The position numbers and the translations under genes were made by a program. A stretch of 64,000 bases of DNA from Malus domestica (Eukaryota; Streptophyta; Magnoliopsida; Rosales; Rosaceae): NCBI RefSeq assembly GCF_042453785.1, contig NC_091665.1, forward strand, positions 24,457,501 through 24,521,500, given 5' to 3'. The notes beneath the pieces were generated by a model. The model had not been told where the DNA came from. It did no database searches and saw nothing but the letters and a program-made list of their open reading frames with translations. How positions within the stretch are numbered: the stretch's first letter is position 1; each line of letters begins with the position of its first letter. Below are positions 1 through 64,000 of the stretch, in pieces.

Positions 1-719
1 TTTATTTTTTATTTTCCCTTTCTCGATAAAAAGAAAATAAAATAAAAAGGGAAGGTGAGTATGAACAGCCAAAATTTGTTTTATTTTGAATTCATCGATT
101 GGACAATCTTCCTAAAAAATGCACAAAGTTTATTTATTTATTTATTTTACCTCCAAATATTTTTAAGATTTTAAATTTTTTTAATTGTACTGAAATCAAG
201 ACTTAAGTATTGCCGGTGCTACATCGAGTTAGCAGTGGTGAAGAATTTTCAAAATTCATTGTCACGTACATAAATATAGTAAAGATACGTTTAGTTGTTT
301 AATAGTTTGATTATGTTAGTGGGTTTGATTACTTATAATATGGGCACATTTAGTTTTATGATACATTTAGATTTCTGTTACATTGTGTTTCTTAATATAT
401 TTAGAATATAAACATATACGTTTATTTTGAAATGTATCATAAGTTTTAAATACATTTTTATATAACTATATGTAAAATTTTAACAAATTAATGAAGTTTT
501 CTTATAAAACTGTTAGTGACTTTTTCTAATGTAGGAGGAGATTAATTAAATATAATAATAGAAATCAAAAGTTCTCTCTTTTTTAGTCATAATGAGAAAT
601 TAGTTAAATTAAAAATTATAATTGAAAAAACCACGAATTTAAAATTCTTAGATTGTAAGAAATTAGTTGTTAGCTAGCTTAAGCGGATATATAATTATCT
701 ATTAAAATGAAATGTTACA
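1..719. other. AT-rich intergenic DNA
   Basis: No reading frame of gene quality, RNA gene or recognisable element was seen. The stretch is very AT-rich and ends at the target duplication of the Cassandra element. Confidence 0.6.
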
Positions 720-724
720 CTTAT

Positions 725-996
725 TGTCACATCCCAGGCTCGTCTCCGCCTTAACATGATATTGTCCACTCTGGGCTCTGCCCACGTCCTCACGGTTTTG
801 TTTATGGGAACTTAGACGAGAACTTCCCAGTGGATCACCCATCCTAGGATTTCTCTCACCCGAACTCGCTTAACTTCGAAGTTCCGATAGAATCCAAAGT
901 TAGTGAATTCCCAAAATGCCTCATGCCATAAAGGGTGGGCATGTACATATATAAGACACATCACCCCCCCTCCGTTGGTCGATGTGGGATGTTACA
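725..996 (-). repeat. Cassandra LTR (3' LTR in element orientation)
   Basis: This 272-bp direct repeat matches 1073-1342. It contains the 5S-like block at about 810-925 on the minus strand. Confidence 0.88.
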
Positions 997-1055
997 ATCC
1001 ACAACTTCTTAAGGGTCTGAAGTACTCGTCGACACACTCGCACCAAACGGCAAAG

Positions 1056-1069
1056 TGGCTCTGATACCA
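1056..1069 (-). promoter_or_regulatory. Primer-binding site, tRNA-Met type
   Basis: The minus strand reads TGGTATCAGAGCCA, the canonical plant initiator-tRNA-Met primer site. It lies 3 bases inside the LTR at 1073-1342 and fixes the element's orientation. Confidence 0.88.
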
Positions 1070-1072
1070 TTC

Positions 1073-1342
1073 TGTCACATCCTAAGTTCATCTCCGCCGT
1101 AGTATGATATTGTCCGATCTGGGCCCCGGCCACGCCCTCACGATTTTGTTTTTAGGAATTCAGACGAGAACTTCTCAATGGGTCACCCATCTTAGGACTG
1201 CTCTCACCCGAACTCGCTTAACTTCAGAGTTCCAATGGAATCCGAAGCCAGTGAGTTCCCAAAAAGCCTCGTGCTATAGGAAGTGGGCATGTACATATAA
1301 GGCACATCACCCCATCTCCGTTGGTCGATGTGAGATGTTACA
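1073..1342 (-). repeat. Cassandra LTR (5' LTR in element orientation)
   Basis: This 270-bp direct repeat matches 725-996 and adjoins the tRNA-Met primer site. It is followed by the CTTAT duplication. Confidence 0.88.
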
Positions 1343-1347
1343 CTTAT

Positions 1348-2326
1348 CATCTATTCATACAAGATGATATGATCCACTAACACATGTGTTCCCATCTCTA
1401 TTTGAAGTTGGTTCAAATAAATGGTATATAGGCGCCTCAATTTTGAATTTTATAGATCAAACATCCATGCCTTTTAGTGATTTGATTAAACTTTTTTTTT
1501 GGGTCATATTTTTGGTGCTATATGCACATTATATTGTAACAAATTTCTTATAATCTAGCATTTTGATTACACTCTCCTCCGTTAGACATAATTGTAAAAT
1601 AAAAAAATTGTTAGATTCAATTTATTTTCACAATAATGCTACAATTTAGCAATAATTATCTATGATTTAAGATATTTTATTTCCAAAATAGTTTAAAATA
1701 TTTTTAAATCCCATAAAATCAAACGTACCAATATTAACAATATGTATCAAATCAAACATACCAAAATTGCAAATAAACGTACCAATTAATGATTTTTGTA
1801 AATTCAAATGTACCCGCAGATAATATATACATAATGTATTGTACCAATTTATTATTTTTGTAAGTTCAAACGTACCTGCAGATATATATACATAATGTAT
1901 TGTACCTAATAATAATAATTCGTCAACAACTATACTTAAAAAAATAGCAAAAAATATATATAATTTCACAAAAAATTTGAAAAAAAATTACACGGAGCTT
2001 TTATGTTGATCACAAACTATTTGAAAAAAAAAACCATTTGGAAAAAGAAATAATATTAAATGTTTGCATAACAAAAATTACAAAAAAACAATGATAGAAA
2101 AAACATATCTTTAAGAAGAGAAAATATAGTTAAATTACTAATATCTCCACTAAATAAGGAAAAATGCATCATGCAGATAAAAAGATAAATTCAAAAATTA
2201 TTTTAATTTAAAAAAATTATAATAATGACATGTAATTTAGCTTGAAGTGGCTATTGGTCAAAGCATTTTAATCAAATTTTTAAAAGGTATAGATGTTTAA
2301 TCTAAATGATATAGAAAAATTGTAGG
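1348..2326. other. AT-rich intergenic DNA with a 61-bp tandem repeat
   Basis: No gene was seen. At about 1762-1911 a unit containing TAATGTATTGTACC is present twice with a 61-bp offset, and GTACC-type motifs recur between 1720 and 1910. The rest is poly-A/T-rich DNA. Confidence 0.55.
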
Positions 2327-2634
2327 TGACACACCTCGATCCTAGAATCAAGGCGTGCTGGCCATCACGTGAGCGTCCCCGATCCTAGAATCAAGGTGTG
2401 CTGGCCATCACGTGAGCGTGACGTAACCAAAAGTGCGACGCGGAAGTAAAAATGATAGACGAAAATACGAATGAATAAAAACCAACTACTAGCAATAATA
2501 ATCCAACTAGCATACTAGAGTGAGTTTAAGTGTAAAACACACATGTTCCTACTTGACTGCACCTAGTACTTATGCGATCCTAGAATCAAGGCGTGCTGGC
2601 CGTCACACCTTGATTCTAGGATCGGGATGTGTCA
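2327..2634. mobile_element. Short LTR-like or fold-back element remnant
   Basis: The segment begins TGACACACCTCGATCC and ends with the near inverse complement, GGATCGGGATGTGTCA, giving about 30-bp imperfect inverted ends that both contain GATCCTAGAATCAAGG. Flanks GTAGG and GTAAG could be a 5-bp duplication with one change. A ~50-bp block (GATCC...CACGTGAGCG) is tandemly doubled at the left end. It could be a solo LTR (TG...CA ends) or a MITE; no coding is present. Confidence 0.55.
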
Positions 2635-2639
2635 GTAAG

Positions 2640-3379
2640 GGAGTCTAATTTTTCCTTATAATTTTGTATATTAAACAAATAAAAAAATAATGAGTTGGAA
2701 TTGATCAAAGGCTCTGCATCAAATTTTGTTGAGGAATTGATGTTTAGTCCAAACAAGTTGAAAAGAATGTAGGAGATTCTAGTTACTCTAATGAAATATT
2801 AACAACAAAAATACGGAGAATAGTATCTACATTGTAAATCAAGAATAATGCTATTTGTTCATTATTTATTTAAAATAATTAATTTTGAATCCACATTCAA
2901 ATAAGAGTATTGTTTTTTTTTTTCGAACCAAATTGTATTAACAAAGACTTGAGATGCATCGTTTCGTCTAGAAAAAACATTTGATTTCCAGTTTTTATTT
3001 TTTATGTTGGAGTTGAATGGGTGTATTTTTCCTCATTTAGTGTGGTGTATACCTATCATTTTAGTTATCAATGTTAGATAAGTTTGAATTTCAAGATTTA
3101 TGTAATAGATAAACACAAATTTCATAATTCAATCTAACGATGATAAATAGAGTAATAAGCATATACTACACCGTACTAAAAAATGGTGATAAAAAATGCC
3201 CCGGAGTTGAATTTCTTAGTTGTGACTCATAACTCGTGAGACACGCATATCATATGAAACCTTCCCATCTCTTCCACGTGTCGTGACATAAGCTGCAGTT
3301 CATGGAATGCCCCCAATACTGTCTTACACATTATCATTGTCAAAAGTATTAACTTCATTGACTCTCTTCCTCTCTCTTT
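2640..3379. other. Intergenic DNA and PP2C upstream region
   Basis: AT-rich DNA with no gene seen. From about 3220 it becomes less AT-rich and probably holds the promoter of the downstream PP2C gene. No convincing TATA box could be assigned. Confidence 0.4.
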
Positions 3380-3779
3380 CTCACCGTCTGTAGCATATAA
3401 TGGTGTGGAGCCCATAGCAGGGCCTTTGCTTTGCTGGCTTCAAGCTCTCCAATCTCCATTGTTGGTCTTTTATGGGGCTTGTATGCTGAAGAGAAAGAGA
3501 AAGAGAAAGTTTTCATTTTTTCAGTTTTGCCCACTATTTTCCTCCCCAAAGACTCCTTTTTTAATGCTCCCATTCACTTTCTCCACTTGTTCAACAATCT
3601 CATCATCTTCCACAAGCACCTATTGGAATACATAAACCATAAGTCTGCTCCTTGTTTTTGATTTCATGGATCCACAGATCTAATGGTTCCCTGCCCACGT
3701 GACCTTCTAGATCTTCCTCCAATTCAGCTGTTGCAAAAGGCTGGTTCCAACAAGCAGAAGCAAGCAAATTAGGAATTGG

Positions 3780-4270
3780 GTAAGTCTCCTTTTGCCTTCT
3801 AGGTCCTGGTATTTGAGAAAGAAAAGTGCTTTTTATATTATGATTATTTGGGTGCTTTTGGAATTTGTGAAAACTGAAGATTCATTTTTAGCAATGTGAA
3901 GAGGGAGACCTTCTGGATTTTCAAATGGCTGACCAAGCTCTTTGTTGACAAATAAAAGAAGGGACTTTTTTTTCAAACCTCCCATTAAGTTTCTGTTGAT
4001 TTTTTCTCTATACCAGCAGCTTTTGTGGTCATGGTATTTTGTTTTAAATGGAAACTCAGATGGGTTTTTTGGAATATTGGGTTTGAAATCCTCATTCCTT
4101 CTGTTTGGGTACAATACCCAACTGAAATTAAGTGTAAAGGTGGCTGCTTTATGTTGTTTTCTTGATCTGTTGGGTCCTGATTGTCCTGCTAAGACTGAAG
4201 GAAAGAAAAACAATTTCAATTGTGCGCTTATTGACTACTTGTATTTTTTTGCTTTGGTTGTGTTTTGCAG
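3780..4270 (+). other. Probable 5'-UTR intron of the PP2C gene
   Basis: A GTAAGT donor at 3780 and a TTTTGCAG acceptor ending at 4270 bracket a T-rich segment just upstream of the PP2C start codon at 4400. A leading untranslated exon (roughly 3400-3779) is inferred. Transcript data would settle it. Confidence 0.55.
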
Positions 4271-4399
4271 TGTATAGTTGGGCTGAGAACTAGAGGGCAA
4301 TACTGATACTGTTTAGGATTGGAATTTTGGGGGCAGAGGGTTTAATTTAAGTTGTTCTTACATGTGGAGATTTTGGAGGTTGTTTGGATGAAATGAGGG

Positions 4400-7300
4400 A
4401 TGTTATCAGAGTTGATGAACTTCTTGAGGTCCTGTTTTCGGCCAAGGTCGAATCGATACGTTCATACTGGTGCAGATTCCGGGGGTCGCCAAGACGGGCT
4501 TCTGTGGTACAAAGACACAGGCCAGCACATAAATGGTGATTTCTCAATGGCTGTAGTTCAGGCCAACAATTTACTTGAGGATCAGAGTCAGCTCGAGTCG
4601 GGTAGTTTGAGCACACATGAATCTGGCGCCTATGGTACTTTTGTTGGTGTTTATGACGGTCATGGGGGTCCGGAGACGTCACGCTATATCAATGATCACC
4701 TCTTTCAACATCTCAAGAGTAAGTGACTCTAGCCTTTCTAATGGAATTCTGAACATTTTGAGTCCCTTCAGCAAGCCTTGTTGGCTTTGTGGCTTTTGAA
4801 TTGAAATCCTGTTTGGCCTTTGTATTGGTGAGGAATTTGAGGGGAAGAGATTTACAATAGAGGGCATCGTTTGGCTATGTGGTGCATTAGTGGGGATTTC
4901 AAACCTTGCTGAGTTGAAAAGAAGAGAACCTTGTGACGCATGTTTGATTATGTTTTTAGTGTTCAAAATGATGACTCGCTCTTACATAAGTTCAGTATTT
5001 ATTGCAAAGGCATGTTCAAAATGATGATCTGAGAATGCATGCTTGATTATTTTTTTTAATGTTAACAAAAGATGAGTTGCCCTTAATTAAGTTTAGTGTG
5101 TGCCGTAAAGGCAGGTTAAAGTCAAGGATTATGCATTGTTCTTATCAGCAGCTATTGGTGTAGCGTACAGAATGTAAAACTTTACACTCCATTAAGTGCA
5201 TTTGGTCTTAGATTTGTATACAAACTTCCTGTTGTAAATTTAGAGTTTCTTTGTAATATGCAGGATTTTGTTCGGAGCAGCAGTCCATGTCTGTGGATGT
5301 AATACGAAAAGCATTTCAAGCAACAGAAGAGGGTTTTCTTTCCGTAGTTACTAGGGAGTGGCCTATGAAACCACAGATTGCAGCAGTAGGATCGTGCTGC
5401 CTTGTTGGTGTTATTTGTAATGGAACTCTTTATATCGCTAACTGTGGTGATTCCCGTGCTGTTTTGGGAAGAATAATGAAGGCAACAGGGGAGGTGCTCT
5501 CCATTCAGTTGTCACAAGAGCACAATGCCTCTATAGAATCTGTGAGACAGGAGCTGCAATCTTTGCACCCTGATGATCCACATATTGTAGTTTTGAAGCA
5601 TAATGTATGGCGTGTGAAAGGCTTAATACAGGTAACTCTTTTACAATATCAGGAAATGGTTATTGATATTAGGTCCTTAGAGTTAGACCTTGTTATATAA
5701 CTTCTCTACTTTCTTTGCACCGAACCCAAGTGGCTGTAAATACTTGTGTTTCTGTTGTAATCTAACAGTACAATAGTGCATGCTGGAAAGGTCCCTATAG
5801 CTTTAGTTTAACTATACTTCTCCATCCCCATCCCTCAAAGAAGTATATTGGCCTTGTTTATGTTTTCCGGATGACTTTATCTGTGGTGCGTTGGCTATTT
5901 TACTAGTTATATGGGATTAAAAGTGGATCAAGTTTTTTTCTCATGCTCTTTCCAAGTTTGTCTTGCTTTCTTGTAATTGCTAAGCAAGAATGTGGGAATT
6001 CTCAAACTAGATGTTGTACTTAACAAAGCTACAAAATAATCTGGAACTTTTACTGATCTAGATTGCTTCTGGCTATGTGTGAAAGAATAATGAAGATCAA
6101 ACATTCATGTCTAGGGAAAATGTTGTGTGGTTGGTATGGTTTCACATCTTAAGACCAGTGATATGGGTTCTGATCTTTATACCAGTGATATCTCTGGTAG
6201 ATCATTACTCAAATCTTGATAAATATCATTCCACGGAGGAACAAGATGTGTGATCACCATTAGGTGGCAGCTTATCATATATGAAGACAAACTCCGTGGA
6301 CAACATTTGGTTATTTTTAGTTTTCAATGTTACACAATAGATGGTTTGACTTGATACGGTTTATCATTTCTTTGATGTGACTCTGATTCTGGTTATTTTG
6401 CATCTTGCAGATTTCTAGATCTATTGGTGATGTGTATTTAAAAAAGGCTGAATTTAACAGGGAGCCTTTGTTTTCCAAGTTTCGTCTTCGGGACCCTATC
6501 AAAAGACCAATTTTGAGCGCTGATCCGGCAATTTCAGAGATCCAATTGCAGCCACATGATCAATTTATTATATTTGCATCTGATGGGCTCTGGGAACACC
6601 TCACCAATCAGGAAGCAGTGGACATAGTTCAAAAACATCCACGAAATGTAAGATTTATTGTTCAATAGTATACTAGTACTCTAACAATAAGGGGATTATA
6701 TTTATTAAAAAAGATTGACCATGCTTATGCCTGAAAGTAGAATCAGCGAGCAGTTGTCATTTTAAACTTATTGCTAGTGTAAGACTCGTATCTCCATATT
6801 TTGTTAGAGATAATACTGGGAAAGAAATCAATTTTCTACCACACTATACCTACCTAGTATCTCTAAGTCGGTCTCCCAGACTAGAACATTGATTCACAGA
6901 AAGTAAAGTTAGTTTTTTTTTAAGATCATAAGATTGCCCTATAAGTTCGGGTCTAGGATGGCTGTTGCTTAGTTGTGGCTTTAGCCTCCATGTAAAAAGA
7001 GAAAATGATTGCCTTATAAGTCCCGGTCAGCATGAACTGAAGACTTTCCCCAAGTTATCAAAATTCTATGGTGTTTTGGTACGTTGAATTGAATGAAAGC
7101 TGGTATGTTATTGGATGTGCATGCATTCCAAAATCTGCAACACACATCGGTTGCTGGTAGGATCCACATGTAAGAGTGGAGCCAGCTCGGTGAATAGAGC
7201 CACCTCAGCTGATTATATGGAGAAATGATGTCACCTTGTGAGATACTTGAAATGATCCTTCCATGAAGTCATTGTTTTAGATCCTGTTGAAAGCCCATGG

Positions 7301-7984
7301 TTTTGTAGGACAAATTCAAATTGCTATTAGATATCATGCAGTAGGCAGTGCATATTGATACGGTGGAGCATTCAACTGGGTTTCTATAACCCAAATTTTC
7401 GGACTTTATAATTAGGCCAAGTAAATTTATCTGTATTGGTTCTTGTACTGTTAGACAGGAATATCACTCTATTATGTGCACAGTCGTCAGAATCAACATT
7501 TTCCGGTGTGCCTCCTGTCTTTGATGAATAACTGACCTATAAGTTTTAGCTGTATTTTAACATCGGGTTCGTGGGGGAGAAAGAACCGCTGTTCTTATAT
7601 TTTAACTTCAGGTTTATTTGCCCTTCTTATTACATCTTGCTCACAAGTCAGAGTCTATGGAAACTCTCTCCTTTACGGAAGAGAATTTGACTTTTGTTTC
7701 CCAACCTCATGCAGGGAAGTGCAAAAAGGCTGATAAAAACCGCCCTGCAAGAAGCAGCAAAAAAGAGAGAGATGAGGTATTCGGACTTGAAGAAGATTGA
7801 CCGTGGGGTTCGCCGCCATTTCCACGATGACATAACTGTGATCGTCGTGTTTCTTGACTCAAACCTTGTGAGCAAGGCTAGTTCTGTCAAGTGCCCGAAC
7901 CTATCGGTGAGAGGAGGTGGAATCAACCTGCCTCCTAACACTCTTGCTCCATATGCCACGACAACGGAAGCTGGCAATACCTGA
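4400..7984 (+). CDS. Protein phosphatase 2C, plant clade D (PP2C.D)
   Basis: Coding exons are 4400-4718, 5264-5631, 6411-6647 and 7715-7984; phases agree at every GT-AG junction and give 397 aa. The Mg/Mn-dependent Ser/Thr phosphatase fold is complete: DGHGG (86-90), GDSRAVLG (168-175), ASDGLWEH with metal-binding Asp-Gly (about 287-288), and FHDDITV with the C-terminal Asp pair (about 346-347). The N-terminus [17 protein letters not shown] and the QDGLLWYKD block are typical of Arabidopsis clade D members (PP2C46/PP2C79 type), which are known to dephosphorylate plasma-membrane H+-ATPase and to be inhibited by SAUR proteins. That role is family knowledge, not visible here. Start: ATG codons at 4388 and 4393 lie in other frames, and the 4400 ATG gives the conserved N-terminus. 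Length is normal and no break was seen. Confidence 0.95.
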
Positions 7985-8452
7985 GTAAACGGTATCTCTC
8001 ATGTGTGTTATCTATTGTACCATTGTCTTGTGTTAATACTAGGTAGCTTCCGAACCAAGACAATTTACGAGGAGGAGCCGGCCTTCAATTCTTTAATGTA
8101 CACTGTAACTTTTAACTGGGAATCTAATACTTGCATTTAGCTTCTGTGTCAACAACGGACAAGAACTGGAGAAGACAAGAAGGTGACAGTAATCACAGCT
8201 ATATTTCCTTCACAATGTTCTTATCCTTTCCTTTTTTTCTTTTCTTTTTTTTCACTTTCCGCTGGAATTTCAGATCTGTAAATTTGTACGACATGGCGAA
8301 TTAAGTTTTTTTGCTTTCATTTAGTTGTTTGCTTGCTCTTTTTATTTGTTAAGTCTACGTATCATAATATAAGTGAAGAAATTATATATCTTTCAACAGA
8401 GTACGAAAAGCTTTCTACAAACCCAGGAAGCTGAATATGAGGTGAAGACTAA
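7985..8452 (+). other. PP2C 3' UTR and downstream DNA
   Basis: This follows the TGA stop at 7982-7984 and contains T-rich tracts, with a T-rich stretch near 8230-8260. The transcript end was not located exactly. A MITE begins at 8453. Confidence 0.45.
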
Positions 8453-8803
8453 GGGCTGGTTTGGTATTATTGTGTTTTGAAAAAAAGCTGCTGTGAGAAT
8501 AAGCGGCTGAAATAAATCAGCAAGGTGTTTGGTAAACATTTTTGTAAAAGTGCTTTTGAAAAAAAAAGCAGTCTGATAGTGGGTCTTTTCATTAAAAAAG
8601 CACTGTAGCTCTGTGTGCTTTGAAAAAAAACCAGTTTTCCAAAGTTGCAAATAGCAGCTTTAGTTTTTTCCTTTGATTTTAGCTTATTCTCACAGCAGCT
8701 TTCAAAATAAGCCATTTTTTTTTTAGTTTATCAAACATCTAAAACCATCATAGCTTTTTTTCATGCGTGTTTTTTTTTTAAGCATCCCATTCCCAAACCA
8801 CCC
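8453..8803. mobile_element. MITE with TAA target duplication (copy 1)
   Basis: The 351-bp segment starts GGGCTGGTTTGG and ends CCAAACCACCC, so its ends are inverted repeats. It is flanked by TAA on both sides (8450-8452, 8804-8806), as for PIF/Harbinger-type MITEs. The sequence is rich in AAAAGC/GCTTTT blocks and has an inner inverted repeat (GCTGCTGTGAGAATAAGC and its complement). A second copy in the opposite orientation is at 25641-25992. Confidence 0.75.
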
Positions 8804-8806
8804 TAA

Positions 8807-9654
8807 CCAAGAAATTTTTAACAATATAAGGGTTAAAGCTTAAAAAAGGTTGATAGAATAAAGAGAAGCGAAGACTGCACCGCAACAAGAGAGATGGAGA
8901 GGAAAATGAGGCCAACTCAAAATAGAAAAGAGTTTGATTCGAGAACACCGTTGAATTGTAAGGATTTAAACTGACATACAACAATATCTATGAAGACAGC
9001 ATAAAGAAAAAACAAGAAGATGGGCCAAGGATCATTTAGATCCCTCAAAGGTTCTGCCCATGCATGGTGTACCGTATTGTGTGACTAAAATTCTCTCCAT
9101 GAACATATGGTTTTGAAATATGATGAAAGCATCTGTGCCTACCATGTACCTGTGAATTGTTGTTTTCTTCATAAAACTGTGATAAAACCATAATCTGCAA
9201 TGCAAGCGCTGTGAGTTTCTGGTTGTATGTAGCTGCCATGGCCTGGCATATACAAATACAAATATACAGCTATCATGCAATAATACATGTAATCCAAATC
9301 AAAATCTAATAAGGTCCTACAAGAATTTTCAAAATTAAATATTGGAAAAAAGAGAAGTAGGGAATTACGAGGAGGGAGGGAGAGAGAGAGAGAGGGAGTG
9401 TGTGTTTTTACTGTCGCACTTGTCACTTGCCTGACACCATCGGGCATATTCCCACCAACTCAGATACGAAACAACACTTAATTAGTTTAACCTAATTACC
9501 AACTAATTATTTTAATTTTGTACTGTAATCTAAGTTATCTAAACCCTAGACATAGGCACAGAACCCAATGCCACTGTTCCTAATGCCCTTTTGGATTGAT
9601 GTCTCACTCCATCTCTGAAATTGTGTGAGTCAGGTTTCAAACATTTCATTGACA
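8807..9654. other. Intergenic DNA with a short GA tract
   Basis: No gene was seen. A purine-rich (GA)n tract lies at about 9370-9398. ORFs here are short and lack family features. Confidence 0.5.
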
Positions 9655-9664
9655 TAAAAAAGAA

Positions 9665-9817
9665 GGGAACTTTAACGAAAAGCACTCGGTATTGTTCACT
9701 TTAACGAAAAACCACATTTTTACACTAAAAAGTCAATCCTGGTACTATTCACTTTACCCTTTATTTTGTCCTTATCATTAAAACTTAAAGTTTTCAAGCC
9801 ATTTTCATTAGTTTTCC
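9665..9817. mobile_element. MITE with 10-bp target duplication
   Basis: The 153-bp AT-rich segment has imperfect inverted ends (GGGAACTTTAACGAAAA and the complement of TTTTCATTAGTTTTCC). It is flanked by TAAAAAAGAA on both sides (9655-9664 and 9818-9827). The 9-10-bp duplication suggests a Mutator-type MITE. The A-rich duplication could in part be chance. Confidence 0.65.
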
Positions 9818-9827
9818 TAAAAAAGAA

Positions 9828-10498
9828 AGGTTTATTATATTAGCACCCTACAAATTATTGAATAAACCTAATATATTTAATACATCTCATATTTACTTTT
9901 TTAACTAAAAATTATCTCAATACACCCCTTCCTTCCCCATAATACCCTCATACCTCACATTCTTAATATACACCCCACATTTCTCAAATCTTATAACAGT
10001 CATTTTTAATTTTGCCGAATGATTTCAAACCATCTAAACTTTAATTTGCCGAATGATTTCAAATTGAATGATTTGAAAAAATGTTTAGGTTCATTTGAAT
10101 GTTTTTCAATAACAATAATAATGATTTCAAAGCTTTCGAAACACCAATTTCGTGTTCCATTCGTCAAAAATAATTTTTCTTAATCAACATATTTGTAGTT
10201 TCATTGCTTAGAGTTTTATTCAACAATGGAGGGTGTGAAGGGTTTTGATAGTTGAAGGAGATAAATAATACGTTAAAAGTTAATTTTATTATTATTTTTT
10301 AAACCTAATAAGGTCAAAATTATCATTGCATAGTAGAGTAAATAAGTCATTAATATTAAATTTTAATGTGAGGTGCATTCAACATTTTGTGGAGTGCTAA
10401 TATAAAATGCTAAAAAGAAATACGAAAATACTATTTCTTGAATTTATACCTTATCATGTTACGGACATACTATTTTTTGAAGAATAATATTACGAGGT
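9828..10498. other. AT-rich intergenic DNA
   Basis: No gene, RNA or clear element ends were seen. Confidence 0.5.
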
Positions 10499-10507
10499 CA
10501 AGTTTTT

Positions 10508-10708
10508 GGACAAGGATTGTCTGCCCTCCTTGTTCCCGTGCCCTCCTGTTTGTGTGGTCACTGTTAAGCCACGTCAACATTTTATATTACTATTCATTTT
10601 TGTCTTATTATCTCTATAAAAAAAACAATATAAAATGTTGACGTGGCTTAACCGTTACCATACAAAACAGGAGGGCACGGGAACAAGGAGAGCAGACAAT
10701 CCTTGTCC
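10508..10708. mobile_element. Mutator-type MITE with long inverted repeats
   Basis: The 201-bp element is almost entirely palindromic. About 80 bp at each end, starting GGACAAGGATTGTCTGC, are inverse complements with few mismatches, around a short AT-rich loop. It is flanked by a perfect 9-bp duplication CAAGTTTTT (10499-10507 and 10709-10717), the size made by Mutator-like transposases. It would fold into a strong hairpin if transcribed. Confidence 0.88.
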
Positions 10709-10717
10709 CAAGTTTTT

Positions 10718-11240
10718 AAATCAAATTTATAAATCAAATGATGTGTTACCAATAGACATGTTAATTAACACTTAAATGAGAATTTAATAATCAATAACCA
10801 TATCATTTTGTTTAAAAATTTGATCTTCATAGCATTATCCATTTCTCAAATATGACTTATCGTAATGAGCTGGTTGCTTGGATAATCATGTTATGAACGT
10901 ACTATGTTTCAAATTTATATCTTATTAGTTTCAATTTGGTCATCAAAATAAATTATTGGACCCAATAGTCCTATACATCCACTCAGTTAAGAGCTCTAAA
11001 TAATGAGATTAGTTAATTCTTTGGAAATCCTAATATAGATAGCAGTAGTATTGACTCTAAAATTAACTTGGTCGGAAACTCCGTTAATGCGCTGGCGTGG
11101 ATGTGAGTATAAAAAACTCATAATGCTTGTCACACATAATCTAGTTAATGTTTAGACCAGATTTATTCATGGCAAGACACTAGACACCACTGTACGTCCA
11201 TGATTTTCATTTTTATGAATAAAAAATGTCCAGTCTGTGA
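10718..11240. other. AT-rich intergenic DNA
   Basis: No gene or recognisable element was seen. Confidence 0.5.
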
Positions 11241-11242
11241 TT

Positions 11243-11400
11243 AAGGTTTGGGTGTGATATTCACACCCTTTTTTACTTCTCTCACACATTTTTAATTTTT
11301 AACCGTCGTATCGGATGAATTGAAGAAGATCAACAGACATAAATTAACTAGGGATATGGAAGAAGTAAAAAGAGATGTGTGGATAGCACACCCCTAAGGT
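11243..11400. mobile_element. Fold-back MITE-like repeat (GTGTG..ACTTCT family)
   Basis: The left end (AAGGTTTGGGTGTG..., then CACACCC and TTTACTTCT) and the right end are imperfect inverse complements over about 45 bp. The same layout occurs at 25114-25250, including the inner motif TTGAAGAAGATCAA. No coding. Confidence 0.6.
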
Positions 11401-11487
11401 TTTAGGATGCTTCCAACTCTAGGGCAAACTCTGAGGTAGTCCCTAGATCCTTGGCTCTCATTCTCACTGTGAATAGTTATATTATTA

Positions 11488-12371
11488 GGGTGCGTTTGTT
11501 GCACCGGACTATCTCAGACTGGACTAGCTTCAGGGACTAAGCTGGACTGGCTTAGACTAGACTAAGCTGGACTAACTTAGTGAAGCGTTTGGTGCAGTGT
11601 CGGACTAAAAAGAAGGATAATAGCAAACTACAATATTATATTTTTTAATTCATATCTAATAATATTATATTAATTAATTCTACCTTTTTTATTCTAATAA
11701 AACTCTCCCTCTCTATGTGGAAGCCTCATCCTTTTCTCCCTCTTTATCTCCCTCGTTCTCTCCGTCCCACTCTCTCCTTCCTGCCCTCTTTTTTTCCGAT
11801 TAATTGCCAAATTTTTTTTCTGCAAAACGAAGAATCGAGCTTGGTTTTTCAGGTTTTTGTTCGGTGCAAGATTACAACTGGAGAGAGCTTTCCAAGTCCG
11901 TGGATTCAATCGGAGCCGCAAGCCTGTGGAGCGGCGGAACCAGCCTGCAAGAATGCCTGGCAAGCTATCCGGCAACGAGTCGGGGTTTGTGGAGTCGGGG
12001 AAGTGAGAGAAGGCGATGGCTTGGATTTCTTGGATTCGTTTCCGTCAAACCCAAAATTGCAGATTTGGAGATCTTATGAGATGAAGAAGAGGGAGGAGGA
12101 GAGAGAGAGAGTCAGAGAAAGGGACCGCAAGTTGTCGTTCAAGCCTGGGGTGAAGCGAAGCAACATGAGGTGAAGAGAAGAACAGAAGCGGGACTACAAA
12201 TCCCCTCGTTTTTGGTGGCTCTCGCTAAGCCCACCTAGCGAAGGATTTAGTCGGCACGAGTCCGGCTTAATCCCATTAAACACAATCCCAATTTACACCA
12301 AACACAGGACTACTAATTCTAGCTTAGTAGTCCAGTCCAGTGAAACTTAAGCCGGCCAAACAAACGTGCCC
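11488..12371. mobile_element. Non-autonomous TIR element with TTA duplication
   Basis: The 884-bp segment begins GGGTGCGTTTGTT and ends with the inverse, AACAAACGTGCCC, flanked by TTA on both sides (11485-11487, 12372-12374). Subterminal regions repeat GGACTA/TAGTCC and AAGCTGGACT-like motifs in both orientations, as transposase-binding arrays often do. The GC-rich middle (about 11700-12180) is open in more than one frame but encodes nothing recognised. TTA duplication and short ends fit a PIF/Harbinger-type element; no transposase is present. Confidence 0.75.
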
Positions 12372-12374
12372 TTA

Positions 12375-13731
12375 GTGAATAATGGAAGAATATTGTTAAC
12401 ATTTACCATAACTAAACTTGAAATGCCAAAATAAACTACGTATCAATATCCATTTATTAAAAGAATGTCTTAAGTTCAACTCTTTTGATAGAATATGAAT
12501 ATATTTATAGTAAGTTTAATAGCTAATTATCTAATTTGATGTACACAAGAGGGTCAATCAAAAAAAAAAAAAAGAAAAAAGAAAAAAAAGAAAAAAAGAG
12601 GGTCAATCGTCAATCTAATGATTATGTTCCGAGTAAGTACGAATTTTGAAGAGTCATGTAAGCTAGTATTTCAAACAAACATGTAAATATGGGTAATTGC
12701 GAATTATTATCATGTTTTGCGGTTTCTTTTTATAGTTTATAAAGTGTGAACATTTACAAATGTCACTTCATGTGGTACATTTGGACCAATCAAATGGTGC
12801 AGCAGACTATTTGAAGCGAGATCAGTCCAAATGTGCCACTAAATATGCAAGTGAACCACATCATTTTGACGTGCTCATTATTCAATACATTAGTGTATTG
12901 TAAAACGACTAACCAATTTATTCAAAACTCAATCATTCACTCGTGATAAAATATGTGCGGGAGAAAGTTCCCAACTCTCCAACCATTACCATTCTAATTA
13001 TTAGCCCATTTATCTAAAACTCAATCATTCACTCGTGAAAAAACATACGCGGAAGAGACCGAGAGAGTTTCTAACTCTTACCATTCTTTCTTTTTAATTT
13101 ATTTTTTGTTTCAAGAAAGCATTTGAAGTAGTTTCAATGGTGACCTGCAAAGTTCATGTGGAATTCAGATCAGATGTGGCAGGGTGTACTCATTGCACAA
13201 ACTAATGGTACCACCTTATGGACCAAACAGGAACTTCCTTTTCTTTTATGTCACAACACTTTCAAATCCTTGCAAAATCCAAGTGCAATAGATTTCACTT
13301 CCAAGGGGTATATTTGTCTTTAACAGAAAGACAATGACAGTTGAGATTTTCACCACCTAAAATCCCCATGCATTGCTTAATTCAGATTTCATTCGTGCCA
13401 ATTAAAACTCTAATTCAACTACCTCTTAACTTTGATCCTTGCGCAAGTAAATATCAAGGTTCTAAAAGACATTAGGTGCTGATCAAGCGGTGGGTTGGGG
13501 TCTAGTCCAGATTTAAGTAAATTTATTATATTTCGTGTAAATAAGTGTCAGTTTATACTTAAACTATATATAGACTACAAAATAGAATGACATATATATT
13601 ATGAAGTATTAGAACATAATAAAAATATAGATAACAAACATATAATGTGTGTTCATTTTAGTATTCAACAAGTTTCTTTCAATTTATTGAAAAAAATAAT
13701 AATATGCAAAATGAAATTTATCTATATTTTG
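12375..13731. other. Intergenic DNA with A/G low-complexity tract and a 92-bp duplication
   Basis: A poly-A/AAAG tract lies at about 12560-12600. A ~90-bp block containing AATCATTCACTCGTGA is present twice (from about 12925 and from about 13017, offset 92 bp). No gene was seen. Confidence 0.55.
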
Positions 13732-14025
13732 TGTAAGATTCCACATCGCTCAGGGGTGAGGATCCTGTAAGCCTTATATATATATTCTCATCTCTACCCA
13801 GCACGAGGCCTTTTGGGAGCTCACTGGCTTCGGGTTCCATCGAAACTCCGAAGTTAAGCGAGTTCTTGCGAGAGCAATCCAATGATGGATGACCCACTGA
13901 GAAGTTCTCGTGTGAGTTCCCAAAAACAAAACCGTGAGGGCGTGGTTGGGACCCAAAGCGGACAATATTGTGCTACGGTGGAGTCGAGCCTGGAATGTGA
14001 TGAGGCCCCGAGCCAAGACGTGACA
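13732..14025 (+). mobile_element. Diverged Cassandra solo LTR
   Basis: One ~294-bp LTR in plus orientation matches the reverse complement of the Cassandra LTRs at 725-1342. It includes the 5S-like block (AACTCCGAAGTTAAGCGAGT...GGATGACCCACTGAGAAGT) at about 13840-13915. Ends are TGTAAGATTCC...GTGACA. No second LTR or primer site is next to it, and no clear target duplication remains, so it is an old solo LTR. Confidence 0.8.
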
Positions 14026-14170
14026 TTAGTTGGGTGCCTAGGCGGGTCTGGGCGGGCTAGGGGGGCACCTCAGCAGGTCTAGACGTCATTTCTTAATTTT
14101 CAAACGTCTAGGTATTAATTGAGGCGATAGCCAGCCGCTTAAGCGGCTAGGCAGAACCTAAGCGGCGCTA
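14026..14170. repeat. GCCTAGGCGGG-type GC-rich repeat fragment
   Basis: A GC-rich island abuts the solo LTR, with repeated TAGGCGG/GCGGCTAGGC motifs in both orientations. It resembles a common dispersed plant repeat, but the family could not be named. Confidence 0.4.
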
Positions 14171-14390
14171 AACAGAGATTTTTAGAACAGTTACTAAATA
14201 TTACATGAGAGATTGAATCCTAATCACAAGTGTAAGAGTAAATATTAGACACTCTTCACCAAGTGAAAATAATAACCTTTCCTCCTTATACGCAAAAATA
14301 TCAAGAGATAGGAGAATTAATTTCTGAGTGTGGAATGATGATCACGTTCAATCAATTGAACTATTCGTTGTGCATATCAAATATAAATTA

Positions 14391-14544
14391 AGAGAAATTA
14401 TATTCACACACCTTAAATTACTTCTTTTATATCTTTTATATATTTTTTAATATTTTAATATTTTATACACATCACTAACACTTAATAGAAAAATATTAAA
14501 AATATGTAAAAGAAGTAATTTAAAATGTATGAATATAATCTCCC
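14391..14544. mobile_element. Fold-back MITE-like repeat
   Basis: The left arm (AGAGAAATTATATTCACACA...TTAAATTACTTCTTTTA) and right arm are imperfect inverse complements over about 55 bp around an AT-rich centre. No coding. Confidence 0.65.
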
Positions 14545-16117
14545 TACATTAACTCTGAGGGAAGAGGGAAGGGATGGACATCAGAGTCCTTCTCTTTCAC
14601 ATCGATGCATATTATACATAGCCTTATTATTAGATAATACAAATACACACCTGTTTAACCCCTTAAATACACTTCAACGCACATACAGCAGTTAAATTCA
14701 CTCCACATACACATAGGGTAAATAGCACTCAATTTTCTCAACCTCTCTCCTTCACACATGTGTTTTTTATATTATATAAATATAAAAAGAGATAAAAAAC
14801 AAGAAGGGCAACAAAGACAGGACAAAGGAGCTCTCTGGTTTTTGCAGTGGTGACCACCTTTTTACCACTTATTTACTAACTTTGACTCCTCTTTTTACTC
14901 ACTAGCCTGCTCACCCCTACCTCTATCTGTCATCCTCTCTAATACCTACATGTTTCATTCCTCCTAACTTTTTTATTTCTTCAATTTGGTTATTTGTTTT
15001 AGAAACATATGATGAATTCTAAAAACGTTTTCGTGCACTTATATAGAATTTAGTGTAAGATGATTTTTTATTTTAGAATGCTAATACGTTGCCTTAAGGT
15101 TCTTGATTTTCAAGGAGTAATTTTTCGGTTATGTGGCAACACCGCAACCCACTTAGTCGTGTTATGATATATGTATCTATTTATTAATAAATATTATATT
15201 ATATTTTCAATCATTTTTCATTTTACTTATATTATAACACGTAAATTAATATTACAATGATATTCTCCTCATCAATATCTCAAATGGAAAGGTATCATTT
15301 TCGGATTCCTTCCACATAATCCTCTTCATCAAATAATCCGGGTTCTTTAAATTTGATTAAACGGTTAAAATTATTATAACTTTTCAAATAAACTCCTATT
15401 ATTAATCGTTTGATCAAATTTCAAAAATTTAAATTGTTTGATAAGAATGATTAGATAGAAGATAATCAGAAATAATCAATTTCCATCTCAAAATACCAAA
15501 AAATACAGGACATAAAACACACTCTAGTTCTCTCTCCCTCTCTCTCTCTAGCTCCATCTTTCTCTCCCTCTCTCTCTTTCTCGAGCCCCTAGCTACTTTC
15601 CCTCCTCCTAGGGTTCTGCCTGACCCATACTCTGTCATCTACTCTCTCTCTCTCTCTCTCTCTGTGCATACATGGTTAACTAATCGTATGTTGGTAAAGG
15701 TTACCTGGTTAAGGGAACTAGAGGAGATAAAAATCTCTCCTTGAAACTACAAACCTCTCTCTGCTCAACGGTCCTTTTTCGCAGAACAATTAAATATTTC
15801 CTTCCCAAAACACAAAAATAAGATAAATAAAATAAAACACTCTCCCCTGCTCTGCTGCACCATCTCTCTCTCTCTCTCTGTTTTCTGTGCTAAGAAACGA
15901 ACTGGATTTCTGCTCTCAGATGGCTGCATTTCTAATTTTCTCTCAAAATTCTCCAAAAGCTATTTTTTAACATAAAATTTCTCTTAAAATTCCTATTTCT
16001 TAGAAGCAGATTGTCCATTTTCTTTTTCAAAAATCCACAAGAATCTTCCAAAAACTCACCTTTATCACTTTTACACCATTTTTTACCTCCTAAAAGCAGA
16101 AAGTCTCCACCTTTAGC
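14545..16117. other. Intergenic DNA and promoter/5' leader of the DUF630/632 gene
   Basis: No gene was seen. Pyrimidine (CT)n tracts occur at about 15525-15580, 15640-15662 and 15861-15881. They are common in plant promoters and 5' leaders and may belong to the transcript starting upstream of 16139. Confidence 0.5.
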
Positions 16118-16138
16118 GAGAGAGAGAGAGAGAGAGAG
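16118..16138 (+). repeat. (GA)n microsatellite abutting the start codon
   Basis: An uninterrupted GA dinucleotide run of about 21 bases ends at the base before the ATG of the DUF630/632 gene, placing it in the 5' leader. Confidence 0.9.
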
Positions 16139-19100
16139 ATGGGGGGATGTGTTGCTTCCAAGCTAGAGGAAGAAGGAGGAGTTGTGACAATTTGTAGAGA
16201 GAGAAAACGGCAGCTGAAGCTGGCGGTGGAGAAAAGATACGCCCTTGCGGAGGCGCACTGTAAGTACGGCCATGCTTTGTTTGCGGTGGCTGCCGCCGTG
16301 GACTTCTTTGTTGCAGGCTATTCTTCCCCTCCTAAACCTTACCTCATCACATTTTCGCCTCACTCTCCTCCTCCTCAGCCGCCGGAGTCGGCGGCTCCGC
16401 TTCCGATCACTGAGAATGTGATAACCAACCCAATGTTTCTTCAGCAGAGACCGTCTGAGTCGACCCATGAAGCCATTGCTTGTCACTCATGTGGTTCTTC
16501 AACATCCTCCGACTCCTCTGAGGAGGAGAGAGAAGAAGAGGAGCAAAAAACAGACGTGAGAGAAGAAGAACAGGGATGTGGGTACTTTTATATGCAAATG
16601 CCACCAGCAATGCCGTCACCACAGAGAGACTTTGGGTGGGATTTCTTCAACCCTTTCGACGCCGTGAGGCCGGAGGTCATAAGCGGGTACAGGCGGAGCT
16701 CCGACGAGGATTTAAGGGTGGTGAGGGAGGAGGAAGGGATACCTGAGCTGGAAGAGGAAGAAGGGGAGAGTCAGAGAGAAGAAGAGCAGGAAGAAAACCA
16801 GGCGGTGGTGGTGGAAGAAAAAGGCAGCGGAGAACAGCGCGACGGCGGAGCTGAGGTGGTGAAGGTGGTTGATGAGGCGGCTAATGCGAGGGAGGGGGAG
16901 CAAAAAGGGCTTGCTGTGATTGATACACCAGCTGAAGGGAGGGAGCTTCTGGAAGCACTGAAGGACATTGTGGACCTTTTCTCTAGGGCTTCTGATTCTG
17001 CAAAGGATGTGTCCAGGATGCTTGATGCTAATAAATTGCAAATGCAGTCTGGTTTGGAGGAAATTAAAGGTGGGTTCTTTTCAAAACTTGAAAATTTTAA
17101 CTATATTTTTTTTAATCTTAATTTATTTTCTATGTTGCTGAACAATTTCTAAGCTGAACTGCAAAGGGTTTTGGTGATAAACATTTTTTTCTTGTCAAAC
17201 GATAGATTTGTTAGATTAGAGAGCTGTAGTTCTAACTTCGAACCCACGCTGTGGTGCAATGAAAACGCTCATCTCTTCTAGTGTGCTAGAGGGCCAATTG
17301 CTTTGTGACAAATGTTGGTGTATTTAATTTATGCTTAATATCTTTGTTTTTATTTTAATTTTTAGTAATTTTTCTTTTCACTTGAAGGTCTTCGATTTGA
17401 TTCCCGCTAAAGGCTATTTGAACCACATTATTGCTAGTCTATTGTGAGGTTTAGCCCACTCTCCCACTCTTTAGTGTCAAATATCGATTGTTCAAAACAT
17501 TTTTAATCTTTTTGGGTTCTTGACCCTTTTGTGAATTCTTTTGGATTCAGAGTGTTGATATGTTTGCAGCTGCCTAGACTAACTAAATAACCTAAATTCA
17601 CTTTTCTTTCAACTTTATTGAACTAATAGAAAGTTTGCCAAAAAGAATTTTCCATTCACTTCTAACTATTTTTTTAGTTGCATCATTCTCTTTCTCCCAT
17701 CTTCTGAAAAGATCAATTGTGGGGCTCTAGTCTTTATGTTTGTTTAGCAAATATTGCATATTCTGTGTAGGGAGCTTTTATTGGCGTTCCAAAATAGTCA
17801 TTCAATACCCCACCCGGCTCACGACGGAAGAGTGTTTTAGAGTGTCAATAACAATTCCCTTGCATGGCTCCATTTTTACTTAAATACCCAAAACCTTTCT
17901 CCCAAATTGCTGCAGACTGATCAAGGATTTGGGTTGTGGACCTCAACATCATTTCTTTTTCTCAAAGAGTTGGAATATTGTTGCACATGTACTTATTTTT
18001 CATGTAAGGGGAGGGAAAAACTTGATTCTTTACAAATAAGGAGTCATTATCTATTGCAAACAAATCATAGTGTGACATGTGTGCAAAAGCTAGCTTTCCT
18101 TTTGTGATTTGAATGAGTTACGTTTGCACGTGTCAACTGGGATTTTCATGAATGGAGGAATGACGTGTAACATGTAAAGAGTCAAACACTGTTTGTCTAA
18201 TAAACACTTGTTTTCATAGCAATAATGAGTCTCTTACTTTGTTTCTTATCCATATGAAGCTAATAATTCTACACTTGTCCTATTTCAATGCAGAGAACTC
18301 AACAAAGCTAATTCAAGCTATAACATGGCATAACTCAACGTCATCGTCTAAGCTTTCGTCGTGCAAGAGTCTCGTGGCATCCAGATCTAAGGGTTCGTCA
18401 ACATGGACGGAATTTAACAATGATCTTTTCAATGATTATGGAGGAATGGATTCAGGAAGTCATTCACTTACTCTAGAAAGGCTATATGCCTGGGAAAAGA
18501 AGCTCTATGAAGAAGTTAAGGTAATATTTTCGCACCGTCTCCATTAGTGAACTACTTCCTTAATTTTACTAATGTGGTTTGATTGCTTAACATTTGCATT
18601 GCTTCTAGGCCGGAGATATGACAAGGAAACTGTATGAGAAAAAATGTTCGCGACTTAAACACCACGACATAGGAGACAACGAGACCATGGACAAAACTCG
18701 AGCTGCAGTGAAGGATTTATATGCCAGGATCTTAATTGCAATTCGGAGTGCTGAGTCAATTTCCAAGAGAATCCAGATACTGAGAGATGAAGAACTGCAG
18801 CCTCAAATTGTTGAGCTGTTGAAAGGGTATGGAAGTCTAACAGATTGAACTTAAGCAGTCGTCCAAATTAGTTTCATTGCGGGTTTCATCAGTTTACATT
18901 TTCCTTGTATCTTGTGCAGCTTAATGCGCACCTGGAAAATTATGTTGGAATCTCATGAAACCCAACACAAGATCCTTTCTGAGGTGAAATCTTTTGCCAG
19001 CTCTGCATATGGAAAGTTCAGCAACATCTCTCACATGCGTGCAACGCTTCAGCTCCTCGCTGAGCTTCAGAATTGGCATGCATGCTTTAAGGAGTACGTC

Positions 19101-19763
19101 GCTGCACAAAAAGCATATGTTGGAACTCTCCATGGTTGGCTAACCAAGTTCGTGGTCCCTGAAGAAAACTTCTACTCGGGGAGCAGGAGTTCAGCTGCGC
19201 CGTTTGGCGTCAGTGGCCCCCCGTTGCTCATTATCTGCCATGATTGGTTATCTTCCCTGGAGAAATTACCTGATACTTTGGTGACCATTGCCTTGAGAAG
19301 CTTTACAAAGGACGTGAGGGCTCTGTTGAATCAGCAAGGGGAAGAGCAGAAACAAAAAAGGAAAGTTGACAGCCTAGGCAAAGAGCTCGACCGAAGAGTT
19401 TGTGCATTCCAGAAGACAGAGAGCAGGTGTCTGGAGCCAAAGCTCACAGAACAGAAATGCGAGACAGATATGGAACATAAGACGGAGTCCATGACAGAGA
19501 AGAAGGAGCAGATAGACATGTTCAGAAGAAAGGTGGACATGGAGAGGGAAAAACACCAAAATTACATTGAGGAAACTCAAAGGATCACATTGAACGGAAT
19601 CCAGACTGGGTTTTGTTCAGTTTTCGAGTCCTTAGCGGAGTTTTCCAGGGCTTCACAGAAACTGTACAGCGATCTCGTGACTTGCAGTGAAAATGCAGAT
19701 AAAGCTGGGAACCCCGCGTATATAGAAGGCGGCATCAAGGATGACAAAAACAGCAGCAGGTGA
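16139..19763 (+). CDS. DUF630/DUF632 protein (NRG2/ROLLED AND ERECT LEAF type)
   Basis: Exons 16139-17069, 18294-18520, 18609-18826 and 18920-19763 join in phase to 739 aa. The N-terminus MGGCVASKLE is the DUF630 start; Gly2 is an N-myristoylation candidate and Cys4 an acylation candidate. The conserved RKRQLKLAV and AHCKYGHALFAVAAA stretches follow. Residues about 115-270 form a long acidic Glu-rich linker. The DUF632 region follows (about 270-590), with ERLYAWEKKLYEEVK and WHACFKEYVAAQKAYV. A charged coiled coil spans about residues 605-690. Proteins of this family include Arabidopsis NRG2 in nitrate signalling and rice REL1/REL2 in leaf shape; which role applies here cannot be read from sequence. 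Start is the first ATG after the GA tract. No break was seen; length is typical. Confidence 0.92.
17386..17470 (-). repeat. Fragment of a dispersed repeat in intron 1
   Basis: The minus strand reads GGCTAAACCTCACAATAG...GTGGTTCAAAT...GAATC, resembling the repeat copies at 31021-31163 and 62901-63055. It lies inside the first intron of the DUF630/632 gene. Confidence 0.5.
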
Positions 19764-20200
19764 CATGAGGCGTTTGAGAATCTGAATTGGTGAATTGTGT
19801 ATTTGTATTTGTGTACATATATTGTGTCAAAGCAGCTCGCTGAGACACAATTATTTAAGTTTTTAGGGTGATGGTGTCGTAGCGAAGTAGCGACGAATTT
19901 CTGAATGTTGCTACAATTATTTAAGTTTGTAGGGTTGGTGGTGTTGTAGCAAGTAGCAACTCTCATGGTAGACTTCTTTGGTTCCAAATGAACAGATTTT
20001 TCTCCAAAGTTTGATGCTGTTCTGACTTCTCAGAACATCAAAATTGCGTAATTTCTACTCGCAGGTGGTTGCGCAGGAGAGAAACTTAAGTGCAATCGGA
20101 TTTTGCCGGTTGTGGAGGGGTTTGTAAGGAATCCAAGATAGTCGTGGTGTGCGAGTCGATTTTTATGGTGTGCAAGGACATGTTACCCTCAGTACAAGCT
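19764..20200 (+). other. DUF630/632 3' UTR with a local duplication
   Basis: After the TGA stop, a ~65-bp unit containing ACAATTATTTAAGTTT.GTAGGGT...GTAGC is present twice (about 19848-19960). The transcript end was not fixed. Confidence 0.5.
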
Positions 20201-21330
20201 AATATTAATTAGCATGCGGGGACGTGAGATAAAGCCCAACGAGGCAATTAGGGGGTGTGAATCAATAATCGTTTGTGGCTTACTTAAGAATTACGTGATA
20301 TGGGGAAGGTGAAGCTTGGTTCCCAAGCATCACTATTGTATAAGCTAAGGATTAACTTAATCAAAGGGACGTAAGCAAGCAATACTATGAAAAACACGCA
20401 GCACGCATTGACTTGAGTGTTGGAGTGTCTTTTGCAAGTACACTAACGTTATAGTTCGTAAAAAAAAAATATTTAACAAATTTTAAATATTTTAGTATGT
20501 TACTATACAATCTCTTTTAATATTTCATTGTTAATCAACCCTTGACAGAAAAAAAAAAATCAACACACCTCTTAGGAGAGAGTGAGTTTTAGTAGTTTTT
20601 TTTTTAATATTTAAGTTTTGTTAGTAAAATACAGAACGGTTAAGCACTTGAAAAAAACGTGTGTATTATTCGACAATTTGCTAAATTAATACTTTGCAAA
20701 TTCGGAAATTTTATTTTTTAAATTATTTATTTATTATTATTTATTCAATAATATGTTTAAAATACAGGTGTAAAGTGTGAATATTAAATATATTATTGAA
20801 AAATGTGTGAAAATAACATGTTTTAATGTGAAAAATACGTATACAATTGTTGACCCTAAAAATTATTTAGCCTATGTGGCGCTCAAGCCAAATAGCTAAT
20901 GAGCTAACTACGTCCTTCGTTTGAATGATGCATGCCAACGCGACGATCGAGCTCGTTCGGTGAGTGAATGAATGCGGCGGTGGTGGTGTCGAACGCGTTG
21001 CGGGCTTTTGTATCTTATGATTGCGGTTGAGAAAGGAACTCATCTCGGCCTACGGGTTCTAGAACCTGAAGACTAGGTTGCTAGTCTTTGCGAAGTTTCA
21101 TCTGCATAGGGTTTGGCCACTTCAATTATATTTCTGCAAATATAAGTGCGCCAAATATGTACCAGATTGTACGGACACAAATACTCAAAGGAGATAAGTG
21201 CCTTAATTGTATATGTGGTTTGGCTGTCGAAGTGTCGAACTCTAAAATGTACCTTATGAACATCCAACTATAAAACGGGTTCAACTTTCAATATGCCAAA
21301 CAATGTAACATGATAACACATCACTTCGCT
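20201..21330. other. Intergenic DNA
   Basis: Mixed-composition DNA with A/T homopolymer tracts. No gene of recognised family was found on either strand. Confidence 0.5.
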
Positions 21331-21808
21331 AAAAAAGCTAATGGAGTGACCTCTTCCAACAACGACTCAAAGAACCCTTGTTGATAGATACTTGGATAGG
21401 TAGTCAACTGAACTTGAAGTAGTGTCGTCTGATGCAAACTTTAAGATACTCCACAACCGTGTGACTCTACGGTGCCAAGGTGTCCAATACAAACTCTAAG
21501 ATGTCACTGGTTGCCAAGCACACTGTTGTCCAATACAAACTGTAAGATGTGTTTGACGAAGTTAGGGAGGTGCAAAAGCTAATGGAGTGACCTCTTCCAA
21601 CGACTCAAAGAACCCTTGTTGATAAAGACTTGGATAGGTAGTCAACTGAACTTGAAGTAGTGTCGTCCGATGCAAACTTTAAAATACTCCACGACCGTGT
21701 GACTCTACGGTGCCAATGTGTCCAATACAAACTCTAAGATGTCGCCGGTTGCCAAGCACACTGTTGTCCAATACAAATTGTAAGATGTGTTTGACAAAGT
21801 TAGGGAGG
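21331..21808. repeat. 241-bp tandem duplication
   Basis: Two head-to-tail copies (about 21331-21571 and 21572-21808) are nearly identical. Each runs from AAAAGCTAATGGAGTGACC to GTTAGGGAGGT. Within each unit, a shorter motif (GTCCAATACAAACT.TAAGATGT) is itself repeated. No coding family was recognised. Confidence 0.85.
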
Positions 21809-22850
21809 TAAATGAGAGGGTTTCGGGTAGACCGAAAAATTGCGCAGGGCAAATTTCTGTGTTGCGTTGAAGGTCCTTTGAATGTTGTAAACCCTATTTG
21901 ATTTATTGAAGTGATCCTCACCTAGAGTCCCACTCGGACTAAAACTCCTTAGCGTGTCTTGATCCAATAACGAAAAACAAAAGTTCAAAAAAAAAAAAAA
22001 GCATAAATATATTTAGCCCGTCACAAACCTTTCCTTATTTTTAGCCGTCGAATTGAATAAATCAAATAAAAATAACCATCAGTATTAAACATCATGCATG
22101 AAAAAATAAAAAAGGTGTTTGTTTACCATTTCCCTTCCATGGCCCAACTTAAACAACAAGCATTCCACCCCACTAAAAGCCAATAAATAAAAACTTGTCC
22201 CACCATCCTACTCCACCATGGTTTTGGTTCGGCCACGATTTTCTCTACCGGCCAAAGACGTCAAGCTCAAAGATATGCCAAGGCAACACACTTGGCTTTC
22301 TATCACCGTCCTTTTAATCTCTAACTCACGGTCGAAGACGAATGACTTTTTACAAAGACAGTAAATCTTGGGAAATCAGGTTCATCACAACGGGTGTCCT
22401 TAGCATTCTAGGTCTAACGGAAATCGGAAGGAATCCAAAAGGGTCATACCGGTATATAAGAAGTGCTTGGCCGGAGAATTTGAAGCTGAATCCAATCTTA
22501 CAACGTGGTTAGTGAATCAAATGTGGGAAACTGTCTTCCGTGCTTTACTCCTAAACTCCATAAAAATCAGATTTAAGGATAGAAAATAACAAAGAAGAAA
22601 ACTCTCAACCCCCATAGTTATTGCAGGTATAAAGTTATAAACAAACTCTTGAATCCACAATAGAGCAAGAAAAAGGAGAAGGAGAAACAGACGAGAGAGA
22701 AAGGGTGACCGAGAGAACGAGAAGTTCCACTACTTTCTATTGTCAGTTTTGTACAACATGCAACGGTATACATCCTAAATAGAGCTTGATATGATCTTGC
22801 CAATGAATAATTACAGATTTCACCATTCAAGTCACAGATACAATGCTGTT
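21809..22850. other. Intergenic DNA and CPP1-like 3' flank
   Basis: No gene was recognised. An A homopolymer lies near 21988. The last few hundred bases before 22851 probably include the 3' UTR of the minus-strand CPP1-like gene. Confidence 0.5.
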
Positions 22851-24603
22851 TTACCGTAAATATAGGGAGACCACTAATTGCAAAAAAATTATGAATTCGC
22901 TTACTACGGCAGCAGGAGAGTGGATGCCAAGAAATGGAACAATGTCTACTTGGAGAAAATTCTCTACAGCTGAACCCACCACGGCACCAGCAACAAGCCC
23001 CCCTACAGTTATGATGGTCGCCTTCCCTGCAAAGATGAACGGAAAATTAGTCCAAATTACTTAATGCCTAATCTCAGGTTTAGAAAAACACACAAAAAAA
23101 AATCTATGGAGCCCGAACTGCATTAAGTAAATGCACTTATCCACAGATCAGATGCGGAAAATTTCAGAAATACCCTTTTATTAACCAATCGTTCTCAAAG
23201 TTGGAGATAGATAACCAACCTGACAAAACAAACCCATGACTTTCATTCATGATTGATGAAACCATGCTAAACGATAAGACAAAAAGAAGTGAATACAAGG
23301 ATTTATGACATAGAAACTTGCAAGTAATCTCCAATACCGTAAGGACGTCTAATAAGCGACAATAAGGAAATGCCTGTACATAAGAAAACTCCATACCTAA
23401 CTTAATATTCTTTTTGGTCATGAAGTACAAGGAAGCTCCAAAGCTACCAGCCAGGATCAGTCCAGGAACATCAGCCCCTCCATACGGCCCCGAAGAAGAA
23501 CCGGAAGCTCCATTGACATAAGTTAAGGCCATCAAAGCTCCATAGACACCAACTTGTACACCCAGATCACTTGTCGAGGGCGTTTCCACTGCAATAGGTG
23601 GATTCTTCACAGTAGCCTGCAGCCACTGCGGCACTGATCCAATCCCAGGAGCACTCACTGGCTTAACATCAGCATAACGAACACTGCTATTCACAACTTT
23701 CCCTGCCCGTCGCTGAGTTAAGCTTCTCATAAGCAACATGTCGTACGCAGCCTCAACCTAAACTAATTAACATTAGTGATAAGGAAATCATAATCATGGC
23801 ATTATAAAATTCCAAACCAAAACTAGAAACCACCATAATAAATGCTTGTGAATTGTGATACTACTACAACCCATCACCCTCAATTACCCCAAAAAAATAC
23901 ATCTAAATTCATAGCTTCGTTTGCAAGCACTAAATTTAACTCTTTTGCAAATTTGTGGCCCAATCAATACTTCATTAGCAATTGAGTAAAACAAATCAAA
24001 TTATTAACTGCTCAAATTATAAACATTTAACATAACATATTAAATATAAACATTTACTTATTTATAAGCTCAGAAACTAGAGCTAGAGTGGCTAAAATCA
24101 TACATTATTCAATAGAATCCACATAAAAAACGCACCTTTAAACATTAAAATCTCTATAATTTTGCAAAAATTAATTAGTTCAACTTCAACCCAATAGTTG
24201 TCGTACACAACCCAGGAAATTACCAAAAGAGATTGACATAAATCTCGAAAGGAAGATTAAGAGATGTAATAACCTGTGCAATCGCCTCCTGGTCATCTTT
24301 ACAAGCTGCGACAATCGAGTTCTTGGCGCGAAGAATTTCATCGAACGAGGCGCCGTCTGAGACGCCGAGGAGCTTGAGGGCGTTCTCGACTGACATCTCG
24401 AACGGTGCGTTGTCGTCGGCTCTGGAGGCGGCCGTGGCAGCCCAGGTTAATGTGCGGCGGGATGGGGCGATGGAGCCCCTCCAAGGCTCGAATTGCATGG
24501 CCGGTTTTCGGATTCCAGTGGGTCCGGGGCGGCGGAGGGGCGGGCGAGGGAAGGAGGAGCCGGCGGAGAGGCGGTTGGGCCGGACGGAGAGAGTGGCTGC
24601 CAT
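22851..24603 (-). CDS. CPP1-like plastid J-like membrane protein (DUF3353)
   Basis: Minus-strand exons 24603-24274, 23757-23397 and 23026-22851 join in phase to 288 aa. The first ~55 residues are Ser/Arg/Pro-rich and look like a chloroplast transit peptide. A J-domain-like segment without the HPD motif follows (about 68-135: FEMSVENALKLLGV, then EAIAQVEAAYDMLLM). The C-terminal half has several hydrophobic segments likely to cross a plastid membrane. In Arabidopsis, CPP1 (CHAPERONE-LIKE PROTEIN OF POR1) stabilises light-dependent protochlorophyllide oxidoreductase, so a role in chlorophyll synthesis is likely by family. Exon 2 runs past its donor as an open frame, but the GTATGG donor restores the conserved C-terminus. 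Slightly longer than the Arabidopsis protein; no break was seen. Confidence 0.9.
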
Positions 24604-25113
24604 GTGTTTGAAGAAATGTGAGGCTGGATTTGGTGCGAAAGTAGCGTGCGTGACGATATGGGTTGTTGTGTTGGGCTGAGTCTTTTGCCGCGGAGTGGGT
24701 CATCTATAATTGTGGACCGTTGATGGACATGTCACCACCAATCAATAATTGTATTCTTCCTTCTACGCTATTTTCTTCCTTCCTTTTACGTTAAATACTT
24801 AATAGACGGCTTTTGGGCCAACTTGGTTCCCCCGATTATCATACTTCATCATTTTAGTCTTTGTAATTTAAAATTGATATAAACGGTTTTTTGATATTAT
24901 CATCTGTCAATTATTTTGATCATTCTGTAAAAAAATATCCGTTAAAAAACACCAGTTCACGAAAATGGGCTAATTTGACAAAAATACCTTTAATTTGATG
25001 GAGATTTCTGACAGAAAGACCAAAATGATTAACTATCTCATGAACAATTTTGGATAAAAAGCCTTTAAAACAATCTCATAGACAATTTTGGATTTAAAAA
25101 AACCCTTAATCTG
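24604..25113. other. Intergenic DNA upstream of the CPP1-like gene
   Basis: It contains the minus-strand gene's promoter region next to 24603 and AT-rich DNA beyond. A phrase of the type ACAATTTTGGAT..AAA recurs at about 25048 and 25082. No gene was seen. Confidence 0.45.
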
Positions 25114-25250
25114 GATGGTGCTATTTACACACACATTTTTCTTCTCACACACTTCTTTCAATCTCCGACCGTCAGATCATAAATTGAAGAAGATCAAAAA
25201 ATTAATAAGGGTGTAAGAAGTAAAAAGAAGTGTGTAAATAACACTACCCT
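25114..25250. mobile_element. Fold-back MITE-like repeat, second copy of the 11243 family
   Basis: Ends GGTGCTATTTACACAC and the inverse of GTGTGTAAATAACACTACC fold back. The inner TTGAAGAAGATCAA and TTCTTCTCACAC blocks match 11243-11400. Confidence 0.62.
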
Positions 25251-25640
25251 TAAATCTAAGAATTTTAGCTTACAAGTGTGAAAAAATATCATGAAAAATT
25301 AGTAATAAGTGGATAACTCAAGTTAGTACTAGCTAAAGTTGAATTTGTCTTGACCTCTATTATTTATAATATGTACGAGTAGGAGTCAATTGAGTTTGAG
25401 ATTTGATATGTTGGAGCTTGTATAATTTATGAATAACTCGTTTAAAAGTGTTTGCTTGGACAGAAGGATCATTGGAATAAAAATTGCTTTGTAAGTTACT
25501 TAAAACAAAAAAAACTCACTTAAGATTTGATTAATTGAAACAAATTTCCACCCGTCCCTAATGCGTTTAGATGTATGTTTAGTTGTGTAGTTCCAAAATC
25601 TGTGATGCATCTTCGTGGAATTAACAAATCTCATGCTATC
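25251..25640. other. AT-rich intergenic DNA
   Basis: Nothing recognisable was seen. Confidence 0.5.
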
Positions 25641-25992
25641 GGGGTGGTTTGGGAGTTAGATGCTTAAAAAAAAACACCCATGAAAAAAAGCTTAGAAGGT
25701 TTTAGGTGTTTGGTAAACTGAAAAAAAATGGCTTATTTTGGAAGCTGCTGTGAGAATAAGCTGAAATCAAAGGAAAAAGCTGAAGTAGCTATTTGCAGCT
25801 TTGGAAAACTAGCTTTTTTTCAAAGCACACATAGCTTCAGTGCTCCTTTAATGAAAAGACCCACTATCAGACTGTTTTTTTCTTTCAAAAGCACTTTTAC
25901 AAAAAAGTTTACCAAACACTCTGCTGATTTATTTCATAGCCGCTTATTCTCACAGCAGCTTTTTTTCAAAGCACAACAATACCAAACCAGCC
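25641..25992. mobile_element. MITE, copy 2 (opposite orientation to 8453-8803)
   Basis: The ~352-bp segment starts GGGGTGGTTTGGGAG and ends ATACCAAACCAGCC. It is the reverse complement of the MITE at 8453-8803 over essentially its full length, with many point differences and small gaps. No clean target duplication was seen. Confidence 0.75.
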
Positions 25993-26189
25993 GGATGTGT
26001 CAGTTACAAAAAAAAAAAAAAATTGTTTGGTGTTATAAAGTATCAGATATTTCAAATTTTATAAGATATTTCAAATTTTTTATAATGAATCAAGATTCGG
26101 CTAAAAGCATACAAGTATTTGTAGAATTTCACATTGGTTAGAGAGAAAGGAGAAAACCAATTTAAATAGGATTACCCTATTCTAACTAG

Positions 26190-26352
26190 CCTCGAGGTTT
26201 TTTTGTGATAAAATGCCACACCTGACGGATTGTGTAGGTGCCTTTTGTGATGAAACCCTACAGCTGACGGAATGTACAGGGGTAATTAACAAGTAAACGG
26301 ATTGTACAGTGGTAATTAACAAGTTGACGGATTGTACAATGGTAATTAACAA
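26190..26352. repeat. 30-bp tandem repeat (about 3 good units plus degenerate ones)
   Basis: The unit ACGGATTGTACA.TGGTAATTAACAAGTTG recurs with 30-bp spacing (for example at 26297 and 26327), preceded by less perfect copies from about 26224. It is not in any exon. Confidence 0.75.
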
Positions 26353-26826
26353 GTTGAGGACAATATCAATGTTGTTGGAAGTGGATATATGACCCGTCTT
26401 TCTGATAATACTACAGTATTGTAATGAGCGAAAAGAGTAATTGATCAAGTTCGTGAGCAATTCTGTAAAGAAACACTTATGATACTAAAACTTATGCCTT
26501 ATTGAGCATTTTACTGGAATATCGGAGAAATCCCATGGATAAGTGAGGCAAAAGCTGAGATCGGACTTAAACTTACAATTCGAGGACCTTAAATTTTTTT
26601 CAAATGAAAAAAATACTAATCTAATTTTTTTTTCAAAGCCTAATCTAATCTAATTACCTTTTCATTACTACCATTAATTTTCGTATGTATTCCTTGTGGG
26701 GTCCGCCCAAATTAACCGGCTCTTGGCGCCTCACATCCCTCCTGGATATCTCTTTTGCACGTCAGTTACTCGAAGCGTGGGGAACTCGGTAGCCTTTGAA
26801 AGTGCGCCGTACTGGAAACTCGAACG

Positions 26827-29800
26827 ATGTCGTTGGCTGCCTGTTGGAGGCTGACTCTGACATGCCCGACACCGACCTCCTCGCGGACTTCATCCTGCTT
26901 CTCTCCCAGAAGCCGAAGTGGGTTCCGTTGCAGAGCTTCTTCTGGGCAAGCCCACGCTGCAATTGGGGGCCCAAACGACAAGGAAAAGAAGAAGGTTGTC
27001 GTTGTTGGCTCTGGCTGGGCTGGCCTCGGCGCTGCTCACCACCTCTGCAACCAGGTTTCTCTTTCTATCTCTCTATGTTTGTGGAAGACTGTGAGAATCA
27101 TTCCCACCTCAATCCACGCATACGATGCAATATATGATGAATGGTTCGACTACTAGTAATTGCACCGATGCTTTTGTGATAAAACTGCGCATATGTTTGG
27201 GCTAGTAGGTGATTAGATGATAAGTTAGGATATCGCTGTGATTAGTAGTAAGTTGCTTGTCCGTCTCTCTGAAATATACCGTATTTTGGTATTTCATTTG
27301 CAGGGTTTTGATGTTACTGTTATCGAACAAGGTAGTGGCTTGGGCGTACTTCATGAAATTGGTATCCAGCGCGGTAAAAGAAGCAATCTTTTGTTTTTTA
27401 TAATGGATTTTGGAAACTGGGTTTCTTTTCGAATCTTAATTTGGCAGATACCCTTTTTGATTTTTGAGAAGCTCAACGTAGGGATTGTTGAATTGAATTC
27501 TGATAAATGATGTCAGCATTTGAATTCTGCTGTGTTTTGTAGGTAATTGGTATCCTTTCCGGAATATTTTTAGCCTTGTTGATGAGCTAGGTATCAAACC
27601 CTTTACTAACTGGACAAAGTTTGCACAATATTCAGCAGAAGGGTTGGAGGTAAGTTAATCTACATTTGTTTACATTTTTAGTGTTTGAGCAATGCTCGGT
27701 GATTGGTTTCTTGTTATTGTTTTAAAACTTGAGATTGAGTTAGAAGTTTTGAAATGTGTTAACGGAGGCAGTAATGTTCTTCAGGCTGAGTTTCCGGTAT
27801 TTCAGGACCTTCCTCAATTGCCAGCACCATTTGGAACCTTATACTATACACAGGTATAGTTTGCTTGTACGGTCGCAACCTTATGAATCATAGATTCATT
27901 CCTTGTTCCGGTGAAAAAGTTTAGCAGCATAGTGTTAATCAATAGAGTTGGCATTGTTTGCAGTTTGCTCAGCTGCCATTGGTTGATAGATTAACTTCAC
28001 TTCCCTTAACAGCTGCAGGTATGTCTCATACTAAAATCTAAGATCTAGATTTAAAAAGTTTAATGCTTAATCAGCACACGTTTATCTGTCGAAGGAGCTA
28101 GTAGGAAGTCCTAAACAATTGTATATATGAGAAGCTGTTGGAAGAAATTGTTGAAGGTAGTCCTACACATCTCACAATTCCTGCACTGATGAATTTATCT
28201 CTGCATTTTCTTTACAGTGATCGATTTTGACAACACAGATACAGCCTGGAGAAAATACGATGCAAGTAGGCCCTCTATATCACAAACTATGGGTTCCATT
28301 ATTCGGAAAATTATTTTTTACGTGCACTGAAAACACTCAAAGCTAAGTCTAAGTAAGAGGTTTCACTGGTAGTTACTGCAAGGGAGCTTTTTAAGCAGTT
28401 TGGATGTTCGGAAAACCTTTATCAGAATGTCTTATCACCATTGATTCAAGTGGGTCTTTCTGCACCGGCTGAACAATGTAGTGCTGCCGCAACTCTTGGT
28501 TTACTATCCTACATCTTTGCTCACCAGGTTTGATATGTTTAGTTACTTTTCTAGAGTAAGAGAGGTTTTTTGCATTCATTTCTCACTGTTTTTTTTTTTG
28601 GTCAAAATTCGTTTCTCACTGTTGAGCATTATCTTTTGTTTCTTTCCTTTTTCGTTATCTAATTAAATCGTAATATATTGATGGGTGTAGAAAAATTTTG
28701 ATCTCGTTTTGTGTCGTGGAACAAGTAGAGAAAGGATTTTCAAGCCATGGATGGAGTCTTTGACAACTAAAGGTTGCAAATTCGAGAAGGGTATGCAATT
28801 AACAGACTTTGTGCTTAATGAGGAAACTGGTTCTATTTCAGAAGTAGTTTGCAATGGAGGAGTTTATAATGCTGATGCAGTTGTCTTAGCTATTGGAATA
28901 TCCACACTCCAAAAAATTATTGAAAACAGGTATCTTACGAATATCAGGATGTTTAAATTATTTTCTCTTCTATCCAATGTTTATTTGAAATGCATTCCTT
29001 TGGATTTGGTTAGAAAACTATACATTGGTATTGCAGCAATAATGTTACAACTGCACTCAAACTACAGCACACATGATAACTTTTTTCGAGATATATTATT
29101 GTTTAAAACTGCAAAATGCATCGTAGAGCTTCAATTAAACCTAGACCTGCTATTCTACCTTAATTGGCAGTACTTGAGTTCTGTATAGTGCAGTGTTGTG
29201 TACAAGGGAGGAGTTTCTCAAAGTCTTGAACTTGGCTAGCATTGATGCACTCTCTGTTAAGCTTTGGCTTGATAGGAAGGTGAGTGCAGCGAAAGTCTTT
29301 AACATAGCTTCCTTATCTTAACTGCTTTTTGATGTATACATTTATTCTCCTCTTTATTATTAGCAGGAAAGTTTTATGAAGTTTTTGTGATCACTTCTGA
29401 GCTCTGATTTCTCCTTTGCTTTCGTTTTTTTTTAATACGGAATCTAGTACCTACCTTATTAGTTGGCAGTCTGACTTAGCTTTCTGTAAACAAAGCTGGT
29501 AAAATGGTATTTTTCCGTTACTATTTGACAGATCTGATTCTTTTCGTAAACTTCACACCTAACCAGGTTAACATTCCAAATGCATGCAATGCTTGCTCCG
29601 GATTTGACGATTCATTTGGTTGGACTTTCTTTGATTTGAATGCAATCTATGACGATCATAAAGATAGTTCGGTAACAGTGTTACAAGCTGATTTTGTGAG
29701 TATCTATGTTCCTAATTTTTTCCCCTCTCATCTTGTGATTATTCTCAGTCTGCTTTAGAGGTAAAATCTTATCCTTTGTTGTTCCAAATGTCTCTTGAGT

Positions 29801-30609
29801 AGTATCGCGCCAACGAGTTGTTGCCACTGAAAGATGAGCAAATAGTCTCTCGAGCAGTATCCTACCTGTCAAAGTACATTAAAGACTTCAAGAATGTTAC
29901 TGTGACAAACAAGAAGATTGGCAGATTTCCAAAATCATTACCTCACTTCTTTCCCGGTAAGAGTTTTCATGTCATGACCTATCACCTATGCCATCTTGTT
30001 ATAGGTATTCAATTGTTTAGGTACGATTGTGTACACATTTTTGTATAGGTAAGTAAATTGCACTAAAGTCTACTTTACATAAACTACATGAGAACTCAGT
30101 TGGGAAATCAAAGATTTTTCAATGATCCTTCAAATCAGAGCAGACCGCAGCTGTATCTTTGTTGTTATCATTGATCCTGGAATGCATCATCTTTCTTCGC
30201 TGTTGTGTCCTCTCGTAATAGGTTCATATAAGGACATGATGCGTGGGGCTACATCTTTCCAGAACTTGTTCATGGCGGGAGACTGGATTATAACCCGACA
30301 TGGTTCATGGTCACAGGTTAGACTCAAAGTCTCAAACAAACTATATCATTCCCATCTTCCTGGTTCAAGATAAGCATAAACAAAAAGACTGAAGACATAT
30401 GCTTTGCTGCATTTCCTCGACAGGAGAAAACTTACGTGACGGGACTTGAAGCTGCGAATCGCGCAGTAGACTACCTAGAAGAAGGAAGTTTTGCGAAAAT
30501 AATACCTGTAGAGGAAGATGAACCGCACATTCAAGCGCTTCGCAGCCTGAACAGAAGCTTCAAGGAGATCACAGCACAGCTTCCGTTGTCCAGTTACTTC
30601 CTCCAATGA
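26827..30609 (+). CDS. Plastid FAD-dependent amine oxidase/carotenoid-desaturase-like oxidoreductase
   Basis: Thirteen exons join in phase to 541 aa: 26827-27054, 27304-27373, 27543-27649, 27785-27853, 27964-28018, 28218-28265, 28373-28527, 28691-28929, 29189-29279, 29567-29695, 29803-29956, 30222-30316 and 30424-30609. Residues 1-52 are Ser/Thr/Arg-rich, like a transit peptide. The dinucleotide-binding fold follows (VVVVGSGWAGLGAAHHL, about 56-72), with an acidic residue after the second strand (TVIEQG). A C-terminal FAD motif FMAGDWI..RHGSWSQ and GLEAANRAV lie near the end. The fold is that of the FAD amine-oxidase/phytoene-desaturase superfamily. I recognise it as a conserved plant protein without assigned substrate and do not name a reaction. 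Because of many short exons it looks broken at first sight, but it is intact. Confidence 0.85.
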
Positions 30610-31020
30610 GCTTGTCTGATTTGATTGTTTGTGCAGTTTAATCCCCCATGTATTATTCTTGAATCCTACCATTAAATGAAAAAATCTTTATAATTATGGA
30701 CCTTTTATCACTAATGCTGAGTATTTGAATTGATTTATTGACCAAAATTTATCCCCCTATCAAGGCATCGATCAACACTAGCTTCGTATGTCTCTCTGTG
30801 AACAAAATTTTGGAGTGAAACTTTATTACTTTGAATACCTTCATTGAAGGACAAATTTTAGTACTATGAATACTAAAATTAATAATTCCTCCCTAAATTC
30901 ATTCAAGGATTAATACCAAATAAAGATTTTATATTTTTTTTCTTAAATTTGAATTGCATGACATTTGATCAGATTTTTTTTACTTTTTCAGAATAAAATA
31001 TTTTAATTTTGTTGATTTTT
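30610..31020 (+). other. 3' UTR of the oxidoreductase gene and AT-rich flank
   Basis: After TGA at 30607-30609, an ATTAAATGAAAAAA stretch near 30672 may act in polyadenylation. Beyond about 30720 it is AT-rich DNA with no gene. Confidence 0.45.
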
Positions 31021-31163
31021 TTAACAAACAATATTACCTACACTAAGGATGATGGTTGAGCTTAGCCTCACAATGGAATATGGTTCAAATTCAACTTTGG
31101 CAAGAATCGAATCTAAGACTTTTCACTTACAAGTGAATATGAATACGTCTAGACTGTAGTACT
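31021..31163 (+). repeat. Dispersed repeat copy interrupted by the Tat element
   Basis: The segment from TTAACAAACAATATT through TAGCCTCACAATGG, TGGTTCAAATTC, GAATCTAAGAC to TCTAGACTGTAGTACT is matched by 62901-63055. In that copy the sequence continues across the point where the LTR element sits here (GTAGTATTAAATGGC versus GTAGTACT and AAATGAC). It may be a SINE, but no A/B boxes were confirmed. Confidence 0.7.
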
Positions 31164-31681
31164 TGTTGATGCACAAAACCGGAGGTCTTGGAACAACAGA
31201 AAGTGTCAGGTTTTGTGACCTTCGCTTGGTTGCTTGGTTGCTTCAGTCACTAGTGAGGATAAGTACGTAAATGAATAGAGACAGAGAAGCAAACACAGGA
31301 TGTACGTGGTTCACCCAGATTGGCTACGTCCACGGAGTAGAGGAGTTCTTATTAGTAGTGAAGGGCTTACACAAGTACAAAGGATCAAGCTCTCAATTTA
31401 GTGAGTTCTTGTGAATGATTTAACACAAAATGGCATTAGGCAATATTGTGGGGGAATGACCCCTATTTATAGAAAAACTTGTAGCTTTGTCACATTGACA
31501 TGTGTCATGTTGTGATTGGTTCTTGATGTCGACACGTGCTGCGCTCTGATTGGCTTCTAATCTTGACACGTGTCGAGTAGTGATTGGCCTCCTGGTCGGA
31601 GGGGAACTCTTCTGGGTCCTTGACAGTATAGCGTTGGCCGGTGCTCGGTAGTTTCGGGATTGGTCAAGTATGGTACAAACA
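31164..31681 (-). repeat. 3' LTR of the Tat element
   Basis: It is 518 bp and, by reading line against line, identical to 45914-46431. It begins TGTTGATGCAC and ends GGTACAAACA on the plus strand. Confidence 0.95.
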
Positions 31682-31694
31682 GTGTTCCCCTAAG
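31682..31694 (-). promoter_or_regulatory. Probable polypurine tract
   Basis: On the minus strand the bases just before the 3' LTR read TTAGGGGAACAC. This is the purine-rich stretch expected for plus-strand priming at this exact place. Confidence 0.55.
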
Positions 31695-31990
31695 TTCCCG
31701 AGTGAGGGAAACTCCTCGGTTGGGGACTTGTAAGATCCAATCCCTTGAGTAATCACGAAACTTCTAAGTACCGAAGTGTGGTCTGATCTTCATCTGCCCT
31801 TCTCTGGAAGTACCTTTCCTCCATCCGGGAATGGTGTATTTAGCTGATGTTGACGCACAAGGTAATGTATCAATTTCACTTGAAGCTTACTTGTAGTTTC
31901 GGGCTTGGTCAAGTGCGATACAAACCCTATGGTAGGAGTCCCCCAAGTCGCCGAGCTAGGAGATCTGCCGAAAGAGGTGACAGACAAGGT
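31682..31990. repeat. LTR-proximal block duplicated at 34735-34900
   Basis: TGTTCCC.TAA.TTCCCGAGTGAG, CTCGGTTGG.GACTTG, GAGTA.TCACGAA and GGGAGTCCCCCAAGTC occur in the same order here and at 34735-34900, with scattered changes. Confidence 0.75.
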
Positions 31991-32039
31991 AAGCAGTCAA
32001 ACTTCCAAGTAAGCAAACCAGGAGCAGAGGTTTGACTTC

Positions 32040-33470
32040 GGCTTCCGGTTGATTGTTCTCATTCTCCTTGTCTCTCATTCAACTGCCAGGATAAGGAGAA
32101 GCAAATGGATAAGAGATGATATGAGATACTTTTGCTTTTGAAGAAGTAACTTTCCACAGGCTTATTCTTGAACTGTGCTGGAGGGTTTTCTGGTGCCCTT
32201 CAGAGTATAAGGCCGACTCAAAAATTTGAGGGTCAAAACAAGTCCATCAAATCTAGAGTACGTTCGACCTTGATGATATGGGATACTATTGCTGTTGACG
32301 GAATAATGAATGTGGTATGGAAAGGTGTCGTGCTGTAGTGATCTGTTTCAGCCCACCGTTGAACCTTCTGCTTCAATCTTTTGCATGGCAGAAGTGGTGT
32401 GCAACCTTTGCATTTAAATGGTCCTTCAGAACATTCCTTCATAGTGACTCATTCACGCTTGGCAGCTTCAGTGTAAAGAGCCAATATCTGATCAACTGTC
32501 ATGAGGTATTTGCCGGTGGAATTCGTGACCTTGATAGCAGTTGAGGATGAGTACTCGAGAGCAATGCTAAGTAAGCGACCAGGCAAAGGCTCCAGGCAGT
32601 CAGTTCCAAATTGGAGGTTTGATTTCAGGTTCCGACTGACTGCTCTCTTTCTCCTTGTCCTGCAGGTGTGGACAAGGACAAAGACAAAGACAGGGAGAAA
32701 GCATGATATGGGATACTCTTGCTTTCGACCCTGATGATATGAGATACTCTTGTTCTTGGTGTGGCTTATTTGCTGAGGTATTATCGGGGGGAAATAAAGC
32801 TGAGTATTTCGAGAGGTTATGTTGAGGGTGCCTTTTCGAATGCGAGAAAGGGTTGAGCATTTTTGCAGGTTTGCCTGTCCGTTGAGGAGGGAGGTCAATG
32901 TATATAGGGATTTCCCAATAACAAGTAGTAATGCTATTCCTTTACCCTTCTTGGTCACAGCAATGTAGTGGGAGCTGCCAGCTTCACGTGTTTTAATTTT
33001 GTCAGAGCACTTTGAAAAAGTGGTATGTGGTATCTGGAAAGCTGATATTACGTGTGAAGATTACAGACAAGCTTTATCTAAGGAAATCTGGCTCTCGAAG
33101 TTCTGAGAGTTGTGCCTCTTCGGTTTTCGAACAAGCAATCCCGTCGAGGATCTGACTCTCGAGATTCGGAAAGCGGTGCTACTCCGGTTTTTGAGAAAGT
33201 AATTATGTTGGGAGTCTTTTCTCGAATGTGAGTAAAGGTTGGACGTTCTTGCCAACCTGTCTTGCCGCAAAACACGGAGGTCGACACACATAGGGACTTT
33301 CCAGTTGTCAAGCAGTGGTGCTGTTCCTTTACCCTTATGGGTAATAGTAGGGTAGCTGGAACTTCGAAATTCTCGTGCCTAAACTTTGTCAGAGATCTTT
33401 GACAAAGTTATATGTGGTACCCGAGGAGTTGATGGTGCATATGGAGAGCGGTGATTGAACAGTAAGATTC
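32040..33470. other. Non-coding internal region of the element
   Basis: Short degenerate direct repeats occur, for example GATATG.GATACT.TTGCTTTT at about 32116, 32272, 32704 and 32735, and TCTC.TTCTCCTTGTC at 32060 and 32648. No ORF with family features was seen. Confidence 0.5.
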
Positions 33471-33569
33471 ACGTGCTTTCTACTTCACCAGAAATCTTCG
33501 ACAGATTGCCCGTAATTTCCGCAAAGCTGAGTGTGCATGTGACAGGTGCTGACGAGGCTGAAAAAGCAG

Positions 33570-33718
33570 GTGCTTCTTCGATTTCTGAGATCGGCCCTCG
33601 TGGTCTCTGAGCAGCCCAGCTTTTGAGAAAGCAAACGCCTCTTCGATTTCTGAGATCGGCCCTCGTGGTCTCTGAGCAGCCCAGCTTTTGAGAAAGCAAA
33701 CGCCTCTTCGATTTCTGA
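33570..33718. repeat. 65-bp tandem repeat
   Basis: The unit running from CCTCTTCGATTTCTGAG through GGTCTCTGAGCAGCCCAG to GAGAAAGCAAACG is present twice in full and a third time in part. The TTCGATTTC marks at 33577, 33642 and 33707 are exactly 65 bp apart, and the copies are almost identical. Confidence 0.9.
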
Positions 33719-33734
33719 AGCTCCGTCGAGTGCA

Positions 33735-33746
33735 GATTTTTATAGA
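33735..33746 (+). promoter_or_regulatory. TATA-like box for the 224-aa antisense ORF
   Basis: GATTTTTATAGAGG lies about 115 bp upstream of the ATG at 33858, followed by a CTTCTTC-rich leader. The spacing and composition fit a plant core promoter, but this is inference. Confidence 0.4.
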
Positions 33747-33857
33747 GGCTGGCATTAAGTTCCACAGCACACTTGAATCTCTACCAGTAGAAGCTCATTT
33801 CTTGCACTTCTAAGATCTTGATTTGTCTGACCTCTTCCTTCTTCAACACATTTGAAA

Positions 33858-34532
33858 ATGTCTGGACCCTCCGACCGTCGTTTTGACTTGAACCTTGGAG
33901 AAGAGACAGCCACGCCTTCTCCAGACAACATATGGCGCCCATCCTTCATATCCCCTACTGGTCCTCTTACCGTTGGGGATTCTGTGATGAAGAATGATAT
34001 GACCGCTGCAGTGGTGGCCAGGAACCTTCTCACTCCCAAAGATAACAGACTACTTTCCAAACGGTCTGATGAGTTGGCTGTTAAGGACTCTCTGGCTCTT
34101 AGTGTTCAGTGTGCAGGTTCTGTGTCTAATATGGCCCAACGCCTATTTGCTAGAACCCGCCAAGTTGAATCATTAGCTGCTGAAGTGATGAGTCTCAAAC
34201 AGGAGATTAGAGGGCTCAAGCATGAGAATAAGCAGTTGCACCGGCTCGCCCATGACTATGCTACAAACATGAAGAGGAAACTTGACCAGATGAAGGAATC
34301 TGATGGTAAGGTTTTACTTGATCATCAGCGGTTTGTGGGTTTGTTCCAAAGGCATTTATTGCCTTCGTCCTCTAGGGTTGTACCTGGTAATGAAGCTTCA
34401 AATGATGAACCTCCAATGCCTCCTCCTTCTGGGGTTTTGTCAAGTACTGAGGCTCCGGATAACCACCCTCCGGTGCTTTCTCTTTCTGGGGCTCTACCGA
34501 CTGCTGAGACTTCCCCTAAGCAACCTTTGTGA
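33858..34532 (+). CDS. Antisense ORF of the Tat element, 224-aa coiled-coil protein
   Basis: A single-exon frame runs from ATG 33858 to TGA 34530-34532, on the strand opposite gag-pol. It starts MSGPSDRRFDLNLGEE. A predicted coiled coil lies in the middle (about 100-145: RQVESLAAEVMSLKQEI and following heptads). The tail is Pro/Ser-rich with imperfect repeats of the form PP.SG.L...EA. No enzyme motif is visible. It has a possible TATA box upstream and AATAAATAA-like sequence at about 34600, so it may be an independent transcription unit. I know such antisense genes in some Tat-lineage elements; the function is unknown. Confidence 0.7.
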   Translation: MSGPSDRRFDLNLGEETATPSPDNIWRPSFISPTGPLTVGDSVMKNDMTAAVVARNLLTPKDNRLLSKRSDELAVKDSLALSVQCAGSVSNMAQRLFARTRQVESLAAEVMSLKQEIRGLKHENKQLHRLAHDYATNMKRKLDQMKESDGKVLLDHQRFVGLFQRHLLPSSSRVVPGNEASNDEPPMPPPSGVLSSTEAPDNHPPVLSLSGALPTAETSPKQPL

Positions 34533-34734
34533 AGGCTCCCTTTTGTTTGTTTATTTTGACTCATGTATATGTACATATTTGTGGCTTATCGAAAATATTA
34601 ATAAATAAGCTTTGCTTCATTTCAACATATTGTGTTAAATACACCAAAGCCTTCTTCATAAAGTTCTTTGAATTTTTGCTTTTGTTGAAACCTGTATTGT
34701 TGAAGCTTTGTGAGTGAAGCATGTAGTTTGAGGT

Positions 34735-34900
34735 AGTGTTCCCTTAATTTCCCGAGTGAGAAAAACTTCTCGGTTGGAGACTTGAAAAATCCAAGTCACT
34801 GAGTAGTCACGAACTTTTGAGTACCAAGGCGTAGTAGCATATGGTGGGAGTCCCCCAAGTCTCTAGTCGAGGGAGTTGACGAATGAGGTGTCTTGCTAAT
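34735..34900. repeat. Second copy of the LTR-proximal block
   Basis: It matches 31682-31990 in order (TTCCCGAGTGAG, CTCGGTTGGAGACTTG, GAGTAGTCACGAA, GGGAGTCCCCCAAGTC), with deletions. It sits just downstream of the 224-aa ORF. Confidence 0.75.
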
Positions 34901-35144
34901 AGTCCATGTCGTAAGTACCAAAACTTCATTCTTTTGTTTTCTAAGTGGTAGCCCCGGACTTTTTCTTCATATATTTTGTTTATGAAGGTTGCTAGGCCCG
35001 AATAAGTGGAATTGCAGAAGGTGTAACGGTTGGTAGCTGTTTTATGGAAAGCCATCTGACTACGATAGTCTTGCACAGGATGACTATAGGGAGATACACA
35101 CACATACTGCTATGATAGAGGGTGTAACCGTTGGTGCATTACAA

Positions 35145-35245
35145 TCATAATGGAAGCATCACAATGATGGAAGCATCACAATGATGAAAGCATCATAATG
35201 ATGAAAACACCATAATGATGAAACATCATAATGATGTTTCTTTGG
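35145..35245. repeat. Short-period ATCA(C/T)AATGATG repeat
   Basis: About six copies of CATCA.AATGATG(G/A)AA occur in a row with 15-18-bp spacing. Confidence 0.75.
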
Positions 35246-35299
35246 TGGAATTGTTTTTCATTTCCCCTAACACCCGGAATTGGTTTTCAATATAAGACC

Positions 35300-35920
35300 A
35301 TCATCTGTAGCTCGAATCACAAAGTTGGCTTCATGAAAGTTGTTCTTTAATTCCTTATCTACAACATATCCAAATTTGAGAGCCATCAGATCAGTACAAC
35401 TCTAGAAATTCAGGTACGACGAGTGATTGTGCATCATTTGTCTGTCAACACGTCAGACCTGTTGTGAGCTTCAAAACCTCCATTTGCTCTTGCTTAGATC
35501 AACAAACTTTCTTCAGCGAAGTTGTTCCTTAACTTGTGAACTACAACATATCCAAAATTGAGATCCCTCGGAGCTGTATAACTCAAGAAATTCAGGTATG
35601 ATGAATGACTGGTTATTATTTTTCTGTCAACCCGTCAGATTTGTTGTGAGCTTCGAAACTCCATTTTCTATTGTTCAGATCAGCATGCTTTCTTCATTGA
35701 AGTTGTTCCTCATCGTCTCTTTCATAACATATCAAAAATTCAGAATGAACTAATGGTTAAATATTTCCAGATCTTCGAAACATCACAGCAGCTTCGAAAT
35801 CTGCAAGAATCCGACTGTCATGCTTGGAGCTTCAACACTTTAATTTCCGTGGCTCAAACAGAAATGGTTCCTTCTTGAAAGTTGTTCATCTGCTCAAGAA
35901 CTAGAGGGTGTCCAAAATTC
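35300..35920. repeat. 181-bp tandem repeat array, about 3.5 diverged units
   Basis: The landmark AAGTTGTTC(C/T)T occurs at about 35339, 35521, 35702 and 35881, giving periods of 182, 181 and 179 bp. Between landmarks, TACAACATATCCAAA.TTGAG, AGAAATTCAGGTA.GA.GA and CTGTCAAC.CGTCAGA..TGTTGTGAGCTTC recur in order. Copies are clearly diverged. No coding. Confidence 0.85.
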
Positions 35921-36212
35921 AGCTCCATTGGAGAGAAGCAGCAGCTGCAAAAATTTGATAGAGAAAAGGAGGCGAAGCTTTGTTGGATTTCTAGGCTGGG
36001 GAAGATTCCAGTTTTTGTAGCAACTTCAGTACTGGTGAATTGCTTGTATTTTTGTCCATAACGAAATTTTGGACTTTGAATTATTATTTGATCTATCATA
36101 ATATGTTTGGGAACATATATAAGTGAATAAATAAGAAGGAAGATTTTGGGCCCTTGTGGGTGTAAAACAAAAAATGTTTAGGTTTTGTGAACAAAATTTG
36201 TTTATTTGGAGC

Positions 36213-36902
36213 AAGGTTTTGTGTTGAAGCTTTGTAGGTGAAGCTTTGGTGTTGAAGCTTTCTAGGTGAAGCTTTGATGGTGAAGCTTTGATGGTGAAAG
36301 TATGTAGATGAAGCTTTCTAGGTGAAGCTTTTTTAGGTGAAGCTTTGTAGGTGAAGCTTTTTTAAGTGAAGCTTTGGGCCCTTGTGAAGCTTTGGAGGTG
36401 AAGCTTTTCGGGTGAAGCTTTTTTGGGTGAAGCTTTGTGGGTGAAGCTTTTTAGGGGAAGCTTTGTGGGTGAAGCTTTGGAGGTGAAGCTTTTCGGGTGA
36501 AGCTTTTTTTGGGTGAAGCTTTGTGGGTGAAGCTTTTTAGGGGAAGCTTTGGTGTTGAAGCTTTCTAGGTGAAGCTTTGATGGTGAAGCTTTGTAGATGA
36601 AGCTTTGTAGATGAAGCTTTCTAGGTGAAGCTTTGATGGTGAAGCTTTGTAGGTGAAGCTTTTTTAAGTGAAGCTTTGGGCCCTTGTGAAGCTTTGGAGG
36701 TGAAGCTTTTCGGGTGAAGCTTTTTTGGGTGAAGCTTTGTGGGTGAAGCTTTTTAGGGGAAGCTTTGTGGGTGAAGCTTTGGAGGTGAAGCTTTTCGGGT
36801 GAAGTTTTTTTTTGGTGAAGCTTTGTGGGTGAAGCTTTTTAGGGGAAGCTTTGTGGGTGAAGCTTTGGAGGTGAAGCTTTTCGGGTGAAGCTTTTTGGAT
36901 GA

Positions 36903-36911
<9 letters not shown>
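36213..36911. repeat. GGTGAAGCTTTG minisatellite with 302-bp higher-order period
   Basis: About 45 tandem copies of a 14-17-bp unit centred on GTGAAGCTTT occur, each with an AAGCTT (HindIII) site. Variant order repeats at a larger scale: the block from GGGCCCTTGTGAAGC at 36376 recurs at 36678, 302 bp on, with the same succession of variants. A run of T (about 36907-36935) closes the array. The minus-strand frame through it (Lys/Ser/Phe-rich) is a by-product of the repeat. Confidence 0.92.
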
Positions 36912-36936
<25 letters not shown>

Positions 36937-37109
36937 GCGCTTGACACGGTCTTCATTTGCTTGTTTTGTAGTGACTGTGGAAGACGGATTGCTTTCTGAT
37001 TGAGAAGGGTTCCGGCATCGCTTTGCACCATCTTCATGTGGGTAATATAGGAACTTCCTTATGTTTTGATCATGCATGTAGTGATAGAATTTGTTTCTTC
37101 TTATTGTAG

Positions 37110-39396
37110 ATGTCAGAGCCTGGAAGTTCTAGTGATGAGGGCTCTTCTAGCTTTAGCTCTAAGTCTGAGTCTGCAATGTCGGAGTCTTCAGGGTCTTTGT
37201 TAGAGTCCGGTACTAGAGAAACATTGGATGATCTTCCCAACCGTCAAACTTTAGCTATTGCTAGTTCTTCCTCCATGGCGTTGGGTGAGGGGGTTGTTTT
37301 TGATGCCATACCCATAGTTCGCTCTGAGTTCACAGCAGACCATCTAAAGAATAACTTGTTAGATAATGAGAAGCAGGTTGAGGCGCTAAGGCAGTCATGT
37401 AATATCCCTCGTAGTGTAGGGATACGTTTGGTACATGATGAAGAATGGCCTTCTGAGCCTCCCCAGGGTCATGTTATGTTCTACACCCAGATATTACTGA
37501 CTTTAGGGGTGAGACTACCTTTACATCCGTGGTTGCAAAAGATGTTATCTTTGATCGGATATGCACCTGGGCAACTCAATCCTGGTTTCTGGGATACTTT
37601 GATTGGATTTTATATCATTTGGATGGAGTGTGGGTTGTGTGAGCCTTCCTTCCATCAGTGGCGTTACTGTTACAAGATGCGCCCAGCAAAATCATGCACT
37701 GGTTATGCCGAGTGTGCATGTCGGAGTGAGAGAGAGCGTATTGTGTATGGTAAGAAAAAGGCATACTACACATGGAAAAACCGTTGGTGCTTTCTGTATA
37801 ATGATTGGGAGTATGATAAGGGTGTCACGCCTGAGCGACGTGTGCTTACTCACTTCCAGACTGTAGGTTGTAACGTATCAACCGTTCGTACTATTTGCTA
37901 TTTGTTGTGGTCTTTTCTTGCTTCTAACACTTTGCTTCATGTAGTGACGCGGGGCACCATCCAACTGTTTGGGCAGGAGCTATCTGACATAGAGAAGGTG
38001 TTGAGGGTGCCCAAAGAGGATAGACACTTAAGCAAGCTACGACCCTTATTTCGTCGGTACGGTTTCCAACCCTTAGTTTCCGAGAGCCAGGGACGATCGA
38101 GTAAGTTGTATCCTTCATGTAAACTTAGCTCAATTCCTTACTTTATTTGGAAAGTTGTATTTCTTATTTTGATTTTCCTTATGCAGTGGAGAAGGTAAGC
38201 AAGAAAACAGGGACTAGCACCCATAAAAGGAAAGCACCAGTGTTAGTTCCTTCGGAAGACATCCTACCGCATAAGAAAATTCATAAGTTCCGAGGGGAAC
38301 CATCCGTTAGACCTAAGTCCCAAGATGTGGTCCTTAAGGGGCCTGCCTTTAGGAAGACTGGAGTCAAGGCCGTTGATAATGCTGCTGCCGTAGTTGCAGG
38401 AGAAGGGAGCCGACTGTTGCCTCATCCTCTTACTATGGAGCACACTGTCCAGGAAAGTGATCCTGGTTCCCGCCATGAGGGGAAAGGCAAGGAAAGAGCT
38501 GGCAGTGTCCCGTGGAAGGACTTGAGGGTTGCCACGAGGCCAAAGGATTTTGGGGATATCAACAATTGCTTGGCAGGGCGTCGATTCGCCTTCGATGAGC
38601 TCGGAGAGCCCTTAGCTAAGGATGAATCGGATTGCGACCGGATGTTGAAGCTGTCTTCATATGTGAGTGTTACTTTGTCATTTCCTTACTTTTTCCTCTT
38701 TATTATCATTATTTAGGTAGTGATGATCGTCTTGCCATGCAGGTCATGGCCGAGTATCACGACAGACTGCAAGAGGTTGAGCGGTACAAGGCAAAACTGA
38801 AGGAGAATAAGCAGCTTGTGGACGAGGCCCGGAGGAATAAGGGACTTTTGACTCAGGCCCTCCAACTGAAGGACGAAACCATGGAGAGCTTGAAAAGGCG
38901 AAATGGTGAGAACCTAAGGCTTAAGAAATTGTTTGAGGCAACTAAAAAACAGTTGGAGGTGGCTACCTTGGAAGTATCCAAGGTTAGGGGAGAATTGGAT
39001 GGTGCCTTAGTTGAGATTTCTGAACTGGAGAAGAGCATTCCAACTGAAAGGGAGGCTGCTGTGCAAGAATACTTAAGTTCTTCGACCTTTCATCTTGCTA
39101 TTAAACCCTACTGTGCTCAAGAAGCTCGCTTTGAAAAAAGGAAATGGATGGCCGTCCTTGATCGTTATGATGATGGGAGCATTCTTCGAAAATACCACGA
39201 AGATATAGATGAGCATCATCGAAAGGGCGAGACATTTGTCCTTGCTGTTGATCCTAGCAGCGAAGATGAGTCTGATAATGAAGGTAGTGCTGATGCACAG
39301 ACTCAGCATGGTGAAGAGGATCTTGGGGATGCAGAGGATGATGGTAGGACGCGGAGTGATACTGCCAGGGGTTCGGCTTCAGATGAGAATGAATAG
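37110..39396 (+). CDS. Antisense spliced gene of the Tat element (putative gypsy-type transposon domain)
   Basis: Exons 37110-38100, 38187-38662 and 38743-39396 join in phase across GT-AG introns (A|GTAAGT...TATGCAG, TAT|GTGAGT...CATGCAG) to 706 aa. The strand is opposite to gag-pol. Residues 1-60 are Ser-rich; residues about 70-330 form the conserved domain that databases call putative gypsy-type transposon domain (marks: LLTLGVRLPLHPW, GYAPGQLNPGFWDTL, WKNRWCFLYND). A Lys-rich linker follows, then a long coiled coil (about 490-640) and an acidic C-terminus. A TTATTGTAG acceptor directly precedes the ATG, so an upstream untranslated exon is likely. The role is unknown; similar antisense genes occur in some Tat elements. 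The intact frame after splicing argues that the gene has been under selection in the family. Confidence 0.8.
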
Positions 39397-39797
39397 CAGT
39401 GTCTTTACTATCTGCATGTATTCTGGATGTAGTAGTCTGATGTGTGTATAACATGTGCCCATGTTATAAGCTTGAGAGTTTTGGATTTTAGGTGTTTATG
39501 AGTGTTTGCACTATTATTAATGCATGTTTGGCTATGTATGAATAGATCTATTGTTTGGATATAAGCCATTGTTTGGTTGTTCCTTTCTTTGTATAGTCTT
39601 GTCGACACATACTTAGATTTTGCTTCGTGTTGGATATATCTGCTTTGAGGTTTCAACACTTGAGTGTTCCCTTGCTAGGAATGTAAAAGAGTGAGGGCTG
39701 AGTTGGCTAAATTACCTCTTTATTGAATTCATTGCCAAATGGCCTTCATTACATAGGATGCCGAACGGCTATAGCTCAACACTTGTACATCGTGAGT
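39397..39797. other. Spacer between the antisense gene and the integrase end
   Basis: This is the convergent 3' region: the plus-strand gene ends at 39396 and gag-pol ends at 39798. Poly(A) signals for both would lie here; none was assigned. Confidence 0.45.
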
Positions 39798-42700
39798 CTA
39801 TTTGTAGTAGTACTTCAAGTGATCAGCGTTCCATGGATGGCCAAGGGTCTTGCCATCGGAGCTTCTAAGTGTGTAAGAGCCAGGGCGACTGATGCCAATG
39901 ACTTCATACGGTCCATCCCAGTTTGGACTAAGTGTGCCTTCACTCGGGACTCTGTCGCAGAGTAATCTTTTCTTTAAGACCCAGTCTCCTATTTTGAAAG
40001 AACGAAGCTTGACCCTAGAGTCATAATAGTTGGAGATGCGCTGCTTGTAGGCGACATTCCTCAAGTGAGCTTGGTTTCTGTGTTCCTCGACTAAATCCAA
40101 GTTGAGGGTGAGTTGTTTGTCATTTTCACTTTGAATGTAGTTCTGGACTCGGAATGTTGCTTGCTCGAGCTCAACAGGGACAACCGCCTCTGTGCCAAAG
40201 GCAAGTGAGAATGGAGTTTCTCCTGTTGAAGTCCGATATGAAGTGCGATATGACCAAAGAACTTGGGGTACAAATTCTGGCCAACAGCCTTTAGCTTTGT
40301 CCAAGCTGGTTTTCAAAGTGCGCTTGATTATTTTGTTGATGGCCTCAACTTGTCCATTAGACTGGGGATGAGCTGGAGAGGCAAAGCATAAGCTGATGTT
40401 GAACTTAGAGCAGAACAACCTGAACTTCTTGTTGTCAAACTGTCGCCCATTGTCAGTGACTATCGCATTGGGAATGCCGAATCTACAAAGGATGTTCTTC
40501 CACACGAAGTCTTCTATCTTTGCCTCAGTAATGGTTGCCAAGGGTTCTACTTCGGCCCACTTTGTGAAGTAGTCCACTGCAACGACTGCGTAACAGACTT
40601 TGCCCTTCCCTGCCGGCATTGGGCCGATCAAATCAAGTCCCCACTGGGCGAAGGGCCAAGGGCTGATCATAGGAGTAAGAGGCTCTGGAGGGGAATGAGG
40701 AATAGTTGCATATCGTTGACATTTGTCACATGAGCGGGATACTTTGATGGCATCCTGGTGGAGTGTTGGCCAGTAATATCCTTGGCGAAAAGTCTTGTGT
40801 GCTAGGGACCGAGATCCAGCATGATCTCCACAGACTCCCTCATGTATTTCCCGAAGGACGATTTCCGCCTCGGCAGGCGTAAGACACCTTAAGTATGGCA
40901 GGCTAAAACCTCGCTTATAGAGTTGATCATTGATGATCAGGTAGCGGGTAGACTTGTATCGAATTTGCTTAGCCTGGACTTTATCATTTGGGAGGGTGCC
41001 ATGAGCAAGGAAATTATAGATCGGGGTGATCCAACTATCCCCCTGTTGTAAGTTGCATACTTCTGCGGCCATGGTGCTTGGTGTGGCCAACAGTTCGACA
41101 TGAATTTTTCTTCCAATCTTGTCTTCCACAGCTGAGGCGAGGCGAGCCAGGGCGTCTGCATGACTGTTTGCCGCTCGAGGAACTTGGGTGATCTGGTAGT
41201 GGAAGTGCTTGAGCAAAAGTTGTGTTTGCGCAAGATATGCTGCCATGGAGCTGTCCTTAGCATCAAAGTTGTTGGTAACCTGGTTGACCACTAATTGGGA
41301 GTCACTGAAAATATCAATTTGTTTAACCCCGAGGTGTTTGGCCAAACGTAATCCTGCTAGAAGGGCTTCATACTCGGCCTCATTGTTTGATGCCTTGAAT
41401 TTGAAACGAAGAGCATACTCCATTGCTACTTTGTCGGGCGTAGTCAAGACTAGTCCCGCTCCACAGCCCTGTTGGTTGGATGAGCCATCAACATACAGAC
41501 TCCATGCTGAGGTCGTTGATTCTACCTTCTGAGCTTCCGGGGGTAATGAAGCCACTGCTTCAGGTGTAGAAGCAATGTCAACCGGATATGTGAAGTCGGC
41601 AATGAAATCTGCTACTGCTTGACCTTTTTCGGCTGGTTTTGGTTGGTAGGAGATGTCAAACTCACCCAATGCTATCGCCCATTTGATCATTCGCCCAGAC
41701 GTGTCAGGACTCTGGAGTATCTGTCAAAGAGGGTGATTGGTAAGCACGATGATGGCGTGTGCTTGGAAATAAGGGCGAAGTTTCCGAGCAGACATGACCA
41801 ATGCTAGAGCTAATTTCTCAATGTTGGAGTATCGTGTCTCCGCATCTTGTAGGGCTTTGCTAGCGTAGTAGACAGGTTGCTCAATATTCCCATCCTTTCG
41901 AATGAGAACGGAACTTACGGCTGAAGCTGATACCGATAGGTAGATAATGAGAATGTCTCCTACCTCGGGCTTGGAGAGTAGAGGGGCTTTACTCATGTAC
42001 TCCTTGAGGTTTTTGAATGCCTCGGCACATTCATCAGTCCATGTAATGTACTTCCTACTTCCCTTAAGTGCTTTAAAAAAGGGAGCACATTTGTCTGTGG
42101 CCTTAGAAATGAACCTGGTTAAGGCTGCCACCTTGCCAGTAAGGCTCTGGATGTCCTTTGAAGTTACCGGTTCCTTCATGTCGAGGATTGCTTTGATCTT
42201 CTCGGGATTAGCTTCAATGCCTCGTTGGCTAATCATGAAACCTAAGAATTTGCCAGAGCCTACGCCGAAGGCACATTTGTTGGGGTTTAACCTCATTCGA
42301 TACCTCTTCAAAATAGTGAAAGTTTCAGATAGGTTGGTGATGTGTTGGTCAGCATGTTTGCTCTTGACTAACATATCATCAACGTAAACTTCCATGCTCT
42401 TCCCAATCTGCTCGGCGAACATTGAGTTGACTAGTCTCTGATAAGTCGCTCCTGCATTCTTTAGGCCGAAAGGCATGACTTTATAGCAGTATAGTCCTCT
42501 GTCGGTAGTGAAGGCTGTGTGTTCTTGATCCGAAGGGTTCATGAGGATTTGGTTGTATCCTGAGTAAGCATCCATGAAGCTCAGGAGTTCACACCCGGCC
42601 GTAGAGTCTATAAGTCTGTCAATAAGAGGAAGAGGGAAGCTATCTTTCGGACACCCTTTGTTTAGGTCGGTGTAGTTAACACACATTCTCCACAAGACCT

Positions 42701-45700
42701 TTTGAAGCAAAAGACTTTCTTTGGTCGGATTTTTCTTAACAAGGACCACATTTGCTACCCATGTCGGGTAATTGACTTCGCGGACAAAGCCTATGCCTTT
42801 GAGTTTTTCAACTTCTGCTTTCATTGCCTCGTATCGTTCAGCGTCATAAGATCTTCGCTTCTGTCTCACCGGCTTGATCTTGGGGTCAATACTCAAACGA
42901 TGACAGATGACATCGGGAGAGATGCCTGGCATGTCCTCGTATGACCAGGCGAAGACTTCAGTGTTCTCTTTCAAAAAAGATATCAATGCTAACCGAAGGG
43001 GTGGTGACAATGTGGTGCCAATCTTCACCATGCGATCTGGATAATCTCTTGAGATAGGTACCTTCTCCAACTCTTCAGCAGGTTGGGCTTGCTGGGTGAA
43101 AGAGTCATCTCGAGGATCATCGGGTTGATTGTTGCTATCAGGAAGATCCAAGTTCGCTTCATCTAAGCTGGTCTTTGTGACTTGGTCATGTACAGACAGG
43201 GTTTCCTTGGGTCCGGGCAAGTGTTGTTGCTTAACTGAAGTGTTGTAACATGATCGTGCACTAAGCTGATCTCCTCTGATGTAGCCGTTGCCATGGGGGG
43301 TTGGAAATTTCATCAACAGCATATGCGTGGATACCATAGCCTTGAGATCATTGATGCCTGTGCGCCCAAAGATGACATTGTATGCCGTTGGGCAGTCAAC
43401 CACTAGGAAGTTAGTGGTAATGGTAGCCGTGTAAGGGCCTGTACCAATAGTAAAGGGTAAATGTATGCTCCCTAAGGGTTGCACGATATCACCGGAGAAG
43501 CTTATCAGAGGAGAAATCGAGCGATCGAGCAAGTGTTCAGCTACACTGAGCGCCCTGAAAGCTTCGGCAAACATGATATTGACCGAAGCCCCTGTGTCTA
43601 CGAGGATTCGTCGAACATCAAAGTTGGCTATGTGAGCCTCCACGATCAATGGGTCGTTATGAGGGTAGATGATGCCTCTTTCTTCCTCAGGGTAGAAACA
43701 TATCGGATCCCAGTTAGGTTTTTGATACTTCCCTCCCCTGATGTCTTCCACGTGAAACACTTGGTGACCAGGCCTCAGACTTCGTTCACTGTTTTTCATG
43801 GCCCTATTGGAAGATTCAGATATGGGTGTGCCGCCGCTTATGGAATATATGACATTCACCTGGCGTTGGTTACGGTTATCCCTTTGAGGGTGAAGAAGGA
43901 ATTGATCAATTTTTCCTTCTCGTGCCAAAGCTTCAATACGATCACGGAGGATGATACATTTCTCGCTATCATGGCCGTTATGCTCATGGTAGCAACAAAA
44001 CGTGCCCGCGTTATTCGGGGGCGTGTAATCTGGGTGCCTCGGCTTTGGTTTTGGTATCAGGTGAGCTATGCTGGGGTAAATGGCCGCGCATGTGGCATTC
44101 AAGGGCGTGTATGTCTCATACCTTGGGGTAGGGGGTATCTTGACGCGGGTTTGACCCACTGCATTGACTGCCTGGGGGCGAGCGTTATTGTGGCGATACC
44201 CTTGGTTATCGGGATAGTGTCCCTTACTCTTTTTACTGAAAGGAGAGTGGTGAGGATGGAAATCCTTCCTCTTGCCTTGAAATTGATATGTCTGTTGATT
44301 CGGTGAAGCATTATGCAAGGCATGGGGAGGTGCCACTGCTGTTTGGGAAGTCGAGGTCTTCTCATTTAGGTGAGTCTGGCTTCCACCTCCCACTTGTTGA
44401 TAAAGGATGGTTGTAGGGGGTTTCTCCTGATATGTCTTTGCCTCGGCGGAGGCATGGTTATAAGCCTGCGCCATCACCTCAGAGTAAGTCTTCCAAGTAT
44501 TGGCATTGATCATGTATTTAAAGAAACAATCACGTAGGCCTGCCGTGAAGGCTTTGAGGGCAGTCTTGTCATCTGCTTCGGCACACCGGGAGTATTCATG
44601 GCTGAAGCGGCCAGCATACATACGTAATGACTCGTCTGGCTTCTGGCGGATAGTGTACAAGTCATCTGCAGAGTGCAAGCGATCGGTTTGGAAAATGTGT
44701 TGGGAAACAAATAGTTTCCTCAATTCCTCAAATGAGTCTACCGTCTCAGGTGTAAGACGACAATACCAATTTAGAGCTGCACCAGAGAGGGTGGAGGGGA
44801 AGAGAAGACATCGCTCTTCGTCGGTGTGCATCCGGTATGCCATGGTGGACTCAAAGAGGTTAAGGTGCTCAATCGGGTCCTCTTTTCCAGTATAAAGTTG
44901 CAAGCCAAGCTTTTGCTTTGTCTTTGCTTGAAGGGGGGTGTTGAGGATCCTCCTTGTAAGAGGGCCAGGCCTGGGTTGGTTCCAGTCAGGTATTTCAGCC
45001 TGACGTTCAGCCTTCAACTTGTTTACTTCCTCAAGAAGTTGTAGGACAAGGGGGTCCTGAGCGGAGTTATGTGTCACTGGAGCTTTCTTTCGTAAATCTC
45101 CATCTCCTCTTGGAATTAGGAAGGTTTGATCAAGGACATGTGATTTTTCCCTGGACTCGCTGTACTGGCTTCCAGGGTATGTCTGTCGGAACACCTCTGA
45201 GTCCCCTGTACCCTCATGTCTCTCTGGGACTTGTTGCCCCTTCCCCAAATTGGTGGCCGGCTTGGGCCGTGGCAGGGGACCGAGTCTCTCAGAAATCCTT
45301 GGGTCATTAATCTTTGAGCTTATATGGATGGAATTCTCTCGACGTTGCTTCAGGAAATCCCGACAATCGCGAAAGACGGCTTTCGATCCTTCTGCCCCTT
45401 CAGTAAAGAGGTGTCTCCCTCCACTTCTCATGGTTCGGGTTGAAGCAACTGGGTTAAGAGAAGCCTCATGTTGATTATCAAGTCGAGGGGTAATCTGTTC
45501 CCTATCAGGGATATCTATGTCGAATGCATGTGACCCTCCATGTTGGAGGGCACCCAGTTGATGGTTGACTTCCACGGGGGCAACAAGCTCGCGTGTCTGA
45601 GCTTGCCTAGCTTCGTGGAGTGTCTCGAAGAGCTTCTCATATTGCTCCTGGAGGACCTCATTCTTCATTGCTATCTTGTTGTTCTGAGCTTCCAACTCAT

Positions 45701-45806
45701 CGACTTTAGCTTGAAGAAGAACTCGTTTTCCTTCCTTCTTTCGTTGTTTCGCACTATGTGCAAGGGGGGTGTCATTCTGTGTGCTGTGGCTTCCTTCGCT
45801 TCCCAT
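39798..45806 (-). pseudogene. gag-pol polyprotein of the Tat element, one in-frame stop
   Basis: From ATG 45806 the minus-strand frame is 2,003 codons to the stop at 39798, interrupted only by TGA at 41726-41724. In order: N-terminal coiled coil; Gag core (about 44.9-44.4 kb); Cys/His cluster (about 43.97 kb); aspartic protease motif DTGAS (about 43.6 kb); reverse transcriptase with YVDD (about 42.38 kb); RT-linked RNase H; the TGA; a second RNase H (YVDGSS, about 41.49 kb); integrase with H..H..C..C and the acidic triad region (from VDYFTKW, about 40.57 kb). There is no chromodomain. The frame is unbroken upstream to 45926, but the MGSEG start is preferred. The single stop would remove the second RNase H and integrase unless read through. 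Confidence 0.92.
41724..41726 (-). other. Single premature TGA in pol
   Basis: The frame reads ...AAT CAC CCT CTT TGA CAG ATA CTC... and is open on both sides in the same frame. Related elements usually have an arginine here, so a C-to-T change at a methylated CpG is a likely cause (inference). Confidence 0.9.
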
Positions 45807-45900
45807 GTTGGAGAGGGATGCCTGGTCAAAAGAAAGTGTACGAATGATAGAAACCAGCTTGACACAGCTGAAGAGAGTAGGAATAAGTGTCGTTTCCCAC

Positions 45901-45911
45901 AGACGGCGCCA
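45901..45911 (-). promoter_or_regulatory. Primer-binding site (TGGCGCCG type)
   Basis: The minus strand reads TGGCGCCGTCT two bases inside the 5' LTR. The first eight bases match the complement of the 3' end of plant tRNA-Asp; the match beyond is weaker, so the primer tRNA is uncertain. Confidence 0.75.
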
Positions 45912-45913
45912 AA

Positions 45914-46431
45914 TGTTGATGCACAAAACCGGAGGTCTTGGAACAACAGAAAGTGTCAGGTTTTGTGACCTTCGCTTGGTTGCTTGGTTGCTTCAGTCAC
46001 TAGTGAGGATAAGTACGTAAATGAATAGAGACAGAGAAGCAAACACAGGATGTACGTGGTTCACCCAGATTGGCTACGTCCACGGAGTAGAGGAGTTCTT
46101 ATTAGTAGTGAAGGGCTTACACAAGTACAAAGGATCAAGCTCTCAATTTAGTGAGTTCTTGTGAATGATTTAACACAAAATGGCATTAGGCAATATTGTG
46201 GGGGAATGACCCCTATTTATAGAAAAACTTGTAGCTTTGTCACATTGACATGTGTCATGTTGTGATTGGTTCTTGATGTCGACACGTGCTGCGCTCTGAT
46301 TGGCTTCTAATCTTGACACGTGTCGAGTAGTGATTGGCCTCCTGGTCGGAGGGGAACTCTTCTGGGTCCTTGACAGTATAGCGTTGGCCGGTGCTCGGTA
46401 GTTTCGGGATTGGTCAAGTATGGTACAAACA
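45914..46431 (-). repeat. 5' LTR of the Tat element
   Basis: It is 518 bp, apparently identical to 31164-31681, and adjoins the primer-binding site. It is followed by the GTACT duplication. Confidence 0.95.
46213..46222 (-). promoter_or_regulatory. LTR TATA box
   Basis: The minus strand reads CTATAAATAG, a consensus plant TATA box, in the sense orientation of gag-pol. Transcription would start about 30 bp further (near 46185). The same box is at 31463-31472 in the other LTR. Confidence 0.75.
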
Positions 46432-46436
46432 GTACT

Positions 46437-48000
46437 AAATGACATTTGGTAATTATTTTATTACATAACAGGGGTACATTAAAAATAAAAAATTGAATAA
46501 CTTTTACGTTTAAAAAATGAGTATATTTTATATTAAACATCGGTACAATCCGCATATAACAAAGTGGTAATATTTAACATGAAAAAGATTTAAAAAAATA
46601 TATATGGATAGAACTAAAAGTTTAAAAATATGGGGCACAAAAAGAAATTAAAATATATTAGTACAAGTTAAAATTAAAAAATAAAATTGTTAAAGGTTGC
46701 AAAAATGATTGCAATAAAAAAATGGGTACAAATTAAAATAGAAATATGATACAAAATTTAGCCATAAATATGAGTATATCAAATGCAATGTTTCTTATTA
46801 ATAACTGAATATGTTTGGAAATAGTTAAATAATTTTAATTATAAAATTTAGATTTTTAAATGTTTTATCATTTAAATAATGACATGGATACAAATCAAAG
46901 GACCTTGAACAAAAATGAAAAATGAATAAGATTTCAATCAATGAAATAAAAAAATTCAAGGACGAGAATCTAATTTCTTTTATTCTAAATTACTCTAATT
47001 TAAAGATAGGAGAATTGATGCTTAAGTGCAATAGAATGGGTATACTGTCTTGACCAACTACGTAAAATTTCAAATTCATATATGCAAAAGTGACTTGTCT
47101 TTAGAAATTAGAACTGATTTACGTGTGTAAATATGTGTAAGCTGAGGCATGTTCCACCTTTAACTGAGATATAGTTTGTAGAGTCATGCATTGTATGAAC
47201 TCAAAGGCATACGAACAAATCCAATGGCTCCTAAGAAATATTACAGACAATCGTCTAAATGCAAGTAAGAGATTTTTGACCGTTGATGCATGAGAGTTTA
47301 TAAATGAATCAAACACACAAGTGACGTGCTTAGTACATTTTGTATATAATATACATAATGTTCTAACTAATTGACCTAACCTACATCTATCATCAATAAA
47401 CTGATCTTACCTAATTCTACGTCTGAAACATTTCTTTAGCTTACAAGTCTCTACCTTCCTATTATTATACTGGTAAAAGTGAACCAATTAATATCTTCAA
47501 TTAGAAATTATATACAAGTATGACTTGATACTATTTATTTAAAAATAATTTTTTATAAAGTTATAATTTTAGACGAAATTATATTTAATCATTTCGATTG
47601 AAAGTGACCTTACTAAGTAGGAAGAGTATCAATAGCCTGTCCAAACTAGGAAGCTGCAGTGGGCCCCAACCAGCTGTCCAAATCACCCACGTGGAGAGGA
47701 TGGATGCCCAATCTTGTTGGACACTTGTGTCAGTCTTTTTGTTGTCTTTCACATTATTCCCATTATTACCACACACCAAAAATAAAAAAATACAATTGTA
47801 TTTAAATTTGCAATTAAATAATTTTAATTTCGTAATTCCGTTGAATCAATTTTAATTTCATAATTTCGTTAAATTAAATTTTAACGACATAAATTTTTTA
47901 ATTTAATGAATTTAATTTTAATTTTATAATTTTAATTAATCAAATTTCAATAACACGGATTCTTTAAAATTTTGAAGAAGGGGATTGGAAAGGATTGCTT
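46437..48000. other. AT-rich intergenic DNA upstream of V-ATPase B
   Basis: The first ~450 bp are A-rich with repeated GGTACA-like words. The rest is AT-rich with no gene. The segment ends in the promoter of the V-ATPase gene. Confidence 0.5.
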
Positions 48001-48154
48001 TCCATTATTTATGTATCACTGAATTTCTAATTTATTTATTTTTCTAGTCCATCAGATATTCAGATCTCACTCTTTCTAATTCGTCTTCCTCCTCCGTTCT
48101 GCTCCACTCTCTCTCTCTTCCGCTTGGCTCCGCGCGCTCCAGATCGAAAAGTAG

Positions 48155-48860
48155 GTACGCTTTCAGATCCGTACGCAAGTATCAGCCGCTTGATCGCAGT
48201 TTTACTTGATTCAATTTGACTTTAACCGTCTGATCGTCGACTCCAAAAGGCGCAAACTTCACTTGATTGAAGACCGCGTTCATCGAATTGTTGTTGCAGA
48301 TCCAAATTTGGTTATTTTTAACCAAGTATTGGAATCAGCAATTGGCTTTATTTTTGTTTATCTTTAGCTGTTTTGAATCAATTTTGAGGCTTGTTTGGTT
48401 GCTGAGAAAATTGATGGTAATGAAGAATAGCGGAATGTCAAAGATTATAGTTTTCGTTGTTTTGATTCGGAGAAACTCTACCGTACAGTTACCTGAACTT
48501 TGTCAAGTATTTAGACATGTTGGATTAATGCAATTCAGTGATTTATTGTGTTTTTCTGATTATTTTTAGTGTTACATTATTTTCCCCCAGCAGCCAAACA
48601 GAAAGTAAAAGACTTTGAAATTTTTTATTTTTTAATATTTTCTGTTCTCATTAACCTGCGTGCCCCTAGTGATAATTAAGCACAATCGTATTGATATGAT
48701 CTAAATCTTCACTCATTTGGTTCGACTAATTGGAAATTTAACTTTAGGAAGTGGTGTTAGTTGTCATCTTACAGATTTGGTTTCAGAATTCGCAGTTCAT
48801 TTGGATGGCTTCTATTGGTTTTTTGTTCGTAATTGCTGATAATTTTTCTTTTTCATGAAG
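48155..48860 (+). other. Probable 5'-UTR intron of V-ATPase B
   Basis: A pyrimidine-rich leader (about 48060-48154) ends at GTACGC, and an acceptor TTTTCATGAAG ends at 48860, seven bases before the ATG. This is the usual place for a leader intron in this gene; it is inferred from splice signals only. Confidence 0.5.
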
Positions 48861-48867
48861 ATTGCAA

Positions 48868-51800
48868 ATGGCTGTTTCACAAAACAATCACGACATGGAC
48901 GAGGGAAACCTAGAGGTCGGAATGGGTAAGTCTTGGACTGGTTTACTTCATACTTTTGTGGTAGACAGGGTGAAGTAATTTGATGAGGTAATAGCTATAG
49001 TGGGCATGCAGTTTTTGGTCAAAACTCATTAGTCGTAATGAAATCAATATGAGTCAGATGTCAAACTCTTCAAATATGTCCTGTTAGAAAGTCTTAGCAT
49101 TGCGATGATTGTTTTATGGAGTGTTACACTTACATTAATGGTGTCAAGTTTGACATTTTCACCTTACATTGACATTGCAGAATACAGAACTGTGTCTGGT
49201 GTGGCCGGACCTCTGGTTATCCTTGAAAAAGTTAAGGTAGGTTATCCGCTCTCTTACTCATTTAAAATGTTTTTAAGCTTTCTCAACAGGGAATTTGTCC
49301 TCTTCAGAATCAAAAACTAATGTATACTCTTAAACTGCCCCAGGGACCTAAGTTTCAAGAGATTGTTAATATTCGTTTGGGAGATGGAACAACTCGACGT
49401 GGTCAGGTCCTGGAAGTTGATGGAGAGAAAGCTATTGTACAGGTGACTGCTGTGTAATGATTATTGGTTTCTTGTGGTTTTGCCCCATCATATCATTCTG
49501 GCATAGGTGCATAATTTTGAGAATTTGTAGTTTTGGGGGCTTGTGTGCATCTTCTGGGACAGCAGCTGTTTTGATTGTCTTAACCTTTTTAAATAATAGC
49601 ATCATTAGGTTTTCTGCAATGTGCTTATTATTTTGACCGTTTACACAATCAATTTATATGCTGCCAGGTTTTCGAAGGAACATCTGGAATTGACAACAAG
49701 TACACTACTGTGCAATTCACAGGAGAGGTATTAAACCCTCTAATTATATTCTTCCTTCATTGAATTGCGGAATCAAGAATAAATATATATTCTGACATGA
49801 ACCGTAGAACCAATTATGCTGTTTTGACCCTCCCCCTTGCATATTTGTCAGGTTTTGAAAACTCCAGTCTCACTTGACATGCTTGGGCGCATCTTTAATG
49901 GCTCTGGGAAGCCCATTGATAATGGCCCCCCTATTTTGCCTGAGGCTTACCTAGACATATCTGGTGTGTTATTTGTTTCAATGAAAATAAGTTATGCTCC
50001 AAGTTTCTTTGCATTAACATGCGTGTCAATCTATTGTTTGTCATCTCCAGGGAGTTCTATTAATCCTAGTGAGAGAACATATCCTGAAGAAATGATTCAG
50101 ACTGGAATTTCTACTATTGATGTCATGAACTCCATTGCTAGAGGACAAAAAATCCCCCTTTTCTCTGCTGCTGGTCTTCCTCATAATGAAATAGCTGCTC
50201 AGATATGTCGCCAGGCCGGTTTGGTCAAGCGGTTGGAGAAATCTGAGAGTCTTCTTGACGCTGGGGTATGCTTTATGCTAAATATATATATATATTTTTA
50301 GCCAGCAGAGATCACATATATCTACTATTTTCATGTTCGACAGTCTTAAGTGCATGTGTAACATTATTTTACAAATAGCCAAATTATTATGGCAAAACAT
50401 CTTTGATTTCAAAACGAAATTCATTTACATTTAGTCATTTGATAAGATATTAATCTTGATGATTCTAGTACATTGGAACTCCTAGTTAAATGAGTAAGTA
50501 CTAGAAAAGAGCCTGCTCAGCTTGCTCGAAATAGTTTGAGCGCTTCACTAAAAATTTTGATTTGGGCCTCTTTATGTTTTTAAGTTTTATATTTTCGCAG
50601 AAATTTGAAGAAAAAGTAATTGCAAACAAAACAAAGCAACAGCTAGAAAATAAATAACAGTAATAGGCTCCTTTTGCTTTTCAAGTTAATGGATTATTGT
50701 ACATGGATAGGTGCTTGATTTATCACAAATTATCATTGTCTTCTAGCATTCATGTGACTAACCTACATTGTGAAATTACAGGACGTAGAAGACGACAACT
50801 TTGCCATTGTGTTTGCAGCTATGGGAGTAAATATGGAGACTGCACAGTTCTTTAAGCGTGATTTTGAGGAAAATGGTTCAATGGAGAGAGTGACCCTTTT
50901 TCTGAATCTGGTATATTATGAAGTGAACATATGAAGCGTTTCATGATATGTTTGTAACTTTTTTTCTTTTCAAATATCTCATGAGATTTCTATTTAGCCT
51001 AAATGTGTTTTCTGCCATTTTCTTCTACAGGCAAATGACCCTACAATTGAACGCATTATTACTCCTCGTATTGCTCTTACTACTGCAGAATATTTGGCAT
51101 ATGAATGTGGGAAGCACGTTCTTGTCATTCTCACAGATATGAGTTCTTATGCTGACGCTCTTCGTGAGGTAACATGAAAAAGTTTCTAATTATGAATTCA
51201 CAAATTACGTGCCTCATTTTCATCTTCGTTCTTATATTAATTCCATGACACAAACTGCTGATTGCTACTGCAGGTGTCTGCTGCCCGAGAGGAAGTGCCG
51301 GGAAGGCGTGGATACCCTGGGTACATGTATACTGATCTGGCACAAATCTATGAGCGTGCTGGACGAATTGAAGGGCGAAAAGGCTCTATTACCCAAATTC
51401 CAATTTTAACTATGCCAAATGATGGTAATGCTTGTTGTTACATGTTGATGGTCTCATATCATGCATCCAAGTGATATTCCTTAACTCAATCTTTAATTTC
51501 TTTATCTGCCCAGATATTACCCACCCCACTCCAGATCTTACTGGATATATTACTGAGGGACAGATATACATTGACAGGCAGCTCCACAACAGACAGGTTA
51601 CTAAAATTTTATCATTTTTCATTGGATTAAGAAACAAGGTCTTGAGTATCTGCTCATGGTCATGCATTCAGAATGCAAATCACAATACAACATTCGGCAT
51701 GGTTTAATTCAAGGGAATTTACCATGGTTTTATCGTTTGTATTCCCATGGCCTTAGGACTTCTTTCATCAAGGTTTAATTTGATGAAATTGTTGTTGCGG

Positions 51801-52639
51801 TTGCTGCTGTATCAGTCCATTAAAAAAACTATGATTTAGCTTGATACTAAATCAAGGTAATTAATGATGCTTGTAGAAAGTTGGCTCTCTATGTTTGGTA
51901 AAAGTCCAAAGAGGTGGTAACGATCAGATATGTGGAGATTATAAATGAACTGAACTAACTATTAAGTTCTTTAACCTGTGCAGATATACCCACCAATCAA
52001 TGTCCTTCCATCACTATCTCGTCTGATGAAGGTAATGATACATTGATGTCAACTCTAAAGATAGAGAGCCTTTTCATCCTCCTACAATAATGGGGGTTAA
52101 AATAAAATTGTTGGCTATAATTGCAGAGTGCTATTGGTGAAGGCATGACTCGCCGGGATCATTCTGATGTATCAAATCAGGTTTGTTTGGGGTTCCCTGG
52201 TAGTATCTATTTTAATCTGTCTTCACTTAAAAGCCTTCTAATCTTTCCCTCTCATGCAATGTTTGACTTTCAGTTATATGCAAATTATGCTATTGGGAAG
52301 GATGTCCAGGCAATGAAAGCTGTGGTCGGAGAAGAAGCACTTTCCTCGGAGGACTTGGTAATATTTCCCATATGCTTATTGAGAATGCTTCTGTTTATTA
52401 GCAATCACCTTCTGGAAGAAATTGATTTGATTTTTCTTTTGAATGAAACACAGCTATACCTGGAGTTCTTGGACAAATTTGAGAAGAAGTTTGTGTCCCA
52501 AGGAGCCTATGACACCCGTAACATCTTCCAGTCCCTTGATTTGGCATGGACGTTGCTGCGAATCTTCCCCCGTGAGCTTCTCCACCGTATACCTGCGAAG
52601 ACCCTTGACCTGTTCTACAGCAGAGATGCAACTAATTGA
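48868..52639 (+). CDS. VHA-B: V-type H+-ATPase subunit B
   Basis: Fourteen coding exons join in phase to 490 aa: 48868-48925, 49181-49236, 49344-49442, 49668-49727, 49852-49963, 50051-50265, 50782-50910, 51031-51168, 51274-51424, 51514-51596, 51984-52031, 52127-52180, 52274-52357 and 52454-52639. Subunit B is the non-catalytic nucleotide-binding partner of subunit A in the V1 head, acting at the tonoplast and endomembranes. The beta-barrel start ([20 protein letters not shown]), the central block [64 protein letters not shown] and the end [15 protein letters not shown] are all present. Length matches plant homologues (about 486-489 aa); a small LLDAGDVEDDN segment at the exon 6/7 junction is slightly longer than usual. 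No break was seen. Confidence 0.97.
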
Positions 52640-53060
52640 TGGAGTTCAGAGATCCCCGTTTGTCGAAGTTCTTCAGCCTATTTAGCCATCAATGAGCTCT
52701 GCAATTCGTTTATTGATTCTCTGCCCGCCTAGGTTTGCATCTCTTCTTTCCCGGCATATATAATAAAGGTTGCGGTCGGTTCAAGTCCCTCAAAGGTCTT
52801 GGCTAGTCCAGATTTTATTTCAATGAGCACGTTCAGAGATCTTGTAGCGCTTTGTATTTTCGTTTCTCATTTGTTAGTTGGTCACCCAGTTGTTGTTTGA
52901 TTATGCTTTTTTCCTCCCCAAGTGAAAGTTTCGGAAACAGTCGAGGCCATCTAGGATCCAAAAAGCCCCTTCAGTAGTATATATTTGCTTTGTTTCAAGA
53001 CCCCTATTATTTATTTTGTAATCTGTCATTTTTGCTTCTTATTAAATATTTCCTCTGACT
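52640..53060 (+). other. V-ATPase B 3' UTR
   Basis: It follows the TGA stop. ATAATAAAGG at about 52760 and TTATTAAATA near 53040 are candidate polyadenylation signals. Confidence 0.5.
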
Positions 53061-54384
53061 TTGATGTCTTGTCATTTCTTACATTCAAGTTCGAACCTCT
53101 ATAGATTAGAGAGAGCTTAGGATATTATTGCCCTAGTGAGAGAAAAAAAGGCCAAAAAAAATTAAAATTTATGCTTGCCCTTAGATCTACTCCAACACTT
53201 GGAATAAAACTCAAATTTTAGGTTCTAAACTTGCTCCAACTCTTAGGGCAAATATGAGTTTTAATCCAAAAATTATTTATGGGGCAAATTAGCCTAAGAT
53301 TTCCCCGGGTTAGTGAGGCTAGGCCATCATATATGTGTACATTTTTTCTTTTTATATTTATAAATTCATTGAATCTAACGGCTAAGGTTTAATATGATCA
53401 AATTCAACGGTAAAAAAATGATCTAACGGTCAAATTTTAAATCTAACGGCTAAAGTAATTAAAAAAAATTCTTTTATGTGTTTCATATTCTTTCATAGTG
53501 TTTCATGAGTTTTATGGTATCAGTTTAGTATTTTTCAATACTTATCGGAATCTAAATATTTTTAGGTTAAAATGTTCATAAAATTAAATTAGGATAGACT
53601 ACATATTTTTTTTCTTTTTAAAAAGTTACTTTAAGAAAAAAATTATCTTAAATTCATTCTTTAATAATTTCGTGTTAAAAATTTAACCCACAAGGATTGG
53701 AGGAGAAAAATTATTTCTGGGTTAAAATTTTTTTAGTTTGAACTTAAGGGTTGGAAATGGTCTAGAAGGGCTAAAAGTGCTTAGTGCTGGGTCTAATAAG
53801 GTCCTTACTCCTTTCTATAAAAGTTTTGTTGCTTTTAAGTTTTCAGCAAAAGTGCTTATAAGCCGAAGCGGTTACACAGAATAATAACGGTACGACAAAA
53901 GACAAGAGCCTGGGTAGTGTGGAAGCAGCAGTTACATATTCTCCATTTCAGATCATGGTAAAATACGGAATGGATATAAAAAACGTGGATTATTCAGCAA
54001 CTTTGCTAAAATAGTACTTTGAAAAATTTGGCCTTTTTTTTAAAAATTTTAATATTTTATTTATCATTTCTTCAATAATATGCTACATATGCATATAAAA
54101 AACATGAATTTTATGTGTCAAAATAACGTGTAACAAACGTACAAGATACATATACACATGTATAATACATTGGAGTTTTAAAAAAACATGCAATTTAACT
54201 AATACTTAAACGTGTACGGAAAAGCAGAAGTATTACTGAAAAATATGCACATATGCGTATAATACACATATTCACTAATTATGCTTCAGATACACATTAA
54301 TCAATCAATCTTGCATTTTTTTTTTCTAGTAGAGGTCGCATTAATCTAATCAATCACTAATTATGCTTCAGATACACATTAATT
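53061..54384. other. AT-rich intergenic DNA
   Basis: Between about 53190 and 53830 the words CTCCAAC, AAGGGTTGGA and GGGCAAAT occur in both orientations, which suggests a decayed inverted-repeat element; its ends could not be set. No gene was seen. Confidence 0.45.
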
Positions 54385-54385
54385 A
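54262..54385 (+). repeat. Direct repeat flanking the SINE start
   Basis: A ~29-bp phrase, CACTAATTATGCTTCAGATACACATTAAT, hereafter split as CACTAATTATGCTTC and AGATACACATTAAT, occurs at about 54274 and again at 54355. The word TAGAGGTCGCA occurs after each copy, first in the short form at 54334 and then as the real SINE start. Confidence 0.8.
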
Positions 54386-54560
54386 GAGGTCGCACTTGGT
54401 GCGATGGCAAGTGCCTTCGCCCATGAGCGGTAGGTCTCGAGTTCGAGACTTGGGAGCAGCCTCTCCATAAATGGGGGTAAGGCTAGCCGACATTCACCTC
54501 TCCCAGACCCTGCGTAAAGCGGGAGCCTGCACTGGGTACGACCCTTTTTAGTACCCCAGT
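54385..54560 (+). mobile_element. tRNA-derived SINE, Au-like
   Basis: It begins AGAGGTCGCACTTGG and ends in ACCCTTTTT. An A-box-like TGGTGCGATGGCAAG and a B-box-like GAGTTCGAGAC lie near the start, as in a tRNA-derived RNA polymerase III promoter. The tail CCCAGACCCTGCGTAAAGCGGGAGCC, here named by its parts CCCAGACCCTG and GCGGGAGCC, resembles the plant Au SINE family. No coding. Confidence 0.78.
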
Positions 54561-54886
54561 AAAAACAATATATATACTCTATACTGTTTTTCCTTCCATT
54601 TTCTACCATCGGAACTCAAATAGATGCTAAACAAACGGTATCAAAATAGTACACAATGTGTTTCCAGTTTGAATCTCAGTGGTAGCAGAAAGGTTGCTGC
54701 AATTTCCTTGTTAATCATCTCTACAACACCCAGACCCAGAAATTTAAACGACCCGACGCTGCTATTCTTCTTCCTCTTCCTCTTCTTTTTATATACCGTT
54801 CGAGTCTCTTCTGGGATGACAGAAAATAGAGAACCAGGAGGAGCTCAATAAAAACTTCACACGACCAAATGGATCCAATTCACCCC
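54561..54886. other. Intergenic DNA and 3' flank of the DUF616 gene
   Basis: A TTC-rich stretch lies at about 54770-54790. It probably includes the 3' UTR of the minus-strand gene that ends at 54887. Confidence 0.45.
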
Positions 54887-57641
54887 TCAGCCAGCTTTCG
54901 ACGTTCTTGCCACAGGGGGTAGGACAACTGAATCAAGATTTGCAGGGTAAGGAGTCCACAAGCCTAAGCCTCCCCTACTTTCTATCAAACCATTTTTTGC
55001 ATTGGCCTGGTCCCAATCTTTACCCCTATTCGAAATAGTTCCTTTCCCCTTGAGCTGATTCCAACTTGTTACCCACTCTATACGAGAAGAATGCTCCCTT
55101 ATGTGCGGATGCAACACAAACAGGGAATTGTACTCGCAATTCGGAAACATAAAGAACTTAAACAAACCCCCTAACCGGTACACAACATAACCAAAACTCA
55201 GTTGGTCTCTTGGTGTGAAGAGGTGGACCTCATTGAACCACAAGCAGCTAAACAAATTACTCATCGCAGTATGTTCCCGTATGATAATGGCACCCTCTGG
55301 TACATCTGCATACAATAGCTTCCATCAATACTTTTAATAAATAGTATTATACCAATGCATATGTAGATAGTATTAGACATTCACTTTGTCGGCAGGTGCC
55401 TGTAACTTGAAGCAGAGGAGAAAGAAATAAGCAAAACCAACAAATGACACAACTCAAAATCTACGGTGTTCCTTCTTACCACTAACGGTTTTCTTGGTTG
55501 GATCCCATGACTCCAAACCCTCATAACGATAAATTTTCATGTGTAGATCAATAAGAGGTCGAGCATATCGCTTCCTCCGCTTGTTTGCATCAGCCTCCTC
55601 GTATATACTGTGATGGTGCTTGTGCTGAGAAATGGCAAATGTATGCTTCCCACGCCATAAATATCTGCAAATCAAATTAGATCCCTTGATAATAGCTATA
55701 TGCGCACAAACAAATATAGAGAATGAGAAAGATAGAGTCGATTTATTACCTTTCTAAAATTTGCAGTGGATCAACCATGAGCTCCATTTTACCATCGATC
55801 CAAATGCTATACTGTGCGTTAGGGTACAAGCGGTGGGTTAATATCTTGGGGACCTTCCCATTCCTTCTTGGTTCATCATATGGTGGATGCTTCAACAAAA
55901 CAAGACGCCAGATACCAACCCATTTTCCCCCATCATTATCCTCTCTGACAGTGACATTTTCCTTGATAAAATTAAGAGATGTTTCATCGACCGCCATGAG
56001 AAAACAGAAGAGCTTCTTAGAACGAGGACTTAAATCTGAAGGTTGATGGGGTACATCATAACCATCAAAAATGCCTGATGCAACCACAAACCTACATTTC
56101 TTGGCATATTTGATGTCTGCAGGAGCCATTTCAGCACCACCGTTTCGAATAAAACCACAGTGCACCTGCAGGATATAGACATCAACCAACTCACAATGGA
56201 GAATGGAAAAAGTAACACTCTTAAACAGACAGAAAAAGAACAATTCAATAAATAGGAAAGGGAAACACTACATTAAGTTGACAATTTTCTCCATATCCAC
56301 CACCATTATTTTCAATTATTTTAACATAAGAAGATGCTAAGGAAGTCGGGGCCCTATAACTCTCTTACTTCTGATACCAAAACAAATAATTAAAGAACAT
56401 GCTTTGACTGAAGATAACAGAGTATTGATGTTTGTCCTTACCTTCATGTCTGATTTTAGTCTAAAACTCTCCTCTCTCTGTGCCCAATTTTGATGTCCTC
56501 CGAATAGTGGGGATGACTGAGTTCCTTTGGGCAAAATCTCATCTTCCAAAACATAGGTTAAGTTTTTGACAATTTCATCAGGAGTTCCTCCCTTCGGAAT
56601 TTTTATCTTATCAGGATCACCGACAACAGGAATTGGGCAGCCTATTTGATATGAAAACAAACAACATTATTAAATAAAACTAATAAGTTATCGATAGTTC
56701 AATGTAAAATATTTTAATGTTCTTACGGTGTTGATTTTGTCCTTTTGGTACAAACCCCAGGGAGCCTAACATGGAGAAGACCTTGCTCTCTTTGTTACAC
56801 ATAGCTGCAATTCAAGTGGATCAAAGTACTAAGAACACATATTGGTTTACCTCAAATTAAATGACAGAAACCTTATTTACAAAGCATGCGCTGGTAATAT
56901 TACAAAATTGTATTTAGCAGCTATTGCAAGTTGATTATCTTACTATTGGATCATCGTGGAAACATTTGATACTCACAAGTTGACAACTATGACCCTTCAT
57001 ACTACAGGAAAGTTTAAACCAACAACAGCGATACATTCAGCATTTGTTCATGTATTTCAAGCCAGACCTTTACAGGCTTACTAAAATATGTTACCCAGAC
57101 TCGTACAATTAAGTTTTAATTAAAAAAAAATCATAAAAAAATGTTTTATCACCCATGGTATGCAAAGAATTCCTAAAATCCACTGTTCGATATAGATAAA
57201 ATGTATATGAAGACCAAAAACAGTAGATTTAAACACAAGACTTTGCATTTGTTGGAACAGGGTGCACCAATCAACTAGCCTACTTCAAACATTGGGCATC
57301 GGGGCTGAGCCAAACAGCAACAAAAAACATATCAAGCTCAAGCACTGTATTTATAAAACATGAACTCAAACAAAGAACCCAAAGAACTTAATGCATGGTT
57401 CCAACAGAAAAATTACGATACCTGAGAAGAAGGAGATAGAAGACTGGCAGGACCAAACATGAAATAATGACGCGAGGAGAATTAGCAGCATCCACAAAAT
57501 GCCACCTACAAGAACCAATCGAATAAAGCCCTTCTTCCAAACAATCTTCATGGGATAATCCTGCGGCACTCTTCCCAGAGGAAATCCCTCTTCAACATCT
57601 GCACCACCAGCACCACCAAACATCTTATTCACATTTTTCAT
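54887..57641 (-). CDS. DUF616 (TOD1/MUCI70-type) glycosyltransferase-like protein
   Basis: Minus-strand exons 57642-57422 (ATG at 57641), 56804-56727, 56641-56442, 56165-55750, 55664-55480 and 55305-54887 join in phase to 505 aa. A cytosolic N-terminus is followed by one membrane anchor (about residues 39-63), the layout of a type II Golgi enzyme. The DUF616 region follows (about 165-440), with VHCGFIRNGG, FVVASGIFDGYDVP, HRLYPNAQYSIWIDGKMEL, RGKHTFAISQHKHHHSIYEEA and EGAIIIREHT. Arabidopsis relatives are MUCI70, tied to pectin/mucilage synthesis, and TOD1, reported as an alkaline ceramidase; which activity applies is open. The start is uncertain: see the upstream exon at 57769-57850. No stop or frameshift lies inside the domain. 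Confidence 0.88.
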
Positions 57642-57768
57642 GCTACACAAAATATCCATTTCATCAATCCAAAAATCAATGCTACACCAAAAACCACACA
57701 TCAATATCTTTAGACTCAACAATTAACATGATACAATTCACAATGGGACGACGGTAGGCTTTGCTTAC

Positions 57769-57850
57769 CTTTACTCTGTTGGTTTAAATTACTCCTTTCG
57801 CCTCTACGATGTGTGCGAAAAGATACAGACCGCGGACTCTCTTTATCCAT
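57769..57850 (-). other. Upstream exon with a 27-codon frame (uORF or alternative N-terminus)
   Basis: ATG at 57850 opens MDKESPRSVSFRTHRRG and runs to a GTAAGC donor at 57768. Splicing to the acceptor before 57642 continues this frame only to GCA TGA, so it stops after 28 codons. Its TGA overlaps the main ATG (ATGA). It is therefore either an upstream ORF or an N-terminus whose true junction I cannot find. Confidence 0.5.
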
Positions 57851-58716
57851 AATCAACCACTACAACTTCAACTGCAGCACAATGCATACATTCTACATTA
57901 TATATCTAAAGTAAGAACCATAATCAAACACTATCCCCATATTGATTAGCATTATATTATACTTCCCAAAAATCTTCAAACCACGAATCAAGATTAATAA
58001 ACATATTGCATATAAATTGGTTAACACAAATCAATCCAAGCGAATTCCAGATCTGGGTTACTCACAAAATTGATCAAGTTTATCGGCTGCAATTCAAGTT
58101 TGGTTTTTGAATACTGAAAAACGAAATCTTGGGTTGTGAAAATTGACTTACATATTGAAGATGGCGTGGTTGGAACCTCTCCCCATTAAAAGAAACTTCA
58201 GGATTTGTAAAAAGAAGAAAGAACCGCAATGTGAACGGTAAATATAAACTTACTCAAAACTTTCCAGAATCCAAAGGTTAACAAGGGAAGGGATTGAAGC
58301 CAAAAGCTTGAAATTTCAAAACCCAGATCAAATCTCAGCTGCAGATGCCACCTGAAGCGTGAAAGCGAGCTCCTTTTTCTGGTTTTACCTCAAAGAAAGC
58401 ACCTTTTTTTTCTTCTGGGTATCCTCCAGAGAGTAAGAGCTGAAATTTAAAAACTTGCCGAGATTGAATTAACCCAAAAACACTGTGATCGAGAGAGAGG
58501 AGAGGGAGTATAAATGCCATAAATTAATAATTGGTGTATGAGAAATAAAAAAGATACGTAGATAACACATCTCTAATCTTTGTTTCTGTTTTCTTTGCTT
58601 GGGGGTGGTTTTTTTGGTAATTAGCTGACGTTGCCCTTTATGAAGGTTTAGATTCTTGATGGACGGCTCGGATTAAAAAGCAACTCAACAACATGTGCCT
58701 CCAAGTTTTCAGACCG
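57851..58716. other. Upstream region of the DUF616 gene
   Basis: Leader and promoter sequence of the minus-strand gene are expected here. No other gene was recognised; GAGAGAGAGG at about 58490 may mark the transcript start region. Confidence 0.4.
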
Positions 58717-59204
58717 AGTAAATTGTAATAATGATTATTCAACTTTAATCAAATTGAAACAATAATCTCTCAACTAAAAATCCATTACTATTGGTCTCTC
58801 AACTCATCAAAATGTGTAGCTACGGTCATTTTCATCAAATTCGTCAGAATTTTGTCAAAATGAGTTATGTTGGAAGAACCATTGCTACAATTGGGTCTCT
58901 CAACTCATAAAAACGTGTAGCTATGGTCATTTTTATCAACTTCGTCAAAATTTTGTCAAAATGAGTTATGTTGGAAGGACCATTGCTACAATTGGGTTAA
59001 AGTTGAGGGATCATTGCTCCAATTGGGTTAAAATTGAGAGACCATTTCTCCAGTTGGATTAAAGTTGAGGGACCAATGGTAATAGATTTTTAGTTGAGGG
59101 ACCATAGTTGCACGTTTTGATGAGTTGATGGACTAATGATAATAGATTTTTAGTAGAGAGAACATTGCTCCAATTGAGTTAAGAGATTATTGCTACAATT
59201 TACT
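58717..59204. mobile_element. Inverted-repeat (MITE-like) element with internal 101-bp repeat
   Basis: Ends GAGTAAATTGTAATAATGAT and the inverse, with ATTGCTACAATTTACTT at the right, form ~40-bp imperfect inverted repeats. Inside, a unit with CTCAACTCAT..AAA.GTGTAGCTA and TGAGTTATGTTGGAAG is tandemly doubled with a 101-bp offset, followed by repeated CAATTGGGTTAAA.TTGAG words. No coding. Confidence 0.65.
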
Positions 59205-59232
59205 TGTTGAGCTTGTATGACATTTTACTTGA

Positions 59233-60517
59233 GAGCATTTCCATCGGGGTGCAAATGTGCCAGCACCCATTCAAAAAATTAAGTTGGGGGTCAGTCCATT
59301 CACTCCAGTCCACAAACTTGCCTGGCACCCAGCCCAAGCCAGGCAATAGACCAGCCCATTTTTGACAGACCCAGAGACCGGCCTATTTAGCTGGCATGTG
59401 TAGTGCACTTGCAAGTGGGCGCGACGCGAGTAGGGGACATGGGTGCAGGCGGCGGGGCCCTCTGTCAGCCCACTTGTTCTTTACCCGGAAGTAGGCGACG
59501 TGGCCCTCTCAGCACCGTTGGATTTCCAACAGTAAAAAAAAATTAAATTTTACTTTTAAAATGGACCGTCCGATCACATATCAACGGTCTATGTTTTTTT
59601 CCCCAAAAACAAAAATGCACAACGATCATAATTATGACCATTGGCCATGTGATTATGACCATTGGCCATGTGGCAGCTCCTTGGCTCTTGGATTTGAATA
59701 TTTTCAAATCCAACAGTCCAGATTAATTAACTACATTAAAATTTATTAAAAATACATAAAAAATATTAAAAAATTCAAAACAAATTAATTTTTTTTTATT
59801 TTATAAATACCTAACCCTCATCTTCCACCTTACACCATATTTCAATATTTTCTACACTTTGAGAGAAAAAAATGTTTGTGTGGAAGCTCATTGAAGATGT
59901 TGTATTTCTTATTTATTTTTATTTATAGATGTAATTTCTTATTTCTTATTAGTACTTTGTGTAATTTCTTATTTATTATTAGTACTTTATGTAATTCCTT
60001 ATTTATTGTTAGAACTTTATGCAATTTCAATTTTTTTTTTGTACTTTATTTAAACACATCAAATAAGAATACATAACCTCACCAAATAAACTTAAAAAAA
60101 AACAAACAAAATAAAATTACATAAACTTAAAAAAAAATACACTTTGTTCTTCAACCACAAGCTCATTTTAATTATCTTCACTTTCTTGCAATCCCCATTT
60201 TTCACAAAATAGTACGTTCGGATAATGACATGTGGCGTTACGAGATTGATTAAAAATCTTATCCGAAATTAAAACTATTTTATTTATTTATTCTTTTATA
60301 AAAAAAATTTTAAAAAATTTTAAATGGGCTCGATGCCAGCGCATTTTGTAGGGGTGGAGATCGTTTGTGCTAGCGCATTTTTAGACTGGATGTCAGCGCA
60401 TTTTTTTAGGGGTAGAGATGCTTTGGTCTATTACTGTTCACTGGGGTATATTATTGTTCACTTGAGTAGATAAATGTGATGGGTGCTGGCGCAAAGTCTT
60501 TAGGGGTGGAATTGCTC
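59233..60517. mobile_element. Non-autonomous inverted-repeat element
   Basis: The left end GAGCATTTCCATCGGGGTGC and right end (inverse: GAGCAATTCCACCCCTAAAG) are imperfect inverted repeats, and CCAGCACCC/GGGTGCTGGC lies near both. The inside holds GC-rich then very AT-rich DNA, with a doubled 20-bp phrase (GATTATGACCATTGGCCATGT) shown by TGACCATTGGCCATGTG at 59635 and 59655. No transposase; no clear target duplication. Confidence 0.5.
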
Positions 60518-61098
60518 TAAGAATCCTTCCTATTTTTATTTATTTTTTGTTTCCAAAATCCCCTAATGTCATTTGTTGCCAAAATTATATGAACTTCCAA
60601 GTTTTTAGATTTTGATAGGGTGAGAAGCAAATAGGGGTACAACTCGAATGTGTTAGGCGAGTTGGATGGTCAACCCAACCTTGGATGGTCAACCCAACCT
60701 TAACCCAACTTTCATAATTTGAGTTCAGGTTGGGTTCGGGTTCATGCGAGTTCAGTCGAGTTCGGATTTCATTGTGTTCAGGTTTATTTGGTTGGGTTTG
60801 GGTTAGCCCAACTTTATTGAGTTTAATCTTATAACACCTTATTTTGGATGATTTTTCAAATTTTGAACCAAACAACGTTAATATTAGTTAAAATTGCATT
60901 CACATTATCATGCATGCAAAAGTTAAAACAAACAATTTGTACTATTTCTAATGTTTCAACCATGCAAAATAGAAATTAAATTAAAAGACATATACCAAAA
61001 CTTCAACCAAAAGAAATGCAAAATTAACTCTATTATCTATATGAAAACTAACAATAAACATCAAGTATAGTCATTCCAAAACTTATACATAACTTATA

Positions 61099-62549
61099 GG
61101 GTAAATATTAGTTTACTACCCTTAAGTTTCTTGGTTTTAAACATTTGGTACATCAAGTTTTTTTTTGTCCCAGAGTCATACCTAAAGTGTTAATTTTGGG
61201 ACAGTCTCATACATCTGTTAGTCAAACTGTTAACTCTGCCATTAACTGATGATGTGGCTCTTATGTGGACAATGACTGGATGTCACGTGTCATTAAGGGA
61301 TCCACGTGGAAATTAAAAATTCAAAAAAATAATTATTTAAAGAAAAGTTAAAAAAAAGAAGGCAAAACCCATATCGTCTTCCCCAAATCCCCTCGTGCCC
61401 ACCCTCCCACCCACACCCATATCTTATTGTTGACCCGTGTCCCCCTCCCTAACCCAAACCTTCCTTCACCACCCTACTCTCGCGGTCCTAGGTGACGCAG
61501 AGGGTCAGGACTCCCTCTATCTCTCTCTCTCTCCCCGAACCTTCTTTTTCTTCTCCCAACACAGAAAGCCATGATCTCCCTTCCTCCTGCTTCACCGGCG
61601 CTGCTCCCCTCCCAGCTTTCTCTCGAACCCTCTAATCTAATCCAACGACCAACCCCTCTTTCTTTTCTCCCTCTCTGCTCGTCCCTTGTGCTCGCCACCA
61701 GCGCTGGCACCATCGGCCTGAGTTCGCACTCGATTTGTTCGAGCTTGCCCATCATATCGTACGATGGGCTCTTCCAAGCCGTCGAGATGCCAAAGGGGTC
61801 GAAGAGGACTCTGAATTGGTCCCCGTCTCTGTCTTGAGCGTTGGTGAATTGAACGGTGAGGCTGTCGAGGAAGAGGAAAGGTTTCTCGAGAGGGTTTCAT
61901 GGCTTGAACGACGTTGTACGATCTGCGATTACATTTAGGGATTATTATAGATTATTGAGATTAGGAGATGAATTGATGTGGAAATTTTGAGATGATTAGG
62001 AAATTGGGATTAAGAAAATACAAATGATGGTTTTGGGGGAAGAAAAGGCAAGCTGCTAGAGTGGGCACACTGTAGATTAGGGTTTGGTGGGTTGGATGGG
62101 TGGAGTCGAAGATGGAGAGGGAAGATGGAGGGGGAAGGGTGGGTGGATGGGTGGAGTCGAAGATGAAGGGGGAATGGTGGATGTATGATGAGTCGAAAAG
62201 GAGAGAAAGGTTTGGTGGGTTGGTGCGGGGAAGAAAATGGAGGGATAAGGGAGGAAGAAGATATCGTTGGAGAGAATGGAGGGATAAGAGAGGAAGAAGA
62301 TGTTGGGGGAGGTAGAAAAGGACCAATTTTTTTTTTTTTTGAATAATGGATGTATGAGACACGTGGCGCCCAGTCATTGTCCACATGAGTGCCACATCAT
62401 CAGTTAACGAGAGATTTAACAGTTTGACTAACAGATGTATGAGACTGTCCCAAAATTAACACTTTAGGTATGACTATGGGACTAAAAAAACTTGATGTAC
62501 CAAATGTTGAAAACCACGAAACATGAGGGTAGTAAACTGATATTTACCC
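61099..62549. mobile_element. Mutator-like element with ~200-bp terminal inverted repeats, Pack-MULE candidate
   Basis: The 1,451-bp element starts GGGTAAATATTAGTTTACTACCC and ends with its inverse; the left mark GGGTAAATATTAGTTTAC suffices to find it. Inverted similarity extends about 200 bp inward, including AAAATTAACACTTTAGGTATGA on the right and its complement on the left. A perfect 9-bp duplication TAACTTATA (61090-61098, 62550-62558) is the Mutator signature. No transposase is present. The middle (about 61470-61900) is GC-rich and coding-like on the minus strand. A second block (62100-62320) is purine-rich with GGGTGGATGG-type repeats. Confidence 0.85.
61474..61896 (-). pseudogene. Coding-like segment carried inside the MULE
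   Basis: A minus-strand frame is open for 141 codons, from just after a TGA at 61899-61897 to a stop at 61474. Its first ~75 codons have ordinary protein composition (for example DRDGDQFRVLFDPFGIST and MMGKLEQIECELRPMV), unlike the surrounding repeats, and then it turns into Arg/Glu/Gly-rich sequence. I do not recognise the parent gene. It is probably a captured exon fragment. Confidence 0.5.
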
Positions 62550-62900
62550 TAACTTATATAATATGAAGTGGTATGGGTGATATGTACATGAGCGAATTCA
62601 AGCTCAAAATCAGGTTAGGTTTGGGTTGACATGGGTAGGCAAGATATCAGCCCAACCCAACCCAACAAATGATCAGTTTGAAGTCGAGTTGGGTTTTGGC
62701 CGATTTTTTCTTTATTCTAACCCACCTAATCAGATTTATAATCAAGTTGGGAATGGACAAATTCGGGTTGACTCAACTCAAGTTGCACCCCTAGATGCAA
62801 AACACTCGGGACACTAGGTTTCACTTTTCAAATGGCACTTTAGGAATAAGCCTTTTTGAAAAATGAAACGATTCAAATTGTTTTGTATTTTTATTTTTTT

Positions 62901-63055
62901 TAACAAACAATATTTCTACACTAAGGGAAAGGGGATAAGCTTAGTCTTATAATGGGCTTAGCACTACTTTGGTTCAAATTCGTATTTGGCAAAAATTGAA
63001 TCTAAGACCTAACACTTACAAGGGAAGAGAAATACAACTAGACCGTAGTATTAAA
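62901..63055 (+). repeat. Dispersed repeat, uninterrupted copy of the 31021 family
   Basis: TAACAAACAATATTTCTACAC, marked here as TAACAAACAATATT and CTACACTAAGG, then TTGGTTCAAATTCG, GAATCTAAGACC and CTAGACCGTAGTATTAAATGG follow in the same order as at 31021-31163 plus 46437. Confidence 0.7.
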
Positions 63056-63189
63056 TGGCTGAAACGTTTCAATTATTGAAAACGAGTCAATAATATGCTT
63101 CTCTCAATGAATTTCAAGAAAATTGAAGGTCTCATAATGTGTTACGTATATAAGGAAAAATTCATTAATCTCAATAGGCCAGGGTGTAT

Positions 63190-63800
63190 ATGGTATCTTT
63201 TAGAGGTGGGCACGTGTTGGTTTGCGTCGGTTTTGGACCAAAACCGAAACCAAACCAACCTAGTTGGTTTGGCCAAAACTGCAAACCGAAACCAACCAAG
63301 TTGGGTCTAAAACCGATCAGGTCGGTTAACCGAATGTGGCGGGTTGGTTTGGATTGGTTTTTGGTTTGTATAAAGAATAAAATACATAATAAATTTCTCT
63401 TCCTAAAGCTACATAAGATAGCACCAATATGAGTGATTGTTAAAAGGAAAATATAAATGAAGCAGCCTAAGGATAGCACCAAAGCAACAACTGCTGCATT
63501 CTCCAAATGGTGCCCCTATTCTTCTCGAAAGGGACTCTTAAACTAATTAGGTTTTGTTTTCATGTGGTGGAAACACGGTAACTCGTAAATAACTAACTAT
63601 TTATATTACTACACATATTAATTATGATTAAAAAATAAAATTAAATATATGTAGATCGGTTCGGTTAACCGCACCCTAAGAATTTTGGGAATCGATTGCC
63701 AAACTGATTAAGGACAGTGTGGTTTGGTTTAACCATTGAAAATTAAAATAAAAAAAAATCAAACCAAACCAAACCATTCGGTGCAGTTCGAGCGGTTCAA
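63190..63800. repeat. GGTTTGGTTT/AACCGAAACC-rich degenerate repeats
   Basis: Two blocks (63205-63365 and 63655-63795) are built of GGTTTGG, CCAAACC, CGGTTAACCG and AACCGAAACC words in both orientations, separated by unique AT-rich DNA. They may be the inverted ends of one degenerate element. The remaining bases to 64000 hold nothing recognised. Confidence 0.45.
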
Positions 63801-64000
63801 TTTTTTCTTTTCTTTTTGTAATTATTATTATTATTATTTTATTTATGGGTAAATTACATAGTAACCTCTCAAGTTTGAAGTCTATTACAACTCCATACAA
63901 CATCTTTAAAACATTTCACTTTCATACCTCAAGTACTATTTTATTTCAATATAATACATCTGTTAGATTTTCCATCCATTAATCTGTTAAATGCTGACGT

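What the first reader, a model, noticed from the sequence alone, without database searches (positions are those of the whole stretch)
37110..39396. Spliced, intact gene running antisense to gag-pol inside the retrotransposon
Three exons with clean GT-AG introns give an open 706-aa protein on the strand opposite gag-pol. In the genomic sense RNA these introns read as CT-AC and would not be removed, so the gene could keep its introns through each replication cycle. The protein has a putative gypsy-type transposon domain plus a long coiled coil and an acidic tail, and its job in the element is unknown. It is the strongest candidate here for an under-described system.
Basis: partly seen in the sequence, partly recalled or inferred. 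Interest (0 to 1): 0.75.

Follow-up and report, generated by a model that had tools for sequence, protein, structure and literature searches.

The report
Spliced antisense gene in apple-type retrotransposon
A recently inserted plant jumping element, most likely in apple or a close relative, carries on its reverse strand a multi-intron gene for an accessory protein of a kind already known from such elements; the intron structure, which ORF-based surveys would miss, is the new part.

Summary
Inside a 15.3-kb Ty3/gypsy element (identical 518-bp LTRs, target duplication AGTAC) a gene runs antisense to gag-pol. The two reported introns (38101-38186, 38663-38742) recur in apple/pear gene models (64 of 97 and 75 of 78 spanning models). 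The product is more likely 680 or 668 aa than 706. All four introns are T-rich (0.44-0.48; coding exons 0.22-0.31).

The element looks like the Retand lineage, whose antisense Transposase_28 (TRP28) ORF is published (Vicient 2025: 97% of clusters). Kind and position are known; the papers I could read mention no introns in it. A second antisense ORF (33858-34532) lies upstream.

Conservation is uneven (TRP28 88%, linker 54% identity to a sister protein), as for a constrained protein. Expression, dN/dS and function were not testable; the genome search did not complete. Best guess: a nuclear regulatory accessory protein made from its own promoter.

The parts
31164..31681 (-). 3' LTR (518 bp), identical to the 5' LTR
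   Evidence: blastn block 31164-31683 = 45914-46433, 100% over 520 bp; trimmed by 2 bp on the flanks and the 5-bp AGTAC duplication
45914..46431 (-). 5' LTR (518 bp), followed on the - strand by a PBS-like TGGCGCCGTCTGTGGGAA (primer type not tested)
41724..45992 (-). gag, RT and first RNase H (stop-to-stop frame; ends at an in-frame TGA inside the RNase H match)
   Evidence: Pfam Retrotrans_gag, RVT_1, RT_RNaseH_2, RT_RNaseH
39798..41723 (-). second RNase H (aRH) and integrase, same frame as the preceding ORF after the TGA
   Evidence: Pfam RVT_3/RNase_H, Integrase_H2C2, rve
36116..36122 (+). TATATAA, candidate TATA box of the antisense gene (inference)
   Evidence: pattern scan
36225..36908 (+). 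14-nt tandem array (about 48 copies), upstream of the gene and possibly in its leader
   Evidence: Tandem Repeats Finder
   Evidence: 18 of 167 models join ...HHLQ to MSE/MLE; sequence; T 0.44
37110..37866 (+). coding exon 1 with the TRP28-like domain (residues 130-191)
   Evidence: 0 of 51 models with both sides keep it; T 0.46
37945..38100 (+). coding exon 2
38101..38186 (+). intron c, 86 nt, GTAAGT...ATGCAG
   Evidence: this junction in 64 of 97 models with both sides; T 0.48
38187..38662 (+). coding exon 3 (with the variable linker)
38663..38742 (+). intron d, 80 nt, GTGAGT...ATGCAG
   Evidence: this junction in 75 of 78 models with both sides; T 0.47
38743..39396 (+). coding exon 4: coiled coil and acidic tail, stop TAG
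33858..34532 (+). second antisense ORF, 224 aa (MSGPSDRRFDLN...), with AATAAA at 34600
   Evidence: joined to TRP28-gene sequence in 14 of 16 length-selected models

Best explanation
It is the antisense accessory (TRP28-like) gene of a young Retand-type Ty3/gypsy element, built like an ordinary plant gene: probably its own promoter near the 14-nt repeats, a leader intron, four coding exons and a 668-680-aa product. Shown from sequence: intact frame, splice-site signals, homologous gene models with the same junctions, uneven conservation. Inferred: because the gene is on the strand opposite to the genomic RNA, the host spliceosome sees CT...AC in the RNA that is copied and the introns are carried through each cycle; only the antisense mRNA is spliced and translated. 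Also inferred: the protein oligomerises through its coiled coil, enters the nucleus, and its TRP28 region binds nucleic acid to tune transcription, RNA export or integration of its own family, as proposed for such proteins. Rough likelihoods: identity and spliced structure about 0.85; nuclear regulatory role about 0.4.
For: Frame and junctions; ORF length against shuffles; junction c in 64 of 97 and d in 75 of 78 models with both sides; leader junction in 18 of 167; extra intron in 51 of 51; intron T 0.44-0.48 against coding exons 0.22-0.31; TRP28 region 66/75 identical against linker 58/107 versus sister protein P0108, Fisher p 9e-7, similar for P0107 and P0129; P0091, a cluster of 297 member sequences of a 668-aa form; identical LTRs and target duplication; second RNase H between RH and integrase, which Neumann 2019 gives for Ogre and Retand (PMC6317226, passages); antisense TRP28 in 97% of Retand clusters (PMC11963269); Grande gene23 with own promoter and nuclear product (as told in PMC7264820).
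Against: Gene models are predictions, many from one pipeline per genome, so they are not independent proof of splicing. They disagree: the added intron is 78, 114 or another length, 23 of 97 use another donor before intron c, and many models are truncated or scrambled. The TRP28 match is below the Pfam cut-off in all 8 proteins whose score was shown. AlphaFold models are poor (mean pLDDT 51.0 and 51.9), with no fold lead. The two regions compared for conservation were chosen after seeing the table; the end of exon 3 (43/49) and the coiled coil (73/106) are also well conserved. The presumed leader stretch 36150-37037 is itself T-rich (0.39), so T content does not separate the leader intron well. 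No expression or DNA-level selection data.
Confidence: 0.6

Rival explanations
1. The antisense transcript, not the protein, is what matters: it pairs with the 3' part of the genomic RNA and restrains the element (or feeds siRNA), while the reading frame is inherited.
For: The gene lies between pol and the 3' LTR, so any antisense RNA is complementary to the genomic RNA. PMC7264820 discusses this possibility.
Against: An RNA role does not need an open frame, in-phase introns, or a TRP28 region conserved far above the linker.
Confidence: 0.15
2. One larger antisense gene: the 224-aa ORF at 33858-34532 is the first coding part, spliced over the repeats to the TRP28 exons.
For: 14 of 16 models returned by a length-selected search contain both parts: 12 named Pyrus, 2 Malus baccata.
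Against: The search admitted only long proteins, so it was biased to fusions. The 224-aa ORF has its own stop and an AATAAA at 34600. The abundant 668-aa class starts at the TRP28 ATG. Gene finders often merge neighbours (recalled).
Confidence: 0.12
3. The three-exon, 706-aa model of the first reader is right and the extra segment is coding (or an optional, exitron-like intron).
For: The segment is open and in frame in this copy.
Against: 0 of 51 models keep it; P0006, P0010 and P0011 end within about 25 residues of entering it; T content 0.46.
Confidence: 0.07
4. A host gene caught by the element (transduction), now decaying.
For: It has introns, as host genes do.
Against: The frame is intact and one related cluster alone has 297 members. 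Vicient 2025 finds no similarity to TRP28 outside transposable elements.
Confidence: 0.03

Closest known systems
Retand-lineage antisense TRP28 ORFs (Vicient 2025, PMC11963269; parts 1-3 of 5 of the text read)
   Same: Antisense, between pol and 3' LTR, TRP28 domain, tandem repeats often in the same region, identical LTRs, LTR length in range (315-1,194 bp).
   Different: The survey used ORF Finder, and a term search found no 'intron' or 'splicing' in its main text. Internal region here about 14.2 kb and pol-3'LTR region about 8.1 kb, above its ranges (7,380-12,869 and 2,933-6,566 bp). Malus and Pyrus are not named in its main text; its supplements were not seen.
Maize Grande gene23 (described in PMC7264820, parts 1-2 of 3 read; the original 2013 paper is not held)
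   Same: Antisense accessory gene between pol and 3' LTR, own promoter, nuclear protein.
   Different: No sequence comparison could be made here; whether gene23 has introns I could not check.
Bean pvRetro ORF2 (Gao 2014, PMC4093653; passages only)
   Same: 15 Ty3-gypsy families with an ORF opposite to pol, 211-939 aa in the table rows seen, similar to each other, some with an SMC match.
   Different: The word 'intron' does not occur in the main text (term search).
Ogre elements (Neumann 2019, PMC6317226, passages; also PMC12786077, passages)
   Same: Tat clade; second RNase H between RH and integrase; use of an intron. PMC12786077 says plant LTR elements generally lack introns, with Ogre and EVADE among the notable exceptions.
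   Different: The Ogre intron is in the sense polyprotein region; a plant mobile domain is found in 57% of Ogre elements.

Membership tests
Retand lineage (Tat, Ty3/gypsy) | Ty3/gypsy gag-pol with second RNase H (aRH) between RH and INT | tested here: met
   Pfam order RVT_1, RT_RNaseH, RVT_3, H2C2, rve on the - strand; criterion from PMC6317226 passages; shared with Ogre
Retand lineage (Tat, Ty3/gypsy) | RT clusters with Retand in a phylogeny | not tested
   no named reference RT sequences were fetched
Retand lineage (Tat, Ty3/gypsy) | Antisense TRP28 ORF between pol and 3' LTR | tested here: met
   position and strand; the domain match itself is below the cut-off, see below
Retand lineage (Tat, Ty3/gypsy) | Published size ranges (LTR 315-1,194; internal 7.4-12.9 kb; pol-3'LTR 2.9-6.6 kb) | tested here: inconclusive
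   LTR 518 bp in range; internal about 14.2 kb and pol-3'LTR about 8.1 kb out of range; a range, not a definition
Pfam PF04195 Transposase_28 | Score at or above the gathering cut-off (26.2 bits) | tested here: not met
   window 21.4 bits, E 3e-4; P0160 23.3, P0161 22.8, P0010 22.7, P0077 22.3, P0091 20.1, P0016 20.0, P0108 19.5; so a TRP28-like relative, not a formal member
Pfam PF04195 Transposase_28 | Match over nearly the whole profile | tested here: met
   profile positions 7-68 of 69; 10 of 12 members of A1 match at E 0.01
Ogre lineage | Extra ORF upstream of gag | tested here: not met
   the gag frame begins at the edge of the 5' LTR and no other - strand ORF of 150 aa or more lies there; shorter ORFs were not listed. 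That Ogre carries it there is recalled

The most novel reading that the evidence does not exclude
TRP28 accessory genes of Retand elements are in general multi-intron genes on the antisense strand, preserved because the spliceosome cannot read them in the genomic RNA. ORF-based surveys have therefore cut them into pieces, which would explain the TRP28 ORFs under 600 nt in some published clusters and the domain's detection in only 23% of Retand elements in another survey. Splicing would then work as a strand check: only the antisense mRNA can make the protein.
Probability: 0.35. Interest if true: 0.55.

Novelty: new variant of a known kind. Interest (0 to 1): 0.4.

Why it matters
LTR retrotransposons copy themselves through RNA and are expected to lose introns from any gene read in the sense direction. 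A conserved, multi-intron gene kept on the other strand shows how an element can carry a host-style gene for many cycles, and it gives an exon map with which to clone and test the protein, whose function is still given as unknown in the surveys read here.

Tried and rejected

Other DNA copies: scans of viral contigs and of bacterial/archaeal genome contigs confirmed no relative; the tool says that records of the window's own genome may be left out. Without DNA of sibling copies dN/dS could not be computed; regional protein conservation was used instead, which is weaker.

A first count of junctions (60 of 65 and 69 of 71) used narrow patterns that left out models with another upstream donor; it was replaced by the wider count. 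A hydrophobic stretch in the 706-aa model (residues 261-279) falls in the segment now read as an intron, so an envelope- or membrane-like role was dropped.

Papers: ten searches. Gomez-Orte 2013, the Steinbauerova paper on extra ORFs and PMC2596294 are not held. So I cannot say that introns in antisense ORFs are unreported, only that 'intron' does not occur in the main texts of PMC11963269 and PMC4093653, that the listing counts 0 'introns' in PMC7264820, and that nothing I opened describes them.

Full report
The element. Two identical blocks (31164-31683 and 45914-46433, 520 bp, 100%) reduce to 518-bp LTRs flanked by the 5-bp duplication AGTAC, so the insertion is young. On the - strand the frame 45992-39798 carries gag, RT, RNase H, a second RNase H, zinc-binding and integrase core matches. 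It is interrupted by one in-frame TGA at 41726-41724, inside the first RNase H match; whether that is special to this copy was not tested. The second RNase H between RH and integrase is the mark that Neumann 2019 gives for Ogre and Retand (PMC6317226, passages). No separate - strand ORF of 150 aa or more lies between the 5' LTR and gag. Together with an antisense TRP28-like ORF after pol this points to Retand; I did not make an RT tree. The internal region (about 14.2 kb) and pol-3'LTR region (about 8.1 kb) exceed the ranges that Vicient 2025 gives.

The gene. The longest ATG ORF of the region (362 codons) is far above 1000 shuffles (maximum 154). Searches with exon 1 (90 proteins of 1999 candidates), with the joined protein (119 of 7992 scored) and with residues 1-170 of one pear model (16 of 370) gave 167 distinct proteins: 4 named Prunus, 5 unnamed, the rest Malus or Pyrus. 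The host is thus most likely apple or a close relative (inference from 92-94% protein identity to many Malus models).

Correction of the exon map. Among 162 proteins, 49 could be read across this place by pattern: 17 skip the segment whole (114 nt, 37863-37976), 16 keep VVTRG/VVTQG..., which fits a 78-nt intron 37867-37944, 11 begin IFLHA, and 5 differ. Two more, P0096 and P0113, also lack the segment. So 0 of 51 keep it. Models of Malus sylvestris with LOC names (P0016, P0108) are of the 78-nt type. Three proteins (P0006, P0010, P0011) enter the segment and end within about 25 residues; P0006 lies on a 1.3-kb record, so its end may be the record's, but P0011 lies on a 312-kb contig. The T content of the 78-nt stretch is 0.46, like the other introns (0.44, 0.48, 0.47) and unlike the coding exons (0.22-0.31); the 114-nt form has 0.38 and the presumed leader stretch 0.39. 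The ATG at 37110 is directly preceded by TTGTAG, and 18 of 167 models join a leader exon ending HHLQ to this ATG; in the window this gives a 72-nt intron 37038-37109. So the gene has at least one leader exon, four coding exons and four introns; the product is 680 aa, or 668 aa for the 114-nt form.

Junctions c and d. Protein junctions alone cannot tell a spliced intron from an absent one. But residues of intron c are kept in P0054, P0055, P0056, P0073, P0090 and P0165, and of the end of intron d in P0035, P0074, P0122, P0147 and P0152, so these copies hold the introns. Where a value was printed for the joined protein they are 43-61% identical to it; for P0165 the pieces were 54-69%. That is what one expects if the introns have passed through many cycles. 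The models remain predictions; no RNA read was seen.

Constraint. Against the sister protein P0108 the TRP28 stretch (residues 121-195) is 66 of 75 identical and the linker 58 of 107 (Fisher p 9e-7); P0107 and P0129 give 2e-6 and 4e-6. The Prunus proteins P0160 and P0161 give 35/74 against 23/76 (p 0.04) and 35/74 against 23/103 (p 6e-4). The two regions were picked after seeing the table. This fits purifying selection on the domain but is not a dN/dS test.

Function. Exon 4 is predicted as part of a long helix (residues 453-522 of P0001) with block confidence up to 90, the rest is mostly poor; the last 60 residues hold 19 acidic and 5 basic residues. Vicient 2025 predicts DNA binding for TRP28 and suggests a regulatory role; Vicient and Casacuberta 2020 report nuclear localisation and an own promoter for Grande GENE23. 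By analogy I favour a nuclear, nucleic-acid-binding accessory protein made from its own promoter. The TATATAA at 36116 is a candidate only. The antisense mRNA would be complementary to the genomic RNA, so an RNA effect may exist besides the protein.

Second antisense ORF. 33858-34532 encodes 224 aa; it has AATAAA at 34600 and a TATA-like stretch near 33737 seen by eye. 14 of 16 long models fuse it to TRP28-gene sequence, but the search admitted only long proteins. I leave open whether it is a separate gene.

Novelty. Antisense TRP28 ORFs in this position are known. A 2025 review says plant LTR elements generally lack introns, with Ogre and EVADE among the exceptions (PMC12786077, passages). 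The multi-intron antisense structure is not mentioned in what I could read; key older papers are not held. I therefore file it as a new variant of a known kind, of moderate interest. The recount of junction c lowered its support (64 of 97 in place of 60 of 65); I left the odds as they were, because the 23 other models still place an intron there, with another donor.

Noticed in passing
33858-34532 (+): A second intact antisense ORF (224 aa) in the same element, with relatives in apple and pear models, some fused by the models to the TRP28 gene.
   Followed up: partly
43476-44306 (+): A 276-aa stop-to-stop frame antisense to gag; by eye, the tail of the pear model P0158 resembles its start.
   Followed up: no
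36906-36935: A run of 30 T at the end of the 14-nt repeat array; in the sense RNA this is an internal A30 tract.
   Followed up: no
41724-41726 (-): In-frame TGA interrupts the pol frame within the first RNase H match although the LTRs are identical.
   Followed up: no
8508-8722 and 25721-25936: Long inverted repeat arms (169 nt at 90% and 60 nt at 93%), about 17 kb apart.
   Followed up: no
61097-62551: Inverted repeat arms (133 and 68 nt, 92-93%) about 1.1-1.3 kb apart, possibly a small DNA transposon.
   Followed up: no
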